The translations under genes and the position numbers were made by a program. From Bryoerythrophyllum caledonicum (lineage: Eukaryota > Streptophyta > Bryopsida > Pottiales > Pottiaceae): DNA of 64,000 nt. Where the stretch lies: the NCBI GenBank assembly GCA_963971425.1, contig OZ020523.1, forward strand, positions 9,668,867 to 9,732,866, read 5' to 3'. Shown here in pieces: positions 1 through 64,000 of the stretch; within the stretch, counting starts at the first letter, position 1, and each line of letters opens with the position of its first letter. Under the pieces are notes generated by a model, which was given only the letters and a program-made list of their open reading frames with translations, was not told where the DNA came from and made no database searches.

Positions 1-441
1 TATGAAGGCCGTTAATTTTGTGGTAGGTTAGCCATGATCGGTTAGGTTGTGTGTAAGTTATCCAAGCTTGAATAGTTCTGGAAAGGGAACGCCCCAAAGC
101 GGCATGAAAGAAGGGAAAATATCTCAGTGGTAGGATGCAAGCCATTGCACAAGAGAATCAAATAAGTTTGAGTGCATGCAGGCCAACCCGAGACTTGGTC
201 AACAACTAAGTTATTCGTCGTGATCGAGAACAGGGGGGTGGGTGAATTGTGTGGTAGATATGCGTCTGATTTTATTCCAATACGATAATTTTTTGTTGAA
301 GTCAAGCACAGATACCAACACATTGACCTCTTTTCTCATTTTCAACTACATGTGTTATAATCAACCCTGAATTCTTCTTTGCACCTCAGGGGCGGTTTAC
401 AATATAGACCAAGAGCCGTGACCAAGGAAAATGGATTAATT

Positions 442-497
442 CCATGGTCACACTTCCATGGTCACACTTCCATGGTCACACTTCCATGGTCACACTT
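442..497. repeat. 14-bp tandem repeat, four units
   Basis: CCATGGTCACACTT is repeated four times without a break. In copy B (about 35719-35760) there are three units, one lacking a C. The unit number has changed since the duplication. Confidence 0.95.
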
Positions 498-1475
498 CAA
501 AAAAATGTGATTTTTAAAGCCCTTGGGACTCTCACTAAGTGTAAACCGAACTTGGACCGGGAGGAATGACCATGTACTAAAAAGTGAGCGTGTTGATTTT
601 TTTAATGAATGCCTAAAAAGGGCAGCATTGCCTAAAATTACAAAGAAAATAAAACAAGCCAAAATGACACATAGGGTGGCCGCCATTGTATCTATAGTAA
701 CATTGGGCCCCTCCAAAAAAACCAACCAAAAAATAAAATAAAATAAAATAAAAAAATTCAATTTAAAAATATTAAAACGGCATTTTAGGCTCATGGTCTC
801 CTCGTTGCAGCAATGAGAGAACCCTTTCTGCCTCTCTCACCGCAAAATCCGGGGGACCCTTCAACATTATCCATTAGGCCTATTTCTAGGCCTTTTGAGG
901 ACCTCAAATCCTTTGGTCACTTTTCTTTTTCCCTCGTAGTGTAAACCCAAGTCATCCCGGGAAAAGTTGATGGAGCCAATCACAAATTTTAGAGGTGCAT
1001 GGGACGAGTTCTTGGTCCGTAGTGTAAACCGCTCCTTGGGGGACAATTTGTGAAAATGTTTAACACTATATACAAGTTTTTTGGCAAAACATCAAAATAT
1101 AATACAATTTAATTTTGTGAAATATCTCTATGGCAATGAAAGCTCATAGCAAGAATTTTGGAGCTATCCATAATCCCCACTTTAAACTTAGAAAAACATT
1201 ACTTTTTTTCTAGGATCGGCAAGAGATAGTATTTCATTCCTATCAAGCTGAAACTGTGCTGCATCTTTTTAAAGAGTTTCAAAAGTTCGATATCAATATT
1301 TAAGACCAAATAGACTTGCCCTATATGGAAAACGTCACCCTAGGAGGAAAAGGTTCCTTAGGATTAGAAATTTATGGATTTTTCATTTCGAACCACCATA
1401 TTTTAAACATTTTATTTCTCAAATTACAATGTATAGAAGAGATTGGTGGTCTCTAAACTCAAGTTTGAAGCTTAA

Positions 1476-2420
1476 CCCCTAAGGTACCAAGACAATTTTA
1501 CACCAAAAACACTTCAAAATTAATGGATTCTAGTGCAGTGAATAGAGAAGGTAACAAAAACTTTGATTTTGAGTTCTGACCGTAGGATTTCAATAAAGGC
1601 TTATTAATTAATACATGCACAAAATTTCATAAACTTTGACCGCACGGATTGAAAGATTATAGTGTTTGAAGTCAAGAAAATGGTTCATTTTCTTCCCTGC
1701 GTTTAGTGGATCAGCAGACTTTGACTTCACTTGGTGTCAAAAATTTTCACTACACAAGGTCTAAATCTATTACCATCTTGTTAAGCATGATATTAGCTCC
1801 TTACACACCAAGTTTTAGAGGTAGAGACAGGGTGTAGCATATTCAAAACAAGTGTGCAAGGAGTGGAGGTTCGAAATTTGTTAATTCACACTTTAATTTT
1901 TTTTGAACTTAATATGTTTTCGATTGATAATCCGAATGGTTAATAAGAAGGTTTACATTACATATTGTTGTGGAAAAAATAAAAAGTGAAAAATATGAAG
2001 ATCTCTAGGTTTTATGTGGAAAAGAAGAAGTTTTTTTGGTACCTTACCCGACAATGAGTGACAATGTGTAAAAATGTTTGACTTGGGTTGGTATGCTATT
2101 TTTCACTAAAGACAAGAACTTTTTTTTGACAACATGAAGGGAAATAATATTACTTGCGAGTATTGAAAATCTCACTTTCAATAGAGTGTCCTATCAAAAG
2201 TTTTTGGAGGTGCCCGAGGTGCCCGCCCTCCCCATTTAAAATTCAAAACCCTATAACTTTTTCATCCACTGTCCAATTTAGGAAAAAAAAAATTTCCCAC
2301 TGAGCTCTTGGTAATGTCTTTCTATAGTAAAAATTTCAAAGTGGAATGTTGGAAATTGACACCATAGGAACCTGACCGATTTTTCAAAAAGCCAAATTTG
2401 GACACTTGGTCCTTTAGGGG
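1476..2420. other. Segment present only in copy A; no gene seen
   Basis: AT-rich sequence with no credible reading frame. Copy B jumps directly from the base matching about 1475 to the base matching about 2421. Both edges carry TTAAC, and copy B keeps one TTAAC, so this looks like a microhomology-mediated deletion in copy B. Confidence 0.7.
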
Positions 2421-3342
2421 TTAACTCATACAACCGTTGTTCACGATCACAACAAATATTTCATGGTCATTGTTCCCAAAGCAACGCAAGATTCCATAGA
2501 AAATATGCCCCACCAATAATTCAACTCCCGGAGCCTAGATCTGCAATTACAATCAACACTTCCATCACAACGAGTATACTAATCCGGTGTCCCCAACGAG
2601 GCTATGTAGTAACTTTCTTTCTTTCCCCGTCCTCGACACCTCGTCCTCGTCTCGTACCACCCACCCCCATCAACCATGTACTCATCTTTAACCTCTAAAG
2701 AATAAAGGCATTTTGGAAATTTGTACTCCATTGATTAAAAGCTACCTCGATGAACTTTTAGAGGATGTGAGATTGTAGGATCTTCTTTTGAACTTATATG
2801 AGATGATGTGGTAATAAATTTGTAAGTGAAGCTTCGTCTAACTGCGTGTTGGGTAGTAGTGAGATGGAATGTAACATTTTGTTTTTTCGGTTTGATTTCT
2901 GTTGTAAGATTCGGTGTCAAAATGGCAAAATTGTAACTCACAGGTGCTCGCGGATTGGGGATGTGTGTAATCCACGTTTGAAGACTGGGAATTCACAACA
3001 TTTTGCAAAGTCAAGTCGATGTTGATGTTTCTGGAACCCATGTGAAGATTGTGGCAGAAAACATTACTTGTTGCAGCCATTGTCAGTAAGTCATGTGAGC
3101 AATTCCAGGGTGAGTTGGAGTTGCATAATCCAGTTGTGAGGGAGGCTGAGAATGTAGAGTGCCCGCCCAAATCGTGAGTCCCGCCGATGGCAGACCACGC
3201 CGCAAGCCCTCCTATCAGATGCCCGCTTCCCGGATCAAGTGCGTGAGGTATCATCTAAGCCACCCAAGGGTATCTCAACAATTAGAATATTAGATTCTCA
3301 TCCAAACAGAAGAGAGGAAGAGAAATCGATTGTCAACATTCC

Positions 3343-3576
3343 GTGAAAATAGAGTTGAAACCCACACGTGCACAGAGCTCGCAAACTGCAAATCATTGTC
3401 GAAAATCTGTGCAACCCAATCACCGCAGACGATGTCGATCCCTCGAACTGGTTGATTCGATCAGGAATTCGGAGTACCGTCCCAAAATGTTTCTGGGTTA
3501 TTTCAATTCGGAGTTGTTTCGAGCGACGGAGAATGCGTTCGTGAAAGCTCTGGAAGCGCTGCAAAGCTCCGATTAG
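3343..3576 (+). other. Possible exon remnant, function not recognised
   Basis: An open frame of about 77 codons without an ATG start ends at TAG. Its second half (residues about 44-77, including YRPKMFLGYFNSELFRATEN) has normal protein-like composition, whereas the first half does not. Copy B retains only the upstream part and is deleted from the base matching about 3493. I do not recognise the family, and it may be a chance frame. Confidence 0.2.
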
Positions 3577-5066
3577 GAGAAGGACCGGGCAGAGATTCTT
3601 GTGGGGGAGCGTTGTTCGGAATTGTCGCGGGGTGAGAGTCTAGACGTGGATGATGAGTGTACAGACTGGCATGAGGCGCTCCCATTGGCATTCGCGGTCA
3701 TAGGGGCTGGTAGATGCGTTCTCGGCTGTCTTGTGTGTATGGGAATCGTCACATGGCTTCAGCTGCGGACTGCAGAATCCCGAGCTGGCCTGAGGGGAGC
3801 CTCTGCCACGGCTTTGGGATCCCCTACTATACCTTATAAGGTAAGCCCCTTACAACCAACCAAAACTTATAGCCAATGCCTATAAAATTGGGGTATATCC
3901 AATCCTCTTCCACCCCATTACCACAAATTCACCTCCAAATGGATGTTTGCTATTAGTCAAGACCCTTACTTTTGGTCGTTGGTTCTGGAGGTACCTGTTG
4001 TTGCCCACCCACTAAACGTGGCTGCACAGTTAAAAATTCATAACTAATTCAATTTTCATTGGAAAAACATGAAATCACTTGGGTTGGATTGTAATTCTAT
4101 TGGCTATCACTGAAAAGTGATAGTATAATTATCTCCTCTCTCCATATACGCTCATTCCTTTACTTGTCGGTTTTAGAAGGGGGGCTTACCTTAATAGAAG
4201 AAACTTCACTAGACATTGAACATAGTGTGCTTAGAGGGATTATTGATGTAGATCACTCACACTAATTTCCATCAAAGCATGTGCATGCCAAGTTCTGATT
4301 GGGTATTTCTTCTCAAACAAGTGTGTGTCAGTCAACAATTGCATGAAAATTTTCAAATAGTGTAGGAAATTTCAAATAGTCTGGTCTACACTATATTTAC
4401 AGAACGGTGTAGTACACTGACCCGTTGATCCCTATAGGGCAAAGTAACAACCATATTTTCCCCCATCCCCCAACCCCCATCCTTGTTCCTTCAAAACTGT
4501 CAATATGAACTTTTTTTGAAAATGTAACCGTAGGGTCTTCTTCTATGGTAAACTTTATGTGAGAGGATATGGTAAAACTTTTGTGAATTTTGTCTGTATG
4601 GAGTTCGAAAGATATTGCAATCATAGTGAAAACATTTGAAGATTGATTTCTAGTGTGAAGTTGGATTTGCCGCTACTTTTTGTGAGCCCGGGAGTGAATT
4701 TCATGATGGTGTGTCTTGACCCATTGGGTTTGTGATTGGATTTGGGGCTGTCCATGTGTTTGGTTGGCAGAAACCACACAAAAACCCACACCATCAGCTC
4801 ACCAACCAAACAAATAAACAAAATTCACAAACCCTACTGTTCACGTTTTCACGTTCTTGGAAAACCCAGTTTCTGGTGCAAATATTGTTGGTGGAGGTTT
4901 TAACTGCCAACTCTGAATTTAGCTGCAAGAAATGGAGTTGTTCTGCATTCCATTGAGCTGTCATGATAATTTTTCAATTGTTCCAGCTCAACGTCAATAC
5001 CCAGTCACTGCAATGAAGTAACCTCACAACTTTCATTCGTGAGTGATGTAACGACCTTTGCCAACC

Positions 5067-5225
5067 CCTCATCCCCGTTCCCATCTCCATCTCCTTCCCT
5101 AACCCCCCACGCCCGTCCACAACCACCGTCCCCAACCCCTCATCCATGTTCCCGTCCTTGTCTCCATCCCCAATCCCCATCTCCGTTTCCATCCCCGACC
5201 CCAGTCCCCGTCCCTATCCCCACTT
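5067..5225. repeat. C-rich minisatellite
   Basis: Degenerate short repeats of the type CCCNTCCCC/CCATCTCC run through this interval, and again at about 38773-38935 in copy B. The proline/serine-rich open frame across it is a product of the repeat and not a gene. Confidence 0.8.
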
Positions 5226-5603
5226 AAAAGCATAATTATACACTTTGTGATTCCAATTCCATTTTTTTGGTAATGGTGCGTACTATTACAGAAGTTAGTA
5301 TAATTACTATAATGGAAAAAGTAAGATTTTTGTTAGGGCTTACTTTCACAAATAATGGCTACAAACCCGACCTCATTTACAAATGTGTAGGTTCAAGGTT
5401 CACGTTCCATTGAACAACGAAATAATGCATCATATCCCACACCAAATAAGCTTCACCTCAAGGAGCATAATACCACCCCATACAAATTTCAGCCATCACT
5501 GATTTTTAGTCTGAAAGTAGAAAGTGCCTTCGAAATTGGCGTCCCTATTAAGGATAAAAATTATCATAGCATTCCCATGTCAGCAATTGGACAAATTTAT
5601 GTA

Positions 5604-6201
5604 CAGTACCCTCACATAACTATACGTGCTTTTTTGTTTATGTACGTTTCCACACTACACTGTTGCCAACTTTGGCACCCTCCTCCGGGCTGAAAATTTG
5701 TCAATTTACCATGAAATTATTGGCACAAGATCACTTCTATGTTGACAACATGTGTGTCAAAATTCAAGGTCAGAAGATGAATACAAAAAACCATATGCAA
5801 AATTGACCAAAATATGTAGCTATGTGAAACAATTTTGAATATCCTTTTTTGTATTCATCATATGGCCTTGGAATTTGGCACACTTGTTATAAACATAGAG
5901 ATGATCTTGTGCCAAAAAACTCACTGTATATTAAAAAAAATCAATCCTAGGGAGGGCCTCAAAGTTGGCAATTGTGAATGGCTCACAACTACACATCTTG
6001 GTAGATTTGAATATCTATTTTTGTATTCATCTTTTGCACTTGAAATTTGGCCCAAATGTTGTCAACATAGAAATGATCTTGTAACAACAATTTCATGGTA
6101 AATTGACAAATTTTCAGCCCTTGGGAGGTGTCAAAGTTGGTAGCAATGTAGTGTGGAAACATATTCAAGCAAAAAATACGTATACTTATGTGAGGATATT
6201 G
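5604..6201. mobile_element. TA-target MITE with long inverted arms (copy A)
   Basis: The element is flanked by TA at 5602-5603 and 6202-6203. The left end begins CAGTACCCTCACATAAC. The right end, reverse-complemented, begins CAATATCCTCACATAAG, and the similarity continues inward for over 100 bp. There is no coding capacity. The same element occupies 56802-57396 in copy B, so it predates the duplication. Its internal sequence recurs in the larger foldback element at 19387-20703, and its CAGTACCC end matches the ends of the Tc1-like transposon at 17666-19384. Mobilisation by a Tc1-type transposase is inferred. Confidence 0.8.
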
Positions 6202-6429
6202 TACAATACCAAATTGGGCAAATTCATGAATCTTTGTGTTTTTGTGCTCCATATTTCCATGTCCCGATTCCCAACCGACACCTTGTCATCTATCCATCTC
6301 CATTCAAACTATGTCTGTACGTGATCCAATCCGCTTGCCTATGCTTCAGTGGATTCTGTGGCTCCCACAGGATAAAGAAGAGAGGAAATCACTAGGTATG
6401 GAGCAGAGATAATCACGAACCCAGGGCGA

Positions 6430-7400
6430 GTTGACCCCCTCATTCGTACCACGACGAATGTAGGGTCAATCCCCGCTGGCCTGTGGTGCTCTCTGGGCCC
6501 CGCCCTGGTAGCACTCAACGGAGCGCCCTGTGCTCACATGCTCTTGGCCAAATGCCCGCTCCCCACGCTGACAGAGTCGCTCCCGCAACTGCGAGCTGCC
6601 TTCCCGCCCCGCGATCTGCCAGCAGCCCCCCTGATACCCACATACCCCCAACACCTGCAGCCTCCCTTATACTCGGTACTCACTGATTCCCGCAGCCCTT
6701 CCTTCGCGGCAGCCCTTCTGCGCGCTCTAGTACGTCCAGTCGCCCTCCCTGTCTGTGTCTCTACGCAGCTCGCCATCCTTATCTGTATACTTTTCATTGA
6801 ATCCCCAACCCCTACTCCTACTCCAAATCGCTCTGCTCCTCCTCCATTAAGTCACCCTCAGTACCTACTTTTGTTCAGGTAAAATCTTAAACTCCTCTCA
6901 TGTGAATTTGTTAATTGCACATCAATGATTAAAATTATATATATTATGGATTTGTAATGAGTAGGGTGTTGTTCTAATGGTAAGAATTCAAAGTTGATGA
7001 CAATGTAGGCGAGATGTTTCATTTGTAATGGTTTCCATAGTGTTGGACAGTGACGTTTTTTTGCATTTTGAGGGTAGTGACTGGTATTGTTAGTGACGGG
7101 GAGGTTTAGGGTGACGTTTTTCATAGTTCATGTTGAATGTGACGGATTTTTTCAATTTCACACACTTCTATGTTACCTAGTATTTAGAGAGGTTGAATGC
7201 TACTAAATAATTTAAAATGACATGAATTCTCTATGTGAGAGACAATGTTAATGATTTGTTCATACTTTTCATATGAATGAAGATGTTGAAGACAACTTCT
7301 ATTTAACTTTTGGTGTTGATTCCTATATTATTTCCAAATGCATAAAGGTGCTTACAGGATTCCCTTTGGCTGTTTTGGGAGAGGATTACAAGGACATGAA
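6430..7400. other. No confident gene; GC-rich patch then AT-rich sequence
   Basis: 6421-6460 repeats one end of the inverted-repeat element found complete at 58568-58840 (GGGCGAGTTGACCCCCTC). 6480-6860 is C-rich and open in several frames on both strands, which is expected from composition. From 6860 to 7400 the DNA is AT-rich with no signal I can support. Confidence 0.5.
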
Positions 7401-7411
7401 GAAGGGGGAGG

Positions 7412-8317
7412 GTGCGATGGCAATGTGTGGTTCCGGTGTGCAAAGGATACCGTTTCTCGAATCACCGTCATTTAGGCGCTCATCTTCGCAGTCATCACGA
7501 GAAGTGCCTATCTCCATTACCCCTCGGTCGACCAAAGAAGGCAGAGCCGAGCCTTCGCCATATCAATAGCGGCCGCATGAATGCAAAAGTGTTGTCTAAA
7601 GCCTTTCAAATGGGAAAAGAAGGAGTTTTACTACAAGGTGCAGGGGTGGAAGAAGTCCGCCGAAGTGTTGTGGGCACAAGTGGTAGATGAGGTCAACGAG
7701 CGTAGTGGTGGTAGTCAAGCATCCATTGCAAAATTCATGGATAAGAAATATTCCACCTATCTTGGGGAAATGAGGGATGGTTGTGTAGCAATTGATGCAT
7801 TTCCCGATGCTCTTCCGAACAACCCCGATTTTGCTGGCGCTATCATGAAGTTGAAGTCTTGGTGTGACCATGATGAATTGGAATGGTTGAAATAACGTTT
7901 CAATGAACGCAAGAATTAGAAGAAGAACTTGAAGTATAGAAAACAGGAAGTGGAAGAATTGGTGAGGTGGCAACGCAAATGCACCCTTCTATCTCTGTAA
8001 GTTAAAACAATTTATTTATACTACGTATCTTCTAATTTGTGAATTTCGTTCACTTATCTTTATTAGTCATTTGTTTTAGTATATATTTTTCTTAAATTTG
8101 ATTGTTGTTGTATTGAAGTTACAAAGACGGAAAGAATAGGTTTATTGAAGGTTATCTCGATGCGGAGAAAAATGTCTTCTATGTGAAGAATGTTCTTTCT
8201 GAGTACCGGATTGAGAGGACCTGCAGTGTATATGAAGATCTTCATGCGGAAGATCTACCGAAGGACGACTCTGATATCTCTCAAGAAGAATCATTAGAAA
8301 GAGACGAATGAGGAGAA
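7412..8317 (+). pseudogene. Zinc-finger / AT-hook-like gene remnant with one intron
   Basis: The first part (7415-7560) encodes a C-X4-C-X13-H-X3-H zinc-finger-like segment followed by GRPKK, an AT-hook-like run. After a frame change near 7570-7590, 7581-7980 encodes a basic/acidic domain around EVLWAQVVDEVNERSGG. Two in-frame stops interrupt it, TAA at 7893-7895 and a TAG about eight codons later, but coding continues to a GTAAGT donor near 7995. The next exon starts near 8119 (YKDGKNRF), joins in the same frame and ends in an acidic tail with a TGA at about 8309. Preserved intron phase with broken frames indicates a decayed gene. I do not recognise the family; it could be host or transposon derived. 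Confidence 0.45.
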
Positions 8318-8445
8318 AATGAAGACAATGCATGAGGTATTTTTAGAAATGGAGTACTCTTTGCTTTCTGTTTATGTGATATCTTTTGAGGTCTTTATGT
8401 GACTTATTGGATTTTTTTGTGTTCACATGTCTCTTCATGTATATT

Positions 8446-8736
8446 CTACTTTGAGTATATATCCTCCATGGTGCGAAGGGGCATGATGTTTATGCCACTA
8501 CCACCATCTACCAACACTTTAGGCAGCACCTTATCCACTATAGTGGCTTTGATTTCTACTGCCCAAACCTCAAATGCTTTCTTAGAAGGCTTCTGAAAGG
8601 AGCTCACTCTAGCAGCCAGATTGGCCTTGACCATCACTCCCTTGGTTAGTAGAATTTTTTTCTTCAACTCTTTCTGTAACGAGTGTGCCAACTGGATGAG
8701 CTGGGCAATGGAGATGTTGGCGTTCAACCTATTCAA
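8446..8736 (-). pseudogene. Retroviral-type aspartic protease fragment
   Basis: Residues near the C-terminal half read KVLVDGGSGINIMP, the active-site region of Gypsy proteases, with D-G-G-S at the catalytic triad and the usual following G-INIMP. The frame stops a few residues later (YSK*) and the flap and C-terminal half of the protease are missing. It lies downstream of gag in the expected order. Confidence 0.75.
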
Positions 8737-9386
8737 GTCCTCCCAAAGGTCATAAGGTCTAAAAGTGGAGGTGGATAAAGGGTTTTTAAATCCTATTTCT
8801 TGAATGGGAATTATTAGACCCTCTTAAATTGGCTCGGGTGTGTGTGGGTTTTGGGGTCTTCACCTTCTTCAGAAGAGGTAGAATCCAACATCAACGGATT
8901 CACTGGAGGTACCTTTTTATTAGCCCTTCGTGTGGATTTCAAAGCTTTCTGAATTACATCATTGAATTCAGACAAGTGTGGTGAATCCTCATAGCTAACC
9001 TCTGATTCATGAGCTACAAAAGGTTGGTTGGCCCCTTGTGCTCGTGTCATTATTGCATTAGTGGGAAGTGAAAGGTGAGCCACTTAATGTGGAATGACAG
9101 GTTCATGTGATACGAAATGAGATTGAGAAGAAGTAGAACTTTGGGGGGCTCCTTGAGATCCAAGTTTTGTCAACGTGACACTGGTAGAAGAAGAAGAAGA
9201 AGAAGAGGAAGGAGATGCAAATCGAGCATCTTGGTTAGATTGGCCTTGATTTTGGCCCAAGGACACAAAACCTTGGTTGGTGTGTAAACCTTGAGGGGTT
9301 TGATGATTTTGTCGATGATTATCATAATCATAGTACATGTTGGAAGAATGAAGACTATTGTCATTTGAAGGATTTTGAGCCCCCCT

Positions 9387-9869
9387 CTAGTTATCCATGG
9401 CTTGTTGGGCAAAATTCCCTCTCAATGGCCTCATGGAAATGATCTTGTCCTTTGCCCTACATCTATCTGTGGGATGATTACCCCCGCAATTTCCACACAC
9501 TACTCTGTTATCGAACCAACAAGTCTCAGGTGGATGTTTTCTTCCACTTGAGTGGCAGATCTCCCAACGTAGTAGAGGCTTGGAGCTTTGACCGCGGTTA
9601 AACTGTTGGTTCCAATGTAGGGGTAAGTAGCGGTTTGATTGTTGTGGGAAGGTGGTGCAGAACTGCATGGTGTGACCATTTTTGCCACATGAAGTGCACG
9701 ACATGCCAGAAGAATCTCTTCCCGATTCTATCTGAGGAGGTGGGGCATTAGGATTTTGGTTCCTTAGTAAAAGAGCCATCTGATCAGTCATACCCTCATT
9801 TGTTGTTGGAGTTGCTCTTAGAACCCCTGTTGAGCGTTGTGGATCTCCTTCTTTATCTCGTAATGCCAA
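9387..9869 (-). pseudogene. Gag nucleocapsid part with two zinc knuckles
   Basis: The 160-residue frame has a canonical knuckle CTSCGKNGHTMQFC (C-X2-C-X4-H-X4-C) and a second, shortened one, CGNCGGNHPTDRC (C-X2-C-X3-H-X4-C). These bind nucleic acid in retroelement Gag. The frame is broken on both sides. The neighbouring frame 9084-9338 contains a poly-serine run from a GAA/TCT microsatellite (about 9186-9210) and is probably the continuing linker. Confidence 0.7.
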
Positions 9870-10391
9870 TCAGGTTGATATGTAAGAGGTGGTAAAGGAA
9901 CGGGAGGCCTAATACTTAGAGGGATGGTATTCATCACATGTGGTGGATAATTTGATGGGCTAGGTTGGGATTCAACTGGGCCTGACTTCTCACGGGCATG
10001 GATGGGGATAAAGCTAAGAACGCTCTCATGAGTCCCTCCATAACTATTTGTATTCTATTACCACTGCAGCCACGGTCCTAGCTGCCCCTTTAGCTTCCTT
10101 TGAGGTTGTAGGCCTTGCCTGGAGAATTTCCAGCACCGTTTTCTCTAGATACAACCCTTGTAGGAAGAAGTGTCTCAAGGCAGCATTTGTGAGCAAATTA
10201 CGCACGAATCGGGTGACAATTTGCTTAAACCTACGAATGTAAGATAAAATATCTTCATCCTTCCTTTACTTAAAGCTTGCTAAGGCACTCAAGGCTGCAC
10301 TTTGGCCTACTTCAGGCCTATATTGTTTCAAGAATGCCCTCATGAGGCCATCCCAATCATGGAAGGTGGATGCCGCATGATTGTGGTACCA

Positions 10392-10733
10392 TTAATAAGC
10401 AGATTCCTTGACTGTGGTTGAAAACCAGACCAAGTTGTATTGATTGTCAGCTATCAAACAAGTAATTAATAACTCTACAAATCGTTGTACATGCATTGAG
10501 GGGTCCTCATCTCTAGTTCCTTTGAAACTAGAAAGATTTGGGGGCATAGGAGTAGCTTGTAGCCCCTCAGGGTCTACGGTTGACAAACCCCTTGGTTGAA
10601 CCAAGGGGTTTAGAGGTGGCTTGACAGGTGGATCTTCTATGGCCACATGGCTAGGAGGAGGAGAATAGTAAGAAGAGAAAGTAGACTTAAAGCTAGATTC
10701 TTCAGCCTCACTAAGGCTTTGAGGGCTTCCCAA
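10392..10733 (-). pseudogene. Gag N-terminal part
   Basis: A proline-rich N-terminus is followed by LSSFKGTRDEDPSMHVQRFV, typical of the start of the retrotransposon Gag core. The frame stops after KESAY, where family members continue into a W-rich helix. The sequence beyond the stop (10380 down to about 10060) still translates in pieces as Gag-like helical sequence, for example DILSYIRRFKQIVTRFVRN, so the stop is a decay mutation. Confidence 0.7.
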
Positions 10734-11910
10734 ATCGGTTCTTGAATTAGGACTCTCTTCTACTGTCTCAGGGTTGGGAAAAGAAGTCGTTGGAATATTC
10801 GAGGTTAAGGGAGGGGAAATTGATCCATATAATATCTTCTAGATTGAGTCACCAAGCTCATCTAAACAATTAAAGTCTCAGTTCTTAGTTTTCTAGACCT
10901 ATGTGAAGACATTTCGTGAAAACAAAAAGATTGACTTAAATTATCTTCAGTTTCTCCCAACCTTTCCCATATTGGGAAATAAACAAAATAGAAGATTACA
11001 TGTGGGGCTAACCTTCGGACAAGGTATTCCCACTATGCCCCATACGATACAGACTCTTAGTTGGGCTGACCACCAACTTGGAGGTTTCTCCCTGGTATCC
11101 AGGTATCCAGGTATCCCCCAATTTCTCTCCATGGGATGGCATCACCAACTTAAGAGAAACGACACCAACATTTACAAAACATTCATTGGTTCATGATAAC
11201 TCATTCATTAAAAGAGGGAGAACGTACCTGACTGCAAGTCCACCTTTCATGTTCGATCCCTAACCGAATCTATGTGTCTAGTGTAGAGTTTGGTGCAGTG
11301 AGGAAGATTTGTACACTTACCTCATGCCGTGCTCCTTCATCACGACCCCTTCAACATGCATACCATTCTAGATATGCAACATTCATTCCATTCTACATAC
11401 AAAACAATTCAAAACCTATAAGACATGAGTTGCCCTTACCTTGGTGGTAGATCAAGCTTCGTGGGGAAGGAAAAGGTGCCCTTGTCCCATACCCGAGCTC
11501 ATGCACCTTTCCTCTTTGGCTTAGTAGCTCACTGATTACTTTTCAAGCAATCGTGGGAGGGCCTCAACCTTTCACCCCTAAGCCCTCTTACTTAACCTTA
11601 AGCACAAGAGTTAGTAGGTGATCCTCATAACACAATGTGCTTGTGTTAGGAGATCGGGAATTCCACACTCCTTTCTAACTCCCCACCTCCAATACAACTT
11701 GAACAATACACCTCATACAACAATACATGCACAAAAGTAGGTTTAGCGGCGTGCTTGAAGCAATAGCGCACTCCACTCCCAAAAATGTGACAAAACAACA
11801 CTCCAACTCCCACTTTAGGTTAGAAATTGACAATTCAGAACTCTGAAACCCTACTTCTAGCAATCGAGCAATAAGACAAAACCTTCCACGCAATCAACCA
11901 AACAAAAAGT

Positions 11911-11930
11911 TACTCCCGGCGGACGCACCA
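11911..11930 (-). promoter_or_regulatory. Putative tRNA primer-binding site of the Gypsy element
   Basis: On the minus strand TGGTGCGTCCGCCGGGAGTA lies three bases after an LTR-like end (CACA at 11937-11934). It starts with TGG, which pairs with tRNA 3'-CCA, and sits about 1.2 kb upstream of gag. I could not assign the tRNA from memory. Confidence 0.45.
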
Positions 11931-11933
11931 AAA

Positions 11934-12750
11934 TGTGAGCAAAAATTAACCCCCCGAGTAGGAGAGTTAATCTGAAGACAAGGCCCTAGTTTAAAGATTG
12001 AGCCCTTGCAAGAACGAAGCTTGTGTGTGAGTGTGTGTGCAATTTCCCCCCACAACAAGTTCTAACTCATTAAAATTATTGGATTATTGACCCATCATCA
12101 CTACGTGGGTTAATTCAGCTCACCTCAACATGGTTTAGATAGTCAGACTTAGTTAGGGTTCACTCAATTAGGTTAGTTCATACTGATCATCCTTCCCCTT
12201 TCTTCCTTAAAGTTATCTTCCTTACGGCCATCCCTTTCTTTTACTTGTCCTTTTCTTTTATTATATCCTCATTAACTCTTTTCTTTTACTTAATCTTTTA
12301 TTGTATTTTTAAAATTTAAATTTTAAAATTCTATTTTTTAATAATTTTTTTAAAAAAAAAATTCCTTAAAAAAAAAATTAATTTTTAAATTTTAATTCCT
12401 TTCAATTTTTTCCGGCCCTCTGAATCTTTGATTAAACTTGGGCGATTAGGACCAATTTTTGCCTTACACTACGGCCAACTTTGACAGCCCATATCTTTTG
12501 ATCCATGACTCCAAATTCCAATTTCTCACCTCCATCATGATATTAACTTGACCAAACCACCGTACTTTGAGTCAAGACAACGTAAAACCCCTACAGACAG
12601 CCAACAACGGACAACCTCTCAACAAATCAGAAAACTTCACCTAGTCATAACTTCTTGGAGGTAACTCCAAATTGGATGTTCTCACCACCTACCTTACTGA
12701 ATTTTTGTGTTCTTGGCGTTGGGACCCTCAAGAATTTTGTATGGACCTTG
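11934..12750 (-). mobile_element. Putative LTR of the Gypsy element (outer end not located)
   Basis: On the plus strand the sequence after the PBS begins TGTGAGCAAAAATTAACC, as expected for the inner end of an LTR read backwards. The block includes a very AT-rich patch (12296-12400). No second LTR is present to define the outer boundary. The right limit given here is only where similarity to a host gene fragment begins nearby. Confidence 0.35.
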
Positions 12751-12960
12751 GTGATCACAGCATCCAGACGACCAACAACCATTCAACGAGTATAGATTGA
12801 CATAGGGAGATCAACTCTGATCCATTCACCATATACACACGACCATACAACATCAACATAGAAGGGGGTCCCAGCAAGGTCACTTGATTACGTAGATAGG
12901 GTGGTTCAACAACTAAATCTAATTCTTCATAAAATTGGATAGCGCTTCCGTAAAATCGGA

Positions 12961-13074
12961 CAGATTCTTCTGCTCGTCCTTCACGTACTCGTCGTGGATG
13001 TCGATGAACTTCAGCTGCCGCTGCAGCAGCTTTTGCCGCATATACAAATCCTCCTTGTCTAGCTCCGCCAAACT
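12961..13074 (-). pseudogene. RPT3: Fragment of 26S proteasome ATPase RPT3 (N-terminal coiled coil)
   Basis: On the minus strand the open frame (12919-13173) contains about 38 residues, with LDKEDLYMRQKLLQRQL and EYVKDEQKNL, matching the N-terminal coiled coil of plant RPT3. RPT3 is one of six AAA ATPases in the base of the 26S proteasome. The match stops abruptly after KNL, the following residues are unrelated, and no OB or AAA domain follows. The upstream part of the frame has no ATG and does not resemble RPT3. I read it as a single captured or duplicated exon piece. Assignment is from memory of the family, without a database search. Confidence 0.65.
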
Positions 13075-13179
13075 TCGTCTCTCCGCCTTCACACTCCAAT
13101 AAACCACGGCAATGCAGACTTCCGCGCAGAAATTCACGAGCGCCACATTCGCGGCGTTGCAAAGCAGCACCACGGTGCT

Positions 13180-14290
13180 CGGGCACCTAGGGTGATTTCA
13201 CTGCTGCAGAGCCGTTCCCGGAGCTCAGATGCTCGGAAGGAGCAGAAAAAAGAATGACGAAAGAGTCGACAAGCGAATAGCAGAGCGAGCAGATGGCAAT
13301 GAACGCAACAGTGTTGAGTGCGCGCGAGAGAAGAGAAAGCTCGAGCAGGGGTGTCTGCGCCGGGGGCATGAAGCGTGATCTAGGTGCGTCTCGCTCTCTC
13401 TCTTTCTCCGACCGTCGCCTCTCCTCGGCGCCAAAACGAGGGTTTAACCACCAAGCGCGATCCGACCCTGCAATCCGGCACACTCTTCCTGTCACGTCCA
13501 CGAGCACTCGCTTCGGCCTCTCGCTCCAACGATGTGCGCTCCTCCTGCCTCCTCACGTCCACACCGTCTCTCCAGTCACGTCTAAAACACACCTCCAGAG
13601 ACTTACAAACCTCCAATTCGGTCAACCAACAAGCTGTAACACGCTTCCCTGCGCACATCGCACATGAAGAATTTAGTTAGCTAGAGCTATTACAAATTTA
13701 GGAGATAGAGGCGGCGTGTCAGGCTGGAGGCGGCGATTTAATTGCTCATACTTAATCAAGGAGAAGAGAGCTGTTGAAGTAGCCAGTTCAGTGCTACTCC
13801 GCAAGATTAAGGGTTGCAAATCTTGCGCAGGCCAAAACTTCCAAAAAAAGACTATAGGAGTGCATCCTAGCTGGTAGAACTAGTGGTAAAATTTTTGGAA
13901 TTTTCTGAGCTAGAATGTTATTTTATTTTAGGGTTTGACTAGTTATTTGGCAAGTTGACCGTTGGTTAAAAATGCTTACAAAAATTCAAAAAAACTAGAA
14001 AACTCCAGGTAGGGTAATTAGGATGTTGGGAATCCAGCTGTGTGGTTAGTTTCCAAATTATTAAGTAGATTGCAAATCACAGGCTAGATAGCATTAGAAC
14101 TAGTTGAATTAGTATTAAAAGAATATTAGGTACCTTTTTAACCTAAACTTGGTCAATTCTGTCTTAAAACTAGAAAAAATGAAGAAAAAACAATAGGGGC
14201 CCCTTTCGGCCAATCACAAGTGGAGCCAATACATTCAAGTTGTAACTTAGAAATCGATATGTTCATGTTCTGACTTCTTTAAACTTTGGT
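13180..14290. other. No confident gene between the RPT3 and HAUS3 fragments
   Basis: Overlapping serine/arginine-rich frames at 13187-13680 on both strands have no recognisable domain and reflect a locally GC-rich stretch. I looked here for the missing N-terminal exons of HAUS3 and found none. The sequence from 13690 is AT-rich and intron-like. Confidence 0.5.
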
Positions 14291-14296
14291 TTGTAG

Positions 14297-17200
14297 GGTC
14301 CTTCCCGACTTGTTGCTGAAGAAGGGAAATCAAAATGCGCTTGGGTCACTCTTGATGATGTGACCAATCGCTTCATAAGAGGTTTGTTGCTTGAGCTGAT
14401 AACTTTTAAGGGTGGCAGCAATTGAAATGATTGCTTTTCTTTTAGGGTGATCATTATGTGTTGTCTAGTTTCAAAGAAATTCACAAATTATAAACCTGCC
14501 ATTGAGATACTGTCTAGTTTGCATGAAGTTCTACGCTGGTATTTTTGTTGCTCACAGGAGACTCTGAGAGGACTTATCATCGGCGAGTGGTGGAGCTTCA
14601 GCGCCTCAGATCCATGTATGTTCTTCTTTTTTCTTAAACATATTTATCATCTTCCACTTTTTCTTCTCATATACTCCTGAGGTGCCCATGGTTCGTATCC
14701 TACAATAAACTCGTGACTTAGTGAATTATCCATATTGTACTTGGAAGATATGGCCCAATCAATTGAAGTGTGTCTATTCTTCTGAATTCTCATTCAAGTT
14801 GGTAATTTTTATATCGTAAGATTCCTTTCATGAAAGAATTAAAGCCCTTGGACAAGCCAAAGCACTTGCGTAAGTTGTACAATGGTAGCATGATAATCTT
14901 TGTGATTGTGAATTTTGTGCTGATTTGGTGTAAGCGAGAGGCAGTGGGTTGAAGCTCATGCAGAGAAGGCTAAACAACAAGCTCTGCTTCTTACGGCACA
15001 ACTTCAGTCTTTTGCCGATCAAGCACATGTGCACTCCGATCTTCAAATTCTTAGGTGACCTCCACTTTCGTGTCCTTCGGATTTTGAATGTCTAATGAAT
15101 AGAGGTGGGTTCTGTGGAAGCAAAAATATATGGAAACCCTTTTGGATGTCTGAACTTGTGAATATTCTGGGAAGCGCGTTTGCAGGCGTAGGTACACAGA
15201 TGTTGGAAGTGAGCTCTACACCCTCATTCAAAAGGAAGAGAAATTGCTGTCTGGGGTGATTTCAAAATTTTCTCTGAATGTTTCATTTTCATTTGGGTAA
15301 AGCCGTGATTGAGGTTGAATGTTCCATTGCAAGCGGCACTGTACACTTTTATGAGCTGGCACTCCTCACATCTCGTATCCATCTAAGATTTTGAAGGGGA
15401 GATCAGGCCGTTTTAAACATTTTTTTCTTAATTTCCGTTTGGAAGGGTTTCGAGTGAGTATCTTGCTATCTGCTTATATGGTTTCATGAGAGGATCACAT
15501 TTTCATGAATCAAATCGAGTTCTTATGATGAAACTGCTATGTTGATCGAACAGGTCGTTCCTAATCTTTGTTGGGAGCTTGCTCAACTCCAGGATACATA
15601 TATTCTTCAAGGTAAACAATCTCCTGTTGCTCAGCAGGATTTAATTTGCTACTTGTTACCACATTGACTTCTGTATTCGATGACATGAGCAGTTCAGTAA
15701 TCACAACTTCAACTATGAAATTAGTAAATAGGATACTCCAGTTCATTTCAAATAGATCACACTTGCATGATGTGTATGTAACAATCGTATATCAAGTGCA
15801 AGGTGGGGTCGTTGAAGCCTATGATGAAACGAGCATTGAGTGTTTCTTATTGTCCTGAAATTCACACAAGTGATTACGATCTTAAGGTGATGCGGCAGGA
15901 GTATTACATTTCACAGCAGAAAAAGGTGACTTCTACTTATTGTTAAGAATGCTCTATATTTTGTTGCTTTCCTTGTCCTCCATCATTTTGTGACAAAAGA
16001 TGCCAAATAGTTGCAGTTTTGGAATGTAACAATTGAAATCCGGACTACACTTATCTTCCTAAAGGTGTAATTATTTCATGTTTGGCAGTTTATAGGCTTT
16101 CTGGTGGATCAATTGGCAAGGCATCGGTTTCTTCAAGTTGCTTGCCTACTGGAAAGAAAGACCACAAACGGTGCATATGAGCTGTTACGCCTTGTGGAGT
16201 CGGAGTTGCAGGCCTACACCTCCAACACTTTGGGGCGCATTGTATGTCTTCTAAACCTTCAGTGGCAGTATGCTTCTTGTTTTGTAATATTTTCTCAATT
16301 CTTTTTACTATGCTTGTTATGACTTGTAACATTGCCTTTGTAATGGACCAGTTTTTTACGTATGTTAACTAGCAATTTTGTAAGCAGGAGAGGTGTGTGG
16401 GGTTAACGATAGCAACAACAGAGGCTCAAGAACATGGAGGTGTAGATGATCGGGATACATTCCTTCATCGTGTGAGGGATCTTCTCAATATTCACACAGG
16501 TACTTTGTCCTCACATGTGTCGAGTTGGAGTGGAAGAATTTAGAGTTCATAGATTAATTCTCCACCTTAAATGTACTGCAGATGAGCAGGGAGGATTGCC
16601 ACAGTATGTCTCGGCTCCTGGTCTTGTGCAACAGATAAATCAAGTGCAAGTGGAGCTGGAGACGTTACGAGACGAGATGCATCACTCTCTTCTTCATGAC
16701 AAACACAAATGCATCAATGACCTGTAAGTTCGCCTATTGTCCATTGCCATAGCTCATTATAATTCCAACTGATTCACTAGGAAGGGCTACCAATAGAAAG
16801 AAGAAAGTGTGCTCTACAATATGAGGTAATTTTCATACATGAAATAGAAGTTTTGGTTTCACCTGAAGAAGTTAGAAGGGCTATCTCTATTTTCAGGGGT
16901 TGATTCTCTGTTTTCTAGACAAATGGGTTGAAAGTCCACTGGACCTTCTGAATTCACTTTTTAACACCTGTGTTCGTTTCATTAGTATTTTCCTGATTTT
17001 TCATCTTGATTTGGCAAGTGCCATGTTATTCATAAAATGCAGCAGCTTCTGTTCGCGTCGTCAACTACTGCTCAACCCATTCTGAGCCCTTGGATACGAT
17101 TTAGTTCAATTTATGCAATCAGAGGCTTTGCTGCAGATGCTGCAATCTTTCTTTGTTTCAATACTTCAACTCACACATCCTTTTCTTGCGATTACAGCCA

Positions 17201-17631
17201 CTCATGAAGGAGCTCGGTGAAATGGAGAAAGTGAACTCTCAGCTTTCTTCTGCCATTGAAGAAGTCACTCGGGAGCACCGTGAAAAGGCAGAGGTAACAC
17301 TCTACTTCCAAAACCAACCACATTATTTTTCCTCTTGAATGTGGAGCTACAGGCAGAATTATTCAAAGTGTTTTCTCGAGTAGCACTTGAAAAAGCATGA
17401 TTTAGAACTGCTCATTAGCTTGACCGCTGTCATTGATCTAAGCTTGACCTATTTCCTGATCATTTACCTTTTTTCCTGATGATTCACTGTCCTTGTTCAC
17501 AGATTGTGAAGCACCATCCTCATGAAGTTGGGCGAGAAAGGCAAGTGTTTGTGGACTTTTTCTGTGCACCTGACCGCCTCCGAACTCAAGTGCGAGAGCT
17601 TTCCGCAAGAGTCATGGCCCTGCAAACTTAA
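14297..17631 (+). pseudogene. AUG3: HAUS augmin-like complex subunit 3, 3' half (about 12 exons)
   Basis: HAUS3 is a coiled-coil subunit of augmin, which recruits gamma-tubulin to existing microtubules for branched nucleation in spindles and phragmoplasts. Exons seen: 14297-14381 ([11 protein letters not shown]), 14558-14615, 14935-15054, 15186-15255, 15554-15611 ([15 protein letters not shown]), 15871-15925 (DYDLKVMRQEYYIS), 16089-16241, 16388-16499, 16582-16723 (YVSAPGLVQQI), 17019/17043-17093 (QQLLFASSTTAQPIL), 17198-17293 and 17503-17631, ending with the native stop TAA. Together they encode about 375 residues, which is roughly the C-terminal two thirds. The N-terminal about 215 residues are absent from the window. 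Two defects were seen: the 15611/15871 junction is one base out of frame with canonical sites, and the donor after 17093 reads AT where GT is expected. It is probably a truncated, recently inactivated copy, although a long upstream intron outside my reading cannot be excluded. Confidence 0.85.
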
Positions 17632-17665
17632 ATTTACTCTTGTCACGTTTCGGTTATGTACTGTA

Positions 17666-19384
17666 CAGTACCCGGCAAGTCTGAATGGTGCAGTCACTGG
17701 TTTTGCTGAAATTCAGCAGTGAACTCGTAACTTCAAAATCACACCACAGGCTCAAAAATTCATGAAATTGCAAACCGTAAATTGGATTTGGAAGATAGAG
17801 AAGTCTAGTTTTGAAAAACATTGATTTGTTATATTGAAAAATTTAAGAACATACAACAATAGTGCATTTTGTAGCACACTATCTACCACCTCGTACTACC
17901 ACCTCTCGCATTAATTACAGCCTTCATTCGGTGAGGCATGCTAGCAATGAGAATGCCTAGAGTCTCCATAGATATGGCTTCCCATGCCTGCTCAATGCTC
18001 TTGACCATTTCATCTTTGTTCTTTGGCCTAGTCTCTTTCTGTACAAAGTCTTTTAAAATCATCCACACATTCTCTATGGGATTCAAATCCGGTGAATTTG
18101 CAGGCCATATAATCTTCTTGATCTGATGCGCTTCTCGCCATTGTTTTGGTAAGCTACTACGATGCACTGGGGCACCATCCTCCATGAGATGAAGACTTTG
18201 AGGATTATCATGCATGAAGTAAAAGCCACTCAATCGACCCTCATACACAATGTCAACAAAATCGGCACTTGTTCGTCTATCAGATGGCATAATAACAATG
18301 GGGCACTTCTCATAACCTGTAAAAGCACCCCAAATCATAACGGATGTCCGTCCAGATTTAAAAGTGGGTGCTAGGCAATCCCATGAGTAGCGTTCATACG
18401 CTCGCCGCCAAACTTTGACTTGCCGGTAATTCTTGCCTATCTCAAATGAGGACTCATCTGTCCATATTACATTCATCCAATCTAATACTTCCCAAGTCTC
18501 ATGTATTCTAGCAAATGCCAATCTATCAGCTTTATGCTTGTCATTAAGAAAAGGCTTCTTTGTTGCAACACGACTACCAAATCCAATACGTTTAATCTCC
18601 TTCCTTAACGTTCGCTCACAAACTTTCTCACTCATCTGTTCTATGATGGATACAAGTGGAATGTGTCTATTTTGTGCAAGAATGCGACCCAATTCCCTCC
18701 TATCTCGATCATTCAATTTGCAATGTCGACGTTTAGCCTTTCGAGTGACCACTGTTCCATCTCTACGGAATTTTTTCAAGACATTCTGAACGGTAGTATG
18801 TGGTATGCCTAACTTAATTCCAATGCTACGTTGTGACATGCCTGAACAACTCATTCCAACTATGATGCCTTTGACCTCTGTACTCAAACGACGACCTCCC
18901 ATTTCTGCTCAAAACTTTGATACAAATTACACAATTGAAATGAATTTTGTTCCACTCAAAAACCTCCAAAATCTGATGCATGCATAACTAGAATCCACCA
19001 TCAACAAAAACTCAAACGATCACCATCTAACCAAATGACATTTGAAGTGGTTCAATCCACTCACAAGCTCCATTTGTACAAAATTTCAGCTCAATCTAAG
19101 CAAATCTGTGGCCTCCATGTGCATCGATATTTTTTGAAGTTGTGTACAGGTTCTGCCACCGCAGCAACACATGTCTCTTCATTTCGATTGATATGGATAT
19201 TTTTGAAATATCTCATTAAATGCTCAACGACACTTGTAACTAGACTACTAATCCTACCTAACAATACTAATTACAACTTCTAGGTCGAAGAGGTGGAAAG
19301 GAGAGAGCGATTCAAAGTCACAGGACCGCCGCTTCAACAAAACGTGGTTCAGTTCGTTGCACCATTCAGACTTGCCGGGTACTG
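17666..19384 (-). mobile_element. Tc1-like DD34E transposon, complete
   Basis: This is a 1719-bp element with perfect 27-bp terminal inverted repeats (17666-17692 and 19358-19384) beginning CAGTACCCGGCAAGTC. It is flanked by TA at 17664-17665 and 19385-19386, the standard Tc1/mariner target duplication. It carries one intact transposase gene on the minus strand and lies 35 bp after the HAUS3 stop codon, in what would be its 3' UTR. Intact TIRs plus an intact reading frame suggest a young, possibly autonomous copy. Confidence 0.93.
17883..18902 (-). CDS. Tc1-like (DD34E) transposase, 339 aa, intact
   Basis: It cuts and pastes the surrounding element. The N-terminus (residues about 1-115) holds paired helix-turn-helix DNA-binding segments (MSQRSIGIKLGIPHTTVQNV, then a second basic HTH). 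The catalytic domain has D149 (IWTDESSF), D242 (LMEDGAPVH) and E277 (SPDLNPIENVW). There are exactly 34 residues between D242 and E277, the Tc1 spacing, not the DD39D spacing of the better-known plant mariner-like elements. RTSVMIWGAF before the second aspartate is also typical. The ATG at 18902 is a good start and the length matches the family. No frameshift or internal stop is present. Confidence 0.93.
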   Translation of the reverse strand: MGGRRLSTEVKGIIVGMSCSGMSQRSIGIKLGIPHTTVQNVLKKFRRDGTVVTRKAKRRHCKLNDRDRRELGRILAQNRHIPLVSIIEQMSEKVCERTLRKEIKRIGFGSRVATKKPFLNDKHKADRLAFARIHETWEVLDWMNVIWTDESSFEIGKNYRQVKVWRRAYERYSWDCLAPTFKSGRTSVMIWGAFTGYEKCPIVIMPSDRRTSADFVDIVYEGRLSGFYFMHDNPQSLHLMEDGAPVHRSSLPKQWREAHQIKKIIWPANSPDLNPIENVWMILKDFVQKETRPKNKDEMVKSIEQAWEAISMETLGILIASMPHRMKAVINARGGSTRW

Positions 19385-19386
19385 TA

Positions 19387-20703
19387 CAGTCCCCTTCAAT
19401 AAGGTTACGTACTTTTTGCATTTGTAGGGATAGTAACTTTCAGTGCTACCAACTTTGACACCCTCTTGAGGGTGAGAAATTGTTATTTTACCATGAAATT
19501 TTTGGCACAAGATCATTTCTATGTTGACAACACGTGTGCAAAATTTCAAGGTCGGAAGTTGAATAAAAAAATATATATTCAAGATCTACCAACATGGGTA
19601 GCACTAAGAAAAGTTTCATAGCTACGAACTTTGATACCTTCCCAAGGATTGAATTTTTTGTTTTTGCCCATGTAATTTTTGGGATGGGACCTTCTCTGTG
19701 TTTATTACATGTTTAAAGTCCAAAACATCCACACTAAGAAACATATTTAAAATCTAGCAACATGTGTAGTTGTGAGTGTAGTTGTAAGAGACATTTCACT
19801 CCTTGCCAACTTTGACACACTCCCAAGGATTAAATCTTTTGTTTTTGCACATGAAATTTTTGGCATGAAACCATGTCTGTATTGAATACATGTGTACCAA
19901 GTTTTAAGGCTAGAATACCTACATAGCAAAAGATTTTTGATATCTACCAACATGTGTAGTTGTGAGAAACATTTCACTCTTGCCAAATTTGACACCCTCC
20001 CAAGGATTGAATTTTATATTTTTTCCCATGAGATTTTGGACATGAGACCATCTCTATGTTGATTATATGTGTGCTTAATTTCAAGTCTAAAATATCCATG
20101 ATAGAAAAGAAAAAAATCAAAATCTACCAACGTGCTAATTGTGAGAAACAACCGGGTACCATTTCAACTTTGGCACCTTCCCTAGGTTTGAAAGATTGTT
20201 ATTTTACTATGAAATTTTTAACACATGATCACCTCTATGTTTATAACATGTGTGCCAAATTTCAAGGCGAGAAGATGAATAAAAAAACCAATATTCAAAA
20301 TTTACCAACATGTGAAACTATGAGAAACAATCTTGTGTATCTATTATTGTATTCATCACATGGCTTTGAAATTTAACACACATGTTATCAGCATAGAGAT
20401 GATCTTGTGATAAAAATTTCATGGTAAAATATCAAATTTTCAGCCCTCAGGAGGGTGTCAAAATTGGCAGTAGTGAATGGCTTACAACTACACATGTTGA
20501 TAAATTTGGAATATCTTTTTCTATATTCATCTTTTGGCCTTGAAATTTGGCACACATGTTGTCAACATAGAAATAATCTTGTGCCAAAAATTTCATGGTA
20601 AAATAACAATTTTCTAAACCTCAAGAGGGTGTCAAAGTTGGCGGCACTGAAGGTTACTATCTCTAGGAATGCAAAAAGTACGTAACCTTATTGAAGGGGA
20701 CTG
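19387..20703. mobile_element. TA-target foldback element, non-coding, 1317 bp
   Basis: The ends CAGTCCCCTTCAATAAGG and its reverse complement at 20686-20703 are flanked by TA (19385-19386, 20704-20705). The inverted arms extend for about 250 bp (19387-19640 against 20450-20703). The interior is built of three to four tandem, imperfect units of about 180 bp containing CCAACTTTGACACCCTCCCAAGG. It shares internal sequence with the MITEs at 5604-6201 and 56802-57396. The left TA is shared with the Tc1-like transposon, so two elements sit side by side at one target. Confidence 0.85.
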
Positions 20704-20705
20704 TA

Positions 20706-22100
20706 CAACATTAATTAGAAGTCGCAAGAACAAAAATTCACGTTGCAATTTTCCTTCTCTTCTTGAGGTGCCATTAACTCCTCGGGGCACTTTTTCAATT
20801 TCAGATCAGTTTTCTCATGTTGATTAATTTTTGGAATCAGGATGAAGAGAAGTACACTAAAAATCTCATTTAGTGTAGTGGTATGAATAGTGTACTTACC
20901 CTAGTACACTTTTTGTGGAAAAGTTGACAATTAGTGTCAGTCACTACTATCATTAATGATACCGCATAGTTTTTCCAATAACAAATATTTAATTCTGATT
21001 TCTTATAATAACCAATAACAAATAATTAACTTCTCCTCATTTGCAACTTTCAAATGGTCATAACTCACTCAAATTTTGTCCAAACCAAACAAATATGGTG
21101 TTTGTTTGACTTCTATATTTTCTGTAGATCTCAAAAAAACCACATATATCCTATTTCGATAGTATATGAGTGAGTCATGGTCGTTAGAAGATTGTTGATA
21201 AGATACCTTGACACCTCTCGGCTTCTGGACCTTTTCTTTTAATAAATTTCTTGTACTATTCATACACTAAATGTGCACAAGTGTGAAAAAATATTTTGCA
21301 ATCTTTATTGGAATTTGACAAAAAGTGTTTGGTGAATTTCCACTTACAATCATTACCAAATACTTCCTTTTACAAGAGGAGAAGAGAAGAAAATTACACA
21401 ATCATGGTTGTCACAAGAGCGCAATCCTAAATTGTGTGCGTGTCTCTCGCTCATGAGTTGTAATTCTCACGTGGTGCTATCGTAATCGATGTGGAGGAGC
21501 TTGAGGTACACATGCCTTCGATGAACTCTTACAAATCCTTCACTATTTCTCATATCTCTTGGACCTTCATCTCTTCGTGGCGGTTTAACGTAATATTGCT
21601 CCGAACATTCCTCAGGTCGGGACATGTTTAATAATTATCAGAAGACATGTCGTCAATTCACAATTACTTGGAACACAATTGAAGCCTCTAAGAATCTCCG
21701 TTGTTAATGCCGTTGGGAATGCTTAGATCTCTCTTACACTCTAGGTCAGATGGTGCTAAACTGTATCAGCTGAGTGTAGCTCAATTTTGTAATAACTGTT
21801 GTATCATTCTTTGTGTATATAATTTTTTTGATAATACATGTCGAGATGTTTCACTACTTTGTTTTTCTTTTGCGGATTAGAATTCTATTGTTGATGGAAT
21901 GTCCAACCATTTTGAATGATTTGAATTATCATCTATTGTTCACAGGGTGTGTGGGCGTCACTTTTGTTCAAATACTACAGGACTAGGATTGTTGGGCGTC
22001 GGTGGATTCCTTGCTGAATCTAGAGCAATGCGCTTTTTCCCTTCGGAGTAAAGGGCTTCTATTGCACTCTCGTGCAACAGCTTAGTCTACCCTGGATTAT
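20706..22100. other. No confident gene
   Basis: AT-rich DNA. 21380-22090 has mixed composition and occasional short frames (around 21957, GVWASLLFKYYRTRIVGRR, soon stopped) that could be remnants of the same unknown unit as 22107-22827. Nothing can be assigned. Confidence 0.4.
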
Positions 22101-22106
22101 TCGACA

Positions 22107-22283
22107 ATGGTAGAGGGCAAGGGAGTTGTTGAAAGCCCTATTGCTCGGGACCCAATTCCAGATAGGGTCAACTCTTCGTCACTTTGGCCTTGTTTAGTTC
22201 CCGAGTCTCCACATTTGAATCCGGAGAATTGTACTCCTCCAAAGCACATTCTATATGACGGTGTGAGGAATGCTCCTTACTAA
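22107..22283 (+). CDS. Small open frame (58 aa), unknown
   Basis: ATG to TAA, encoding a proline-rich peptide with PIARDPIPDRVNSSSLWP and PENCTPPKHILYDGVRN. Codon use looks more protein-like than its AT-rich surroundings. It could be a first exon, or the remnant of one, belonging with 22573-22827. I do not recognise it. Confidence 0.25.
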   Translation: MVEGKGVVESPIARDPIPDRVNSSSLWPCLVPESPHLNPENCTPPKHILYDGVRNAPY

Positions 22284-22572
22284 TGCTCCTTGATAGTACA
22301 TTATATGCTCACCTCCTAATGATTGCACTCTTGAGTCGTTCTTTGCCTAGGCATTTTGATGGATGTCGTGCTACTCATAAAATTTAGCTTCTTTTGAGCT
22401 AATATATATTTGGATGGATGGTAAATGTGCTTCGTGGATGTACCATTGAGCATTTTAGCTCCATTCGACCTAAAGTGTATTTGGCTCGATCTTAATGTTA
22501 TTGACTTTATGTGTGTCGTGTATCGCTATTCGACCTAAACAATGTATTTGTCTGGATTGTATGTGACACCTA

Positions 22573-22827
22573 TTGTGCAGGAACCCTCAGCAAAAACGTC
22601 TCGACCCCCGCATTCTCTTGGAGAATACTATTGGAAACAAATTGTTTCCTTCGGATCCTACCCGCGGCCACTCACTGCCCAAATCAAACGTTGATGAGGT
22701 GCGTAGGCTTGGGTTGTTGCGTCTTCTAGATAGTCCACTGATGCAAGAGAATGGAGTAATTTCGACTCGTCAACGTCAAAGGGCTTTTTTGAAGTTGCGT
22801 ACAGACGCTTATGGAGGAACTCCTTAG
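22573..22827 (+). CDS. Open frame (about 84 aa), possible terminal exon, unknown
   Basis: The frame follows an acceptor-like TTGTGCAG (ending about 22580). It encodes a charged segment with SNVDEVRRLGLLRLLDSPLMQ and RQRQRAFLKLRTDAYGG before TAG. The overlapping plus-strand frame at 22511-22729 is less protein-like. No family is recognised. It may be the last exon of a small decayed gene whose first part is near 22107. Confidence 0.25.
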   Translation: MCRNPQQKRLDPRILLENTIGNKLFPSDPTRGHSLPKSNVDEVRRLGLLRLLDSPLMQENGVISTRQRQRAFLKLRTDAYGGTP

Positions 22828-22829
22828 AC

Positions 22830-25800
22830 AATTTTATTAGTGATAGTAGAATTGTGTTTTGCCTAGGGGTCAGTGAGTGTTGCGAGTGATTCTCTTTCAT
22901 TAAGTTTAAAATAAAGCTTGGATTTAAAGATTATGCTTTAATTTGCTATACCAATTTTTGTGTTGGTTGGCTTATTTGGTCCCCCTTGCAATGAAATATA
23001 GCATTCTAGGTGCATTGTCTCTATGCTCTGCACCTACAAATGTCTATCAAAATGGATATTTTGAAGAGCATATATCTTCAAAGTTATAGAAATCTTCCAA
23101 TATAACGAATATGGTGTTTATTGATTGTCAAGCCAAAATTGTTTCAATGTTGTCTCTACTGAAAGCCACTATTCTTATTTCCTTTGGAATCAATTATTTC
23201 AAATTTTGCACCATGTCTTCCAAAACATACAACAATCCTTTATTCCAAAATTTAGCTTTATTGATCCATTATTACAAGCTACGTAAGAAAAAGAGTGACA
23301 CCACTTGAAACATTGAAACCATTTTGACCGTCACCATATTTCCCCAAGATGTAGCTAATAAGTTGCTAGAATATGTCAATGCCATATCATGCAATGCAAT
23401 GTATACAAGTATGATATACAAATAAAAACAAATGGATACCATAGTACATCCTTTGAGTTGTACTAGACCACGGTATGTTGGCTCAAAGGAATAAAATGAA
23501 CATTTACTTTATTTCACCTGGCTTCCTATGTTTTGGAAATGTTTTGTGACTAACTTCTCTACGATTCAGACTATTGTACTACAAATGAAGGATGTTATAA
23601 AAACGAAGAAAAAAAGAGAAAGAAAATAATCTTTTAATGGCTTCATAATGATACTTTATAAAATTAATAAACATTTATGGTATCCCTCTTCTTTGAGGCA
23701 ATAGTAGAACTATCCATAAAGTAAGGAAAAGATATCAAGCTATTTTATACCTCTTTTCTCATTTTTGATTGTTGAAATTAGCCATAAATAGCTCAATAAA
23801 TATTTATGCAATAGTTTCAATAAATTTAATTTGTAATTCCAATATGCACTTTGACTGCTACATATAAATTTATTGTTGCTACAATTGCAAGATTTACATG
23901 TAAAGAGTTGGTGGCTATGCATGATGGTTTGTATTTAGGAACATGCTATGACACTTGGTGGGGGGGCCTACAACTTATAGAGTCCAACGATGGAAATTGA
24001 ATCATCAAACTAAAAAGTTGAAAAACCTACAATTTTGTATTTCTAAATCTGTAGTGCCACTTGGTCACAATGATTAGAAAAAACATAAGAAGTAGAATGT
24101 AAGGTGATGGAGGCATTAAACTTAGTATTTTTTTCTATTGAGTAAAATGAGTTGGATGTATATATGTCATCTATTATGCATGATTTTTTGTTATATTTGA
24201 TGTAAATCCACAATTTTCACCTTTAGCAATTTTTCCCAAGACTAATCTTTGCATGATATTGATGTTGACATTGCATGACCCACAATTGATATATATTCAA
24301 TAGATTTTGACTTGAAACTTCAAGTTCCTTCCCTCTTCATTGTCTTGCCTATATAAATCTCAAATCGAATTAACTTTTCATTATAAAAATCCATTTGAAC
24401 TGATAAACTACCAAATTTATTAAATGATTATGATAAATTATTATACTTTGCATGATTTTATGAAGCAATGAGGATGCATTATTCACTCCATACAATATTG
24501 ATTGTATTCCAAAACTCTGTAATGCTACAAAATCTATGTCATCTCTTAAAGATATAAAAGTACTTCAAAATTTGAAAATTGACCCATACAAACTATAAAT
24601 TTCAAATTCCTAGGAAAATGTTTTACATGTATACATTAAAAATAGGTTAATAATTCATTCAAATATTTGGTCAAATATCTAAAATGCACATCATTCATTG
24701 ATCTAAGAAAATGGTTACTTGTGCATGCAAACCTGTTACTAATTTCTTAATAACTAAAGTTACTTTACAGTTTTCATCATAAACACTTTAAATTGCTCAT
24801 TTTTGAGGAAGGAGGGAACGCACATTTTTTAATTTATATGATGTTGGTTTCTTATACACCAACTGTAAAAGATAGACAAGGAATATAACATTTTTAAAAT
24901 GATTTTGAAAGAATAGAGGATTAAACATTTCCAATACTCATAGTTTTAGTGCACTCTCTTACTTGCAAAACATAAATCCAAGTATTTTATAAAAATAATT
25001 TCTAGTATCTAATTTTAATGTAAAAAAGAATCCAAATGTAGTTTCCTTACAATAGAATATGAAAACCATTAATTTGCCTTAGAAATAGATGTTTTTACAA
25101 TGAAGCAAAGCCTTTTTTGATAGCTTCATATAAAATAATATTAATCATTTATATATATGATTAATCTTAGAAGAAGTCTACTTGCTTTATTGAAGCTACC
25201 AAAAATCTACTAATTTATTCTTAGAATACCGTAACCCTTCTCCGGAGGTTTAGAAGAAAAGATATTTATGTCTATGAAGCTACTACTATGGTGCATCTTC
25301 ATAAATTTCTATATCTAATTTTGATTCATGAGAACCAACATGATTAACTTACTAAAACTATAAAAACTTCTTGAGGTGTTTATTCTTTAGGAATTAAGAT
25401 TCTTTATGTATATTAAATATATTTTGTAATGTGTTTAGATTTGGTTTGTAACAATATTTCCTTGCTTAACTTCTTTCTATAAGTGAAGCATGCAATCTTC
25501 ATTCCTCTTATTTATTTTCATATGGTTTGTATTGATAACATGAAAAAAAAGTGTAAAAGTGTAAAATCTAGAAGTGATAAAAGATTGAAGAAAATGTTAA
25601 AGGGCTATACAAGATGTAATGTGATAACTCTTAGTCATTGTTTACATACTCTTCAAACAATTTTAACCTCTGTATCATTTTTTCATCAAAATGGTAATCT
25701 ACACCGATTAGAATAATAAAAGAAATGATTATTGAATGCTCAATTAATTCTAAACTCAAATTGTTCTTTTAACCAAGGTCGTAACCCCGAACCCAAATTC

Positions 25801-26100
25801 TACAATAATTAGAGTTAATAAAGGCTAACATCACGATTCATTATGATCACATTTTTGTTTATACACATACACTCAAAAGCATGAATGAAGATGATTATTA
25901 CAAATGATTCATTATCAAAATTCAATTCTAACGATACAAACAATTCTCCATAGTTTTACACTTGTGTTATATATTATAAATGATATTTTTAGAAAATACT
26001 CAATACAATCTAATTCTATTCATGAAATAGAGAAATTATACAACAAACTCAAATAATGTCCAGAGCGATTTAGTTCTTAAATGCTCTTTAAAAACCCAAT
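22830..26100. other. AT-rich region without recognisable genes
   Basis: About 3.3 kb of strongly AT-rich sequence with only short chance frames (for example 23111-23308 and 25483-25716). I see no TIRs, LTR ends, tRNA or repeats above background. It is the 3' flank of the minus-strand NLR gene. Confidence 0.6.
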
Positions 26101-26106
26101 CAAAGA

Positions 26107-26402
26107 TGTTCAAACGCTTGGATTCAAGAAAGAAACTTTAAGTCCAAGATGCTCTCTACAAGCTCCTTCAAGGACAAACACCAACTTGGATCCAAGTGAA
26201 TAAGAGACTTCAACTCCTTGCTGCTCTCTAAAAGCTATTTCAAGAATCTACACCAACTAAAATCAAGTAGAATCTTTGACTCCTTAATGCGTTCTAGAAG
26301 CTACTTCAAAGGCTTACATCAACTTAGATTTCAGTGCTTAAGAGACTGCAACTCCTTGATGCTCAATAAAAGCTCCTTCAAGAACTTACACCCAATTGGC
26401 TC
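26107..26402 (-). pseudogene. Decayed LRR units beyond the NLR stop codon
   Basis: Directly after the TAG that ends the NLR (26403-26405), the same frame continues with about four more 72-bp LRR units. They are recognisable from FLKELLLSIKELQSL, RIKESKILLDFSWC and LKELVESILDL, and carry several in-frame stops. The NLR therefore once had a longer LRR array, or the array grew into this region and its edge decayed. Confidence 0.8.
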
Positions 26403-29400
26403 CTAGAGCACGAGAGACTTCAGCTCCTTCATGCCCTCTGGAAGCTCTGTCAAGGACTCACAGTGCCTAAGATTCAAGTGCGTAAGAGACTTCAACTCCT
26501 TGATGCCCTCTGGAAGCTCCTTCAAGGACCGACACCCCCTTACAATCAAGACCCTAAGACACTTCAACTCCTTGATGCCCTCTGGAAGCTCTTTCAACGA
26601 GTGACACCCCATTAGATCCAAGTAAGTAAGACACTTCAACTCCTTGATGCCCTCTGGAAGCTCCTTCAAGGACGAACAATAACAAAGTTCCAGGTGCATA
26701 AGAGACTTCAATTCCTTGATGCCCTTTGGAAGCTCTGTCAAGGACTTACACTCGACTAGATACAAGTGTGTCAGGGACTTTAACTCCTTGATGCCCTCTG
26801 GAAGCTCCTTCAACGAGTGACACCCCCTTAGATCCAAGTGCGTAAGACACTTCAACTCCTTGATGCCCTCTGGAAGCTCCTTCAACGAGTGACACCCCCT
26901 TAGATCCAAGTGCGTAAGACACTTCAACTCCTTGATGCCCTCTGGAAGCTCCTTCAAGGATTGACGCCCACTTAGATCCAAGTGCAAAAGAGACTTCAAC
27001 TCCTTGATGCCCTCTGGAAGCTCCTTCAAGGACTCACACCAGCTTAGAGTCAAGTGCGTAAGACACTTCAACTCCTTGATGCCCTCTGGAAGCTCCTTCA
27101 AGGAGCTACACCAGGCGAGATGCAAGAACAGAAGACACTTCAACTCCTTGATGCCCTCTGGAAGCTCCTTCAAGGACCTACACCAGCTAAGATTCAAGTG
27201 CAATAGACACTTCAACTCCTTGATGCCCTCTGGAAGCTCCTTCAAGGACTTACACTCGTGAAGATCCAAGTGCATAAGAGACTTCAACTCCTTGATGCCC
27301 TCTGGAAGCTCCTTCAAGGAGCTACACGAGCGAAGATCGAAGTGCGTAAGAGACTTCAACTCCCTGATGCCCTCTGGAAGCTCCTTCAAGGACTTACACT
27401 CGCAAAGATCCAAGTGCGTAAGTGACTTCAACTCCTTGATGCCTTGTGGAAGCTCCTTCAAGGACTTACACTCGCTAAGATCCAAGTGCGTAAGAGACTT
27501 CAACTCCTTGATGCCCTCTGGAAGCTCCTTCAAGGACTCACACTTATTTAGATTCAAGTGCATAAGAGACTTCAACTCATTCATGCCCTCTGGAAGCTTC
27601 GTCAAGGATCGACACCATCTAAGATCCAAGTGCGTCAGAGACTTCAACTCCTTGATGCCCTCTGGAAGCTCCTTCAAGGACTGACAAGAGTTTAAATACA
27701 AGTACGTAAGAGACTTCAACTCCTTGATGCCCTCTGGAAGCTCCTTTAAGGATGAACACGACCATAGATACAAATGTAAAAGAGACTTCAACTCCTGGAT
27801 GCCCTCTGGAAGCTCCTTCAAGGAGTTACACTCGCGAAGATCCAAGTGCGTAAGAGACTTCAACTCCTTAATGCTCTCTGGAAGCTCACTCATGAACAAA
27901 ACACCTCTTAGATTGAGATACAACAAACATTTCATATCCAAGAAGAAATTCGGAGGAAGTGATGTAGGCAATCCTATCCCATCATCTATTGTGATAGATG
28001 ATAACAAGCATGTCCGAAGGTTGTCGCCTTTAACAAACATTTGTGGGTCAAAATTTTTAACATGAGTACCCACAAAGGACACCCTCTTTGTTGTGTCTTT
28101 AATTTTCGGAAGTGTCTCCAATACTTTCCCTGGCTCAAACTGACACTCGTATGCCCATTCACCAAACTTAGCATTTCGTATGATGCGAATAGCAAGGTCT
28201 CGCATAACATCATGAACCTTAGAATAATGTCCATTATATCCAAGATCAATCATTGATCGATCTGCAAGGTTAATCAAGGTCATCCTCCCTGTATTCAATT
28301 TATCTTCAGCATCAAATGAATCCTCAGCATTCTGAGCTCCAAACAATCCCTCAGCCTGCCAAATGGTACACAATTCCTCCGTTGGAATCCAATAATCTTC
28401 AGGATAAGCAGCAAAATACAAGAAACACTTCTTTGCCTCCACACTTAGTACATCATAACTGAATTTCAAGCAACCAAAGAGGTTATCCTCCATTGAAGCC
28501 GAATTTAACCAAGGTTCAGATGTCCTCAACCGACTCAAAGCATATTCCCAACTCCTTTTAGCAATTTTGCCCCATAGTGCACCACCAATAACCTCCAAAG
28601 CCAATGGAAGCCCCTTGCATTCATTACAAATTTCCATGGCAATATCTTTCACTTCACCTGATGGAGGCATGTTTGGTTGGAATGCATGAAAAGAAAACAA
28701 CTTCCAACTCTCGTCTTTTGATAGAGACTTAACTTCAATCCTTTCCATGGCTCTTGCACAATCTAGCACTTCACCATCTCGTGTGGTGATCAATGTTATC
28801 GATCCATCTCCTTTGCAAATGTCCAACCAGTAGGTCATTGCATGGTTCTTCACGAATGTGTTTCCCCATATGTCATCCAAAATCACCAAAACTTCCTTTT
28901 GTTTGTACGCTTCCATCAAGTAAGTGCGTTGAGCTTCCAAATCTCTTTCACTGTAGTCTCTTTCAAAGACTCCACCATTATTCAAGAACTTTCCCATGTG
29001 TTTGTAGGCTGCAGGCACTGACACATCTTTGCCAATACTCATCCACAAGATAGAACCATCCCCATATTTCTTGCGAACATCCTCGTCATTGTTCACCATC
29101 TTCGCAAGCAATGTCTTCCCAGCTCCACCTTTGCCTTTTACACCGATAGTATTGGAAGTAACTGATGGCATTGAGACAATCAACTCCTTCAACTTCTTGA
29201 ATGGATTATTATCAAATGCAGCAACATGGGCAGGAACTTGTTGCATGTCAAAGTGTAGCTTCTGATCAATCATAACAGATGCTACAATGACACCATCCAC
29301 TTTGCGTTTGATCTCTTGAACACCGTCGAGTATAGCCAAGACTCCTTCCGATGAAATTTTCCTTACGATTTTGTCATGTATTCCTTGGATCTTTGAAGTT

Positions 29401-29705
29401 AAAAACCGCCTTTTCACATACTTGAAGCTCAACCGCAATCTCTTCACAACACAATCTCCCACAATATCTTTCGCTCTCAACAAAAGAGAGCGTAAACCCT
29501 TAAGCCAATCTTGCACTTCAACATTCTTTGAATCTGAGGATTCATCTACTTTGGTCAAAAGTGGCTTAATAGACTCCAAAGTTTCCACAAGATCAGCGCA
29601 AACTTCCTTACAGCGGTATACTCCTTTGATTAACACGATGAGCTCATCCACCACTGCACTCACGATTGCTCCTGTGAATGCCCCCAAAAATAGTTCCACG
29701 GCCAT
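26403..29705 (-). CDS. NLR immune receptor: RPW8-like N-terminus, NB-ARC, about 20 LRRs
   Basis: Intracellular receptor of plant innate immunity, encoded by one uninterrupted exon of about 1100 residues. I start at ATG 29705 (MAVELFLGAF). The few codons before it open without an ATG, and TGTGCAG lies just upstream as a possible acceptor of a 5' UTR intron. Counting from four residues earlier: RPW8-like helical domain about 1-150; P-loop GKGGAGKT 195-202; Walker B LVILDDIW 277-284; RNBS-B ITLITTRD 307-314; GLPLAL 369-374; RNBS-D-like CFLYFAAYPEDYWI 431-444; and VHD (MHD variant) 501-503. LRRs run from about 600 to the end as 24-residue units of consensus LKELPEGIKELKSLTHL. The C-terminus ends inside a repeat (KELKSLVL), and decayed units follow. 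ATP-binding motifs are intact. A VHD in place of MHD occurs in functional NLRs. Confidence 0.93.
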   Translation of the reverse strand: MAVELFLGAFTGAIVSAVVDELIVLIKGVYRCKEVCADLVETLESIKPLLTKVDESSDSKNVEVQDWLKGLRSLLLRAKDIVGDCVVKRLRLSFKYVKRRFLTSKIQGIHDKIVRKISSEGVLAILDGVQEIKRKVDGVIVASVMIDQKLHFDMQQVPAHVAAFDNNPFKKLKELIVSMPSVTSNTIGVKGKGGAGKTLLAKMVNNDEDVRKKYGDGSILWMSIGKDVSVPAAYKHMGKFLNNGGVFERDYSERDLEAQRTYLMEAYKQKEVLVILDDIWGNTFVKNHAMTYWLDICKGDGSITLITTRDGEVLDCARAMERIEVKSLSKDESWKLFSFHAFQPNMPPSGEVKDIAMEICNECKGLPLALEVIGGALWGKIAKRSWEYALSRLRTSEPWLNSASMEDNLFGCLKFSYDVLSVEAKKCFLYFAAYPEDYWIPTEELCTIWQAEGLFGAQNAEDSFDAEDKLNTGRMTLINLADRSMIDLGYNGHYSKVHDVMRDLAIRIIRNAKFGEWAYECQFEPGKVLETLPKIKDTTKRVSFVGTHVKNFDPQMFVKGDNLRTCLLSSITIDDGIGLPTSLPPNFFLDMKCLLYLNLRGVLFMSELPESIKELKSLTHLDLRECNSLKELPEGIQELKSLLHLYLWSCSSLKELPEGIKELKSLTYLYLNSCQSLKELPEGIKELKSLTHLDLRWCRSLTKLPEGMNELKSLMHLNLNKCESLKELPEGIKELKSLTHLDLSECKSLKELPQGIKELKSLTHLDLCECKSLKELPEGIRELKSLTHFDLRSCSSLKELPEGIKELKSLMHLDLHECKSLKELPEGIKELKCLLHLNLSWCRSLKELPEGIKELKCLLFLHLAWCSSLKELPEGIKELKCLTHLTLSWCESLKELPEGIKELKSLLHLDLSGRQSLKELPEGIKELKCLTHLDLRGCHSLKELPEGIKELKCLTHLDLRGCHSLKELPEGIKELKSLTHLYLVECKSLTELPKGIKELKSLMHLELCYCSSLKELPEGIKELKCLTYLDLMGCHSLKELPEGIKELKCLRVLIVRGCRSLKELPEGIKELKSLTHLNLRHCESLTELPEGMKELKSLVL
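26406..27890. repeat. 72-bp tandem array encoding the NLR leucine-rich repeats
   Basis: About 20 units of 72 bp are highly alike at the DNA level around CTTGATGCCCTCTGG. Two adjacent units at about 26790-26935 (each containing CAACGAGTGACACCCCCTTAG) are identical across the full period, pointing to very recent duplication or gene conversion. Variation is concentrated in the solvent-exposed LxL-flanking codons. Confidence 0.95.
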
Positions 29706-31450
29706 GATAACCTGCACATTTCAATGATATCATTTTGATCACTACACTTCAATGAAGAACGAATACATCTCAAACTCTTTTGGTGTTTGATTGAAAATAG
29801 CAATGCCCAATTCACGCTCAAGAAAGGAAAGACAAAAATGCACAATATAATTAACATAGAATTATGGGGAAAACACCGCGTCAAAGTAATCTTTTCTATT
29901 CCATAGTGTACAACAATTATTGAAATTGCTAGTGGTCAAGTACAAGACATTTCAAATATTCGAGAGCTATATTCCTCAATAACTAAAGTGTACAATTCAT
30001 AAGCATAAAGCAAAGGCTACATCCTACACAAAAGAGTATGAAATGAATTTCGATGAGCATAATGTCAAGTTGAGCACATTCAAGCAAGCCCCAAAATTCT
30101 AGAACATAAGACCTAGTTTCTAGTCCCGCCATTGATTCCAAATAATAATGCAAACAACACCTGGAGAATCACAACAAAAAAACATTGATTGTTCTACTCA
30201 TAAAGAAAAGCAAGACACATGACATGTATCATAGTGCCAAATTCGGTGAGCTTGTAGCCATAGTCAATTATATCACCTTTTGTATAAAGACCACTATGTT
30301 GCAGTCACAAGTTGTAAATCTCCCCACTCCAACGTAATAGGTTCCCAAGAGTAAGTCACCTCATGCAAATCTTGCACCATCTCCTTCGTCCAAATTGTTT
30401 TCGACTAAATTCTGATACAAACATCAGGTGTAGTATTACACATCAATCTTTGCTAGATAGCAAGCAAATGATGCTACACATTCCAATCATGATGTAATTA
30501 AGACATGTAATATACACTGCACTCCAAAATTGGGTGAAAATGTATTAATGGTCACAAGTATGATTCCCACTATCTACTAACCACTTCATTGCATATGCAA
30601 GCCCAACCTCACGTCCAAGAGAAAGTCACATACACCTTAACCACCATTCGACTTCAACTAGAGCCCCCACATCTATATAATGCATCTCCAAGGTTTTAAA
30701 GCTCAAGGACCACCAAAAGCTCTATCTCCCACTAGTGAAAGGAACAAGGACTTTCAAAAATTTCACGAGCAAGTATATCGCTCAATAAAGACCCTTGTGG
30801 TACAAAACTTCAAAAGCACTTCCACATAACACCATAAACGTCAAAAGAAAGCAAAAATGGGGGACTATCAAAAATACTAACATGGAAAATATTAATGTAA
30901 TTCATATCATATATCAAGTACACAAAATAGTTTACGCCAGGCGAAAGATTGCAATTTGAAAGCCATCTTGAACAACATTGGCCAAATGGGCAATAATTGT
31001 TCACTCTTAGAACACAACGTTAACCCTCTACAAACCTAGCCCATGGTGAATATTTCGAATTATCCTGCAACACACATGCAACTTATACAACTGTTTGCTT
31101 CACAAACATGGTTCTCTTACACAACACCAAAAGAATCTTACACTAACACTAGTAGCTAGTGTCACACAAACTAAGCACTTACTAAAGGCTATAATTGATT
31201 CACTCACGGTTGATATTCTGACCAACTAAAAAGATTGATACTACTCATACAGGAGTGTATCTGAAGACAAATTTCGTAAAAATGTTCATTCAGAGTAGGA
31301 AGCTACGTTAGCGCCAACGCGATTGGTACTAGACGACCATATAAATTCCACCACACTGACTCAAAAAACCTCCAAGAAATCATTCAAGACGTTCTGGTAG
31401 ACCACAAAAAGTTGAAGCGCAATGTCTGGCCACACGATACGAACTTCCTT
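29706..31450. other. Upstream flank of the NLR; no gene seen
   Basis: This is the expected location of the NLR promoter and 5' UTR, but no individual element can be supported. Short frames at 29660-29884 and 30810-31004 are not gene-like. Confidence 0.5.
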
Positions 31451-31559
31451 TTGCTAGCCGCAAATGCATCCATGAAAGGAGAAATTGAAAGGTGATAGTA
31501 CCTCATCTAAAATCAATGTTGCTAAAACTCGATCCAAACAGATCGCACAGGCTCCACTG

Positions 31560-33870
31560 AAGAATGTCCAGCTTGAAGCTCCAACTTCTGAGGAGTACCG
31601 GCAACGGCAGCAACATGCAGTATCAGAGGTCAGAGTTCCACCAAATAAACCAGCCCTCTTTAAAGGACTACCCAACTCTCAGACTTGTATACATACTCAA
31701 TTCGAAGGCGTTCTATGCGTATATGCTTCCGTACATGATGAACAATGAAGGTCAGACATCAATGTGGCTCACACATTGGAGATGTTTCTTCTCTAAGACC
31801 TCCAAAGAACTTGGTCGAGGGAAAGGCCGGTTGTGTACCTTAACTCTGAGAATCTAATTCCTCACGTACGAAGATGCTTCTCATCTGCCCAGATGTCAAT
31901 CCTCTCAACCGTAACGTGAGCTGTGCCATTGTTGAAGAGGAAAACACGAGCCTGCTCATCCACCGCCTCGGTGAGATGCACACGAGATGTGATCTCCTTG
32001 TACAAAGCTCTCAATGATACAGTAGTCCACCTGAACTAGGAAGCAACGGACCTGACTCCAGAAGGCCGTGCTGTCAACACCTTCCAACAAAGAAGATCTG
32101 CACAAATATCAAGTGCACGAAAGGTGTGACGTGTTGTAAACCTGTAAGGCGGACTCGAAGTATTCACTTGTTGCAGAAAAATATGAGGTGCCTCTCGTAG
32201 CAAAATGTTCAGCTTGCCTCTCGAACTACCCTGAAGAATACTGTCAATGGCAGCAACACGAAGTATCAAAGTTCAAGGTTCCTCCGCACAAACCAGCTTC
32301 AAACTTGAGTAACCAAACCGATTTGCGTATGCATACTAGTCCGGGAGTTCGTACTTGAATATGCTATGAGAGGCACTTCGGGAACCATCGCCCGTACAAG
32401 AAGCTCCATGATAAAGTCACGGGATTCTAGTGCCAAACCCAGTGGATTTGAAGGTACTACAACTGCGATACTTGATCATTTTGAAGGCGGGCATGACGCG
32501 TTACATGTTGTAAACTAGGAAGGCGGTCGCACTTGGTAGATTAGAACTATTTAAAACACGACGTATGACAAAAATCCAAGTCCTCGAGAAAATTATGTGG
32601 CAAAGCTTAAGGCAGCAACACGGAGTATCAGAGCTCAGAGTTGAGACAACTTGACACAAGTTTATTGAACGCACTGAAGATGTTTCTCCGCATGCTAGAA
32701 AGACTTACAACCGCAAAGAAGGGGGACACACAACTCAGGCAGAGCACATGACAGCTCCAACGAGTGGGGCTCTAGATAATGAACCAGGTACAAGAAGCTC
32801 CGCAAACCAGTGAGATATCCAAATCATATCCAAATGTTCGTGCAAGACCCCGTTGATACCCACATGATACTAGTCTAATACTTGGTCGACCATACATCAT
32901 GCATGTCGTGAAGTGGATATGGAAACAAGGTGTAAGCCAGGGAAGGCGAAGATACCTGATCTACCAGAATAGATGTTGGTGAAGCAATCCACGTTCACCA
33001 AGAAATCATCTCGAACAGCATGAAGCTCCAACTTCCCGATGTACAAGCAACGGCAGCAGGACAAAAGATGAGAGTATGTCAGGTAAAAGTCAACATTAGA
33101 TGAGTTTTTCTCAAGGTTTATCACACTACTAGCATTTCTTTGTATGCAAGTATAACAGAAATCCTCAAGAGCGCACATCAGCCCTTCAGGCTCAAAGAAT
33201 GCAGACGAAGAACCAGGTCCAAGGAGTTCTGCACACCACTGTGACATCCAGGTCGTACGTAAATACCAACGCAAGACCCGGTTGGTAGGCACGTGACAAT
33301 TGTCTAATAATACTTGGTCGACCATACGGCAATGTTGTGAGCCACGGAATGCGAATATACATGATTTAAGGGCTAATTGCATCCTAGAACCTACCATCGA
33401 CGATACACCACCACTTGGTAAAGGGCCTGATCCTTAACTCTTCAGCACACACATAACTTGTCTACCAACAATAGTCCTTCAAAACGTATCCTGGGAGTAC
33501 TCAACTCTTGGCATGGTGAACATAAACTCACAGAATCATGAACGATTCCGGTTGGAAAATAAAACCAATCCAGAGAGGACAACACTTACAAGCACATGCA
33601 GGGACAAGGAATCTTCTACAAGTAGCACACAGACATCACTCCAACAAAGGAGATCTGCTTGAATATCAAGTGCACAAAACGTGTGATGTGTTGTAAACCT
33701 GGAAGGCGGACGTACCTAGAACATTAGAACGACCCAAAACACATTGTGTGTGACTAAAATCTTAGTCTTCAAAGAAGTTACCTGGCAAAGCTTGAAAGCT
33801 CCAACGGCAGCAACACGGAGGATGAGAGCTCAGAGTTGAGAACACTTCAGACAAGTTTTCATTGCGCACT
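31560..33870. repeat. Degenerate tandem repeat block
   Basis: A motif like GGCAGCAACACGGAGTATCA recurs at 31605, 32249, 32611, 33052 and 33806, often preceded by GAAGCTCCAAC. A second motif like TGTTGTAAACCTGGAAGGCGG recurs near 32130, 32510 and 33690. 32785-32930 and 33213-33360 are clear paralogues, both containing ACTTGGTCGACCATAC and set about 430 bp apart. The minus-strand 166-codon frame at 32897-33397 lies over two units, lacks recognisable domains and is probably chance. Confidence 0.65.
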
Positions 33871-34433
33871 CAAAGGGTTTCTTCGTACGCTACAAAGACC
33901 TAAAACCGCCAAGAAATCACTCGCACGCCTCAGGCAGAGCACATGACTAACGACTCTCGATCTTCCGCAAGGTGGCAAACATGTCCCTCTATATTAACGA
34001 CCCCCACGTCGAGCACTGCAAAGCTTCCACAAACAAGTTAGAGCCCACGTACTCTGCTAAAGCTTCTCGGGCGTCTAAGATTTAGCCGCCTTCAGCAGTC
34101 CGGTGAAACCTACACGGGTTTAGAGCGAGCATGCACATCAAGTTGACATTAATTTTAGCAACTTTGCGCATCTGGCATAGGGAGGGAAGGCGGGTGAAGG
34201 TGTAGATTTAAGCGCTCAGATATGATCCGTAGCCAATTGTAAAACGTATACCAATTGTTAACCCATACATCACGCAGATCGTAACCAATTGAAAACCCAT
34301 ATGTCAAGTAGCCGCGGACTGGAAAACAAACCTGCTCATGCCTAGATTCCTGGACCTTTTGTAACTAATTGGTATTCTAGCAGGTTCTGAAAAAACAAGC
34401 ATATTTAACCTAGATCTCACCAAGACTTCAGAC

Positions 34434-34948
34434 TTGATCTCTGGAGTTCCGCGGATTCCGACACCTGCAGCCAGTGCTTTGGAGAGGACTTTCAGGCTTT
34501 GTGTTTTGGAGAGGGCGTATCTGAGAAGTAAATCCTTGGCCACCGAAAACCTTCGAGAGGTCTCGGTGCTATCGTCTGCTGCGAAGGATTATATACTTGT
34601 TACAAGTCGAACTCTAGCACCTAATCTGAATGCGACTGAGTACAAGTATGAGGGCTCTCCTCTGTCGTCTTAGATCTCCCTTTGCTTGCTACAAACTGCT
34701 TCCACAAACATGCTAGTCTAACTGTGCATCTGGACTACAAGCTGAAGCTTGCTGGCCGAAATATTCCTGACGAAATACTGTTTGTCGAGGACGAAGGACA
34801 GACAGTAAGTGACTGGGCGACAGTGAAACCTACTGGTTTCGTAGATGGTGTTGTGCACAATCTACTCCTTAGTATTTCGCCATTTGGTCCAGGTGCTAGT
34901 CTGAAGTGGGTCCAGGGACTTGGGCGACTTGGCGACGTTACCACTTAG
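34434..34948 (+). other. Two adjacent open frames, possible gene remnant; end shared with 61.1 kb
   Basis: Frames 34434-34673 and 34682-34948 lie in different phases and neither has an ATG at its start. The second encodes GRNIPDEILFVEDEGQTVSDW and ends in LKWVQGLGRLGDVTT. Sequence at about 34875-34975 is homologous, in inverted orientation, to about 61105-61205. Sharing of the C-terminal-coding part between two loci suggests a duplicated gene or element fragment. Function is not recognised. Confidence 0.3.
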
Positions 34949-35090
34949 CGGCGTTGGAGGAAGAGACCATGATCGTGAATAAAGTATTGTTGGGAATCGC
35001 AGTCTAGGATCCGGGAGCTGAATCCGTCGTGGGACTTCATTTTCCACGGAATCTGGCGTTGCTTGGGCCGCTTGGGAACAGTGAACAGGA

Positions 35091-35640
35091 AGTATTCGTC
35101 GTGATCGATAACCGGGGGGTGGGTGAATTGTGTGGTAGATATGCGTCTGATTTTATTCCAATACGATAATTTTTTGTTGAAGTCAAGCACTGACTAAGCA
35201 AAGACATTGACCTTCTTTCTCATTTTCAGCTTGTGTGTGGGAATCATGGCTAACTTTTTCGCTTCGCCCAAAACTATCAGCTCGACTTTTGAAGGCCATT
35301 ATTTTTGACGTAGGTTAGCCATGATCGGTTAGGTTGTGTGTAAGTTATCCAAGCATGAATCGTTCTGGAAAGGGAAAGCCCCAAAGTGGCATGAAAGAAG
35401 GGAAAATATCTCAGTGGTAGGATGCAAGCCATTGCACAAGAGAATCAAATAAGTTTGAGTACATGCAGGCCAACCCGAGACTTGGTCAACAACTAAGTTA
35501 TTCGTCGTGATCGATAACAGGGGGTGGGTGAATTGTGTGGTAGATATGCGTCTGATTTTATTCCAATACGATAATTTTTTCAAGCACAGATACCAACACA
35601 TTGACCTCTTTTCTCATTTTCAACTACATGTGTTATAATC
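35091..35640. repeat. Direct duplication at the left edge of copy B (period about 404 bp)
   Basis: 35091-35240 and 35495-35640 are near copies, both with TATTCGTCGTGATCGATAAC and the following AT-rich tract. Copy A has one at about 205-350 within the window. The extra left copy marks the edge of the duplicated segment. Confidence 0.8.
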
Positions 35641-38056
35641 AACTCTGAATTCTTCTTTGCACCTCAGGGGTGGATTACAATATAGACCAAGAGCCGTGAC
35701 CAAGGAAAATGGATTAATTCCATGGTCACACTTCATGGTCACACTTCCATGGTCACACTTCAAAAAAATGTAATTTTTAAAGCCCTTGGGACTCTCACTA
35801 AGTGTAAACCGAACTTGGACCGGGAGGAATGACCATGTACTAAAAAGTGAGCGTGCTGATTTTTTTAATGAATGCCTATAAAGGGTAGCATTGCCTAAAA
35901 TAACAAAGAAAATAAAACAAGCCAGAAAGACAAAAAGGGTGGCCGCCATTATATCTATAGTAACATTGGGCCCCTCCAAAAAACCAACCAAAAATAAAAT
36001 AAAATAAAATAAAAAATTCAATTTAAAAATAATAAAACGGCATTTTAGGCCCATGGTCTCCTCGTTGCAGCAATGAGAGAACCCTTTCTGCCTCTCTCAC
36101 CGCAAAATTCAGGGGACCCTTCAACATTATCCATTAGGCCTATTTCTAGGCCTTTTGAGGACCTCAAGTCCTTTGGTCACTTTTCTTTCTCCCTCGTAGT
36201 GTAAACCCAAGTCATCCTGGGAAAAGTCGATGGAGCCAATCACAAATTTTAGAGGTGCATGGGACGAGTTTTTGGTCCGTAGTGTAAACCGCCCGTAAGG
36301 GGACAATTTGTGAAAATGTTTAACACTATATACAATTTATTTTTGGCAAAACATCAAAATAGTTTTTTGGCAAAACATCAAAATATAATACAATTTATTT
36401 TTGTGAAATATCTCTATGGCAATGAAAGCTCGTAGCAAGAATTTTGGAGCTATCCATAATCCCCAACTTTGTACTTAGAAAAGCATAACTTTTTTTCTAG
36501 GGTCGGCAAGAGATAGTATTTCATTCCTATCAAGCTGAAAGTGTGCTGCATCTTTATAAAAAGTTTCAAAAGTTTATGATCAATATTTAAGACCAAAAAG
36601 ATCTGCCCTAAATGGAAAACGTCACCCTAGGAGGAAAAGGTCCTTTAGGGTTAGAAATTTATGGATTTTATATTTCTTACCATCATATTTTAACATTTTA
36701 TTTTTCAAATTACAATGTATAGAAGAGCTTGGTGGTCTCTAAGCTCAAGTTTGAAGCTTAACTCATACAACCATTGTTCACGATCACAACAAATATTTCA
36801 TGGTCATTGTTTCCAAAGCAACGCAAGATTCCGTAGAAAATGAAGCCCCACCACAGATTTAGCTCCCAAAGCATAGATCTGCAATTACAAACAACACTTC
36901 CATCACACTGAGTATAGTAATCCGGTGTCCCCAACGAGGCAATGCAATAACTTTCTTTCATTCCCCATCCTCAACGCCTCGTCCCCGTCCCCTACCACCC
37001 CACCCCCACCAACCATGTACTCATCTTTAACCTCTAAAGGATAAAGGCATTTTGGAAATTTGTACTCCATTGATTAAAAGCTACCAGGATGAATTTTAGA
37101 GCATGTGAGAACGTAGGATCTTCTTTTGAACTTATATGAGATGATGTGGTAATAAACTTGTAAGTGAAGCTTCTTCTAACTGCGTGTTGGGTAGGAGTGA
37201 GAGGGAATGTGGCATTTTTCTGTTGTAAGATTCGGTGTCAAAATGGCAAAATTGTAACTCACAGGTGCTCGCGAATTGGGGATGTGTAATCCACGATTGA
37301 AGACTGGGAATTCACAACATTTTGCAAAGTCAAGTCGATGTTGATGTTTCTGGAACCCATGTGAAGATTGTGGCAGAAAACATTACTTCTTGCGTCCATT
37401 GTCAGTAAGTCATGTGAACAATTCCAGGGTGAGTTGGAGTTGCATAATCCAGTTGTGAAGGAGGCTGAGAATGTAGAGTGCCCGCCCAGATCGTGAGTCC
37501 CGCCGATGGCAGACCACGCCGCAAGCCCTCCTATCAGATGCCCGCTTCCCGGATCAAGTGCGTGAGGTATCACCTACGCCACCCAAGGGTATCTCAACAA
37601 TTGGAATATTAGATTCTCATCCAAACAGAAGAGAGGAAGAGAAATTGATTGTCAACATTCCGTGAAAATAGAGTTGAAATCCACACGTGCACAGAGCTCG
37701 CAATCTGCAAATCATTGTCGAAATTCTGTGCAACCCAATCACCGCAGACGATGTCGATCCCTCGAACTGGTTGATTCGATCAGGAATTCGGAGTACCGTC
37801 CTGAAATGTTTCTAATGTGAAGTTGGATTTGCCGCTACTTTTTGTGAGCCCGGGAGTGAATTCCATGATGGTGTGTCTTGACCCATTGCGTTTGTGATTG
37901 GATTTAGGGCAGTCCATGTGTTTGGTTGGCAGGAGCCACACAAAAACCCACACCATCAGCTCACCAACCAAACAAATAAACAAAATTCACAAACCCTACT
38001 GTTCACGTTTTCACGTTCGTGGAAAACCTAGTTTCTGGTGCAAAAATTGTTGGGTC

Positions 38057-38277
38057 GGGCCAAACCTGGCCCCTATTTTGTCTTTGGATGGGGCCCTATT
38101 TATAGCAAGAGATTGTCCGCTGTGGTAAACAATAGCCATAGGCCCCAAATTTATCAAAAAAAATCCAAAAAAGCCTCTGGAACCCCCAAAATAAGAGGGC
38201 CAGAAAAATGACCCCATGCAACTAGGACGGGGCCCACCCTGGGTAATGACGAGCGAGGGGGTCAAATCTCCCTGGCC
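38057..38277. mobile_element. Partial copy of the inverted-repeat element seen at 58568-58840
   Basis: It shares GGGCCAAACCTGGCCCCTAT, GGATGGGGCCCTA and AAAATGACCCCATGCA with the complete element. The right end (GAGGGGGTCAAATCTCCC) is retained; the left TIR is missing. It replaces about 100 bp of copy A (about 4890-4985). Confidence 0.75.
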
Positions 38278-38339
38278 AATGCCAATGCCCAGTCACTGCA
38301 ATGAAGTAACCTCACAATTTTCATACGTGAGTGATGTAA

Positions 38340-38768
38340 TCATATGTCAGTGTTTTCATCATCTAGGGACCTTAGCCCATAATGTTCGAGAGTAGACAAC
38401 TGACATTATCTGTTTAACAAAGCAATAGCTCAAAGCATTGTCAACAGAGGTTTTGTTCATTTTTTCCCTTCCTTGAGGATTCTCTCAAAATCAGCCTAGC
38501 GCAGACTCCTTTGCCAACCCCTACTCTCCGCCTCCTATTCCCGCCTTCCAAACCCCTACTTTTGCTCTCGAGCCAGAGCTCACCTCTCCCTTCATCTCAT
38601 CGCTCTTCTACTGTGAGGTGGCACCACCGCACGGCCATAGGTTGTCCGTCTATACTTTCTACTAGAGTGACTAAAATATTGACATGTTGTCTCTAACGGG
38701 GCACCATAGCAACTTTTTTTCTTTCCTCGTCTCCAACGCCCCATCCCTATCTCTTTCCCCCAATGACC
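38340..38768. other. Block present in copy B only; contains a dispersed repeat
   Basis: Absent at the matching point of copy A (about 5052). 38510-38680 resembles 58940-59100 (CTCCGCC near its start, GTGAGGTGGCACCAC, CCGTCTATACTT). No gene is seen. Confidence 0.6.
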
Positions 38769-39149
38769 GTCGCCAACCCCTCATCCCCGTTCCCATCTCC
38801 GTCTCCGTCCCCAATACCCACCCCCGTCCACAACCACCGTCCCCAACCCCTCATCCATGTTCATCCATCCTTATCTCCGTCCCCAATCCCCATCTCTATT
38901 TCCATCCCCGACCCCAGTCCTAGTCCCTATTCCCACTTAAAAGCATAATTATACACTTTCTGATTCCAATTCCATTTTTTTTGTAATGGTGTGTAATATT
39001 ACAGAAGTAAGTATAATTACTATTATGGCAAAAGTAAGATTTTTGCTAGGGCTTACTTTCACAAATAATGGCTACAAAATCGACCTCATTTACAAATGTG
39101 TAGGTTCAAGGTTCACGTTCCATTGACCAACAAATAATGCATCATATCC

Positions 39150-42100
39150 GTTTGGCAGCGGGGGGGATGAAGACTGAGTGAGCTCCGTAATTTCTGGTGA
39201 GGAGGAGTGTGGGACTTAGCCGCAAATCGGACATCATAGGCCTCAAGGACTGCTAGACCTTGTCGGGAGCCCCTATTTTGCTTTTGATTTGATGCAAGGG
39301 TTAGGCCTAGGAAGCAGACTGTGTTGGAATGGCTCACAAGCTCTAGAACTAAGACTTAGTGAGGAGATCACGGTGTTTTGAAGGAGGATCTGTGGAGAGA
39401 TTAGATCTGAAAGTTTGGGAACTCATGTTGGACATAGATCTCTTCCTCATACACCAAAATACCTAGCTACCTTAGTCTTAGAGCACTTCCAGATCTGCAA
39501 GCCACCAACAAGTCCAACACCTTCTGACCCAGCGCTACAACATACAACATTGGAGAAAGGACCAGCAAACTGAAGATCTGGACAACTTGCATACAAGATC
39601 AGGCTATCTCTTACTCACACACTTTTTTCTCTTCCTTGCTTAAACTAATATTAATGTGTATTGTTTGCATATCTCTAGCACACACTACACTCACAGTCAC
39701 ACCGATTGATTGCTCCTTAGTGTGCACTTTCAGCCACAATAGTTACAACCACTCCGCACAAATGAAACATGTTCGTAGGTACAGCTTAACACAGGTAGCG
39801 AAATACTACGAAAGCTGTGAGCAGAAAGGTAGCGAAAGTTGTGAGCAGAAAATATACAAACGTAGTAATTGTGCGAGTACAACTCTAATGTTGAGTATAA
39901 TGTGGTCTCTACTAACAAAAAAACTGAAGTCCCTGCACAGTATAGTACTGCGCAGCAACGCCACAATGTGCCTCAGGCAACAATGCAACATCAAGGCGGC
40001 CTCTTCAAGACGACAGGGAAAAATCGAGATGGACGCTGGTAGCCGGCGATCGACAGTAGACACAACACTCGTTAACGGGCACCGACTAGCACCATTCCCA
40101 GGTACGCCACAAGCTCCACCTCCCATAACCGAGCAGCTTCCTACAGACACCAAAGACCAAGGCATCAATCCGCGGAGTCCAGCAACAAACTACCCAACCA
40201 TCACAGGACCGCCACAAGCCCCGCCTCCCAGTATTCAACGACGTCCTGCAGATACCAAAATCCAAGGCACCCACTCCCGGAGCCAAGCAACGACAATAAA
40301 CCAACATCAACAGAAAGACTACGCGAGAGAAGGACAGCGCGAGAGCAGGACGAACCGTAGCTGCGGCTTCCAGACGGGTTTGGCGCCCTGAAGACCAAAC
40401 AACATTACAACAGTCCAAAACTGGAACGCCGGCTCCCAACAGACGCGGGCTCTTAGAAGGCACCAGCTCCCATACTACAAGTACAATGAGACATGAACAA
40501 GAGTCTTTCTAGCAACAGAAGTGCAAGGCGAGACATGAAGAAGAATCCTTCCAGCAACAGCATTGCAAGGCGGATCAGAGACAACCCCGGCAATAAGACC
40601 CTCAGAACCTAGAGACACACCCATAAGACCTCATAGAAGACAGAAGTAATACAAACGTGGCCAAAAACGACTCACAACAGATCCAAGCTTAACCAAGGAG
40701 GAAGTCGGGGCAACGAGTCCAACGCCAGAAAACGGCGACCCCAACAAACGACAACACAAGAAAACGTCACAGCAGGCAACAACATCAACATCAGGTACGT
40801 CTCCTCACCTCCTTGATCATTCCATTGTCTTTCTCAACACATGGATTTGATAAATCACAGAATGACAATAGACTTAGCTGTAACCAACAATGCCGCATAA
40901 ACAACACCGGCAATAAGAACAGTCCAGAAAGGTGGCAACTGCTGATACGAAACCCTAGCCGCCTCAAGAACGATGCAATCAAGCTCCGAACGGATCCAGA
41001 CCCAAGAGAAGCACATTGCAACCGTCAAATCCAAATCGTACGGGTAAGAAATCACTCAGGTAAACTCAACGCTAGCCTCCAGCAACCTCCACAACAAAGC
41101 CCTTCATCGAAGTCAACTGAGAACTACATCGACATCGAAGGCAAATCAAGAAGGTATAAGATACGCTCCCACTCTCCCCACTATCCTTCTCATCTTAACC
41201 ATCTCTACCGAATGCCACTGGACGCTGCCCGTACCTGGAGAGGAGACCGTACCTGGAGTGGTGGATCGAAGGACTGCAAGTCGAGCCGAGCAGAGCCGCG
41301 CTTCCTCCTCTGTGACATATTCTTACCTCTCTCTTCTCATGTTGTTTCTTCCTTATGCTCCCTGGAAACACAATGTTGGATCCATCAGACCACTAACATT
41401 GAGTTGATGTCTCCTACACAGATTAGACAAACCTCACCTTGTCCGCGCAAGGTCGTGCGACACACCACAACTGCGGAAAACAGTATTTGCGAGACTGACC
41501 TTGAAGCCACCATCGCCCACTTCCCTCTTTCTTATTTTACTATTCAGTTCTTGCGCCCTACTCATTACGCACAACACCACAGACTTACAGACATTCACTT
41601 CATTGATTGCAGGAATCACACTACGCAAGAAACCCTAGGAACTCGGAAGGCGGAGGCAACGTCTATATCGAAAGTACAACCAGAGAAGCAGTGGCCGAGG
41701 GCAACAACCATATCAAACGCAAACAACTAAACAACAATCAAGAGATGCAAACAAGCAAGGCATCACCAAACACGGCAGGAGCGAAGGTGAAGCCGCCCTA
41801 CCACGTCCTAACCTCGGCAGGCCAAAACAAGTCGAGACGCGCTACACAGTGGCTCTTACAAGACCGGAGCAAGACGCTGCCTTCGTCCCACGCAACGGTG
41901 TGGAAGACTCCTGTGGGAGCCAACTGTGGGAGACTCCGCCGGCCTGGCTCGAAGGCGGCACTCTCTCCTGCCACCGAAACCCCTATAGCCGAGCCCAACA
42001 GGGTGCCGCATCTGCGCCGCAGCAAGAGAGAAGAGAGTACTCGGCGGCCAACTCCCGCCCTCTCCCTCGACTCCAGACCCCTGGGCACGGCGCAGTACCT

Positions 42101-42463
42101 GACCCCCAACAATCCAATAACCAAGCCCACGAATCCGATTCGTCCAGTTGCATCGTACATGTCCCACATCGTGCTTGGTTCACCCAACTGCCTACACCCG
42201 AGCGCACCCCCTTCCCCGCGCGACCTCCCACATCATAAGGTAAGATTTTCCACCACTCACAGTATTTCCGCTTTTTAAAAGTACAACCTGTGTTTAAAAA
42301 TCCCGCTTATGATTAATGATGTTATTGATGATAATGGTACTTTATTGTACTTTTCACCTATTATGCATGTTGTATTATAAGTTCTAGCTTAAAAACACAC
42401 CTCTCCTTGTTAGTATTACCTTCAGTAGGCCCACAAATTAAATTGTGGAATGAAGGTAATCTC
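39150..42463 (+). other. LINE 5' region, about 3.3 kb, with a possible intron
   Basis: It starts GTTTGGCAGCGGGGGGG directly after the target duplication. Long sense frames (39655-40391, 40813-41730, 41607-42278) are rich in Pro, Ser, Arg and Gln without recognisable domains. A consensus donor CAG|GTACGT at 40795 and acceptor GATTGCAG at 41612 could remove 818 bases. A second donor AAG|GTAAGA lies at about 42240. Long, possibly spliced 5' UTR is inference; an unknown ORF0 is the alternative. Confidence 0.5.
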
Positions 42464-44170
42464 ATGGTTAAAAGAGGCAAAGCTATACACAAACCCTTAA
42501 CTCAAAGGTACACTTCTTATTGCAATATGTCTCACTCAAGCAATGTTGCTTCTGCCGCCAAACAAATCTTTTTTAATGATGTTGTGGTCAATCGAGATGA
42601 TGATGCTTATGCTGCCCAGAAACGCAACCTAGATGGTTTGAATCCTCCTAGCCAGAAAAAGGCAAAGGCCACCTCCATGCCTAGACCTGAATTCTGGTTA
42701 GGGTTTCGCTCTCTCAACACTATTGCGAAGAGTAAAGGATTTCCCAAAATCCTACCTCTTAGCATAGAAGATTTGAGACTACGGGGCATGAAGGAGGAAC
42801 ATGCAATAGCCGACATAGAAGCGCTGCCATCATTCCCATATGTTGCACAAGAGGAGTGGCCAACATCAAGGCCTGATGGGATGAAAGGTAACCATTTTAA
42901 CTTGACACAAGTCCCAAGTGAAGTCGTGGTTGATGAGGATGGATTTGCTAAAGATTACCAAGTGTCAATTAACTTTGAAATTGGTGACCAAGTATGTGCA
43001 CGCAAAGTCATTCACACTAGGGTTGTGGAAAAGCTCAAAGAGTTGGAGATGCCTCTTGGCACAATATTGGGAGAACCAATTGCAATCTTTTGTCATCACA
43101 AATCGGAGAATTGGAGTGGGACAATCAAGCTCCACTTGATGAACCCGAAAGTAGATGCACGCGCTCTTCTACAAGGCGAGAAACCATTTATTCTCATTCT
43201 GAATGAGGGTATTCCGCACAAAGGCAAGGTATGTAAGTCCTATGACCCATTGGCTTCATCTAACAATCTCTCGGTGAAAGTGACTGGCCCAACCCTAGGG
43301 AACAAAGAATGGTTTACCATGCATGAGGAAATAGTTAAAGAGAGCTTTGCTAGGGGGTTCAACTTTGAAATTACTGGGGTAGAGAAAAAGGCATCCAATG
43401 AATTTGCATGGATAAAAACCACATCCCCTAAGATAGCTGCCATAGTCAAGAGTAACAAAGTGGCGTTTGCAAAGGAGATTTTTGTGCCTAACTTTGTGAA
43501 CAGAGGTAAAATGAGTGAGGATGAAAAATTGAAGAAAAATGCCTTAATTCTAATTGCCAAAAACCTTAGTAAAATTGAAACCATAGAGAAATTAGAAGAA
43601 GGACTAAAATCAAAGATTGGTGCAAACAACATCGTGAGCATGTATTTCAAACTTGAGAATGGTAAACACGTGGGTACATGCAATGTACAATGTCTCAATG
43701 CTGCCGTATACAAGAAGCATGTGAAACAAAATGTAGAAATTCATGGGAAGTATGTTGACTTTTCTCCTCACCCTAGAAGCCTCGATGGTATGAACCCCCC
43801 TACCGCAAAAGAACTCAAAAGGTTGGGCCTAACGGATGTGAACTCCGCCGCTATGAATGCAGTCATAGCCATGGAGAATGCACCAAACCAATTTAGTGCC
43901 AAGGATCTTAACCAGATGGTCGAAACAGTGGTTAACAAGGGAACACAAAACACTATTGCAGAAGTCCGAAAAGAAATGATAGCCATGAAAGGTGAAATTA
44001 TTGAAGAAGCAAGAAACTATGCCGACATGGTGCAAGAAACTACCAAAAAAGTATTGAGAAGTGAAATGACATTCCTTAGAAAAAACATCATACAAACTAT
44101 TATGGAAGAAGAAGAGAGAGTCAGCCAAAGAGTACAACTTACCATTGAAGGGATGGACACGACAAACTAG
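42464..44170 (+). CDS. LINE ORF1 protein (RNA-binding-like, C-terminal coiled coil), intact
   Basis: The frame is open from 42407, but the first ATG is 42464; a second candidate is 42527 (MSHSSNVASAAKQ). The protein of about 568 residues probably coats the element RNA. The middle is basic and mixed. Residues about 350-455 of the ATG-started protein (ALILIAKNL...NIVSMYFKLENGKHVGTC) have the beta-alpha-beta pattern of an RRM-like fold, but I see no certain RNP motifs. The last about 90 residues are a charged coiled coil (EVRKEMIAMKGEIIEEAR), as in other LINE ORF1 proteins that trimerise. No zinc knuckle is seen. There are no internal stops although ORF2 is badly damaged. It ends 213 bp before ORF2 in a different frame. 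Confidence 0.75.
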   Translation: MVKRGKAIHKPLTQRYTSYCNMSHSSNVASAAKQIFFNDVVVNRDDDAYAAQKRNLDGLNPPSQKKAKATSMPRPEFWLGFRSLNTIAKSKGFPKILPLSIEDLRLRGMKEEHAIADIEALPSFPYVAQEEWPTSRPDGMKGNHFNLTQVPSEVVVDEDGFAKDYQVSINFEIGDQVCARKVIHTRVVEKLKELEMPLGTILGEPIAIFCHHKSENWSGTIKLHLMNPKVDARALLQGEKPFILILNEGIPHKGKVCKSYDPLASSNNLSVKVTGPTLGNKEWFTMHEEIVKESFARGFNFEITGVEKKASNEFAWIKTTSPKIAAIVKSNKVAFAKEIFVPNFVNRGKMSEDEKLKKNALILIAKNLSKIETIEKLEEGLKSKIGANNIVSMYFKLENGKHVGTCNVQCLNAAVYKKHVKQNVEIHGKYVDFSPHPRSLDGMNPPTAKELKRLGLTDVNSAAMNAVIAMENAPNQFSAKDLNQMVETVVNKGTQNTIAEVRKEMIAMKGEIIEEARNYADMVQETTKKVLRSEMTFLRKNIIQTIMEEEERVSQRVQLTIEGMDTTN

Positions 44171-44416
44171 GTTGGATAAACAACGAGATAGCAACTATAT
44201 ACCTAATAGTATATAACTATACTTATACTATAAACTTCAAAAAAATACGAGTATATCTTTATACTCAAAAGTATAAAAACAAAAAACTAATATATACCAA
44301 AGTATACATATATACTACATACAAAAAATATAAAAGAAATAAAATAGAAAAAGAAAATACAATAGAAAAAGAAAATACAAAAATGAAAAAAAAATACAAA
44401 AGCAATAAAAGAATCC

Positions 44417-44654
<238 letters not shown>

Positions 44655-44700
44655 CTCCACATTCCGCCCACTAGTAACCATAAACGTTACCAATTGCAAA

Positions 44701-44748
44701 CTATTAATTATACTTTGCGGAGATATAGAAACTAACCCCGGCCCAATG
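44701..44748 (+). other. 2A-type ribosome-skipping motif in LINE ORF2
   Basis: In the ORF2 frame the codons read LLIILCGDIETNPGPMP. This contains the complete 2A consensus D-(V/I)-E-x-N-P-G-P preceded by the usual hydrophobic, Leu-rich run ending in G. In known 2A peptides the ribosome fails to form the Gly-Pro bond, here between GGC 44740-44742 and CCA 44743-44745, releasing the upstream product and continuing. The upstream product would be the 120-residue poly-Q leader. 2A motifs are known at the N-terminus of ORF2 in several animal and trypanosome non-LTR elements. Confidence 0.85.
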
Positions 44749-46869
44749 CCAAATGTCTTCCACAACCATCCAAAAACACACAAAAGACTATCAAAAATTT
44801 ATTTCATTCCGAATACTGTAAAACTCCACCCCGAATATCAGCATCTAGCATCCTCATTTGCGCCACTCCTAAATATTAATCTCTCTTCACCAAATATATT
44901 CCAGCCTCTACCCCACATTTCCCGCTATATACACCTCAAAAACAACCACCCACCCACACATATTTTATTCGCCATAATTACCACCCTCCACCCTTCAATA
45001 GACGAATGCAACTATATCATCAACCAACATCCTACCAACACAAACCCAACATATTGGACAAATATACTACTAAACACCCTATCCTCTCTACATAATCCAC
45101 CTGAAAGACATATAAATACAACCCACCCATACACTAAATTCCTAGAAGTAAATCAACACCTTGTTGAACACAAAACCTCTCTACATAATGACCTATATAA
45201 CTTTATCCATAGCCATACCTCACCCCCTTCCCCCGATGAACTACAACTCAAATTTCCCTACTTCCCGCACAATCTTATCCTAGAAGCTCTTAGATGCTTT
45301 GAACCACTTCAAGCTTACACACACCCCACCCTGACACCCGCCTACATTTCCCCCCCACTTTGTAATCACAACAATATAGATAACAGAAACACATACATAA
45401 CTATATGGAACGCCTCAACGTTAAACACTGCTTTACCATGCATCCAAAATCTAACCACCCACACCAACACTCCACCCACCATAATTGCCATACAAGAAAC
45501 TAAAATGACCGCTACTAAATCCACAAAATACATCCAAAAAATATTTCCCGATTACAAACTCATATTTAATAACACTCATTCCCTCACACGGTGTATCCAA
45601 CAACGAAGGCCATACACACCGGCAAGAGGTGGTCTACTCATGCTCATACACCAATCATATGCCTTCCCCGGGAATATTACTAAAATCCCTACCCCGGCTA
45701 ATATATCACCATATCTTCAAACTATTGAAATTACTAATCGTCCCCTCCAACCATGGCTCATTCTCCATTTATACATGCCCTCGCACATAGAAGACTCTAG
45801 GCTTATTCCGGAGATCCAACACTCCATCATCTCACAAATAAATACACACACCAACCATACAATAATAATTTGCGGAAACTTTAACCGAGACATCGCCCTT
45901 ATTGGACGACAAAACGGAGAGGTTGATACCCCCCGACACTATAAGAAAACCCCATTTTTGGTGATGTCTTCTGCAGACGCATAATCACTTCGGTGATGCC
46001 TTCAAAACAGAGCAGTATGTCTAGCTAGACATGGGTATGTCTTCTGCGTCTTTTGGGTACTGTAGCAACTTCGGTGGCATGAAGAGAGCCGTGTCTTCAA
46101 GAAGACGGGAAGATGTCTGCAGAGACGTGGATGTCTTTGCGGATGTCTTTGTAGACATTCCCGGAGACATCAAAGTGCCACGTTGGCAAGGGATTCCGGT
46201 TTGACCATGGGTATATGTCTGAAAGTCACTGGTATGCGAGGTAAAATGCAGCCCAAATGTAGAAAATTAGCATAATGGGCAGTGGTTTGCATGAGTAAAG
46301 GAAAAGTCTTCATCCAATAAAATATTGTTTCCTTTTTTGTTCATTAAAAAAGTATTTTGAATTCCTTATAAATTCGAAATATTAATTTTTTGATATGAAT
46401 ATTCTATTTTCAGTAGTTGTCATTGGTCCATTTTTAAAAATAATATTAAAAATTTTTAATTAAAATTTTTAATTACTGAATATATATATTTTTGAATAAA
46501 TTAATAATATGTAATAACAAATTATTATATTTAAATTAATAAATTGTTTTATATTCAATTAAAATTATTAAAATATTAAAATATATGTATTTAAATATTA
46601 TTAAATTATTAAAATAGAAATGCTGTAGAAAATAGCATTTTATAATAAAAGTCAATTTTCCGATATTGATAATTGAATAAACACGTGGACATATTGTTCA
46701 CTTAATAATTTACAGCTCCTTATCTACATGGCAAAGAAAACTCCATGTCGGACGAGCTGACACGTCATAAAATGTCTAGGCGGATGTCTGTAGAGACATC
46801 CGACTGACTTTGACTATAATAATGATATAATGTCTCCGTAGACGTCCTAGAAGATGTGCGTAAGGACGT

Positions 46870-47707
46870 CTACCGAGACATCCCTTTAGACGTCCTCACA
46901 GACATTGCTTGTCTAGAACGGTAGTCGGCGTACCAATAAGTGACTCTGTCACTACTCCTCTTGGATTTCAGCATTGTTGACTGTATTTGTTGCGGCTGTA
47001 ACATAGCATCCTCCCAAGGGCGGTGGTCTTCGAATTGCCTCTGTCTCCTGAATCTCTGGTTGTAAGCCTCAAAAGTCCGCGTCATCACCGATTGCGATTT
47101 CACTTGCCAATGGCTGCCGATGTTGTATTGTTGTACGCCGACCTTGGACCACTGTTCGGCACACGATCTTCCATCTGCGTCTGCTAGGGTCATCTAAGAA
47201 GAAAACCTGTTGACAATGCAAGGGAAATGCAAATGAATCCGGATGCACTTTGCCGTCCATGTGGTTGAAGTTCGCTACGTTGAATCCGTACTTGTCGCGC
47301 TTAATATTGGGCACTCGCACATCCTTTGAGGGTCTTACCTATTCGCAGAGCAACACCGTGGTGCAGTGATTCAGTAATTACAACTCGAGTATTTCCTCAA
47401 TATACTCCACATGCTCCGCAGTATGGTCAATGAGCCTCCCATTCTGAATCCCCAAACGCAGTTGTTGTGTATAGGTTGCCACTATACAAGAATCTTGAGT
47501 AACGAGACCCCCCTCGGAAGTCCAAACTCGCATATGGATCTCGAATGCGCTCATTTGATGATGTGAGGTTGCAAATCGCTCCGGGGGACATGAGTATCGT
47601 ACCACGTCCTCATCCAAACGTTCACCAGCCCCTTCTGCTTGCAGCGCCCGTGCTCTAAGTGAATTTGCAAAGCTTGGCCAACATTGGAACATTTGAAAAG
47701 ACATCAA
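46870..47707 (-). pseudogene. CACTA transposase C-terminal remnant (DUF4216-like)
   Basis: On the minus strand 47707-47378 and 47320-47069 are in the same frame and together read as a DUF4216-type domain: HVEYIEEILEL, two stop codons, then RVPNIKRDKYGFNVANF and QQVFFLDDPSRRRWKIV. That domain follows the catalytic part in plant CACTA TNP2-like transposases. After a frame change, 47193-46870 continues with an uncharacterised basic tail. The catalytic domain is absent. Domain assignment is from pattern memory. Confidence 0.6.
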
Positions 47708-47920
47708 TCACGACATCGAATTGTAAATGAAGATGTCTAAGATGACGTCCATGAAGATGTCTATAATGAAATTCATAACCATCAACTAGGATGAATTTCA
47801 TCGAGTTCACTGAATGAACAGAGGCGGCTAGGGTTAGCAGCTGCAGCCATAGTTAGGTCATGAGACCTTTAAGTAGAATTTGAGGCTGCACAAAGCTCAC
47901 TTTGGCCTTCATTTCTCTAA

Positions 47921-48090
47921 GTAGTTAGAGTTTAGAATGTAGAGGTTAGAGTTTTAGAGTGTAGACTGAGTTTACAAGTTAGGATGTTAAAGTTTAGAGT
48001 GTAGAGGTTAGAGTTTTAGAGTTTCAGAGTGTGTGGTTTAGATGTTAAAGGTTTAGAGTTTGAGAGTGTTAGAGTTTAGAGTGTAGAGGC
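47921..48090. repeat. Degenerate tandem repeat around GTTTAGAGTGTAGAGG
   Basis: Short units of GTTTAGAG/TGTAGAGGTTAGAGTTTTAGAGT recur about ten times with variable spacing inside the CACTA element. It is non-coding. Confidence 0.8.
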
Positions 48091-48959
48091 AGCAAAGCAG
48101 AAATAAAGAAAGAGGCGTGCAAGTAGGTGAGTGATTGCACAATATAATGCAGGCCCGAATGAGACTCAAGTGAGCCACTGCACGACATATGAACAACACG
48201 GGAAATCTTGAAGATATTTTCAAAGACGTCTTCGAAGACGTCCAGTCAAACGCGTCAACATTTCCATGAGCGTCTGAGATGTCTGCTAGAACATCCCAGA
48301 AGACATTTTGTCACATATAGCAACTTGTATTCTACTTTGAGGGACATGTGGAACATTCACATAGTGGTGAGATTAAGACTAACAGTTTTTTGGCGTTAAG
48401 AAGTTAACCATGCACACATAGGTTGTCCTGCTAACGGGATTTATAGCAATTTTCTTCTTATGTTAAACCCTTGTTTAATTGCATGCGTTGTTGGCTTGTT
48501 GAACATGTGCAGTGTTGGACATGCGCACGACCATGTGGGAGTAGCGACAACCAGTGATGACAGAGGAGCAATTTGAAGTTGTGGGTACGTAGTACATCGT
48601 TGATGTAGATAGAAGTATTTTTTTGATGTAATTTTTTTATTAGGTAACAAACAATATTGTTATAACAACTAATTTGTGATGTCACCTCGTGTTTTGAGTA
48701 TGCAATGAAAATACTTACTCTTGACGAGCAGCCATCAATATTGTAGACATTTTGAACATTGCGTACTGTGATGTCTATATATGTCTCTGAATGTTATGTG
48801 AGATGTATTGGAAGATGTCTAGAAAAGGAAGGGAAGACATTCCGATGTCACAGTGGATGTTTGAATGGTAAGTGGAGCATGCTTCAAAAGACGTCTACAT
48901 ATAGCTGTGGATGTCTTGTAAGACATCCTATACAAGTCGTCATAGATGTTTTCTAGGAC

Positions 48960-49310
48960 ATTTGTGCAATCACGTCCTCTCGAACATCTTCTCAAACGTC
49001 ATATCAAACATCATCTGTAGCATCTTCTTGAACATCTTTTGAAACGTCATAGCAAACATCATCTCCAACATCTTCGCAAACATCTTCTCAAACGACATAG
49101 CAAACATCATCTTGAACATCCTCACGAACATCCTCCCAAACATCCCCTAAGACATCCTCTAAAACATCCTCCACTACATCACTGGAGCAGTACCATGTCT
49201 CAAGCGATGTCTCGGCAGATGCTACTTTAGTTCAGAAGACATCACTTGAGACATCCTTGAAGACATTGTGGATGTCGGCCCAAACATCTGGGATGTCTAT
49301 CAGGAACATA
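48960..49310. repeat. CACTA subterminal array of (A/G)ACATC motifs
   Basis: Between 48970 and 49190 an (A/G)ACATC core recurs about every 9-15 bp (GAACATCTTC, CAAACATCAT, AAGACATCCTC). The mirrored core GATGTCT is scattered at the other end (45970-46170, 46785-46910). In En/Spm such subterminal repeats bind the TNPA regulator; that role here is inferred from position. Confidence 0.75.
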
Positions 49311-49344
49311 TTTCGAGTATAAAAACCCCCAAAACGATGCTGAC

Positions 49345-49570
49345 GTGGCATGCCACGTCATTTTTCCGGGTCCACGTTGGATTTCCCGCCTGCCACGTCA
49401 TGCCATGTCACATTTCCCATGTGCCATGTCAAATTTTGGCGCCGCCACGTCATTGTATGTGGGACCACGGAAAAGTGCACATAAGGATGAAATTCATTGC
49501 CATGTGGCACTGCCCGTTCACTTGGCGCTGATGTGTCTCTGACGTGGCTCCCACGTGGCACAGACTTTAC
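49345..49570. promoter_or_regulatory. Cluster of CACGTCA / CACGTGG motifs in the CACTA subterminal region
   Basis: TGACGTGGCATGCCACGTCA (49341-49360, a 20-bp palindrome), then GCCACGTCATGCC, CGCCACGTCATTG, TGACGTGG and CCCACGTGGCAC follow within about 220 bp. ACGT cores of this kind are plant bZIP sites. They could drive element transcription; no transcript is visible. Confidence 0.5.
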
Positions 49571-52500
49571 CCTCCCAAAATTACCTCTAGACGTCTTAGA
49601 CACAGAAATGTCTTCCGTGTCTTCCCGGATGTCTTCTTAGACATCCACCTTGTCTAAGATGTCTTCGCGCTTGCAAGACATGACCGTAGATGTCTTTGCG
49701 TTTTTTGAGACATCACTGAAGACATGACAAAAAACACGGTTTTCTTATAGTGCCACTTGACATAGATTATCAATGGCATAATTATACGGTTGACCTAGAA
49801 TTACATCTAATCCCAACCGACACACAATACTCTCGTCAAGGTGGACTTAACTACACACACACTAGCCTAATTGATGGATTTTACATTAAAACACCTAACC
49901 ATACCCGATATACATCTAACACCAATACCACAACCAATTTAAACTCGGACCACTTTCCAATCCAACTCAATATACCTCACAACACCCTTATAAGTAGACC
50001 TCCCACAACCATCAACTTGAACGATATTAAAATACTTAACCCTATCTCTAAAGAAAACATTGATAACTTTAATACAATATTCTTAGAAAAGAACTCACTA
50101 CAAATAGACTCCCTTACACGTATTCTTTCTAACCACCAACACCTCACACATACAATGGCAAGAAGCCTGCACGACTCATGACAAAATTATTAATGAAATG
50201 TCTACTATATTAGAAAAAACCTGTAAAGCGCCCCCGATCCCACAACTCACACCTTGAACCTCAAAACAAGGAGGGTATCTCCCGAGAAAACTAGCCAAAA
50301 AGTGGAAACAACATCTTGTCACATACCACACTATTCGTAAAACAATTTACATTGCCAAAACTATCCAAAACTGGCAAACCCACCCCATACTCTCCAAACT
50401 ACAAAACCTACGTCATCCTCAAATCTCACAAATACCACCACCCAATACCCCTCACGAAGAGTGGCTAAAAGACATTGCAATCATTGCAAAAACTGCCAAC
50501 AAAGATGCTCGGAAAATTACTACAAAATATGCAAGAGAATGTATCAAAAAAGCCATTTCTAAATACCGTCAATTATACGAAACTAGCCCAAAAAAGATTA
50601 ATAGAAAAGTCTTTAAGAATAACACAAACCTGCCACTAGACTGTATTTTGGATCAAAACAATAACATTCTAACAAGCCCCGATGACATCGCAAACGAAAT
50701 ACATCTTCAACAATCCATAAATAATATACCATCCACCCCCCCCATGCCACCTCCAACCACAACATACACCTACATGCACGTGCGGAGTTAGACAATACCC
50801 GTGGCATGATTTGGATGGATTTACCATTGATAAAAGAGGCGAACCGACAATACCCCTCCACACATATTATAATAGAGACACATACGACATGTGCCTAAAA
50901 AATTTGGGAACCAACAAAGCCCCCGGACCGGACCATATACCTAACTCAATTCTAAAAAACATGCCTCCAAGATTCCATGACCTCCTATCACTATTCTTCC
51001 TTCACTGTTACAAACAAAAATCCATTCCCGCATCTTGGAAAACAAGTCTAACAATCTTATTATACAAAAAGGCAACCCATCCGTGCTACCTAACCACCGA
51101 CCTATTGCCTTAGCTAACACCATTTACAAGTTATATACTAGCACACTAACATCAATATTATCGGCCTATGGAGAAAAACACCAAATACTACACGAAAGCC
51201 AGGAAGGGTTTAGAGCCGAGAGAAGTACCACCCGACAACTTCAAACCCTCATAGCAGCTCTTGAAGATGCAAAATTCACTAGTAAAGACATTTACATACT
51301 CTACATTGACTTCAAAAACGCATTTGGTTCCATTGACCACCCTCGATTGCTAGCCATTATAAGTGATCTTGGGTACCCGGAAGACGCAGTCACATTGGTT
51401 GGTAATATATACTCCCAATCTACCACTTCATACACTGGAGAATTCTTTGGTAATACACGCCCTATCCCCATCCAACGTGGTACCATCCAAGGAGATACAT
51501 TGAGCCCATACCTCTTTATTATTTTTCTAGAACCTCTACTGAGATGGCTCCAAAGAGGCAATAATGGCTACACATTTGGCACTTCAAAAATCACCGTAAA
51601 CTCGGCCGCATATGCTGACGATCTAGCGGCCATCTCCAGACGCCTTAAATCACTCTAAATTCAATTAGACAAAATAGACAAATTTTGTTTATGGTCCGGA
51701 ATGGAACTTGGGGTCCAGAAATGTGCCGTAACCGGATGCCCAAACAAATCCAAAATAAATCCGACCGCCTTCAAAGCCCTTATTCAAGCTACCAATATCC
51801 ATTATCGTAATCAACCAATTCCGGTTCTTAACCAAAACCAACCCTACATATACCTTGGAATAAACCTAGTCCCATCTTTAAAATGGAAAATTCAAATTCA
51901 TGCTACTACTACAAAACTTATTAAACAATGCAAGGAACTTACACTTTGTCCGGCCACATTGCAACAAAAAATAAAAATGATTGATACCGTCATACGACCG
52001 GGTGTCTCATACAGTTTCTATGCGGTCCCTTATTCCATGCCCGCCATAAATAAACTCGATAAAAAAAATCATAGCCATACAAAAGAAAGTATGCGGACTC
52101 CCTAACTGTACGCCTAATATCATAACACAACTCCCCCACAAACTATTCGGATTATAAGTTTTTTCCCTCAAAAATGCCTATTTACGTTGCATTGGAGAAC
52201 AACTCCAAAATGCACTTAACGATAAAGGACGACTAGGACTAATTTACAGTGGACTCCTTCGGCACATCCTTGCCATTTATGGAGGAGCACAATACCTCCA
52301 AAGACTTAAAAAATCTGATTGTCTTCGGTCCCCATTACCCGCACACTTTTTCTACTCAAAACAAAAGGTCAAATATTTCTAAAAAGCACACTAGAAGATT
52401 TACTACTAGACTCCACACCGCTTGAACAAAATTGGGCAAATGAAATACATAACCTCCCTAGACTTGACCGACAATTATCCAACAAACTCCTACAAAAACT

Positions 52501-53632
52501 CTTCTCTGCAAACATTACTGATCTAAAACAAATTACACTACCAAATGAAACACACCTTATGGACGACAAGAGCTACAAAACACTCTATGGTACCCCTCAT
52601 AAATTAATAAAAAGTGCACTAAACATTGCCAAACAGTTATTTTGTCACCCTCCATGTCTCCTTACATGCCCCAACCCTTGCACCAATCACGCCCCACCGT
52701 ACACACTTAAAGACTCATATATCATCAATCACAATGACATCCACCCCAACACCAACCCCCCACTAATTCCCTCCAAACCCGCCACATTCATGACCATATG
52801 CCCCTCCACCACAAATATTAAAAAACCCTTCCATACACCCAATAAATAACATAACCGCGCACAGACATAATGAACACATTGACTCCAACAAAATAAGCAA
52901 ACAATATACGTCGTACCTATGCCAGTGGTTCCACAATAACAACACCTACGCCAAATGGCTCCCACAAAGGAATCTTTTCCCTTGGCACAACCCAAATACT
53001 TCCTTACATAACACCGAAATCCTCACACAATACTACCTTAGAACTCAAAACAGTTATTACCTAAATATCATACAAATACATCACCCCCAAGCACAACCTT
53101 GAGATAGAAGATTTGTCACACCACCCCTTATTATCCCCCTTCTTAACATCTTTACAACTGAATGCAACCCAGAAACGGACATCCGAGCACAAACAAATAC
53201 AATCAAAATACAACAAGACAATGCCCACATATACGAAGGGAATGGTAGACATCTAATAACCATACCACTCGCTAGACTACAATGGCTGTGGAACCAATAT
53301 CACAACGCATTACTAACCCCCATTAACATCGAACCAATACCCCAAACATTCGAAACCGAAATTGTTTGGCTATACCAAAGATATAACTACCGAATACCCA
53401 AAAATGACCCCCTCAAAAATGCACACTACACATTACCCGATCCTATCTTAGACTACCTTATTACATCCCTAAATATCACACATTCATACTTCTCATCCCC
53501 CGTTACATGCTCCACAAAATCTCAAAATTTTACTCTCCATTCGAACGAGATAAGATTTTTGGGTCTCTTGGAAAAGCCTTTGATTATAAGTGGAGTGGAA
53601 TAGGCCTTGTACACCCTCACAACGAAGAAGAA

Positions 53633-54406
53633 GAAGAAGAAGAAGAACGCCGGTCTCCCGAAGGAGACCGGCGTGAATAAAGTGTCTGTTCGTTCCACTA
53701 CTAAGACCATGTCCACCGGACAAGGAATTAGTAAGAAGGAACTACTTCCCCCTCTCGAGGGTAGACACTATGTAACGGGTAGCCAGAGACCCGCCAAGCA
53801 AGACACCCAACCAACTAAACATCCATCTTACCAAACAAGTAGCCAAAAACACAAACAAACAAGCAGGAAGCCATGAGCCACAAGACTAATCAGTCAAGAA
53901 AAATCGAAGCGGGAGAAAAATCAAGGGGGGTCTTGTGTATCGGGAAGGGCTTGGTTGTTTTCAATTTTGCGTTTGTGTAGTAAAATAGACATGGCATATT
54001 GAGTAGCGATGGTGTTAATGTTTTTAAAGGTGTTTTTAATTGTATCAATGGGTATTTTGAAGGTATCTTCAAGAGTCTTTATAGATGGGATAAAGGTGGT
54101 GGCACGAGCGCCGGATGTGATTACAACAAGGGGGTCCACATTCCATCCTAGGGCGATGATGTCGTCAATAAGAGGTTGGTATTTATCTATTTTATTTTGG
54201 ATTGTTTCCGGGGAAAATCTATCGTTGCAATATGTGAATTCAATGAATTGAATGGTGTAGTCTTGGTTGATGTTATCGGGTGGTGGGTCATTGTATGGTA
54301 AGCCTTTAACGCAAAGGATGTCTGGTTTGAGCCTGGCGTTGCAATGACATCTTTGGGTCATACACGAGCATGGGAGTAGCCAAGGGGGGACTGTATTCTC
54401 TTGTGG
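53633..54406 (-). mobile_element. 5'-truncated LINE of the same family, inverted inside the LINE
   Basis: 774 bp on the minus strand, corresponding to the last about 725 bp of the host LINE (55897 to the tail). It is flanked by 14-bp duplications ACAACGAAGAAGAA (53619-53632 and 54407-54420). Its tail, (TTC)n on its own strand, is the GAA run at 53624-53647. It encodes the C-terminal restriction-like endonuclease with an intact KPD motif (KPDILCVKG), where the host LINE has KSD. It differs at many residues from the host LINE and so came from another family member. It interrupts ORF2 between GLVHPH and ETQQAIHWAC; the frame is continuous without it. Confidence 0.93.
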
Positions 54407-56580
54407 ACAACGAAGAAGAAACACAACAAGCAATACATTGGGCATGCCTAGCGGCAAATAATGACCCCAACGACAATATCACCATTATTATCACTCCCGA
54501 CACTCATTGGTACCACAACCCTAACCCACACTTAGGCCCATTCCCGGACTCCCACATCATAATACTATTTGAAGCCGACTCCATGACTTACAAAGAACCC
54601 ACTATACCACCGCAAATACAAACACCCCGCCTTGAACCAACAACCCTACGTATCCTATGTATACACCAACAAACTCGTGAAATAGGTACTCCGGAAAAGC
54701 CTCACTCATCTCACTTTGATAGCAAAAAATCTAAACATTAACAAGGTATACACTGCAATTGCCCTCCCCACACCCATCTCAACCCGTGTAAACCGCAACA
54801 AAAAATGGTCTAAAACCCCCCACACAAACATCTCCACATCACCAATTACCGAACTAACCCTCCCCCTCTCTTACTACCAAATTAATATAGACCTTAAATT
54901 TGACCCCAACTTTAGCTACTACACTGACGGCTCTTTCAAAGAACCAATCGAAGTAAGCCCGGGACATTGGCATCGAGAGAAAGCCGGTTATGGGATATAC
55001 AATTCTACCAAACAAATTAAATTAGGTAAAAGACTACATGGGCTCCAGAATATTCTAAGAGCCGAAATGATGGCTATACACAAAACCCTTAAAATAATCA
55101 CCACTCAATACCCAAACGAACCGGCTCACATTTTTACAGATTGCATAAATGTATTATATCTCCTTAATACACATATTAAACACCCTACTTTACACAATAG
55201 TCACCCGGATAAAACTATCCTTACATCTATGGTTGAAATGCTCCAAAACCGTACACAGATTACTACACTCCGTAAAGTCCGTGCTCATACTAATTTCGAC
55301 AGCAATGAACAAGCCGGCAAACTAGCAAAGGAAGGAAGAGAAAAAACCCACAAGAATGCCGAACACCCATACGAACACGCCCATGCCACCCCATATTACT
55401 TTCATAGATATGAATGGCCTTCTATGGGTGAAACTCCCGATAAAGGCCCCGTACGATTCTTGGACAAATACCTCAAAAAACATGATCTTGTAAATAACCT
55501 AGAAAAACTTAAAGAAAACTTCCCCAATATTGATAAATGGACTGGCAACCCAAACATTCATAATGTTCTATCCAATAATTTCTGGAAAAACCCCATTATA
55601 ACGGATCCACAAATCACATGCCTAATCAAATTCCGCACCGGGCAATATATGGGCAATGCCCATAAACAACTCTTCTTTGGAATAGAAAGATTCCCTACAA
55701 TTACATGTCCAATTTGCAACACCACGGACCCAGCTACATGGCTACATGTCTTACTCCAGTGCCAAAACCCCCATATACACTCACTAATTGTTAAAAGACA
55801 TAACAAAGCCGTATGGGCTATTCGTAAACTACTTATATCATCAACCAAATCCCGGTGTTTCATTTTCATGAATGACGGAACCTTTAATGACAACCCACAA
55901 GAAAATACGGTCCCTCCTTGGCTATTATCCTGCATATGTCATACTCAAAGATGCCACTGTAATGCAAGATTCAAATCAGACCTATTATGTGTTAGAGGAC
56001 TATCATACAAAGACCCCCCACCAAACCACATAGTCCCTAGTCTCACCATCCAATTTATTGAATTCACATATTCCATTGATAGATTCTCTCCGGACACTAT
56101 TGCAAACAAAACAAATAAATACCAACCACTACTTGACGATATTCAAGCACTAGGATGGAAAGTAGACCCCCTCATTGTCATCACCGCGGGTGCTAGAGCC
56201 ACCACCTTCATCCCCTCAATGAGAACCCTTGAAGAAACATTTAAAATCCCCATCACTTCAATCAAAACCACCTTTTCAAATATTAACACTATTGCAATTC
56301 AACATGCTATGTCGATACTCCTACATAAACGTAAACTTGAAAACAACCAACCCCTACCCGACGCTTCGAACCCCCCTTTATAGATCTACACCCGCATTTG
56401 CATTTCACCGCACTTGCCCTCCCTCTTTTAGGACTTTTTGGGACCTTGGGTCCTTTTTATTCTGGCTACTTGTTAGTGGGTACATAGTGTCTACCCTCGA
56501 AAGGGGGAAGTAGTTCCATACTACTAACCCATGCCCGGTGGGCATGGACTTAGTGGTGGAATGAACGGACACTTCACTCA

Positions 56581-56624
56581 CGCCGGCCTCCTACGGGGAC
56601 CGGCGTTCTTCTTCTTCTTCTTCT
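56581..56624 (+). other. LINE 3'-end hairpin and (TTC)n tail
   Basis: 56581-56605 folds as CGCCGG ... CCGGCG with loop C(TACG)G, followed at once by (TTC)n. The equivalent at 53648-53673, read on the minus strand, is a perfect 11-bp stem closed by C(TTCG)G. Both loops belong to the very stable UNCG class. Position at the 3' end fits a structure recognised by the reverse transcriptase when priming. Confidence 0.75.
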
Positions 56625-56801
56625 TGCATCATATCCCTCACCAAATAAGCTTCACCTCCAGGAGCATAATACCACCCCATACAAATTTCAGCCATCACTA
56701 ATTTTCAATCTAAAAGTAGAAAGTGCCTTCGAAATTGGCGTTCCATTTAGGATACAAATTATCAAAGCATTCCCATGTCAGCAATTGGGCAAATTCATGT
56801 A

Positions 56802-57396
56802 CAGTACCCTCACATAACTACACGTGCTTTTCCTCATATACATTTCCACACTTCAGTGCTGCCAACTTTGGCACCCTCCTTAGGGCTGAAAATTTGTCAA
56901 TTTACCATGAAATTATTGGCACAAGATCACTTCTATGTTGACAACATGTGTGCCAAAATTCAAGGTCAGAAGATGAATTCAAAAAACCATATACAAAATC
57001 TATCAAAATATGTAGCTATGTGAAACAATTTTGAATATCCTTTTTTGTATTCATCATGTGGTCTTGGAATTCGGCACACTTGTTGTAAACATAGAGGTGA
57101 TCTTGTGCCAAAAAACTCACGGTATATTAAAAAAATTAGTCCTAAGGAAGGTGTCAAAGTTGGCAATTGTGAATGGCTCACAACTACACATCTTGGTAGA
57201 TTTGAATATCCTTTTTTGTATTCATCTTTTGCAATTGAAATTTGGCCCACATGTTGTTAACATAGAAATGATCTTGGAACAACAATTTCATGGTAAATTG
57301 ACAAATTTTCAGCCCTTGGGAGGTGTCAAAGTTGGTAGCAGTGTAGTGTCGAAATGTATTCAAGCAAAAAATATGTATACTTATGTGAGGATATTG
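56802..57396. mobile_element. TA-target MITE (copy B)
   Basis: Same element as 5604-6201, flanked by TA at 56800-56801 and 57397-57398. It begins CAGTACCCTCACATAAC. Confidence 0.8.
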
Positions 57397-57464
57397 TACA
57401 ATACAAATTTGGGCAAATTCATGAATCTTTGTGCTTTTGTGCTCCATGTTTCCATGTCCCCGTT

Positions 57465-58319
57465 TGTTAACCGGAGATTTAGTCTTATTACAAGGTCCCG
57501 GTAGTAATTTTTTGAGTTACCAAGTAGTTTTTATGGGTAAAAGTAAACAGTGGATGAATCGGGACTGTGGATGAAACTGTCCAGAATGACAGTGGATGAA
57601 ACTGTCCAGACATGGATGTCATCCATCCGGACAACTTTCATCCATTGTGGAGGATTAGGGTTTGGAGGAGTTAGAGAGCCACTCCTTGGGACTTGGCACT
57701 CTTCTCTTCTTTCTTCTCTCTTCTCTTCGGTGGATATCTCTTGGTGTGTTAGAGCTAGAGTGTGTAGTAGAGTTAGAGAGCTAGGGAGTGGACGTATGGT
57801 GTGGATCTTGAGTTGTATGGACTAGGGAAGAGGTTTTTGGCGGTTTGAGGAAGTAAAGCAAGACTTGGATACTATCAATTGTGTGTTTGTGTTAGTATTG
57901 TGAAGGTGTGAGTAGATTTTGTGGTTAGAAGATCATTTGGAGTTACATTTGGTTGTGGGTATTAGAGACTCAGCTTGAAAACACTAGATCTGATATAGAT
58001 CTATGCCGATCTACTAAACCCAACATCATTTCTGCACTTAAGAGTTAGAATCAAGTCCCGAATTGTTGTGGGTATTGTCTGATTTGCTGTAATTGAGTGC
58101 GGAAACTTCAGATCTGTGAGTTAAACTTAAGCAAAACAGCAGAAACGCAATTCTAACTAACTCTAGACTCAGATCTAGATTCAGATCTAGATCAATTCTG
58201 GAGTTTTAGACCCAGTAAAGGTCCGGATCGGGACTTTTGTCTTATTGCCCTGAACTGCAGTTTAAATGAGCGTAGAGAAGATTGTACATTTAACTTTGAG
58301 GTGAATTCTCCCTTTAACA
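57465..58319. mobile_element. Solo LTR, 855 bp
   Basis: Starts TGTTAACCGG and ends TTTAACA (TG...CA with TGTTAA/TTAACA terminal inversion), flanked by the 5-bp duplication CCGTT (57460-57464 and 58320-58324). Absent from copy A. There is no internal region, so the LTRs probably recombined after insertion. Orientation and superfamily are not determinable. Confidence 0.88.
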
Positions 58320-58429
58320 CCGTTCCCAACCCACACCTTTTCATCTATCCGTCTCCATTCAAACTATGTTTATACGTGATCCAATCCCCTTCCTTGTGCT
58401 TCGGTGGGTTTTGTGGCTCTCACAGGATA

Positions 58430-58560
58430 AAGAGCAGAGGTAATCACTGGGTATGGAGCAGAGGTAATCACTGGGTATGGAGCAAAGGTAATCATTGGAT
58501 ATGGAGCAGAGGTAATCACTAGGTATGGAGCAGAGGTAATCACTGGATATGAAGCAGAGA
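58430..58560. repeat. 24-bp minisatellite, about six units
   Basis: Unit GAGCAGAGGTAATCACTGGGTATG, with about six copies here against about two in copy A (6375-6416). Further diverged units lie at 58841-58918 beyond the inserted element. Expanded since the duplication. Confidence 0.9.
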
Positions 58561-58567
58561 TAATCAC

Positions 58568-58840
58568 ATGCCCAGGGCGAATTGACCCCCTCGTTGGGAG
58601 TTACCCGAGGGGGCCACGTGGAGGTGGGGCCAAACCTAGCCCCTATTTTATTTTTGGATGGGGCCCTAATTACAGCAAGGAAAGGTCCTCTGCGGTAAAT
58701 AATAGCAGTAGGCTCCAAACTTATCCCAAAAAAAACCTTTGTACCCCCCAAAATAGGAAGGCGAAAAAATGACCCCATGCACTTAAGACGGAGCTCATTT
58801 TGGATAACTCCCATTGAGGGGGCCAATTCGCCCTAGGCAT
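58568..58840. mobile_element. Inverted-repeat MITE inserted in the minisatellite
   Basis: 273 bp. The ends ATGCCCAGGGCGAATTGACC and, reverse-complemented, ATGCCTAGGGCGAATTGGCC continue into CCCTC-N2-TGGGAGTTA for about 35 bp. Related partial copies lie at 38057-38277 and (one end only) 6421-6450. The target duplication is obscured because both flanks are minisatellite (AATCA on both sides). No coding capacity. Confidence 0.75.
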
Positions 58841-58934
58841 AATCATAGGGTAAAGAGTAGAGGTAATCGTTGGGTATGGAGCATAGATAATCACATGGTA
58901 AAGAGCAGAGGTAATTACAGTGCCGCAGATTCTC

Positions 58935-59110
58935 CGCTCCTTGTCTCCGCCACCTATTACCGTCTCCCTCTCCAATTTCCAACCTTCTCTCTCTCCAACT
59001 TTTCCTCTGGAGCCAGAGCTACCCTCTCTTTTCACCTCGTGGCTCCTCAGTTGTGAGGTGGCACCACTGCACAACCATAGAAAACCGTCTATACTTACTA
59101 GTAGAGTGTT
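58935..59110. repeat. Dispersed repeat shared with 38510-38680
   Basis: C/T-rich sequence with shared blocks AGCCAGAGCT, GTGAGGTGGCACCAC and CCGTCTATACTT. The next about 50 bp (GGCCTGAGGGGAGCCTCTGC, 59129 onward) repeat 3788-3818. Origin unknown; no gene. Confidence 0.6.
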
Positions 59111-59465
59111 AGATAGATAGACGAGATGGCCTGAGGGGAGCCTCTGCCATGGCTTTGGGACCTGTGTACGCATTATAATAGAATAGATAGATAGCAATCT
59201 CTTATAATAATTGGAGACGGGCGTGGGAGGTGGTGCCAACTCAACTCCAATAGGCAACGGGGAGAGGACACGTCAGCAGAAAGAAGGCGGGGAGAGTCTG
59301 AGTAGAAAGGGGTGACAATAGTGATCCCACCACCAGGTGATCGTGCGAAGGCCAACTGGCAAGCGCAATTGCAAGCACTCACACGTCATCGTACGATTTG
59401 TTCTCGACTACGCCCCAATCTCTGCTTTTGCACCTCTCCTCCCCTTCCCACAATCCCTCCCTTGT

Positions 59466-59999
59466 GAGTTACCCCAACAAGGAAGGCAAGGGCGGAGCCC
59501 GGTCCGGATGAGGACAATAGCTTACATCGAGTGAGGCCCGGCTAGGAGGGCCTCACCCAACGTAATGCCTGATCGGGGCAGCCTCTTACTTTTTAATTTT
59601 GGTTGTCTAGGCAAAATCACGTAAGGAATTTGGAATGCCCGGTTCTGGCAAACGTTATGGGATGGGAGGTGCACCGGAATGAATAGGCGCAATTCACGGC
59701 CGGGCGTTACGTATAGGGGGAGGCCCTCCCGGTCGAGCCTCACGCGATGTGAGGTACCCGACGAGGAGGGCGGTAGCCCGACGAGGAGGGCCTTACATCG
59801 CGTGAGGCTCGGCCGGGAGGGCCTCCCCCGGCGTAACGCCCAAGCAAACCACATAGAAACACGGGCCTCCCGCCCGTGAGGCCCGGGAACGGGGGACGTT
59901 TTCCCGGGAACGTCCGGGAACGGTACCTCACGCGAGGTGAGGTACGCCGGGCGCCCTTACGAAAAACGACGCGCGGGCGTTACGGTGCTTTGATACCAA
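59466..59999. repeat. GC-rich palindromic island
   Basis: A unit of about 50 bp (CTTACATCG-GTGAGGC-GGC-GGAGGGCCTC-CCC-CGTAA-GCC) occurs directly at 59521-59569 and 59790-59840 and inverted at 59703-59760. The last two form a long hairpin around 59775. Further perfect palindromes follow, such as GTACCTCAC-N5-GTGAGGTAC near 59924-59946. Many open frames here arise from GC content only. At 59987-59999 the minus strand reads TTGGTATCAAAGC, close to the initiator-tRNA primer-binding site of plant LTR elements, and TG follows at 60000; the island may be the leader of a degraded LTR element. Confidence 0.6.
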
Positions 60000-60650
60000 T
60001 GTCTCAACACCAGTATCACAAGTTCAAGGGTCGAAAGTGCAGCAAAAAGGGCGAGGAATGTCCCTTACAAAGGGAGGGAGGTAGTGTTCGCTGCTAGAGC
60101 GGGACAGGAGGTAGCGTGGACGTCAGGAGAGGGCGTGGATTAGGCCCGGGAATGCAAGGGAAGCAACCAGGGTCTGTGAACACGACGTTCAGTTCTTAGA
60201 GTTTAGGCTTCTGTGTTTGTGATTCTAGCAGTTGTATGATTACAGGTGTTGTGATGGCCTACATGTTTCGTTCTTAAGAATTTGTAGGATACGGGTTTTT
60301 TTAATAGGACTCCGGATTATTTGGTCAAAACCTTGGAGAGGTTCGTGTTGCGAGGTCACATTGGGTTTGTGAAATTGACATTCAGGACATTGGTGATGCA
60401 GTATAGGATGAACAATTTGTGGCTTTCATTTCTGAGAAATTCACGTGCGTTATTAACTACATTACGATGATGTTGGATGTCTTTGATAGTAGCTTAATTT
60501 TGCTTGGGATGTCGTTTTCGATTTGTGGATCACATTTTGGTAGGTACATGGTAGATTAGGGCATGGTGGTTTGAGAAGTTTTGTAGGTGTTTTACAATGT
60601 CCATTTGTTGATGATGCAGGTTTGCAAGCACATGTTTTCATTTTCACATG
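60000..60650. other. No confident gene
   Basis: Possible LTR-like start (TGTCTCAACACC) at 60000, but no partner LTR or outer end was found. The remainder is AT-rich, intron-like sequence. Confidence 0.35.
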
Positions 60651-60654
60651 CAAA

Positions 60655-60738
60655 GGAAAGAGATGCGGACATTTGCTGAAATTTGTTGCGTAGATCCACC
60701 AGCATACTTTGTCGTTGAGATAGCTCCTTCTCATTCCT
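60655..60738 (-). pseudogene. SYP5: Exon fragment of a SYP5-type Qc-SNARE
   Basis: On the minus strand about 28 residues, NEKELSQRQSMLVDLRNKFQ then QMSASL, match the region of plant SYP51/SYP52 between the N-terminal helical domain and the SNARE motif. SYP5 proteins act in fusion at the prevacuolar compartment and vacuole. The exon-like block follows a polypyrimidine/AG-type sequence (GATTAG) and ends just after SASL. No other SYP5 exon was found within the window on this strand. It could be one exon of a larger gene or an isolated fragment. Assignment is from memory of the family. Confidence 0.5.
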
Positions 60739-60779
60739 AATCGGGGTTGAGCAGGCCAGAACCTTACGAGGCATGAGGC

Positions 60780-62655
60780 TGAAGGCTGAAGACTATTTGA
60801 GACACATTTTTCAAGAAGAAGATGATGTAAATCAAATTATTACAGATCCTTAACCAGCTAATCAATATTGCTCCATCTTACTCCGACGGCCTCCATACAA
60901 CACATATTTCTCGCATCTATTTCAGATTTGAATAACTAAAATATGAGCATCTTGAGCCAGCAACAGATCCAGCACATATACATTACCTGAGTTCTTAGCG
61001 ATCATGTTAACACATTTTATTGTGAGGGACGGGAAAAGAAAGAGGGTTTCTACGTTGTTCGTTGGGGACAACAGGTTAGTATACTAGTAGATAGATCAAT
61101 AGAGATAGAGATCCTGGTCTGTTAATCCAACGACGCTGAATCGGTAACGTCGCCAAGTCGCACAAGTCCCTGGACCCACTACAGACCAGCGATTGGACCA
61201 AATAGAGTAGATTGTGCACATCATCATCTAGAACATCATCAAAACATAAGGAAATGGATTACAACTTTTGCCCCATTCACGTCTCAGCACTGATTGTGAG
61301 AATAGCATCGTCGCCACTCTTTCTGGTGCCCCACGAAGGGTCTGCCGACCTTGTACTCTGAGCTCTGTGTCTGCTCCTTCAGCTGCTTCATTGAGGAGCA
61401 GACTCCGAACTCGTATCCTCATTGTTGATGCCGTTGTTAGTACCGCACACGCTCTTTGGAACTCGATGCTGCGCTAGATTGTTGTTGCTTCGTTAGCTTA
61501 ACTGTCATTTCGCGGAGCTTACGTGCGCTAGATCGCTAAAACAAAATCCGGTAAACAGGTTTGTGCGCGAGGTTGGTTGTTGGTGCATTTCAGGGTTCGA
61601 GCCGACCGACTATTAGACTTGTATCACCTGGGGATTCAACCGCGTCTTGCACGGGTATCACACATGTTGCATGGATGTAACACTCGTGTGCGGAACTGCT
61701 TGGACCTGATTCATTGTCCGCATCGTCTTACATTTTCTGGTGCTCTGCCTGAAGCGCTGATGTGCGTACTTTGTGAACTTGTGACTTACTTGCATACGAG
61801 GAAAACCTAACAGTGTGACACACAAGGGGCCCAAGAGGCATAACCACTTGAGGGACATGCTAAAAACCACAAGCATTTCATGACATCGCTCTCACATGTT
61901 CGGGTCAACTGAGAGGATCTTGGAGCCGGACTTTCAGATGTGCGGTAAGGTTTCCATGGTTAGGATCAGAAACAAACACATCTGTATGCTAGGTTATTTA
62001 ATGAAGGAGATTGTGTTCAGGAGCTTTTCCTGATTGTAGAAATTTTGAATAATGTTTAGGGATGGCCAGGGATGTGGTTTATGGTTCTGTTTCAGGTAAA
62101 TGATTCTTCTACAGTTGTGGAAGCATTGCACTCACCAGCTTTTTACGTGTGTTATTCTAGGGTGAGATCTCACTCTAAGGCGACTTCTCGGCTGAGCACA
62201 TGATTTTTGGAGATTAATTAAACCCACGCAATACTGCTTGATACTTGAAAATTTCTTGTCTCTTAGTTTCTAAAGAAAAACACACTCTGAAGGTATGAAT
62301 TGCCATCCGAGGTATCTTTGATATGAGTTGTGGACGTTTTAACCTTCTGAGTTCATAGTACTTATATGAAGTATTGTGTAGGGCAGGGTTATGTTTGAGT
62401 TGTGTACAGATGATGTAAGATCCTATAAGGCTATGTTTGCACAAGTGTAAATAGAGTCTGGAACTCCGTGGTGGCAGTGGAGAACGTGGACGAAGCAAGA
62501 TGAGCAGGCTTGATTGAGCTTTGGGACATTGACTTTTGCTAGCGTATGCACAAGGTCCCTTATGGACATCGCCGTTGAGTGCAGGTTTGCATGTGTTTGC
62601 TACAACCATTCTAGGTCTACTATTCAACTCACAAAGTACTAGAGTTGTGGGAATC
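60780..62655. other. No confident gene; contains inverted homology to 34.9 kb
   Basis: 61105-61205, reverse-complemented, matches about 34875-34975 (GTGGGTCCAGGGACTTG, GCGACTTGGCGACGTTACC). Frames at 61228-61477 on both strands are moderately protein-like but unrecognised. The rest is without signal. Confidence 0.4.
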
Positions 62656-62659
62656 AATA

Positions 62660-63114
62660 GGCCCACGCACATGCGCAAATTTGGCTGGCGACGCCGGCTC
62701 ACATGGATGGGGTCTGTTCACTGGAACAGACCTCTGTTGAGAGTGCGCCTCCACCTCAGCCAAAGTCAGGCAGGCACAAAAAAATGAGCCGCCTCTCTCA
62801 GCCTCAGCTGCCCACTTTTGTTTTACCCTTATCAACCCTCTGACACTTAAAATTAGAGTAAGTAAAATGCACAAGTCACATAGAAAAGCACTATAAAAGT
62901 GTAATGGGGTTTGAGGTTTTTTTTTTACTCAACGCGGCGTACGCCGACGCACATGCAAGCGGCGCGCTCCCTGGCGTACGCCGGCTCACTTTCAAATACC
63001 CCGAACCCCTTCACACCGCGCAGTGTGAACGGGGTCGGAGCAGCTGATCCAGGAGCCACTGCGTGGAATTGCGCCGGCGACGCCGGCTCAGCTCCTGACG
63101 CATGTGCGTCAGCC
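62660..63114. mobile_element. MITE with GGC-YSACGCACATGCG ends
   Basis: 455 bp flanked by TA (62658-62659, 63115-63116). The left end GGCCCACGCACATGCG and right end (reverse complement) GGCTGACGCACATGCG match at 14 of 16. The interior has repeated GGCGACGCCGGCTCA / GGCGTACGCCGGCTCA blocks and a hairpin GGTCTGTTC-ACTG-GAACAGACC at about 62711-62732. No coding capacity. Confidence 0.65.
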
Positions 63115-63724
63115 TAATCATGATTGCAAACCTATGCATCAAGCCAACAAACTGTTGGGAGAATTCTGAGCATACATGAGGTCGAAATAATAATAGGGTT
63201 TTCCTTTCAAACTGGACCTTTGCCATTTGATCAGTTTGATGGATGCTTGGCAAGTCTTATTACCGGATGAGATCACGGTGGATCTAGATGTTGTTGCTCG
63301 TATGGACTTGCTCTCTTTCTTGAATGATGAATGTAAAGCGGCAGACCATTATCTCAACTTTCACTTCTGTGTGCTTTTATTTATACTTGTTGTGTTATTC
63401 ATTAGTTTACGTAGTGGTTTACATAAAAGTGTTTTAAAAATCCAAATCTCAAAGCCTAATTTGCGTCAAAATCCGAGATCTTGCCTCTCAGAACTGATGC
63501 TTTGGTTCTGGGTTGACGGCAGACCCCCTGAAGCCTTGGCTGCCATATCTCCTTCGCCGCTTTGCTAAATTCCTTGTTCTTGGTGTCTTTGGAAAGCCAT
63601 CTTGACAGTGTTTGTACCCTTTATATCTAAAGTCTTGATTTGAAATGAACCCCGTGATTTTGCTCTTGAAAGTGGATGCTTAAACATTGTGACGGCTGCA
63701 GAGCCCCTATTGTTTGATCGCTTG

Positions 63725-64000
63725 TCACTCCTTAGGTTGTGGTCCAAACCACACGATCCTCTGTCTCCTTCCGCATTGCATGTGCTTCCACAACGCCGTC
63801 TCCGCCCGGTCTAGCTGTTCCTCGAGCTTGACCCGACTCCGAATGATTGCAGCATCATGGTCTTCTACTATTTGTAGCCAGAGCGCATTGTGCTTGAGCT
63901 CCTTGATCTGGGGGACGATATCGAGTAGATCCTGGACTCCCACTTGTTGCCGGATCTGATCGATGACTGCTAGGCCGTTCGCGTGCGAATGGTTGATCAG
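63725..64000 (-). CDS. Possible exon with coiled coil, running off the right edge
   Basis: The minus-strand frame is open from the window edge to a TAA/TAG-type stop at 63725. It encodes QDLLDIVPQIKELKHNALWL and RSRVKLEEQLDRAETALWKH, a regular charged helix typical of coiled-coil proteins. There is no ATG within the window, so the start, if any, lies to the right. The last about 15 residues look less protein-like and may be intron. Family not recognised. Confidence 0.35.
   Translation of the reverse strand: MINHSHANGLAVIDQIRQQVGVQDLLDIVPQIKELKHNALWLQIVEDHDAAIIRSRVKLEEQLDRAETALWKHMQCGRRQRIVWFGPQPKE

Follow-up and report, generated by a model that had tools for sequence, protein, structure and literature searches.

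Most LINEs carry a single type of endonuclease; a design with two nucleases is rare and has been reported mainly from green algae. Kojima and Fujiwara are said to have described a cysteine protease domain in algal Dualen in 2005. The Dualen/RandI group is presented as combining an APE and an RLE in one element (PMC3636483) and is described from green algae (PMC4438587, PMC3747384, PMC8226300) and, in one 2025 paper, from cryptophytes (PMC12747079). The algal tails are given as (ATT)n or (CTATTT)n (PMC3747384). RNase H is attributed both to Dualen/RandI and to plant L1 in PMC4640811, where the position of Dualen with both nucleases is taken as evidence that the APE replaced the RLE. Further literature drawn on includes PMC6338049, on accessory domains in retrotransposons, PMC5348765 and PMC5753468.

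Here we describe a LINE from 64,000 nt of the genome of the moss Bryoerythrophyllum caledonicum (the whole stretch that was analysed, hereafter the window). The element, at 39150..56624 on the plus strand, is very probably a dead, full-length member of a moss lineage in the Dualen/RandI group. It shares with the algal elements the combination of APE and RLE, the RNase H, an RT near R2 and a simple-repeat tail, here (TTC)n, and differs in its moss host, in forming a branch of its own, in a 2A motif with a polyGln leader and in the lack of a protease match above cut-off, although two relatives have Josephin. R2 is a neighbour in the RT and has the same linker, CCHC, RHN and RLE fold. However, R2 has the RLE as its only endonuclease, whereas the moss element has an APE and an RNase H in addition and keeps ORF1 separate, and the two insertion sites of the moss lineage in the window have no common target sequence. 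Plant L1 likewise shows APE, a two-ORF layout and RNase H, but the moss element differs from it in RT clade, RLE and a PCIF1-like domain.

Element boundaries, later insertions and decay

The LINE is flanked by a 12-bp target-site duplication, TGCATCATATCC, on the left (39138..39149) and on the right (56625..56636). Its flanks belong to a repeat of ~6.3 kb, a second copy of which occupies positions 1-6265 of the same window, with aligned pieces 92-96% identical. Within this second copy lies a paralogous target site without LINE (5188..5704, plus strand), in which the TGCATCATATCC word is present once and which shows 94.0% identity to the left and 90.7% to the right LINE flank. The empty site and the duplication together fix both ends of the LINE, and the coordinates proposed in the first-pass annotation turned out to be correct almost to the base. 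Subtraction of two inserts (17475 - 3816 - 788) leaves 12871 bp, in agreement with the ~12.9 kb estimated there. As the first 3.2 kb upstream of the ORF1 frame have no similarity elsewhere in the window, one more insert may be present in this part.

The larger insert is a CACTA-like DNA transposon of 3816 bp (45937..49752) with CACTATAAGAAAAC inverted ends and an imperfect 3-bp duplication, across which the relative P0131 is colinear (tblastn). The second, of 788 bp (53633..54420, minus strand), is a nested 5'-truncated relative, flanked by a 14-bp duplication whose right copy is included in these coordinates and whose left copy is located at 53619..53632. It comprises part of the RLE, the 3' UTR, the hairpin and (TTC)n, has a DNA sequence 75.6% identical to that of the main element across 468 bp, and was inserted at a GAAGAAGAA site able to pair with its own tail. 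The ORF2 pieces are colinear across both inserts (tblastn of relatives P0131 and P0186). Apart from the inserts, ORF2 contains eight frame changes, counted over the tblastn pieces, and at least three stops within tblastn-matched stretches; judged from these lesions the copy is dead, though full-length.

At the 3' end a terminal RNA hairpin (56581..56605, plus strand) is followed by the (TTC)n tail (56606..56624, plus strand), and the same order is seen in the main and the nested copy. The 3' UTR of the main copy folds better than all of 200 shuffles (z -3.9), and no Rfam match was obtained at gathering score. Recognition of a stem-loop is presented as a feature of stringent-type LINEs in PMC5135761.

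Coding regions and nuclease domains

The order of domains along the element is 2A-APE-RT-PCIF1-like-RNase H-CCHC-RLE. ORF1 (42464..44170, plus strand) is open for 568 codons from its first ATG, in agreement with the intact ORF1 annotated earlier, and no Pfam family reaches its cut-off on it. Early in ORF2 a (CAA)80 microsatellite (44416..44654, plus strand) encodes polyGln ahead of the 2A-like motif CGDIETNPGP (44716..44745, plus strand), which had also been recognised earlier and is located in the N-terminal leader of ORF2. A 2A-like motif stands at this place in two close relatives as well (CGDIEPNPGP in P0193, SGDIQPNPGP in P0131), and D.E.NPGP motifs were found in P0193 and P0180.

The APE lies in two halves on either side of the CACTA-like transposon, an N-terminal one with WN, ETK and GNFN (45397..45936, plus strand; also matched by P0131 in tblastn) and a C-terminal one with the SDH motif (49753..50139, plus strand). 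They were matched with E 6e-35 and 6e-14, respectively, by a profile of the relatives' APEs searched against just these two sequences; taken singly, the halves gave no APE family match in Pfam. The profile matches and the position N-terminal to the RT bear out the N-terminal APE claimed earlier. The motifs listed for it (WNAST, ETK, GNFN, SDH) are all present in the main copy, ETK as part of QETK; at the place of GNFN the close relatives P0121, P0124, P0131 and P0193 read GDFN. The reverse transcriptase (50745..52066, plus strand, in two frames; PF00078 E 1.3e-23; 72-77% identity to P0121) and the RNase H domain (54914..55339, plus strand; PF00075 E 5.3e-10) were both confirmed by Pfam search.

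The C-terminal R2-like domain (55676-56383) contains an R2-type CCHC finger followed by RHN (55706..55804, plus strand) and the RLE active-site stretch KSD..., E, K..KY (55973..56122, plus strand). CCHC and PD...E...K are invariant or nearly so across 13 diverse RLEs, and most of the 62-70 aligned relatives keep the active-site residues of the RLE. At the position of KSD in the main copy, the majority of relatives have [KR]PD, with Pro in 65 of 70. The main copy is altered in one motif of each nuclease, GNFN in the APE and KSD in the RLE.

The domain resembles R2 both by fold and by profile, including linker, CCHC, RHN and RLE, and R2 provides the closest solved RT and RLE. A wider RLE profile (A3) matched R2 in a PDB search, while a narrower one (A1) returned no R2 among the best 60 of 99 rows. 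In the fold-search lists of the C-terminal model RNase H chains ranked above R2 because the model contained both domains. The relative P0186 is colinear with the window from RT to RLE, and the window RLE gave a single weak Pfam match below cut-off (L_protein_N, E 0.026). By our estimates the RLE is under constraint, the ratio being rough at an RLE dS of 1.38. A resemblance to RLEs by chance was ruled out by the R2 fold match, the A3 match and the conservation in relatives. The PD-(D/E)XK domain postulated after the CCHC finger, with profile search and structure prediction as the proposed checks, was found as an R2-like RLE, yet two details had to be corrected: the distance from Asp to Glu is 27 residues rather than ~34 (main copy; nested copy counted by eye), and the last motif of the nested copy is K-x2-KY instead of K-X3-KY.

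Relatives and reverse transcriptase phylogeny

With the C-terminal piece as query we obtained 119 proteins at 39-74% identity (set 1), and with the RT 97 proteins (set 2). Four of the latter show 67-77% identity over ~90% of the query, followed by shorter matches at 69-81% and then by a broad set including Haematococcus lacustris, Pleodorina starrii and Parachlorella kessleri. Home-made profiles detected an RLE in 15 of the 97 set 2 proteins and a PCIF1-like domain in all 15 of those. APE, RT, PCIF1 and RLE occur together in 8 of the 97, with the nucleases in the same order, and APE and RT only in 49; as set 2 includes many fragments and other LINEs, absence of a domain means little. Scans of genome contigs and viral contigs yielded 25 and 95 pattern matches, and no relative by tblastn.

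For the RT tree 40 rows were picked from 100, namely the window, 35 relatives and four references (human L1 and three R2), and the root was set at midpoint. The 23 rows labelled as dual group form one side of a branch (100/98), and the window falls into a clade of five rows (100/100). R2 joins next to the dual group (98/94), with the three R2s in their own clade (100/99), and the L1 rows, Cannabis, Beta and human among them, stand apart (100/100). A quick RT tree, built from 63 rows, is in agreement and gives R2 less support (SH-aLRT 86). Placement with Dualen relies on Haematococcus, Pleodorina and Parachlorella as proxy references, plus the literature. The RT position beside R2 with these green-algal proxies, both nucleases and the RNase H agree with the membership in Dualen/RandI suggested at first sight, and the separate five-row branch, together with the moss host, agrees with the idea of a distinct land-plant lineage. 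On sequence and modelling grounds we regard the element boundaries, the domain order, the position in the RT tree and the constraint on the RLE as established.

That R2 joins the clade and provides the closest solved RT and RLE would also be expected of an R2-group, RLE-only LINE which independently gained an APE outside the Dualen group. We consider this very unlikely, as the two nucleases also occur, identically ordered, in members of the clade (the 8 of 97 above) and the three R2s stand separately. A green-algal or protist element, transferred or assembled into a moss window as contamination, would be in line with the fact that the nearest RT relatives with an organism name are green algae. 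It is highly improbable given that the LINE sits in a repeat present a second time, empty, in the same window as a moss-type NLR gene, that a second family is nested in the LINE and that the C-terminal part has 119 relatives at 39-74% identity, though few of them come with an organism name. The NLR gene (26409-29720; RPW8, NB-ARC, LRR) has its best match, which is also the best one with an organism name, in Ceratodon purpureus (53%, E 9e-181), and the weaker named matches among the best 120 of 423 include Sphagnum, Physcomitrium and Marchantia; a piece of the gene gave no match in a plasmid collection. An ordinary plant L1 (APE, RT, RNase H, zinc finger) with an RLE-like C-terminus by chance can practically be dismissed: RNase H is reported there too (PMC4640811) and some L1 rows (P0201, P0213-P0216) show the Pfam zf-RVT zinc finger, but both RT trees rule out an L1 origin, the RT lying outside the L1 clade in the comparison that had been proposed as a check, and the C-terminal domain matches R2 with active-site residues kept in most relatives.

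A PCIF1-like domain between RT and RNase H

The preferred reading, a moss lineage of Dualen/RandI, includes a further domain. Between RT and RNase H we found a PCIF1-like (PF12237-related) domain with approximate ends at 53322..54502 (plus strand), split by the nested insertion. In the window, positions 53103-53600 match PF12237 below cut-off (E 0.0022), and 52803-53623 plus 54343-54732 show 46-60% identity to P0116/P0186 (tblastn). PF12237 is present at the same place in many relatives (P0116 E 1.6e-12, P0145 E 5.5e-14, P0130 E 3.5e-10) and below cut-off in P0140, P0166 and P0169. All 16 members of alignment A2, picked among proteins already showing a PF12237 match, match at E<=0.01. A profile of 16 moss-type proteins retrieved PCIF1 from the PDB (6irx E 6.6e-4, 6irv E 0.04). 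An iterated home-made profile picked up the domain in 29 of the 119 set 1 proteins, the query of which begins downstream of it, and in 33 of the 97 set 2 proteins; the window E of 2.6e-14 is partly circular, the profile having been iterated on a file including the window's own translation, and for the window we rely instead on the Pfam match and the tblastn identities given above. An AF2 model of the P0116 PCIF1 region was poor: Foldseek gave 419 matches at E<=10, none at E<=0.001, and in the best 50 rows each of Foldseek and VIA RNase H chains came first, with PCIF1 absent from these rows.

The domain has in common with PCIF1/CAPAM, a cap-specific m6Am methyltransferase, the family PF12237 in relatives and the PDB profile match to 6irx, but it is located inside ORF2, its NPPF loop is degenerate and Pfam scans of relatives such as P0116, P0145 and P0130 revealed no WW domain. 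At the NPPF position relatives read ANPEY, ANPPS, FNPPN and others, moss-type rows mostly HPHN and the window HPHN. NPPF is described as the catalytic loop of PCIF1, with NPPF mutants inactive (PMC10544176). Since NPPF is not kept, we read the domain as serving in binding and not as an active enzyme; its probable role is to bind the element RNA at the capped 5' end without methylating it. Cytosine methyltransferases are reported from Symbiodinium LINE/DIRS and Klebsormidium Gypsy elements (PMC5890265); these equally carry a methyltransferase-family domain aboard a retrotransposon, but theirs is a C5-cytosine DNMT, of another family, and it is located in ORF1 in the Symbiodinium LINEs. Among the titles listed for PCIF1 or N6-adenine methyltransferases together with retrotransposons or algae, none describes a PCIF1-type domain in a LINE; the founding Dualen paper may already mention it.

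Other modules were seen as well. Between RT and PCIF1-like domain lies a speculative chromatin-reader-like (PWWP/chromo) module (52803..53099, plus strand), for which window positions 52794-53099 gave PWWP E 0.003 and Chromo E 0.11, both below Pfam cut-off, as is Chromo at this place in P0130 (E 3.4e-4). PHD, located there too, passes the cut-off in P0153 (E 1.2e-7) and is below it in P0157 (E 0.0017), whereas Josephin in P0135 and P0164 and SET plus Ulp1 in P0192 all pass. Ten window pieces gave no Pfam match above cut-off to Josephin or another protease.

Proposed mechanism and significance

In an active member, the 2A site would separate ORF2p from its N-terminal leader, and ORF2p would recognise the 3' hairpin and UUC tail of the RNA. 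One nuclease, most likely the APE, would nick the target, with cDNA primed on the nick; R2-type linker, CCHC and RLE would grip the DNA of the target and cleave its second strand, RNase H would remove the RNA and the PCIF1-like domain would probably hold the capped 5' end of the element RNA. This split of labour between the nucleases, and the cap binding, are inferred. More tentatively, dual-endonuclease LINEs might have captured a PCIF1/CAPAM-type cap-recognition domain early, gripping or marking their own RNA at its 5' cap and so tying RNA integrity or end-of-template sensing to two-nuclease integration, a machinery that through the moss lineage would also be present in land plants.

With its constrained RLE, and with APE motifs conserved in close relatives, the moss lineage extends the Dualen group into land plants and provides material to test the role of each nuclease. 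To our knowledge no cap-handling step is known in LINEs. The most interesting part of the element, and also the most open one, is the PCIF1-like domain, whose presence in 15 of 15 RLE-bearing set 2 proteins suggests such a step.

Genomic setting of the LINE

Self-alignment of the window revealed a repeat of ~6.3 kb in two copies, 1-6265 and 35290-39149 plus 56625-57460, with 92-96% identity across the aligned pieces. The dual-endonuclease LINE (39150-56624, plus strand) lies inside the second of these; the copy at 1-6265 is empty and carries additional stretches near 1476-2421 and 3494-4647. The CACTA-like insertion that splits the APE domain (45937-49752) contains internal repeats with a 12-bp period at 48960-49175, and a frame scan of it found no stop-to-stop frame of more than 111 codons. 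Within the coding leader of ORF2 an almost perfect (CAA)80 tract is located at 44416-44654. Since this tract is absent from the relative P0193 in a tblastn comparison, it may have expanded recently.

Elsewhere in this moss window, domain and repeat content identified an NLR gene (26409-29720, minus strand) with RPW8, NB-ARC and a long LRR array of similar 24-residue units, for which a tandem-repeat scan gave a 72-bp period, 24.5 copies and 80% matches. An open Tc1-like transposase frame of 340 codons is present at 17889-18908 (minus strand), with Pfam matches to DDE_3 (E 8e-16) and HTH_Tnp_Tc3_2 (E 8e-14).

Relatives of the LINE

The outermost row of the dual group in the 40-row RT tree, on a long branch, is P0192, an MMETSP transcript in which a Pfam scan found SET and Ulp1 protease domains alongside the RT. 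Pieces of LINEs of the dual-group type are also catalogued under Candidatus Nitrosocosmicus and Agrobacterium MAGs (P0096 and P0151), where they probably represent eukaryotic contamination.
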